Notes under the pieces: generated by a model | Told to the model about the DNA's origin: nothing | The model's database searches: none | Seen by the model: only the letters and a program-made list of their open reading frames with translations | Source: Hyphomicrobiales bacterium | GTDB lineage: Bacteria; Pseudomonadota; Alphaproteobacteria; Rhizobiales; Aestuariivirgaceae | Direction: 5' to 3' | Length of the DNA stretch: 21,219 nt | Assembly: GCA_014380505.1 (NCBI GenBank) | Contig: JACMJT010000003.1 | Location: 1-21,219, forward strand | Part shown: piece after piece, positions 1-21,219 of the stretch | Layout of the letters: each line of letters opens with the position of its first letter | How positions within the stretch are numbered: position 1 is the stretch's first letter | Made by a program: the position numbers and the translations under genes

Positions 1-604
1 CATCGGCCGTGATTTCCTGGCCGGACAGCGCTGCAGTCTGATTCTGGGTGACAACCTGTTCTTCGGCCATGGTTTGACCGCGTATCTAGCCGAAGCCGCG
101 ACGACAGATGGAGCCGTTATCTTCGCCTACCGGGTCAGCAACCCAAAAGACTTTGGGGTGGTAGAACTGGACGGCACAGGCAGGCCCGTCAGTATTGAGG
201 AAAAGCCGTGCAAGCCGCTCTCCGACTGGGCGGTGACGGGGCTGTATTTCTATGATGGTGAAGCACCCGCAATCGCCTCGCGGCTGAAACCCTCGGCCCG
301 GGGCGAGCTGGAAATCACCGAACTCAACAAGGCTTATCTGGAAAGCGGGCGGCTGTCGGTGAGACAATTGGGGCGTGGCTACGCTTGGCTAGATGCCGGG
401 ACGCCGGAAAGTCTCCTCGAAGCATCGCAATTTGTTCGTACGCTCGAGGTTCGACAGGGGCTGCAGGTCGCCTGTCCCGAAGAAATCGCCTTCCTCAAGG
501 GCTATATCGACCTCGCCCAGATAAACGCTCTTGCCGACCGATCAGCCAATCCCGATCAAGCCCGTTATCTGCGCACGCTGTCGGACCGCCAATATCATGG
601 ATGA
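1..604 (+). CDS. rfbA: Glucose-1-phosphate thymidylyltransferase, 5'-truncated by window
   Basis: This enzyme condenses dTTP and glucose-1-phosphate to dTDP-glucose, the first step of dTDP-rhamnose and related deoxysugar synthesis in the cytoplasm. The frame is open from base 2, so the window cuts into the gene; 200 residues remain of the roughly 290 usual for RmlA. Visible family signatures are LGDNLFFGHGL near residue 15, which carries the metal-binding Asp, then VEEKP-like SIEEKP, TGLYFYD, RGELEITELN, and RGYAWLDAGTPESLLEAS. The C-terminal helical region (RQGLQVACPEEIAF) is complete. The methionine at 74 is internal and not the start. The next gene converges on it only 24 bp downstream, so any rfbBDC partners must lie upstream, outside the window. 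The family call is secure. Confidence 0.95.
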   Translation, partial: IGRDFLAGQRCSLILGDNLFFGHGLTAYLAEAATTDGAVIFAYRVSNPKDFGVVELDGTGRPVSIEEKPCKPLSDWAVTGLYFYDGEAPAIASRLKPSARGELEITELNKAYLESGRLSVRQLGRGYAWLDAGTPESLLEASQFVRTLEVRQGLQVACPEEIAFLKGYIDLAQINALADRSANPDQARYLRTLSDRQYHG

Positions 605-628
605 CGCGGCGTCACGACCATGCCCCGC

Positions 629-2218
629 TTATTCGACCCAGATCTCAAATGCCACTGGCAGGACGTTACGTATGTTGGGACGAGCGTTCATGAAGGCCAG
701 CAGCAGCACCGTATCGGCACACGCCGGTGCGGTGCTGTGCACGACCATATCCACGATACGCCGGTCATCAGCGGTGTATTCGCGCCATGATCCCAGCAAA
801 AATGGCTGCATCTCGTAAAGGATGCTGTGGGAATAGGCGGATTCCTGCGCCAGTTGCGCCGGATAGACCAACCGGATGCCGAAGGTTCCGCCACCGGGCG
901 CGCCACCTGTGAAGACGATTTTTGCGGCGAGACCGTATTCCAGATCCGCGCTCTTGAACCCAGCAAGTCGGTCGATCACACCAATTTCGGCGGCCTCATC
1001 CTTGCCAAGGGGGGCGGCGATCAGCCGCAGCATGTTCTCCGCTCCCTCCACCGTCGCAAGTGGACGCCCTTCGAACGGGCGGGTGTTTCGCCAGGGCTGC
1101 CGACGGGCTCGGTCGACTTTTCCGAGCAATTCAGCCAGCGAGTGCGCCTCGCTCGAACAACCGGCCTGCTCGAATATGGCCAAGGCCTCGTTAAAATAGT
1201 TCCGCCAGCCGGGGATATCGTCGAGCAGGGCGGGAAAGGCGACCACATCCTCATGGTAGACCACTTCTTCGTTGCCGCGATTCAGCCGCAACACGTCAAA
1301 CATGGTGGATATGCGGTTCTCGGTGTGGAAACGGGCAAACTCGGGCAGATAGGGAATCCCCGACTTCATCAGCAGGGCATAGGTCAGCAACCGCCACTCG
1401 GGCCGATCCGTGCGAATCGCCTCTTGGAGTGCCAGTAAGTTGGCGTGCATTTGGGGCCAATGGGCCCCAACCCGTAGATGTTCATAGCCAGCGCCAACGG
1501 AATCGAGGCTGACGTAATAGCTGACCCTCTCCTTCCCCTTGAGCCAGCGCATATGCTTGTGCAGCAAGGTGCCGTTGGTGGTGATGCGCAGCCGCACCGA
1601 GGCCAGTTCCGGGTCGGCGCAGAATTTGCGCATGAAGTTCAACGCACTGGGGATGGCGAAGGGCTCGCCACCAATACACTCCACTTGAAGCATGGATAGA
1701 AAATCGTCGCGGCACCGCTCGAACAGGTCGTCGGGGAGAGCGGTCCGCCATTGGTCGCGCCAAGGCACCTGATAGCAGAAGGTACAGGAAAGGTTGCAGC
1801 CCCAACTGAAATAGAAGGCTGCCCGCAAGGGCTTGGAGGCCGGACGAACCTCCCCTCGCTGGAAGTCGTCGCGCACAAGCGTCAGATTGGCGAGCTGGCG
1901 ATCGGACAACGTGGCTTCAGTGGGTACGATGTCGAAGTAAGATTGCGGGTGGGGGCGGGCGTCGATGGAATAGGGGCAGGTTCCGCAGCCGTCCACATGG
2001 GTGCCACCGGCCTGGAATCCGCGCAGCGCTTCCAGGCCCGCACCTTTGTAGATCTCGCCGAGAGTATGCAGATCGCCATTCGGAGCGAAGGCGTTGAGGC
2101 GGTTGCCCAGGTAAAAGCAGCAGCACGATGTCCAATTATCGGCGGATGACATGTAGACATCAGTCCAGGGGGCACTGCACCCGGTCCGCAATTCCAGTGA
2201 AGGCCGATCAGGAGTCAT
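629..2218 (-). CDS. Radical SAM enzyme with N-terminal SPASM-like cysteine module (paralogue 1)
   Basis: The 529-residue product has the radical SAM cluster motif CNLSCTFC at Cys141/145/148 and a GGEP motif at 183-186, so it should bind a [4Fe-4S] cluster and cleave SAM. Ahead of the core it carries Cys14-x-x-Pro-Trp, a Cys32-33-34 run, LGEIYKG and Cys78-x-x-Cys81. This is the spacing pattern of a SPASM auxiliary-cluster domain, which normally follows the core. Residues from about 420 form an extra, probably beta-rich domain shared with the paralogue at 10518. The start at 2218 is preferred over 2287 because GGGGGA lies 5 nt upstream and because it aligns with the paralogue; it overlaps the upstream gene by 11 bp, suggesting translational coupling. 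The substrate is unknown. A sugar or nucleotide-sugar is suggested by context, and a peptide is possible, but I see no precursor peptide gene. Confidence 0.85.
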   Translation of the reverse strand: MTPDRPSLELRTGCSAPWTDVYMSSADNWTSCCCFYLGNRLNAFAPNGDLHTLGEIYKGAGLEALRGFQAGGTHVDGCGTCPYSIDARPHPQSYFDIVPTEATLSDRQLANLTLVRDDFQRGEVRPASKPLRAAFYFSWGCNLSCTFCYQVPWRDQWRTALPDDLFERCRDDFLSMLQVECIGGEPFAIPSALNFMRKFCADPELASVRLRITTNGTLLHKHMRWLKGKERVSYYVSLDSVGAGYEHLRVGAHWPQMHANLLALQEAIRTDRPEWRLLTYALLMKSGIPYLPEFARFHTENRISTMFDVLRLNRGNEEVVYHEDVVAFPALLDDIPGWRNYFNEALAIFEQAGCSSEAHSLAELLGKVDRARRQPWRNTRPFEGRPLATVEGAENMLRLIAAPLGKDEAAEIGVIDRLAGFKSADLEYGLAAKIVFTGGAPGGGTFGIRLVYPAQLAQESAYSHSILYEMQPFLLGSWREYTADDRRIVDMVVHSTAPACADTVLLLAFMNARPNIRNVLPVAFEIWVE

Positions 2219-3629
2219 TCCGTTCCCCCATTCCTTGGGACGCTGCCATGGCGCCCTGCGGCCACAGCACGGACCGCTCCGCCCCATCGCGATATTTTAT
2301 TAAGCCGCGAGGCGTTCCCACGGCCAAGGGGTCATCATAGACCCATCGGCCAATCATAGATGCCTCCTCCGGTCTAGGATTGGCGATCAAGGACATGGCC
2401 GCCCGCTGGGCTTCCGAGCGGGATAGTGGAGGCTGGCCCGAGCCGCAGAAGGCTAATGCCTGTTGTTGTAACCGTGATATTTCCTTGGTTTGCCAATCAG
2501 GCAATATGACCTCTCCCAGGATTGGTTTGCTGTCCGGTCCATAGCCAACCAGAGGTCCGAATGGCGAAGCGCAAAGGGACTCGAATACTTCGCGACTACG
2601 CACAAACGGCTTGGCCAACCACGAAGGAGCTCCAAGATGGGCGAGAAAACCCGCTGCATCACCGCCCCCGCTTCGCAGCATCCATAATATCCCTGGGGTC
2701 GTCAGCAAATAAGCGCCCGCAAGGCGAACATTAATGCCTTCTATTTGGAGAATTGACGCCAGTGCCCGCTGGATACTTCCGGCGTAACCAACATCCACCA
2801 TAAGCAGTTGCCCGCCGTCCAGTGCCCGTTGTTCTCTGAGATGGTTGAGAATCGACAGTCTGATGGACCGACAATGGGTCTCTAGTGCTTTTTTGGCACC
2901 AGCCTCTGTCACCCAATCCAGAAATTTGGGCAACGAATCAGGCTGCAATATCTGAGTTGGGTTCAATCCACGCGGCAAGGTCTCGCCAACAAGGCCTAGA
3001 CCTTCGAGCGCTTCCGCCACGCTGGCTGGCTGTCCACGAGCGCGGACCAACAGATTAACCAGCCCCTCGCGATCCTCTGCCGAATGGATTGCACCAGCCA
3101 GGCAAAGGCGGCGCCCCAGCCAAACCTCACCTACGGGAGAACCGGGGCGCACGGCTTGCAGCGCAGAGGCGAGAACACCACCATCTCTCATGACGCCAAC
3201 GATGGCTTGCCCTTGAACGAACGGGAGTTGCCAGACCCAATGGGCAAAGGCTGAAAGAATCGGCCCGAACCGGTAGAAGCCATAAGCGGCGGGAAGGTCT
3301 TCCGAACACTCCAGCGGAGAGGGCGTCAGAATGACGGGAACCGGCACGGCCTCATCCTCCTCACCATCAACAATTTCCGCCTCGACGGCCGCGGCCTGAG
3401 AGGTGTCTGCGCGGACGATGGTTGGACAAAGTAGATCGTAGGGAACCGCTCCAGGCAATCCAGCCACATAGGCTCTGCACTCGGCGAAAACCTCGGGAGT
3501 TATGGTATCTGCGAGCCATCCGCGTCGTACAAATTCCCGACCGATTGCTTCAAAATGTCCCAAGAGTGGTTCCCAGCATGCGTTACCGAAATTGCTATAG
3601 GGCAGAGGCAGCAAACCAAGGGGCGGCAT
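2208..3629 (-). CDS. Protein resembling the C-terminal half of COG5610-type HAD proteins
   Basis: The 473-residue product lacks the catalytic HAD motifs but matches the region that follows the HAD domain in COG5610-type proteins of polysaccharide loci. Examples are YGFYRFGPILSAFAHWVWQ (116-134), VMRDGGVL (146-153), GRRLCLA (172-178) and VDVGYAGSIQRAL (278-290), which correspond to the usual GP-x-L, F-x-x-RDG and VDIGW-x-G-x-x-Q segments. The function of this domain is not known to me; a role in glycan assembly is inferred from context. It is the middle gene of the minus-strand operon, overlapping the TPR-like gene by 35 bp and the radical SAM gene by 11 bp. The ATG at 3629 has no clear Shine-Dalgarno sequence, so it may rely on coupling, or the true start may be slightly downstream. 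The matching HAD half is encoded at 14537. Confidence 0.7.
   Translation of the reverse strand: MPPLGLLPLPYSNFGNACWEPLLGHFEAIGREFVRRGWLADTITPEVFAECRAYVAGLPGAVPYDLLCPTIVRADTSQAAAVEAEIVDGEEDEAVPVPVILTPSPLECSEDLPAAYGFYRFGPILSAFAHWVWQLPFVQGQAIVGVMRDGGVLASALQAVRPGSPVGEVWLGRRLCLAGAIHSAEDREGLVNLLVRARGQPASVAEALEGLGLVGETLPRGLNPTQILQPDSLPKFLDWVTEAGAKKALETHCRSIRLSILNHLREQRALDGGQLLMVDVGYAGSIQRALASILQIEGINVRLAGAYLLTTPGILWMLRSGGGDAAGFLAHLGAPSWLAKPFVRSREVFESLCASPFGPLVGYGPDSKPILGEVILPDWQTKEISRLQQQALAFCGSGQPPLSRSEAQRAAMSLIANPRPEEASMIGRWVYDDPLAVGTPRGLIKYRDGAERSVLWPQGAMAASQGMGERNDS
2224..2229 (-). promoter_or_regulatory. Ribosome binding site for radical SAM gene starting at 2218
   Basis: On the minus strand, GGGGGA stands 5 nt before the ATG at 2218, inside the 3' end of the upstream gene. 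It decides for this start over the longer open frame beginning at 2287. Confidence 0.5.
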
Positions 3630-4545
3630 AGGGGCGCAGCCGGTCGAAATAGGCAGCTAATTCCGGGGACTGCGCTGCCAGATCGCACCGCATCGCCTTG
3701 GCTTCAGCACGGCGCCCGGCGGCGGCAAGGCAGGCGGCGCGATTGCCCAGCACTAGGGCGTCCTCTAGGCAGCAGGCTTGGGCCTGATCGCTCAGCTCAA
3801 GCGCCCGCGCGTGATCCCCCGACAGGGCGGCGGCGATCCCTTGCCAACTGATCACGCCGGCCCGTTCGGTCTCATCGCATGGAGTTGCGAGAGCCGCCGC
3901 GAGAAAGGCCTCAGCCTCAGCCACGCGGCCAGCAATAAGAGCGGCGGTGGCGGCAAGGCGGTCCGTGGGTGGGCAACGCCCCGTGGCGAGGCCCGTCCGA
4001 CTGGCAATCAGCCCAAGGGCTTCCTCTGCGCGGCCAGTGACCATCATGACTTGGGCCAATGTCCAGATGGCGGTGCTGCCGGGATCACTCGCCAACGCGC
4101 GGCGCGCCAATTCCTCTGCTTTGGCATCGGCGCCGGCGATAAGCACCTGAGAAATCATGCCGGTTAATCCGCGGGTATCGCTTGGCTTGGCATTTAAAAT
4201 GAATTCCACCAAAGCCAACGCTTCGTCCCTCAGGCCGCTCGTCCAGAAGCAAAAGGCCGCGCGGCATAGAGATTCAGCCGCGTCACCGCTGTCCCAAGGC
4301 AGATGAGGGGCAAATTGGAACAGGCGGCGCAACTCGGCCTGATCGCCGCACCTGGCAGCCATGTCCGCCATGACGAACCACGATACCGCCAAGTTGGCAG
4401 GCATGGCGGGCTTGCCGAGCCCGGTGAGTTCGGACCATTGTGCGCCGGCCCGGTTTGCATCTTCCTCGCGGCCAAGCACTCTAAAAGCCCAGCATTGCGC
4501 TGCAAGAGACAGGGAAAGGAACCTGTCGAGAACAGGATGCGTCAT
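3595..4545 (-). CDS. TPR-like helical-repeat protein
   Basis: The 316-residue product consists of repeated pairs of amphipathic helices with TPR spacing, for example KAEELARRALASDPGSTAIWTLA, EEALGLIASR, AEAEAFLAAAL and HARALELSDQAQ, each rich in Ala and Leu at packing positions. No signal peptide, membrane segment or catalytic motif is visible. TPR proteins act as protein-binding scaffolds, so a role in holding the operon's enzymes or their protein substrate is plausible but inferred. It is the first gene of the minus-strand operon, divergent from the OGT-like gene. The TPR region of that OGT is similar in style but not closely related in sequence. The start ATG at 4545 has only a weak upstream purine stretch. 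Confidence 0.75.
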   Translation of the reverse strand: MTHPVLDRFLSLSLAAQCWAFRVLGREEDANRAGAQWSELTGLGKPAMPANLAVSWFVMADMAARCGDQAELRRLFQFAPHLPWDSGDAAESLCRAAFCFWTSGLRDEALALVEFILNAKPSDTRGLTGMISQVLIAGADAKAEELARRALASDPGSTAIWTLAQVMMVTGRAEEALGLIASRTGLATGRCPPTDRLAATAALIAGRVAEAEAFLAAALATPCDETERAGVISWQGIAAALSGDHARALELSDQAQACCLEDALVLGNRAACLAAAGRRAEAKAMRCDLAAQSPELAAYFDRLRPYAAPWFAASAL

Positions 4546-4572
4546 CTCAATGGATTTCCGACCTTTTTTTCT

Positions 4573-4602
4573 ATGGTAAATGATTAGTCATCGCGGTGTT
4601 AA
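4573..4602 (-). promoter_or_regulatory. Candidate sigma-70-type promoter for the minus-strand operon
   Basis: Within the 113-bp AT-rich divergent spacer, the minus strand reads TTAACA (4602-4597), an 18-nt gap, then TACCAT (4578-4573). This is 5/6 and 4/6 agreement with the -35 and -10 consensus. It lies about 30 bp before the ATG at 4545. No equally good promoter was seen for the plus-strand gene. Short matches of this kind occur by chance, so this is only a candidate. Confidence 0.25.
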
Positions 4603-4648
4603 TATTTCGTTTACGCTCGCTGTCTAAAGGTAGTGCTTGCTGGGTCCT

Positions 4649-4654
4649 AGAGGT
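4649..4654 (+). promoter_or_regulatory. Ribosome binding site for the OGT-like gene
   Basis: AGAGGT lies 4 nt before the ATG at 4659. It favours that start over the in-frame ATG at 4596, which has no such signal and would add 21 residues unlike the family. Confidence 0.55.
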
Positions 4655-4658
4655 AGCA

Positions 4659-6908
4659 ATGTGTGCTGAGCGGCTATTCGATGAGGCGGTGGCGGCAGTC
4701 CAAGCTGGCGATTTGAAGCGATGCGCCGAGCGGCTCGACGTTCTGCTGGCCAACCATCCCGATCATGGCGAAGGATTGCGCCTGGGCGGGAAGCTGGCGC
4801 TGATATCCAATGATCTCCAACGCGGCCAAGCGCTACTTTGGCGCGCTGCCGACATCCTGCCCGCCCAATGCGAAATATTGTTCGAGTTGGGCGTGGCTTT
4901 GTTGCAGGGCGGCGACTATGACGAGGCCGCCACCTTGTTTCGTCGCCAATTGACCGCCATTCCCGGCCATCCCGGGGCGTTGTTCAATCTTGCCTGGGCC
5001 TTGCGCCGCACCGGGCACCACGGCCAGGCCGGTGAGGTGCTGGAACAATTGGTGGCGGCCCATCCCGGCCACGGCGAAGCCTGGTTCAACCCGGGCAATG
5101 CCCGCATGGATCTGGGGCGTTGGGCCGATGCCTCCGAGGCCTTCGAGCGGGCGCTTCCCTTGCGTGCGGACAAGGCTGACGTACTGCTCAATCTAGGCTT
5201 GGCCCGGTTGCGCCAGGGACAGCCCCATGAGGCGCGGCGCTGTCTGAACCAAGTGGAACAACCGCATCGGAGCGGTGGGCGGGGGCTGAGCTTCGAGGGC
5301 GAAATTCAAGCTTTGACCGGCAACGAGGCGGTGGCCCTGGAGCTGTTCACCCGTGCCGAGGCAGCCGAGCCCCAGCTCGCCCAACCCGCCTTACGCCGCG
5401 CGCAGATGTTGCAGGCGTTGCGGCGGCATGACGAGGCAATGGAGGTGTTGCGCGCGGCCATGGACCGCATGCCGGCAGAAGCGGTTTTGCTGGCCGAAGC
5501 CGCCTCATTTGCCCTGCGGTTCAAGACTTCCGGCGAGGCCCGGCGGCTGGCCGAGAAGGCCTTGGCAATCGATCCCAATTGTTGGGCCGCCCATGATCTC
5601 ATCGGCCGTGATGCGGCGCTTCAAGGCCGTTACCGCGAGGCCGAAGCTGCCTTCCGCACGGTTCTGGAACTGGTGCCCTATCGTCATGATGCCCACAGCA
5701 ATTTGCTATTTTTGATGCTGCTCGACGATTACTCCACGCCTGAAGCGGTTTATGCCGAGCATGCGGCGTTCGGCCGCAATTGGGGCAGCCGGATGACACC
5801 TCTGCCGGCGCGGCGTCCCATGCCAGAAGACAAGGGGCGTCGGTTGCGCGTGGGCTATGTTTCGGCGGACTTTTCCAACCATGCCGTGGCGCTGTTCTTC
5901 GAGCCATTGCTGGAGGCGCATGATCGCAACCGCTTCGAAATCTTTTGTTATCACGTCCGCCGCGAAGTGGACCATGTTACCGCCCGCCTGAAGGCAAAGG
6001 TCGAGCACTGGCGGGAGGTGCCGCTGGGCGAATCGCCCGAGCAGACGGCACAAGCCATCCGCAGCGATGGCATCGACGTTCTGTTCGACCTGTCCGGCCA
6101 CACGGCGGGCAATGTCCTGCCCGTCTTCGCCCTGCGTCCGGCGCCGGTGCAATTGACGGGGCTGGGATACCAGGGGACCACGGGCCTGGATTGTTTTGCC
6201 GGCCGGGTGGTGGCCGGGCCGTCGGCAAAGCTGGCCGATGAGCAGGCCTTTTCCTCGGAGAAGGTGTTTCGTATCGGCCAATTCCCGTTCCAGACCATCA
6301 GCGATGCGCCCGAGGTAGTGCCGCCGCCCTGCACCCTTGGACACCCCTTCACCTTCGGCTCCGTCAACAAATTCGCCAAGGTCGGCGAGGGCGTGCGGCG
6401 ATGCTGGGCGCGCATTCTTGCGAAAGTCCCCGGCGCGCGGCTGCTGATTGTTCATCCCGCCGGCGACAGCCCCCAGGCCATCGCCGAGGTGCGGGCGTTG
6501 TTCGCCGTTGCGGGTGCCGACCCCACCCGCATTGATTTGGTTGCAGAGAAGTCGTTGGCAGGATGGCTTGAAATGCTCAGCCGCGTCGATGTCACTCTCG
6601 ATCCCTTCCCCTATCTCGGCGGAACCACGACCGAGTTATGCCACTGGATGGGCGTGCCCACCGTGACGCTCAGCCCCACAGCGATGATGGCGGGCAATGA
6701 ATTTGCCAATGGATTAGCCGCCGATGAAGCCACCTACGAAGCCCTGGCCATCCGCACCGCGGCAGATCATGAGGCATTGCTGAACCTGCGGGCCGCATTG
6801 CGGCCCATGACCATGATGCGGAACTGGAGCGCGAGACGGCCCGTGGCGTTCGAACTGGAGAACATCTACCAAAGTTTGTGGATGGACTGGATCAAGACGT
6901 CGTCGTAA
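4659..6908 (+). CDS. TPR plus SPINDLY/O-GlcNAc-transferase-like glycosyltransferase
   Basis: The 749-residue product has about ten TPR units over residues 1-360 followed by a GT41-type catalytic region at 396-749. Family landmarks are RLRVGYVSADFSNH (395-408, with His408 at the catalytic-base position known from OGT), FDLSGHTAGN (486-495), RPAPVQLTGLGYQGTTG (493-509), FGSVNKFAK (566-574, Lys574 at the UDP-binding Lys position) and LDPFPYLGGTTTELCHWMGVPTVTL (647-671). GT41 enzymes transfer a sugar from a nucleotide sugar to Ser/Thr of proteins bound by the TPRs; bacterial members often sit with flagellin or surface-glycan genes. Two usual motifs are altered: the Met-Asp-Tyr segment after GTTG, and the SR-x-x-x-S segment after VTLSP. 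Donor and acceptor are therefore uncertain. It opens the plus-strand series, and its start is set by a good Shine-Dalgarno sequence. Confidence 0.85.
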   Translation: MCAERLFDEAVAAVQAGDLKRCAERLDVLLANHPDHGEGLRLGGKLALISNDLQRGQALLWRAADILPAQCEILFELGVALLQGGDYDEAATLFRRQLTAIPGHPGALFNLAWALRRTGHHGQAGEVLEQLVAAHPGHGEAWFNPGNARMDLGRWADASEAFERALPLRADKADVLLNLGLARLRQGQPHEARRCLNQVEQPHRSGGRGLSFEGEIQALTGNEAVALELFTRAEAAEPQLAQPALRRAQMLQALRRHDEAMEVLRAAMDRMPAEAVLLAEAASFALRFKTSGEARRLAEKALAIDPNCWAAHDLIGRDAALQGRYREAEAAFRTVLELVPYRHDAHSNLLFLMLLDDYSTPEAVYAEHAAFGRNWGSRMTPLPARRPMPEDKGRRLRVGYVSADFSNHAVALFFEPLLEAHDRNRFEIFCYHVRREVDHVTARLKAKVEHWREVPLGESPEQTAQAIRSDGIDVLFDLSGHTAGNVLPVFALRPAPVQLTGLGYQGTTGLDCFAGRVVAGPSAKLADEQAFSSEKVFRIGQFPFQTISDAPEVVPPPCTLGHPFTFGSVNKFAKVGEGVRRCWARILAKVPGARLLIVHPAGDSPQAIAEVRALFAVAGADPTRIDLVAEKSLAGWLEMLSRVDVTLDPFPYLGGTTTELCHWMGVPTVTLSPTAMMAGNEFANGLAADEATYEALAIRTAADHEALLNLRAALRPMTMMRNWSARRPVAFELENIYQSLWMDWIKTSS

Positions 6909-6981
6909 TGAATGACTTTCGAAGCAGGAGATTGTTTGTTAGTAACTAGAGATTAGCCATAGGTGAAATGCTACAGATACA

Positions 6982-6996
6982 GCGCTCAAAGAGCGC
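6982..6996 (+). other. Small perfect hairpin upstream of dehydrogenase gene
   Basis: GCGCTC-AAA-GAGCGC forms a 6-bp GC-rich stem with a 3-nt loop, ending 12 bp before the dehydrogenase ATG, in the 100-bp gap after the OGT-like gene. There is no T-run after it, so it is not a classical terminator. It could affect translation initiation or mRNA stability. The rest of the gap shows no convincing promoter. Confidence 0.35.
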
Positions 6997-7008
6997 CGGT
7001 AGGACGAA

Positions 7009-8370
7009 ATGCAGAATGCAATGAAAATCTCGGTCATAGGCCTGGGCAAACTGGGCGCCCCCTTAGCTGCGGTCTTCGCCGCCAAGGGTCACGAGGTCAT
7101 CGGCGTCGACCTCAATTCCAACTTCGTTGACAAGATCAATGGCGGCATCGCACCGGTAGACGAGCCCCAATTGCAGGACATGATCGACCAGGGCCGCGAG
7201 CGGTTGCGCGCGACCACGTCCTTCGAGGCCGCCGTGCTGGCCTCGGACATCACCTGCGTCATCGTCCCGACCCCCAGCAACGAGCAGGGCATCTTCACCA
7301 ACAGTTATGTGCTATCCGCCATGGAAGCCCTGGGCCCTGGCCTGCGGGCCAAGGCCGGCTATCACGTGGTGGTGATCACCAGCACCGTGATGCCCGGTTC
7401 GTGCGACGGAGAAATCCGGGCGGCGCTGGAACAGTCCTCGGGCCGGCGCATCGGCATCAATCTTGGCCTGTGCTACAGCCCCGAATTCATCGCGCTCGGC
7501 AGCGTCGTCCATAATCTGCTCAATCCCGACATGGTGCTGATCGGCGAATCGGACCGTCGCGCCGGCGACCATCTTTCCGAACTGCTGCTGTCCAGTGCGG
7601 CCAATAAGCCGCCGGTGCAGCGCATGAATCTGGTCAATGCCGAGCTGACCAAGATTTCGGTCAACACTTATGTCACCACCAAAATTTCCTACGCCAACAT
7701 GCTGTCGGACATCTGCGACCGCCTGCCGGGCGCCGATGTGGACGTGGTGACCACTGCCTTGGGTCTGGACACCCGCATCGGCCGCAAATACCTGCGCGGC
7801 GCCACCGGTTACGGCGGCCCCTGCTTCCCGCGCGACAATGTGGCATTCAGCGTCATGGCCCGCGCGGTGGGCGCTTCGCCCCTGCTGGCCGAAGCGACCG
7901 ACGCCATCAACAACTACCAGCCCGACCGCTTGGCCGACATGGTTCGCCGCCATTGTGCGCCGGGCGCCGTAATTGCCGTGCTTGGTCTTTCGTACAAGCC
8001 CGATACCGGCGTGATCGAGGAAAGCCACGGCATCAAGCTGGTGCTGAAGCTGACCGAAGGCGGCATGCGCGCGGTATGTCATGACCCCAAGGCGGGGCCT
8101 GGAGCCCAGGCCGTGCTGGGTGACCGCGCCGTGGTGGTCGATGATGCGGCGGCGGCGGTGCGGCAGGCCGATTTGGTGGTGGTGATGACCCCCTGGCCCG
8201 AATACGCCACTGTGGCGGTCGAGAATTTCCAGCGTGCCGATGCGCCTTTGGTGGTGATCGATCCGTGGCGGATCATGTCTGAAGATGTCATGGACGCGGC
8301 CACCATCATCTATCCCGGCCGCTTCCGCGCCGGAACCGAACCCGCCGTGCAAATTGCCGCCAACGCCTGA
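7009..8370 (+). CDS. Nucleotide-sugar dehydrogenase (UDP-glucose/GDP-mannose dehydrogenase family)
   Basis: The product, 453 residues, oxidises C6 of a nucleotide sugar to the carboxylate in two NAD-dependent steps, most likely UDP-glucose to UDP-glucuronate. The N-terminal Rossmann domain has GLGKLG (11-16) and an acidic strand end (GVDLN). The central part has the VPTPS loop (87-90), SPEF (157-160) and LTKISVNTY. The catalytic Cys272 lies in GYGGPCFPRDN. The C-terminal UDP-binding domain has LGLSYKPDTGVIEES. Length and domain order are normal. Whether the substrate is UDP-glucose, UDP-GlcNAc or GDP-mannose cannot be fixed from these motifs. AGGA at 7001 supports the ATG at 7009; a second ATG at 7021 is also possible. 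The epimerase follows after 15 bp, so the two are surely cotranscribed. Confidence 0.9.
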   Translation: MQNAMKISVIGLGKLGAPLAAVFAAKGHEVIGVDLNSNFVDKINGGIAPVDEPQLQDMIDQGRERLRATTSFEAAVLASDITCVIVPTPSNEQGIFTNSYVLSAMEALGPGLRAKAGYHVVVITSTVMPGSCDGEIRAALEQSSGRRIGINLGLCYSPEFIALGSVVHNLLNPDMVLIGESDRRAGDHLSELLLSSAANKPPVQRMNLVNAELTKISVNTYVTTKISYANMLSDICDRLPGADVDVVTTALGLDTRIGRKYLRGATGYGGPCFPRDNVAFSVMARAVGASPLLAEATDAINNYQPDRLADMVRRHCAPGAVIAVLGLSYKPDTGVIEESHGIKLVLKLTEGGMRAVCHDPKAGPGAQAVLGDRAVVVDDAAAAVRQADLVVVMTPWPEYATVAVENFQRADAPLVVIDPWRIMSEDVMDAATIIYPGRFRAGTEPAVQIAANA

Positions 8371-8385
8371 GACGGAGCATCTCCA

Positions 8386-9402
8386 ATGATGAAAAGTGTT
8401 GATGTGAACGATACCGTTTTGGTGGCCGGTGCCGGCGGCTTCATCGGCGGCTGGCTGGTGGGGCGGCTGTTGGAAAACGGCGTGCGCAACATCCGCGCGG
8501 TCGATATCAAACCGGTGGCAGAATGGTTTCAAATATTCCCTCAGGCGGATAATCGCCAGTTGGATTTGCGCGAAAACGCTGCGGCGCTCGAAGCGGTCGC
8601 GGGCGTCAACCGGGTGACCAATCTGGCCTGCGACATGGGCGGCATGGGGTTCATCGAGAACCACAAAGCTGAATGCATGATCTCGGTGCTGATCAACACG
8701 CATCTGCTAATGGCTGCGCGTGGCCAAGACATCAAAAGCTTTTTTTATTCCTCCTCGGCCTGCGTCTATAACGGCGACAAGCAGAAGGACGCCGATGTAG
8801 TGGCGTTGCGCGAGGAAGATGCCTATCCGGCGGCGCCCGAGGACGGCTATGGTTGGGAGAAGCTGTTCTCCGAGCGCATGTGCCGCCACTTCCGCGAAGA
8901 TTTCGGCATCCCCACCCGCATCGCCCGCTTCCACAACGTCTATGGTCCGCACGGCACTTATGATGGCGGACGCGAAAAGGCTCCGGCGGCCATCTGCCGC
9001 AAGGTCATCGAGGCCAAGATGTCGGGCAAGCACGAGATAGAAATCTGGGGCGACGGCGAACAGACCCGCAGCTTCATGTTCATCGAAGATTGCCTGCACG
9101 GCATCGATTTGATCACCGCCAGCGACATCATTGACCCGTTGAATTTGGGCTCGGCGGAATTGGTCAGCATCAATCAGTTGGTGGACATCGTCGAAGGCAT
9201 CGCCGGCATTACCTTGAAACGCAGCTATAACCTAGACGCCCCAAAGGGCGTACGCGGGCGCAATTCGGACAATGCCATGATCCAGCGCCTGCTGGGCTGG
9301 GCGCCGTCCACCCCGCTCCAAACCGGCATGGAGCAGACCTATCGCTGGATTTGGGACCAGTTATCGCTGCCCGCCGCGCAGCAGCGGGCAGCCTATAAAT
9401 AA
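8386..9402 (+). CDS. GDP-mannose 3,5-epimerase-like SDR protein
   Basis: The 338-residue product is an extended short-chain dehydrogenase with the NAD-binding motif GAGGFIG (15-21). It closely follows the plant GDP-mannose 3,5-epimerase pattern: CDMGGMGFI (82-90), SSACVY, FHNVYGPHGTYDGGREKAPAA, WGDGEQTRSFMFIEDC and GVRGRNSDN. The known catalytic residues of the Arabidopsis enzyme, Cys145, Tyr174, Lys178 and Lys217, are all matched at a constant offset of 19: Cys126, Tyr155, Lys159 and Lys198. That enzyme converts GDP-D-mannose to GDP-L-galactose or GDP-L-gulose. In a bacterium this would feed a polysaccharide or glycan rather than vitamin C (inference). GGAG at 8374 sets the start. A different but related nucleotide-sugar epimerization remains possible. 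Confidence 0.85.
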   Translation: MMKSVDVNDTVLVAGAGGFIGGWLVGRLLENGVRNIRAVDIKPVAEWFQIFPQADNRQLDLRENAAALEAVAGVNRVTNLACDMGGMGFIENHKAECMISVLINTHLLMAARGQDIKSFFYSSSACVYNGDKQKDADVVALREEDAYPAAPEDGYGWEKLFSERMCRHFREDFGIPTRIARFHNVYGPHGTYDGGREKAPAAICRKVIEAKMSGKHEIEIWGDGEQTRSFMFIEDCLHGIDLITASDIIDPLNLGSAELVSINQLVDIVEGIAGITLKRSYNLDAPKGVRGRNSDNAMIQRLLGWAPSTPLQTGMEQTYRWIWDQLSLPAAQQRAAYK

Positions 9403-9447
9403 GGGCGGGCGAAGCTCTCGTTGCCGGATTTTCTCAAATCGCACCAT

Positions 9448-9452
9448 GAGGG
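9448..9452 (+). promoter_or_regulatory. Ribosome binding site for FkbM-type methyltransferase
   Basis: GAGGG lies 7 nt before the ATG at 9460. It favours that start over the in-frame TTG at 9421, whose upstream region is poor. Confidence 0.5.
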
Positions 9453-9459
9453 CGCCATC

Positions 9460-10500
9460 ATGGCCATGACTAATTTCAACCGCAATCCGGTCTTCACCGA
9501 ACGCTTGGTGCGGGATCGGGTCATGCGCGATTTCCCAATGATGTTGTTCGATGTCGGGTGTTCGGGCGGCCTGGACTTCACATGGACCCGGTTGGGCGAC
9601 GATTTGCGCGCCATCGGCTTCGATCCATTGGTGGCAGAGATCGACCGGCTGAACGGCTTGGCGCCCGCCAATCATCTGTTCGAAGCGGCTTTCGTCGGCT
9701 CGCAGCCCTATCGGCAGAAACATGATCCCAATGATTGGTGGGCATTGAGCGCCCGCAATAATCAGCCCTTTCCGCGAACCAGCGCTCCTTGGGCGACCGA
9801 CATCCTTCAGATGGACTGGACCAAGGAGGCCTATAACGCCAACGCCGAGGTGTGCTTCAGCGAGCGGCTGATATCGCTGGACGATTATTGCGCCGAGAAA
9901 TCCATCGCAGATCTGGATTTCATCAAGATCGACACCGACGGTTCTGATTTCGAGGTCCTGACAGGTGCCGAACACATCCTCAATACGGGCCGGGTGTTGG
10001 GCGTGCAGGTCGAGGCCCAGTTCCACGGTGCCGTTGACCGTGAAGCCAATCTGTTCTCCAACATCGACACCTTGTTGCGGGAAAAAGGCTTTACACTGTT
10101 CGACATGGATCTGTGGCGTTATTCACGCGCCAATCTGCCGCGCCGCTTCTTCTACGACATCCCGGCCCAGACCCAGAAGGGTCAGGTGTTATGGGGCGAG
10201 GCGCTTTACCTACGTGACTTTGGCGATGCTGACTACGAACGGAAATGGCAACAGGACAGCTGGCCAGTGGCCAAGTTGATCAAGCTGGCCGCCCTTTTCG
10301 ACCTGTATGGCCTGCCCGATTGCGCGCTGGAATTGCTGGAAAAATACTGCGATGTCCTGACTGCCGGCAATTATCCCGTGGACGAGTGGACACAATGTCT
10401 GGTGCCGCCGATCAACGGGCAGACAGTAACGCTTGCCCAATACCGGGCTCATTGCGAAGATCTGGTGCGCCAGAAACGTTATAAAGACCTGCCGCTTTAA
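9460..10500 (+). CDS. FkbM-family SAM-dependent methyltransferase
   Basis: The 346-residue product has the SAM-binding motif FDVGCSGG (30-37), followed by GFDP at the end of the second strand, and the FkbM signature RLISLDDYC then DFIKIDTDGSDFEVLTGA (153-170) and VEAQF (184-188). FkbM-type enzymes usually methylate hydroxyl groups, often on sugars of surface glycans or macrolides. Residues beyond about 240 form a helical extension not needed for the fold. The start at 9460 is preferred over a TTG at 9421. It sits between the epimerase (57 bp upstream) and the second radical SAM gene (17 bp downstream), which suggests action on the same glycan. The acceptor cannot be read from sequence. Confidence 0.8.
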   Translation: MAMTNFNRNPVFTERLVRDRVMRDFPMMLFDVGCSGGLDFTWTRLGDDLRAIGFDPLVAEIDRLNGLAPANHLFEAAFVGSQPYRQKHDPNDWWALSARNNQPFPRTSAPWATDILQMDWTKEAYNANAEVCFSERLISLDDYCAEKSIADLDFIKIDTDGSDFEVLTGAEHILNTGRVLGVQVEAQFHGAVDREANLFSNIDTLLREKGFTLFDMDLWRYSRANLPRRFFYDIPAQTQKGQVLWGEALYLRDFGDADYERKWQQDSWPVAKLIKLAALFDLYGLPDCALELLEKYCDVLTAGNYPVDEWTQCLVPPINGQTVTLAQYRAHCEDLVRQKRYKDLPL

Positions 10501-10501
10501 C

Positions 10502-10508
10502 GGAGAGG
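10502..10508 (+). promoter_or_regulatory. Ribosome binding site deciding the start of radical SAM paralogue 2
   Basis: GGAGAGG runs directly into an ATG at 10509 but stands 9 nt before the in-frame ATG at 10518. The same CGGAGAGG block precedes the glycosyltransferase gene at 12111. The 10518 start is therefore preferred. Confidence 0.5.
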
Positions 10509-10517
10509 ATGACTGCC

Positions 10518-12086
10518 ATGCGTTGCCCCGTTCCATGGTATGAGTTGTACATTTCCGCTCCTCAGAACCGTATCAGCACCTGCTGTTACTATGGCGGGCC
10601 GACCATTGACCTGAATGAGGTGACGTCGAACGGCAAAGAGGTCGAAGCGGTTTGGGGCGACCCGAAGATAAAAGCGATCCGCAAGTTGCAAAGCAACGCA
10701 GCCGATGACGGGGAAAACGGCTGTTCGAAATGTCACTTCTTCCAGAAGCGCCCTGACCGCACTGAAGATACCTATGTGAACTTCAAGGCGTGGCTGGCCG
10801 CCGATTTGTCGCCAAAACAGCGCGCCAATCTAGAGCTGGCCAAGCATGATTTCGAGCACGGGGTGGTAGAGACTGCGGCGCGTCCCTTGCGCTATTTCCT
10901 GCTGTTCGGGTTCCACTGCAACATCGACTGCATCATGTGCGTACAGATTCCCGGCCGCAAAAAGCAGGAACAGGAATTGTCCTGGGACCTACTGAAGAAA
11001 TGGTGGCCGGGTTTCGACTCCGCCCTCAGCGTCGATGTCATTGGCGGCGAGCCTTTCGCCATTCCCTCGGCCATCCGTTTCATCCGCGAATTCGTCGCCG
11101 ACGAGTCCCTGCAACCGGTGAAGCTAAACCTGTTCACCAATGGCACGGTCGTTCACAAGCATCTCGAGCTGTTGAAGCGAAAGCGCCGTCTTGGCTTTTC
11201 GATCAGCCTCGACAGCATTGGCGAAGGTTACGAGACCATCCGTTGCGGCTCGAAATGGGAGCGGCTTAGGGAAAACCTTTTGACCCTGCGCACCTTGATC
11301 GACACCACCCACCCGGAATGGCACATGGGAACCAGCGCCCTGATGATGAAGGCGGCGGTGCCCTATTTGGCCGATTACGCCCGCTTCCATGTGGAAAACC
11401 GCATTTCGACAGTGTTTCATACCCTCACCGTTTCGCGCGGGATCGAGGAAAGTGTTTATCGCGACGATATCATCAGCTACCCGCTGCTGCTGCGGGGCGT
11501 TCCCAATTGGCGGCAGCATTTCGATGATGCCATTGCTATCTTCGAAGCGCACGATCGCCCCAGTGAGACCGCGCTATTGATCATGTTCCGCGATCGCTGC
11601 GCCGAGGGGATTGCCCAACTGGCAGGGCTCTTCGTCGAAAGCCGTGACATGCCGCTGGTGGTTGCCGAAGGGGCGGGCGTCCTGGACGCCCAAGACCGCG
11701 AGTTCGGATATAATAACGGTGCGGTGACGCGGAACGATGCGGGGGTCTTCAGCTTCCCTGCCAACCACATTCACCAAGCACATTTCCTGCGCTTCGCCCC
11801 GGCCGAGCCGCCGACGGACGGAATCCTGCGTGTGCGCATGTGGTGGGCCGACGAGGCGCCCAGCCTAAACGACACTGCTTGCGACATCACCTTCGACGAA
11901 CAGCCCAATTATCGTCTGCTGTGCTGGGACGAAGGCACCGATCAGCGTGGCCGTTTCAAGGAATTGACCATCATGCGATGCGACGGCGCGGCCTCGGCCG
12001 AATTCGAGATCACCCTGCGCGCCGCCCGTGTCGGTTTGCGAACCGTATTCCCCACCGCCCTGACTGCCTTTGGGACGGGCCGATGA
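10518..12086 (+). CDS. Radical SAM enzyme with N-terminal SPASM-like cysteine module (paralogue 2)
   Basis: The 522-residue product is a paralogue of the minus-strand gene at 629-2218. It starts almost at once with Cys3-x-x-Pro-Trp, then Cys22-Cys23, VWGDPKIKAIR and Cys69-x-x-Cys72, the cysteine layout of a SPASM domain but placed before the core. The radical SAM motif is CNIDCIMC at Cys134/138/141 and GGEP lies at 176-179. Shared blocks with the paralogue include GGEPFAIPSA, TNGT-x-x-HKH, SLDS-x-G-x-GYE and ARFH-x-ENRIST. The C-terminal 130 residues or so form a likely beta-sandwich ending in R-T-V-F-P, again shared. It precedes the large glycosyltransferase by 24 bp. A radical modification of a glycan or its precursor is inferred from the neighbours; the reaction is unknown. 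Confidence 0.85.
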   Translation: MRCPVPWYELYISAPQNRISTCCYYGGPTIDLNEVTSNGKEVEAVWGDPKIKAIRKLQSNAADDGENGCSKCHFFQKRPDRTEDTYVNFKAWLAADLSPKQRANLELAKHDFEHGVVETAARPLRYFLLFGFHCNIDCIMCVQIPGRKKQEQELSWDLLKKWWPGFDSALSVDVIGGEPFAIPSAIRFIREFVADESLQPVKLNLFTNGTVVHKHLELLKRKRRLGFSISLDSIGEGYETIRCGSKWERLRENLLTLRTLIDTTHPEWHMGTSALMMKAAVPYLADYARFHVENRISTVFHTLTVSRGIEESVYRDDIISYPLLLRGVPNWRQHFDDAIAIFEAHDRPSETALLIMFRDRCAEGIAQLAGLFVESRDMPLVVAEGAGVLDAQDREFGYNNGAVTRNDAGVFSFPANHIHQAHFLRFAPAEPPTDGILRVRMWWADEAPSLNDTACDITFDEQPNYRLLCWDEGTDQRGRFKELTIMRCDGAASAEFEITLRAARVGLRTVFPTALTAFGTGR

Positions 12087-12110
12087 AGCGCTGAGCGGAG
12101 AGGGGCCGCC

Positions 12111-12290
12111 ATGCTGTCGCTGGTGCTCTATGGTCGCAACGATACGCACGGCTATAACCTGCATAAGCGGGCGGCCATCAGCCTGAACTGCATGGCGCAA
12201 ATGCTGGTCGACGACGATGATGAAATCATCTTCGTCGATTACAACACGCCCGACGATCTGCCGACCTTTCCCGAAGCCATCCGCGACACC
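12111..12290 (+). repeat. Conserved 5' segment shared with the gene at 15362
   Basis: The first 180 nt of this gene and of the one at 15362 differ at only 19 positions by my count, including a 42-nt perfect match (12165-12206 with 15416-15457). The 60 encoded residues differ at 6 positions. Similarity drops sharply further into the genes. Confidence 0.8.
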
Positions 12291-14540
12291 TTGACGCCAC
12301 GGGCGCGGCGCTTCCTGCGCATCCTGCGCGTCCGTCCCGCCGATCACGAGCCGTGGCGCCACCTGACGCATTTACAGGTCTGCGAGACGGTCGCCCGCAA
12401 CGCGGGCATCCGGCGGGCCAATGGGGCCAATCCCTGGATTTTGTCCACCAATACGGACATGATTTTCGTGCCCCGCCAGTCTGACCGAAGCCTGACGGAC
12501 ATGGTTGACGGGCTGCCCGCCCGCTGCCACCACCTGCCGCGTTTCGAGCTTCCCCAAACCCTATGGGAAGAATTCGACCGCGCCGATCCCGCTGCCATCA
12601 TGGCCCATCTCGGGGAATTTGGGTCGCGGTTGCATCTGGACGAGATCGTGCACGGCAGCGATCCGGCTCGGTTCGACAATCACGGCGACTTCCAATTGTT
12701 GCCGCGCGCCGCGCTGGCGGCGATCAACGGTTTCGACGAACGCATGCTCAATGGCTGGATCGTCGATAGCAACATGGCGCGGCGGATGATGCTGCATCTC
12801 GGTCCGCCCGCATCTTTGGATGCCGACCTTGCCGGCTATCATTGCGATCACACCCGCATCGGCGGCGTGTTTCATGGCCGCGACCATTTGGAAAACGACT
12901 ACCGCCGCTTCTACGAATGGGTCGAGCGCGCGGACTTGCCCCATCAGGCATCATCGTGGGGGCTAGCCGAGCGGGAAATCGAGGAAATCCGTCTTGCCGA
13001 GCGTCCCCCCGGCCTGACCCGGCTGCTTGCCGCTGTGCTGCCGCCGCCAACGGGGCAGGCGGTCGTTTCGAACAATCGCCCGGATTTGCCGGACGTTTCC
13101 GCTTATTCGCCGGAGCATGCTGTTCCGTTCATCGCCGATCTGCTTGCCACCCTGCCGAGAAACGCCCGCATCGCCTGGTTCGGCACCCGGCCGCGTTTGC
13201 TGGAGTTGATGGTCGCCATTCATGGGGCCATGGGGTTTACCGTTCCCCTCGTGGTGGCCGCCGAATGCGGTCTCGCCGTCGCCGGAACACATAACGTCCC
13301 TGCCGCGGTGGCCTTGGCCGAGGCCGATGCGGATATGGTGATCTTCGAATTCGGCCGCGCCACCCAGGACGCGGCGCTCGATGGTGACGAGACCGGTTGG
13401 AGCAATGCCGATCTTGATGCGGTGGCGCCGGTGCGCGCGGGTTTCTTGGCCATGGTTGAACTGGAACGGAAGGCCATTGCTGGTGGGGCTCGCCCTCGCC
13501 CCGTGGTGACAGTCAACGCCATTCATAACCGGTTTGAGCCCTTGGTCCACGAGACCCTGTCAGTCGCCCGCTCGCCCTTCAGCAGCCGCGTCCGTCACGG
13601 TGCGGTGCGCCCTGATAGCTCGCCGCTGTTGCGGCTTAGCGCGGTGGATTTGGGGCCATGGCTGCAACGGCGCATGGGCCGGCCACAGCCCGTGCCGGTC
13701 ACCGAGGCGGTGCGCCTTCTGACCTTGGCCCAGCTTCTGCTGAGCGACGAGGGCACTCCCGAGCAGTTTCTTTTGGCCTGCCGGGCGGCTGAGGCCATGC
13801 TGGCGGTACTCGAATTCCCCCCTGTGGCGGCACTGGGTTCCGCCGCCATGCTGCGCGACCGTATCCAAAGCGAGCGTGGGGCGACCCGATTCCGCGATCG
13901 GCTTCGCCTGCCGCTTACGGACGCAATCCCATCGCCGATGGACGCCCCTTGCCGGTTGGCTTGCGCCGAAGATTGGGAGGCTTCTGACTGGATTGCGCCG
14001 GCCCGCAAGTTCCTGGGCGGCGCCTTTGCGGGCAATCTGTTCCGCCGTTCCACTGCAATCTGGGTGGCGGGGCAAATCTTGGCCATCGCCGGACGCGAGG
14101 GCACCTTCGGCCCCGGCAAGCGAGCATTGCTGTCCCCTGGCGCGCCGGAATGCCTGCCGGAAATCCTCAGCGAGCACATGGCGGATATCCATGTCCTGGC
14201 CGGGCCGCAGCCGCGCCCGGTCTCAGCCGTTATGCGGGTGCCGTCGCGCCTGGACCTGTCGCGCTCAGCCCCCGATAACGGCCTTTACCACCTGATCCAA
14301 CTGGACGATTGGGCTGCCTTGGCTGATGCCGCCCCCCGATTGTCGCCCGGCGGATTGCTGGTGGTGGTGGCGCCGGTTGCCCTCGACGCCGCCCTGCAGC
14401 CCCACATTCAAGCTGACAGTTTTGGGCTGGAGATTCTCCCCGCAGCGCCCATGGAAGTGACCCGCACCACCCTGGATCTTATGGTCGGGAATGACATGGT
14501 CCTGCCGGCCACCTGGTTCTTCCGCCGGAGCCGGGGATGA
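12111..14540 (+). CDS. Large three-part glycosyltransferase (GT-A domain, unknown middle, methyltransferase-like C-terminus), copy 1
   Basis: The 809-residue product begins with a GT-A fold of about 290 residues: a first strand SLVLYGRND, NTPDDLPTF, then the DxD-like LSTNTDMIF (Asp116), NGFDERM-x-NGW-x-VDSN (206-221) and GYHCDHTR (242-249). The last two resemble the acceptor/base loop and the metal-site His of GT2/GT7-type transferases. Residues about 325-500 form a domain I do not recognise, with IFEFG and an NAIHN-x-FE segment. Residues about 610-809 look like a degenerate Rossmann methyltransferase, keeping only SPGGLLVVVAP; the glycine-rich SAM motif is absent. GGAGAGGGG stands 5 nt before the ATG. 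The gene overlaps the HAD gene by 4 bp (ATGA). Transfer of a sugar to a surface glycan is inferred; donor and linkage are unknown. Confidence 0.75.
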   Translation: MLSLVLYGRNDTHGYNLHKRAAISLNCMAQMLVDDDDEIIFVDYNTPDDLPTFPEAIRDTLTPRARRFLRILRVRPADHEPWRHLTHLQVCETVARNAGIRRANGANPWILSTNTDMIFVPRQSDRSLTDMVDGLPARCHHLPRFELPQTLWEEFDRADPAAIMAHLGEFGSRLHLDEIVHGSDPARFDNHGDFQLLPRAALAAINGFDERMLNGWIVDSNMARRMMLHLGPPASLDADLAGYHCDHTRIGGVFHGRDHLENDYRRFYEWVERADLPHQASSWGLAEREIEEIRLAERPPGLTRLLAAVLPPPTGQAVVSNNRPDLPDVSAYSPEHAVPFIADLLATLPRNARIAWFGTRPRLLELMVAIHGAMGFTVPLVVAAECGLAVAGTHNVPAAVALAEADADMVIFEFGRATQDAALDGDETGWSNADLDAVAPVRAGFLAMVELERKAIAGGARPRPVVTVNAIHNRFEPLVHETLSVARSPFSSRVRHGAVRPDSSPLLRLSAVDLGPWLQRRMGRPQPVPVTEAVRLLTLAQLLLSDEGTPEQFLLACRAAEAMLAVLEFPPVAALGSAAMLRDRIQSERGATRFRDRLRLPLTDAIPSPMDAPCRLACAEDWEASDWIAPARKFLGGAFAGNLFRRSTAIWVAGQILAIAGREGTFGPGKRALLSPGAPECLPEILSEHMADIHVLAGPQPRPVSAVMRVPSRLDLSRSAPDNGLYHLIQLDDWAALADAAPRLSPGGLLVVVAPVALDAALQPHIQADSFGLEILPAAPMEVTRTTLDLMVGNDMVLPATWFFRRSRG

Positions 14541-15298
14541 TCGCCACCGCGTTCGAGACTTTCCAGCACCGCGCCATGGCGGCGGACATTCGGCTGGTGT
14601 CGGTGGACATCTTCGACACCATCTTGCTGCGCCGTTGCCGCCCGGAACTGGCCCGTTTCGCCGATATCGCCGCCGCCCAGGCGATCGCCCTAAACCGGGC
14701 GGGAATCGACGGCGTTACCGCCGAAGGCGTTTATCGTGCCCGGCTGAAACTGCATAAGCAGGTCTATGACCAAGTCCGCCGTGGCGAGCGCCCCGAAGCG
14801 CGGCACGACGACATCCTTGACGCCATCCGCGTCCATCTGAATCTGCCGGTGCAGGCGCTGCCGATAATGGCCGAGGCTGAGACGGTCTACGAAAGCAGCG
14901 TCCTGACGGCGAATCGGGCATTGGTAGCCGGGCTTGCCGAAATCGCCTGCGCCAAGAGGCTGATCCTTTCCACCGACATGTACCTGCCCGAACCCGCCAT
15001 TCGTGCTTTGCTGGCCCAGTTGACCCCCGATCTGGCGGCATTGCCGCTGCTGGTCAGTTCGGATTTGGGCGCCACTAAACGGTCGGGCACGCTGTTCGGT
15101 TTATTGCCCCAAAGATTCGGCGCCTGCCCTCGCGAAATCCTGCATGCCGGTGACAACAAGGCCGCCGATGTGGAGCAAGCGCGGGCTGCCGGGCTTCATG
15201 CCCAATGGTTGCCTCGCTCGCTGGCGTTCCGGCTGAATCTGGCGGTCAAGGATCGGGTCCTTCGCCGCACCTTGCGCCGCAAGGGCTGGCTTTATTGA
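14537..15298 (+). CDS. Stand-alone HAD-superfamily hydrolase domain (COG5610 N-terminal type)
   Basis: The 253-residue product carries all four HAD motifs: Asp24 and Asp27 in SVDIFDT, Ser145 in LILSTDMYLP, Lys181 in GATKRSG, and GDN at 205-207 with Asp211. HAD enzymes use the first Asp to attack a phosphate ester, so phosphatase activity is expected. The sequence pattern (FDTILLRR, STDMYLP, HAGDNKAADVEQARAAG) is that of the N-terminal domain of COG5610-type proteins from polysaccharide loci. Those proteins usually continue into a second large domain; here the gene ends after the HAD part, and a protein resembling the missing part is encoded at 2208-3629. The ATG overlaps the stop of the upstream glycosyltransferase gene, with GGAG 6 nt ahead, indicating translational coupling. 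Confidence 0.85.
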   Translation: MIATAFETFQHRAMAADIRLVSVDIFDTILLRRCRPELARFADIAAAQAIALNRAGIDGVTAEGVYRARLKLHKQVYDQVRRGERPEARHDDILDAIRVHLNLPVQALPIMAEAETVYESSVLTANRALVAGLAEIACAKRLILSTDMYLPEPAIRALLAQLTPDLAALPLLVSSDLGATKRSGTLFGLLPQRFGACPREILHAGDNKAADVEQARAAGLHAQWLPRSLAFRLNLAVKDRVLRRTLRRKGWLY

Positions 15299-15304
15299 GT
15301 TGTT

Positions 15305-15327
15305 AACCATTAATCGCGCCAATGGTT
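15305..15327 (+). other. Inverted repeat in the gap between HAD and second glycosyltransferase genes
   Basis: AACCATT (15305-15311) and AATGGTT (15321-15327) form a 7-bp stem with a 9-nt loop, followed by only a short T-run. It starts just after the HAD stop codon. It may be a weak terminator or an operator. The 63-bp gap shows no clear promoter. Confidence 0.3.
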
Positions 15328-15361
15328 TTCTGCGTCGGCACTAATAAAGGTAGTTCGTCTC

Positions 15362-15541
15362 ATGCTGTCGATCATCGTTTACGGTCGCAACGATTCGCAC
15401 GGCTATAACCTGCACAAGCGGGCGGCCATCAGCCTGAACTGCATGGCGCAAATGCTGACCGATGACGACGATGAGATCATCTTCGTCGATTACAACACCC
15501 CCGATGACCTGCCGACCTTTCCCGAAGCCATCCAAGACACC
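15362..15541 (+). repeat. Conserved 5' segment shared with the gene at 12111
   Basis: This is the second copy of the 180-nt segment described at 12111. It begins exactly at the start codon, and the similarity does not extend into the upstream gap. Confidence 0.8.
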
Positions 15542-18004
15542 TTGACCCCCGAGGCTCGCCGCCGCATGCGCATTTTGCGAGTGCGGCCCCAGTTGCACGA
15601 CCGGCTGGCCGGACTGACCCATCTGGTGGCGTTGGAACCCCATTCCCGCAACGCCGCCATCCGCCGCGCCAACCCTGCCAACCGCTGGGTGTTGTCCACC
15701 AATCCCGACATGATCTTCACCCCCCGGCACGATGGCCTGACGCTGACCTCCATGTGCAGCGGGCTGGCGGATGGTTGGTATCACTTGCCGCGCTTCGAAT
15801 TGCCCGAGGCATTGTGGGAGTCCTTCGACCGTCTTGACCCCGTGGGCACCATCGACCGTCTGCGCGGCGATGCGTGGCGCTTTCATCTCAACGAGATCAC
15901 CTACGGCAACGACACCATCCTTTATGACGCACCCGGCGACTTTCAGCTGTTCCTGCGCACCGATCTTGAGGCCATTCACGGCTTCGACGAACGCATGGTC
16001 AGCGGCTGGCACGTGGATTCCAACATCGCCCACCGCATGAGGCTGCTGCGGGGCAATGTGGGAACCGCGGTCGATGGGCTGTTCGGTTATCATTGCGACC
16101 ACACTCGCATGGCCAGCGTGGGCCATGGCCGCGACCGGGTCGAGAACGACATGCGGCGCTTCATCCTTGACGTTGACCAGCCAAGCCTGCCCCAGCAGGC
16201 CGAGGATTGGGGCTTGAACGGGTGCGATCTTGAGGAATTCCGCTTAGGGACGGGACGGTCAAGCTTAGTGTCGGCGCTGGAACAAGTGCTCTCGCCCATG
16301 GCCGAAACGCCCACGGAAGCGCGTTACACTTTGGACACCTACAATGACCTGGCCTACAACGCCGATCACGTGCTGCCGTATCTTGCCGATCTGCTGCTGT
16401 CGCTGCCCCGCAGCACCCAATTTGCCTGGGTCGGCGCGCGCACGCGTCCATTCCATCTGTTCCGCCGCTTGATCAAGGCCTTGGGCTTTTCCGGCGAAGC
16501 GGGGGTGCCGCGCTCTTGCGCCGGCGTTGCCGAGGGCTTGAACGGCGTGGACCTGCGGCCCGACGCAGATATTCTAACCACCGCCGACGTTTTCATTTTC
16601 GAATTCGGCGCTGTCAATCAAGACAAGGGCGCCGCATGCGACATGTGGGATGCGGATAATCTGACCCAACTGGCCTCGGTGCGGCGGCTGTTTCTGGATT
16701 TCGTGGATGCCGAGCGCTTGGCTATCGAGGACGGTGCACGGCCGCGTCGGGTCATTGCGCTGAACGCCATCGGCAACCCGTTCGAGCAGGTGGTGCATGA
16801 CGCCGTCTCGGTGAACCGGACGCCCCACAACACCCGCTTGAAGCAGGGCTTCGTCATCGCCCAGCCGCGCCAGAAGCAAGAGCCGTTGATCCCCGCTCTG
16901 GTCGGACAGTGGCTGGGGCAGGCCATGGGCCGCCGTCACGCCGTCCCCATTACGGAAAGCGTCCGTCTGCTGAGTTGCCTGAGCGATTGCCTGGACGGCG
17001 CCACCAGCGCCGAACGGCACTTGGCCAATGCCAAGGCTGCTGCCCCGCTGCTGACATTGCTGGACTATCCGGGGGTGGTGTCGCGGACCAGCGCTGATCG
17101 GCTTGATGTGGCGCGCCGAACTTTGGAACGCAACCGCCCGTCGGCCCAATCGCGTCCACACGCCGTGGTGCCGGTCCAGGCACCGGACACGTTGCCGTCC
17201 CAGGCTCCCTGCCGGTTGGCCAATGTGGAAGATTGGGAGGACGACGCCTTCCTGCGTTTCGCCCGCCGCTATTTCACAGGAACCTTCGCCGCCAACTGGT
17301 TCCGCCGCTCGGCGGGGCTGTGGGTTCGGCTGGCGGTTCTGACCCGGCTGGAGGCCGAGGGCATTCTAAACCGCAATGCCCGCGTTCTTGTGGTGATGAC
17401 CGGTCTCAATGACGGTCTGTGCGATGCCTTAAGCACGTGCGTCGGCCACGTAGACATTCTCGACATGGTGCCGCCGGACATTGGACCGTTCGATCGGCTG
17501 CCGCCGACGGCCTTGCGCGACCCGGCACGCCTGAGTGTGGTCGCCGCGCCCCGTGAGGGCAGCTATGACGCCGTGGTGTTCCCGCGCGGTGCCGCATTCC
17601 ATGATGGGGATGCAGTCCAGGGGGCGTCACGTCTGCTGGCGGCGGCGGCGGCCCTGCGTCCGGGTGGCGTGCTGGTCTTCGCCGAACGGCTGCGCATCGA
17701 CGGCCCGCCGGCCCATGGGCGCCTGGACGTCAACCGGGCCTTCTCCCCGGCAGCGGTCGAAGTCTTCCGCGATCTCGCGGGGCTTGAGATGTTGCCGGTG
17801 GCGTCTCCGTCCCTGTCGGCGCCCACCTTGGATTTGGTGGCCGCCGATCGTCAGGAGGAATTGTGGCCGCACATGGTTGTGCGCCAGGACGACGGTCTGC
17901 AAGCAACCGCTATCTGGTTCCTGCGCCGCTTGGAATGCCCAATCAAGGCTGATACCGCCGCGCAGATGGCCCAAGTTTTGACGGGAGGGGACGTGCCGGC
18001 ATGA
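15362..18004 (+). CDS. Large three-part glycosyltransferase (GT-A domain, unknown middle, methyltransferase-like C-terminus), copy 2
   Basis: The 880-residue product is a full-length paralogue of the 809-residue protein at 12111. The GT-A part has LSTNPDMIF (Asp116), HGFDERM-x-SGW-x-VDSN (206-221) and GYHCDHTR (242-249). The unknown middle part has VFIFEFG and RVIALNAIGNPFE. The C-terminal part, from about 615, is better preserved as a Rossmann methyltransferase-like fold than in copy 1, with ARVLVVMTGLND at the motif I position, FD-like YDAVVF, and ALRPGGVLVFAERL. The normal GxGxG is still missing, so SAM binding is doubtful. AAAGG lies 11 nt before the ATG, rather far. The stop overlaps the next gene by 4 bp. 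The two copies probably add different sugars to one glycan, or the same sugar to different acceptors (inference). Confidence 0.75.
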   Translation: MLSIIVYGRNDSHGYNLHKRAAISLNCMAQMLTDDDDEIIFVDYNTPDDLPTFPEAIQDTLTPEARRRMRILRVRPQLHDRLAGLTHLVALEPHSRNAAIRRANPANRWVLSTNPDMIFTPRHDGLTLTSMCSGLADGWYHLPRFELPEALWESFDRLDPVGTIDRLRGDAWRFHLNEITYGNDTILYDAPGDFQLFLRTDLEAIHGFDERMVSGWHVDSNIAHRMRLLRGNVGTAVDGLFGYHCDHTRMASVGHGRDRVENDMRRFILDVDQPSLPQQAEDWGLNGCDLEEFRLGTGRSSLVSALEQVLSPMAETPTEARYTLDTYNDLAYNADHVLPYLADLLLSLPRSTQFAWVGARTRPFHLFRRLIKALGFSGEAGVPRSCAGVAEGLNGVDLRPDADILTTADVFIFEFGAVNQDKGAACDMWDADNLTQLASVRRLFLDFVDAERLAIEDGARPRRVIALNAIGNPFEQVVHDAVSVNRTPHNTRLKQGFVIAQPRQKQEPLIPALVGQWLGQAMGRRHAVPITESVRLLSCLSDCLDGATSAERHLANAKAAAPLLTLLDYPGVVSRTSADRLDVARRTLERNRPSAQSRPHAVVPVQAPDTLPSQAPCRLANVEDWEDDAFLRFARRYFTGTFAANWFRRSAGLWVRLAVLTRLEAEGILNRNARVLVVMTGLNDGLCDALSTCVGHVDILDMVPPDIGPFDRLPPTALRDPARLSVVAAPREGSYDAVVFPRGAAFHDGDAVQGASRLLAAAAALRPGGVLVFAERLRIDGPPAHGRLDVNRAFSPAAVEVFRDLAGLEMLPVASPSLSAPTLDLVAADRQEELWPHMVVRQDDGLQATAIWFLRRLECPIKADTAAQMAQVLTGGDVPA

Positions 18005-19224
18005 CCTGTTGCGATCACATGCCGGACGTTCCGCTGGTGCAATGGCGCCCCCGCGCCCATAACGGCGCCCGCTACATTTGGGCAGGCACGCTTCCGCTGG
18101 AGGTGCGGGTTACCGTGGCGCAATGGTGCTACGCCATGTCGCTGCCTCTAGACCAAGCGGTGCTGGCCCAAGCGGCTGCCACGGCCTCACGGCTGCTGGT
18201 GGAAGTGTCCCTGACGGTGTTCCAGGGGCGCGTCGGCGTGGGCTGCGTTGGGGGCGACGGCAGCACCTATGTTACGGATGAACGGGAAGCGGGCGCGGCG
18301 GACGGCCCGGTCACCCTGATCCTTGAATTGGACCCCGCCGCTGGCGGTGAATGCCTGATGCTGCGCAATGCCGACGCCCAGGGCAGCGAGGGGCATGCCG
18401 TGGTGAACGCAGTGACTGCGCGGTGCGGCAATGCCGATTGGGAGCTTCAGGCGGCACCGTTCCTGGCCCGCGACGACAAGCCGTTGCCGCTGGCGGAGCT
18501 ATCCGCGCTGGTGACGCATTTCGGGACTTTGCCGGGTGCTAGCCCGGCGGGACATATAGACTCGCTTCCGTTGACCGCTCTGGCAGAACGGCTGGGCTTT
18601 GCCGATCCGCCTCCCCCGGTCAGCGGAACCCAACCGGCCTTGGCCGAGCGCCGCATGGAGATCGATGATCTACCGCTGCTGCGCTATCTCTATAAGCATC
18701 ACCGCCCGGCCCGGCATCTGGAATTCGGCACCTGGGAGGGCATTGGAGTGGTGGCCTGCGCCGAGGAGTGCGAGGCCGAGATCTGGACCCTCAACCTGCC
18801 CGACGGCGAGAACGATGCCGCCGGTCGCCCGGCCTATGGCGCCGACCGCTCGGATAGCGGTTCGGCCATCGGCTGGCGTTATCGCGCCGCCGGCTTTGCG
18901 CCGCGCGTGCATCAGCTTCTGTGCGACAGTCGCGAGTGGCGCGACGACCAATTGCCGGACGGATATTTCGACAGCGTCCTCATCGATGGTGGACACACCG
19001 CCGAAGTGGTAGCCAGCGACACCGGCAAGGCGTTGCGATTGCTGCGGCCGGGCGGGCTGTGCCTATGGCACGACTTCTGTCCAAGCCCGCGCGCTTTGAT
19101 GAAATGTGGCTCGACGCGCGGCGTTGCACGCGCCGTGGTCGATCATTGGCCGCACTGGCGCCCCCTGCTGCGCGACGCCTTCTGGCTAAGGCCCAGCTGG
19201 GTGCTGGTTGGCGTGCGGGCGTGA
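18001..19224 (+). CDS. Class I methyltransferase with N-terminal beta-rich domain
   Basis: The 407-residue product has a SAM-methyltransferase domain from about residue 210: LEFGTWEGIG (240-249) as motif I, SVLIDGGHT (325-333) and LLRPGGLCLWHDF (347-359). This is the pattern of the Methyltransf_24 group, which methylates sugars or small molecules. The first 150 residues are beta-rich, with QGRVGVGCVGGDGSTYV (75-91) and LMLRNA (119-124). They resemble small jelly-roll domains attached to glycan enzymes, perhaps for carbohydrate binding; this is my inference. The ATG overlaps the stop of the preceding glycosyltransferase gene (ATGA) with GGGAGGGG 10 nt upstream, so the two are coupled. The exact substrate is unknown. 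Confidence 0.75.
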   Translation: MTCCDHMPDVPLVQWRPRAHNGARYIWAGTLPLEVRVTVAQWCYAMSLPLDQAVLAQAAATASRLLVEVSLTVFQGRVGVGCVGGDGSTYVTDEREAGAADGPVTLILELDPAAGGECLMLRNADAQGSEGHAVVNAVTARCGNADWELQAAPFLARDDKPLPLAELSALVTHFGTLPGASPAGHIDSLPLTALAERLGFADPPPPVSGTQPALAERRMEIDDLPLLRYLYKHHRPARHLEFGTWEGIGVVACAEECEAEIWTLNLPDGENDAAGRPAYGADRSDSGSAIGWRYRAAGFAPRVHQLLCDSREWRDDQLPDGYFDSVLIDGGHTAEVVASDTGKALRLLRPGGLCLWHDFCPSPRALMKCGSTRGVARAVVDHWPHWRPLLRDAFWLRPSWVLVGVRA

Positions 19225-19253
19225 TGACGGTCGAAGATCTAATTGTTTTGAAG

Positions 19254-19262
19254 AAGGAGAGG
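19254..19262 (+). promoter_or_regulatory. Strong ribosome binding site for the methyltransferase gene at 19266
   Basis: AAGGAGAGG stands 3 nt before the ATG at 19266, with the GGAG core 6 nt away. It is one of the clearest Shine-Dalgarno sequences in the window and selects this start over in-frame ATGs at 19224 and 18921. Confidence 0.65.
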
Positions 19263-19265
19263 ACG

Positions 19266-20024
19266 ATGTCGCAGGTGGTAGAAGGCTGGGAGGAGCCTTT
19301 CGAGGTGCTTCGTCGGAAGTGGGGCGAGGTGCCGACCAATACATCGGCTACCGGTCGGGTATCGACAGTCACGCTGCTGGATAAGTCACCGGCCGAATTG
19401 GTCGCCTATTGGCGTAGCGTTACCGACCCGCTGTTCGACGATACCAGCCACGAAACCCTGATGTTCCCGGTGGATCTCTATAAGGATTTCCTGAAAGATC
19501 GCAAAGTCCTCGACATCGGTGCCGGGCTGGCAACCATGACGCTGAATTTTGCCCTGGCCGGTGCCCACGTTACCTTCGTCGATATCATTGAAGACAACCT
19601 CAAGGTCCTTCGCAAGATTTGCGAGGGCTTTGGCATCCTTGATCGTGTCGACTTCCATTATATGCGCGACGTGCAATCCCTCACATCGCTTCCCTGCGAC
19701 TTCGACGTGGTCACCGCCATGGGATCGTTGCACAACGCCCCCATCGACGTGATGCGGCCTGAAATCCAGGAGCTGTACACGCATCTGAAGCCAGGTGGCC
19801 GCTGGCTGCAATTGGCCTATCCCCGTAGCCGCTGGGAGCAGGAGGGCGCACCGCCGTTCTCGCAATGGGGCGTGATGACCGATGGCGAAGGCACGCCCTG
19901 GGCCGAATGGTACGACGTGGACAAGCTGCTCAGCCTGTTCCCCGAGAACTCCATGCGCGTGCTGTTCTATGCGGAATGGTATAAGAACGCCTTCAATTGG
20001 TTTGATTTCAAGCGAGTGGAATAA
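19266..20024 (+). CDS. Class I SAM-dependent methyltransferase
   Basis: The 252-residue product shows a complete methyltransferase fold: motif I VLDIGAGLAT (81-90), acidic strand end FVDI (104-107), FDVVTAMGSLHNAP (146-159) and LKPGGRWLQLAYP (174-186). Residues 1-75 form a helical cap that probably shapes the acceptor site. Such enzymes methylate O, N or C atoms; with its neighbours, a sugar or lipid-linked glycan is the likely acceptor (inference). The frame is open back to 18921 inside the preceding gene, but the strong Shine-Dalgarno sequence at 19254 fixes the start. A start at 19224, touching the previous stop, is the main alternative. A hairpin follows directly after the stop. Confidence 0.8.
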   Translation: MSQVVEGWEEPFEVLRRKWGEVPTNTSATGRVSTVTLLDKSPAELVAYWRSVTDPLFDDTSHETLMFPVDLYKDFLKDRKVLDIGAGLATMTLNFALAGAHVTFVDIIEDNLKVLRKICEGFGILDRVDFHYMRDVQSLTSLPCDFDVVTAMGSLHNAPIDVMRPEIQELYTHLKPGGRWLQLAYPRSRWEQEGAPPFSQWGVMTDGEGTPWAEWYDVDKLLSLFPENSMRVLFYAEWYKNAFNWFDFKRVE

Positions 20025-20031
20025 CGGTGAT

Positions 20032-20066
20032 GGAAGCCGCGCGCGCCCTAGAGCGAGGCGGCTTCC
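20032..20066 (+). terminator. Nine-bp inverted repeat between methyltransferase and last radical SAM gene
   Basis: GGAAGCCGC (20032-20040) pairs perfectly with GCGGCTTCC (20058-20066) across a 17-nt loop, beginning 8 bp after the methyltransferase stop. The stem is GC-rich, but TAATCATCC follows rather than a T-run. It may be a weak or Rho-assisted terminator, or a structure that stabilises the upstream mRNA. The following gene is only 28 bp away. Confidence 0.4.
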
Positions 20067-20093
20067 TAATCATCCCTGGAAAGGCAGAATGCC

Positions 20094-21219
20094 ATGGCCA
20101 ATGTGCTTTTCGTTTTGCCTTGGGTCTATCACGACGAGAACCGCCGTGATTACGACGCGTCGCAAGAATGGCGGTGCGGTCCCTATAACGTTCTGCTGAT
20201 CCTCACCATGTTGCAGAAGGCGGGCCATCGCGTCCGCCTGGTCGATCTACAGCGCGAGGTGATCCGCCACCTGGGTAACGTCGACGCCGCCCTGGGGGTG
20301 TTGACGGCTGCCATTGCCGATTTGAAGCCTGACATCATCGGGTTCAGTTTCTTTTCGGTGCATTACTTCGAAGTGCAGCAAGCGGTGGCAACAGCGCGGG
20401 CGGCCTGTCGGAAATTGGGCATGGCGCCCATGTTCATCGCCGGCGGCATCCACGCCAGTATCGATCCCCGCTCAACCATTGAGGAACTTGGCTTCGACTT
20501 CGCCTTCAACGGCGAAGGCGAATTGGGCATGGTGGCCCTGGCCGATGGTGCCACTCCACTTTCGGTGCCGGGCGTGGTCGGCCGCGGCACGCTGTCGCTA
20601 ACGGGATGCGCGCAGCCTAAGGGCCTGCAGGTTCAGCACCTGGACGATCTGCCCTTCCCGGATTGGAGCCTGTGCGACTACGCCTTCTACGCCGCGCCCA
20701 GCTATGCCCGGTTGAAAGTACGCATGACCAGTAGCCTGGATTTAATGATGGGTCGCGGCTGCGTCTATCACTGCACCTTTTGCGCCTATAACGCATTGTC
20801 GTCGGTTCGCTTCAATTCCGCCGAATACCTGGTCGATCAGGTCGCGCGTATGGCCCGCGATTATGCTGTGAACAGCGTCTATTTCCTGGACAGCACCATA
20901 GGCAACAACCGTAAGCTCATCATCGCCTTCTGCGAAGAAATGCTGCGGCGTGGCCTGGAAAAGCAGGTGTCGTGGATGGCCAACATTCGGCCCAACCAGA
21001 TCACCCGAGAATTGCTCGAATTGATGCGTCGCGCCGGTTGCTGTTACCTGTTCTACGGCTTCGACTCCAACAGCCAGCGGGTGCTTGACCTGATGTCCAA
21101 GGGTTGCCGTGTTGAACACAACGAAATGGCCGCCCAGCTTCACAACGAAATGCTGTTCCCCTACAACGCCAGCTTCATTGCCGGGTTCAACGTCGCGGTC
21201 AGTATTCCGCGTCCAGACA
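20094..21219 (+). CDS. Cobalamin-binding-type radical SAM enzyme, 3'-truncated by window
   Basis: The frame stays open from the ATG at 20094 to the window end, giving 375 codons without a stop. Residues 1-155 look like the B12-binding Rossmann domain of this radical SAM class (NVLFVLPW, LLILTMLQKAGHRVRLVD, DIIGFSFFSVHYFEV, IAGGIHAS, FAFNGEGE), though the DxHxxG cobalt-ligand motif is not seen. The radical SAM core follows with GCVYHCTFCAY near residue 225, VYFLDSTIGNN, and CCYLFYGFDSNSQRVLDLMSKG. Such enzymes perform methylations of unreactive carbons, ring contractions and other radical chemistry, on sugars and natural products among others. GGAAAGG at 20078-20084 lies 9 nt before the start. 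Its place after the methyltransferases suggests another tailoring step on the same glycan (inference). Confidence 0.85.
   Translation, partial: MANVLFVLPWVYHDENRRDYDASQEWRCGPYNVLLILTMLQKAGHRVRLVDLQREVIRHLGNVDAALGVLTAAIADLKPDIIGFSFFSVHYFEVQQAVATARAACRKLGMAPMFIAGGIHASIDPRSTIEELGFDFAFNGEGELGMVALADGATPLSVPGVVGRGTLSLTGCAQPKGLQVQHLDDLPFPDWSLCDYAFYAAPSYARLKVRMTSSLDLMMGRGCVYHCTFCAYNALSSVRFNSAEYLVDQVARMARDYAVNSVYFLDSTIGNNRKLIIAFCEEMLRRGLEKQVSWMANIRPNQITRELLELMRRAGCCYLFYGFDSNSQRVLDLMSKGCRVEHNEMAAQLHNEMLFPYNASFIAGFNVAVSIPRPD

What the first reader, a model, noticed from the sequence alone, without database searches (positions are those of the whole stretch)
629..12086. Two paralogous radical SAM enzymes with the SPASM-like module before the core
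Both the 629-2218 and 10518-12086 products have C-x-x-P-W, a Cys pair and C-x-x-C, in SPASM order and spacing, ahead of the CxxxCxxC core. In known SPASM enzymes this module follows the core. Both also share an extra C-terminal, likely beta-rich domain. I know no named family with this architecture. Because the genes lie in a glycan locus with no visible precursor peptide, a sugar or lipid-linked glycan substrate is more likely than a RiPP. That assignment is inference.
Basis: partly seen in the sequence, partly recalled or inferred. Interest (0 to 1): 0.72.

Follow-up and report, generated by a model that had tools for sequence, protein, structure and literature searches.

The report
Radical enzymes with front-mounted iron-sulfur module
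Two related radical SAM enzymes in a bacterial sugar-coat gene cluster carry their extra iron-sulfur module at the front of the protein instead of the back, an arrangement already known to annotators but with no function assigned that we could find, and they probably make radical changes to a surface glycan.

Summary
rSAM1 lies on the MINUS strand (629-2218), rSAM2 on the plus strand (10518-12086). Both have C-x18-CC-x43/45-CxxC before the CxxxCxxC core; these cysteines are kept in 27 of 27 aligned proteins. The module is a twitch (one cluster expected), not a full SPASM. The same module sits after the core in another radical SAM protein of a related Azospirillum locus. "No named family" is wrong: NCBIfam NF033640, N_Twi_rSAM, has this order. 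Both window proteins match it below its cutoff (92 and 110 against 170 bits); 10 of 10 viral proteins tested pass it. In a tree the window proteins fall in a separate clade whose long members share a C-terminal domain, modelled in rSAM2 as a beta-sandwich weakly resembling carbohydrate-binding modules. Four other loci pair the enzyme with FkbM methyltransferases and the same unclassified glycosyltransferase-like proteins; three also hold the window's sugar-nucleotide genes. Best reading: radical oxidation or epimerisation of a sugar in a surface glycan, the auxiliary cluster exchanging electrons. Architecture is well supported; chemistry and substrate are inference. A new variant of a known but uncharacterised kind.

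The parts
629..2218 (-). rSAM1, 529 aa: N-terminal twitch module, radical SAM core, C-terminal domain
   Evidence: start ATG at 2218 overlaps the end of the gene 2208-3629
1976..2179 (-). rSAM1 N-terminal twitch module (C14 to C81)
   Evidence: cysteines invariant 27 of 27; 70.4 bits with the N-terminal profile, of which it is a training row
1775..1798 (-). rSAM1 core CxxxCxxC (C141-C148)
   Evidence: PF04055 35.0 bits, cutoff 29.5
632..1096 (-). rSAM1 C-terminal domain (about residues 375-529), aligned to that of rSAM2, not folded
10518..12086 (+). rSAM2, 522 aa, same architecture; GGAGAG ahead of the ATG at 10518
10524..10733 (+). rSAM2 N-terminal twitch module (C3 to C72): hairpin E9-13/E18-20, short helices 32-38 and 42-46, helix 49-59, then CxxC
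   Evidence: AlphaFold2 model pLDDT 87.5, pTM 0.86; Pfam SPASM spans 3-73 weakly, E 0.14
10917..10940 (+). rSAM2 core CxxxCxxC (C134-C141)
   Evidence: PF04055 27.0 bits, just under its cutoff 29.5
11625..12083 (+). rSAM2 C-terminal beta-sandwich domain (residues 370-522)
9421..10500 (+). FkbM-type methyltransferase, directly upstream of rSAM2 (likely true start near 9460)
   Evidence: PF05050 47.4 bits, cutoff 22.7; an FkbM gene is also directly upstream in L001 and L009
7009..8370 (+). nucleotide-sugar dehydrogenase
   Evidence: TIGR03026 329 bits, over its cutoff
8386..9402 (+). GDP-mannose 3,5-epimerase-like enzyme
   Evidence: PDB 8sg0 E 2.4e-86
12111..14540 (+). glycosyltransferase-like protein (my reading), no Pfam or NCBIfam match; conserved partner
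15362..18004 (+). paralogue of 12111-14540 (43% over 864 aa)
4596..6908 (+). TPR plus glycosyltransferase family 41 protein
   Evidence: PF13844 104 bits, cutoff 25

Best explanation
Both proteins are radical SAM enzymes in which a twitch auxiliary-cluster module stands before the catalytic barrel, with a further domain (beta-sandwich in the rSAM2 model) at the C-terminus. SHOWN: module, order, cysteines, paralogy, cassette. INFERRED: the core cluster cleaves SAM; the 5'-deoxyadenosyl radical takes a hydrogen from a carbon of a sugar in a surface glycan, a glycosylated protein or its activated precursor. The four-cysteine N-terminal [4Fe-4S] cluster takes or gives back the electron (two-electron oxidation as in BtrN, or epimerisation), and the beta-sandwich holds the glycan. 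The neighbouring FkbM enzyme would methylate the same unit. The two paralogues would act on different positions or residues.
For: Module identity: NF033640 matches module plus core collinearly. Its positions 3-72 match the C-TERMINAL module (432-501) of P0043, a radical SAM protein of a related Azospirillum locus, at 58.8 bits, where Pfam SPASM passes its cutoff (25.5 over 21.5). A profile of our N-terminal modules finds the same place at 21.5 bits; the best of 1400 shuffles scores 5.5. Relative P0028 has an N-terminal SPASM domain over the Pfam cutoff (39.0 bits). Fold: hairpin, helix, then CxxC, the canonical twitch elements (PMC6231123, passages). Four cysteine positions as in BtrN, whose Aux cluster is ligated by four cysteines and proposed as electron acceptor (PMC9012708, passages). 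Glycan side: L001, L002, L003 and L009 all hold the enzyme with FkbM and the 12111/15362-type proteins (in L003 the latter match is partial, E about 1e-11); 3 of 4 also the sugar dehydrogenase and the GDP-mannose 3,5-epimerase-like gene (L002 is only 6.6 kb). C-terminal domain: 30 of 50 listed structural neighbours are carbohydrate-binding modules or domains of carbohydrate-active enzymes by title, MiXBM counted in (my count).
Confidence: 0.5

Rival explanations
1. The substrate is a protein or peptide, for example the protein glycosylated by the TPR-GT41 enzyme, and the enzymes crosslink or oxidise amino-acid residues as SPASM enzymes of RiPP pathways do.
For: Many characterised SPASM enzymes act in RiPP pathways (PMC9012708, passages). 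A TPR-GT41 protein lies in the window. SuiB and SkfB are among the structural neighbours.
Against: No gap over about 100 nt between the genes, so little room for a precursor gene (short ORFs not searched); the related loci are rich in sugar-nucleotide and glycan genes; the C-terminal domain resembles carbohydrate-binding folds, weakly.
Confidence: 0.2
2. The N-terminal cysteines form a structural metal site (for example zinc) or a lost cluster site, and the enzyme works as a single-cluster radical SAM enzyme.
For: Window proteins score under the Pfam SPASM cutoff. L002 has lost C72, though its near-twin P0008 keeps it.
Against: All five module cysteines kept in 27 of 27, with a homologous C-terminal SPASM module in P0043; the cysteine pattern is in 68 of 68 viral relatives.
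Confidence: 0.12
3. A free nucleotide or nucleotide sugar is the substrate (viperin-like or BlsE-like) and the glycan is only the later user.
For: Viperin-like enzymes are the best PDB matches by sequence for each window protein and BlsE ties for best by structure.
Against: These matches cover the core alone; the beta-sandwich domain suggests a larger substrate.
Confidence: 0.18

Closest known systems
NCBIfam NF033640, N_Twi_rSAM (twitch domain-containing radical SAM protein)
   Same: Same order: twitch module in the first 72 model positions, core after it; several copies per locus in 8 of 68 viral loci by my profile.
   Different: Window proteins score 92 and 110 bits against a cutoff of 170 and match only to about position 303 of 398; they branch in a separate clade (100/99) and have an extra C-terminal domain.
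BtrN (twitch radical SAM dehydrogenase of butirosin biosynthesis)
   Same: Single Aux cluster ligated by four cysteines in BtrN (PMC9012708 and PMC6231123, passages); four cysteine positions predicted here; sugar-like substrate.
   Different: Twitch follows the core in BtrN; profile match only E 0.34.
SPASM radical SAM enzymes (anSME, SuiB, PqqE)
   Same: The module is a relative of the first half of SPASM.
   Different: Module before the core; second-cluster cysteines absent.
P0043, radical SAM protein H1Q64_RS32720 in the Azospirillum plasmid locus L009
   Same: Same module type, related glycan locus.
   Different: Module after the core; no N-terminal copy found by the profile.

Membership tests
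NF033640 N_Twi_rSAM | twitch module before the radical SAM core | tested here: met
   collinear match, P0001 3-295 to model 5-299; P0002 12-303 to 3-303
NF033640 N_Twi_rSAM | curated score cutoff of 170 bits | tested here: not met
   92.2 and 109.7 bits; best of 10 relatives scanned 152.5; best E among 27 A1 members is the same 1.7e-44
Twitch domain | Cys before a beta-hairpin, Cys after it, helix, then two Cys | tested here: met
   C3, E9-13/E18-20, C22 C23, H49-59, C69 C72; definition from PMC6231123 passages
Twitch domain | position after the core | tested here: not met
   module residues 3-72, core 134-141
Twitch domain | binds one auxiliary Fe-S cluster | not testable with these tools
   needs protein
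SPASM domain (PF13186 and 7-Cys motif) | Pfam gathering score 21.5 | tested here: not met
   P0001 12.9 bits, P0002 not listed up to E 1; relatives P0028 N-term 39.0 and P0043 C-term 25.5 meet it
SPASM domain (PF13186 and 7-Cys motif) | further CX5CX3C-gap-C for the second cluster | tested here: not met
   no Cys between C72 and C134 in P0001, nor between C81 and C141 in P0002
Radical SAM superfamily | CxxxCxxC and GGEP-type motif in a PF04055 domain | tested here: met
   motifs invariant in A1; PF04055 35.0 bits for rSAM1; rSAM2 27.0 is under the cutoff of 29.5
BtrN-type dehydrogenase | sequence homology beyond the core | tested here: inconclusive
   E 0.34, profile positions 38-72 only

The most novel reading that the evidence does not exclude
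Front-mounted twitch enzymes form a large branch of radical SAM biology dedicated to modifying surface glycans in bacteria, with a viral branch as well. Within it, the clade seen here is a carbohydrate-binding, paralogue-paired variant that works with FkbM methyltransferases, and the twitch module has moved between N- and C-terminus among enzymes of one locus type.
Probability: 0.3. Interest if true: 0.75.

Novelty: new variant of a known kind. Interest (0 to 1): 0.45.

Why it matters
A 2021 review describes SPASM and twitch domains as C-terminal extensions (PMC9012708, passages). A front-mounted version tests whether the auxiliary cluster needs a fixed place in the chain or only in space. If the substrate is a glycan, the locus is a source of radical sugar chemistry and gives a testable function to N_Twi_rSAM, for which I recognised no functional paper in the listings.

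Tried and rejected
Rejected: 'chance cysteines'. Rejected: 'no named family'. Rejected: 'full SPASM with two clusters'. Rejected: recent duplication. In the tree rSAM2 groups with L001a and P0003 (99/95) and rSAM1 with P0022 (100/97), all inside one six-row group (midpoint root, many long branches, warnings printed).

Weak or negative: tblastn of the short relative P0027 found nothing in 50,697 phage records, although viral contigs hold 68 relatives. FkbM genes lie in 22 of 68 of those viral loci (10 of the 22 were scanned with Pfam and all 10 pass) and in 0 of 80 loci taken by a random 15-base pattern (1.05 against 0.68 Mb). But 21 of the 22 are in one cluster of related enzymes, in all 2 of 13 clusters at 40% identity, mostly 4-8 kb away, so I do not count this as independent support. 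My N-terminal profile hits 35 of 68 viral loci at i-E below 0.01 and misses 33, while the cysteine pattern is in 68 of 68. The random set itself holds one N-terminal-twitch gene (L091). Genomes: A1 at E 1e-30 matches 1 of 385 genomes of the class, 1 of 43 of the order and 1 of 297 of another order, each time the seed genome itself (only the top 3-4 candidates per genome were scored in the first and third). NF033640: 1 of 142 genomes, 0 over cutoff, 0 of 14 controls. A1 in genome contigs gave only 3 loci, with two narrow peptide patterns. The plasmid searches gave one close record. PDB sequence search of the module profile gave nothing significant. VIA ties do not choose a substrate class. The second structure job went to the C-terminal domain, so rSAM1 was not folded. 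Papers: passages only of PMC9012708, PMC6231123 and PMC10456417 (the last only cites the first); the others were seen as listings.
Full report
WHAT IS THERE. Two paralogous radical SAM genes lie in the window: rSAM1 on the minus strand at 629-2218 (529 aa; the plus strand of that range has 6 stops in frame) and rSAM2 on the plus strand at 10518-12086 (522 aa). They are 39% identical over 396 aa, or 34% over 530 aa in a longer alignment. In both, a module C-x2-P-W ... C-C ... C-x2-C precedes the core C-x3-C-x2-C. In an alignment of 27 rows, the two included, every one of these cysteines and the tryptophan is identical in 27 of 27. The spacing is nearly constant: 18-20 positions from the first to the second cysteine, 42-58 onward to the CxxC, 55-64 from there to the core. 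A regular expression for the whole pattern is met by 30 of 45 proteins held, by 0 of the other 15 (P0030-P0044), and by 0 of 9500 shuffles. One relative outside the alignment, L002, has Trp for the last module Cys; P0008, with an otherwise like module, has the Cys.

WHAT THE MODULE IS. It is a twitch. Pfam SPASM aligns over its full length to residues 3-73 of rSAM2 but weakly (E 0.14); 12 of 27 rows reach E 0.1. Stronger evidence comes from three bridges. First, NCBIfam NF033640 (N_Twi_rSAM) aligns collinearly through module and core in both window proteins and matches 27 of 27 rows. Second, P0028, a more distant relative, has an N-terminal SPASM domain over the Pfam cutoff (39.0 bits). Third, in a related locus on an Azospirillum brasilense plasmid (NZ_CP059454) another radical SAM protein, P0043, carries the module AFTER its core: NF033640 positions 3-72 match its residues 432-501 at 58.8 bits, and Pfam SPASM passes there (25.5 over 21.5). 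A profile built only from our N-terminal modules finds the same stretch at 21.5 bits, the best of 1400 shuffles being 5.5. The AlphaFold2 model of rSAM2 (pLDDT 87.5, pTM 0.86) has a hairpin (9-13, 18-20) between C3 and C22/C23, two short helices, and a helix (49-59) before C69-x2-C72. This is the order of ligands and elements described for twitch domains (PMC6231123, passages read). No cysteine follows before the core in either window protein, so the second SPASM cluster cannot be built. Coordinates are not returned by the tool, so I could not measure whether the cysteines cluster beside the barrel. A PDB sequence search with the module profile gave nothing significant (best E 0.059, an unrelated nuclease; BtrN 0.34).

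THE ARCHITECTURE IS ALREADY NAMED. Ten viral-contig proteins, scanned out of the 68 found, all exceed its cutoff of 170 bits (230-400 bits). The 68 viral loci all show the cysteine pattern before the core (68 of 68). By my profile, which finds the module in only 35 of 68, 8 of 68 carry two to four copies (L010/L011 and L075/L076 are pairs of like loci). The window proteins score 92 and 110 bits, below the cutoff. In a tree of 49 rows they fall in a 32-row clade (100/99) apart from a 17-row group of viral proteins with P0028 and P0029. The 27 long rows in the clade, including both window proteins, form one branch (100/99). Among the 27 A1 proteins, the shorter P0024, P0026 and P0027 lack the C-terminal domain. 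Long branches and a midpoint root limit this tree. I found no paper on an N-terminal twitch or SPASM: the terms 'N-terminal twitch' with 'radical SAM' and 'N-terminal SPASM' returned none, and the listings gave none that I recognised from titles and openings of abstracts. The library lacks most subscription journals.

THE SURROUNDINGS. The window also encodes a TPR-GT41 glycosyltransferase, a nucleotide-sugar dehydrogenase, a GDP-mannose 3,5-epimerase-like enzyme (PDB 8sg0, E 2.4e-86), an FkbM methyltransferase just before rSAM2, two paralogous proteins that I read as glycosyltransferase-like but that match no family, a HAD-like protein (below both curated cutoffs), two methyltransferases and a B12-binding radical SAM protein. 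tblastn against the four related loci shows the enzyme, FkbM and the unclassified proteins in 4 of 4 (in L003 the last match is partial), and the dehydrogenase and the epimerase in 3 of 4 (L002 is only 6.6 kb). An FkbM gene sits directly before the enzyme on the same strand in the window, L001 and L009 (in L009 that gene resembles the window's only in a short stretch; a closer homologue lies 4.8 kb away), diverges from it in L002, and is about 5 kb away in L003. L003 and the window share the B12 radical SAM protein (54%) and a methyltransferase (42%). Two of the three genomes reached through loci hold two copies of the enzyme. In the genomes sampled the enzyme is rare.

HOW IT PROBABLY WORKS. 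The BtrN twitch cluster is ligated by four cysteines and is proposed as the electron acceptor in a two-electron oxidation of a sugar-like alcohol, whereas the MoaA cluster has three and binds its substrate (PMC9012708, passages). The window module offers five cysteines at the four twitch positions, so a fully ligated, redox-active cluster is the simpler reading. With a glycan locus and a carbohydrate-binding-like domain, I infer hydrogen abstraction from a sugar carbon followed by oxidation or epimerisation, and methylation by the FkbM partner. Every chemical step is inference.

VERDICT. The claim of an unnamed architecture fails. What remains new here is a separate clade with an added domain, paralogue pairs and a conserved glycan cassette.

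Noticed in passing
L009 1457-3049 (P0043): Radical SAM protein of the Azospirillum locus with the twitch/SPASM module after the core; the best NCBIfam NF033640 stretch is that C-terminal part.
   Followed up: yes
L010, L011, L012, L028, L029, L046, L075, L076: Viral contigs carry two to four N-terminal-twitch radical SAM genes in the stretch fetched; role unknown. One of 80 random viral loci (L091) has one too.
   Followed up: partly
window 12111-14540 and 15362-18004: Paralogous 809 and 880 aa proteins (43% identical) with no Pfam or NCBIfam match, found with the radical SAM genes in four other loci; the N-terminal part looks glycosyltransferase-like to me.
   Followed up: partly
window 2208-3629, minus strand: 473 aa protein without any family match over a cutoff, overlapping the start of rSAM1; a homologue is in L001.
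   Followed up: partly
window 8386-9402: Bacterial GDP-mannose 3,5-epimerase-like protein, an enzyme best known from plants (recalled); conserved in three related loci.
   Followed up: partly
window 20094-21218: B12-binding radical SAM protein running off the window end, 54% identical to one in L003, next to a methyltransferase with a weak match to the corrinoid-associated CpaM family.
   Followed up: no
L001: Contig labelled Stygiobacter (Ignavibacteriota) but carrying much of the same cassette as the window and as Alphaproteobacteria; it may be mis-binned or transferred.
   Followed up: no
viral loci such as L055, L068, L072, L074: FkbM methyltransferases lie about 4-8 kb from the N-twitch radical SAM gene in most of the 22 of 68 viral loci that have one, 21 of the 22 in one cluster.
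   Followed up: partly
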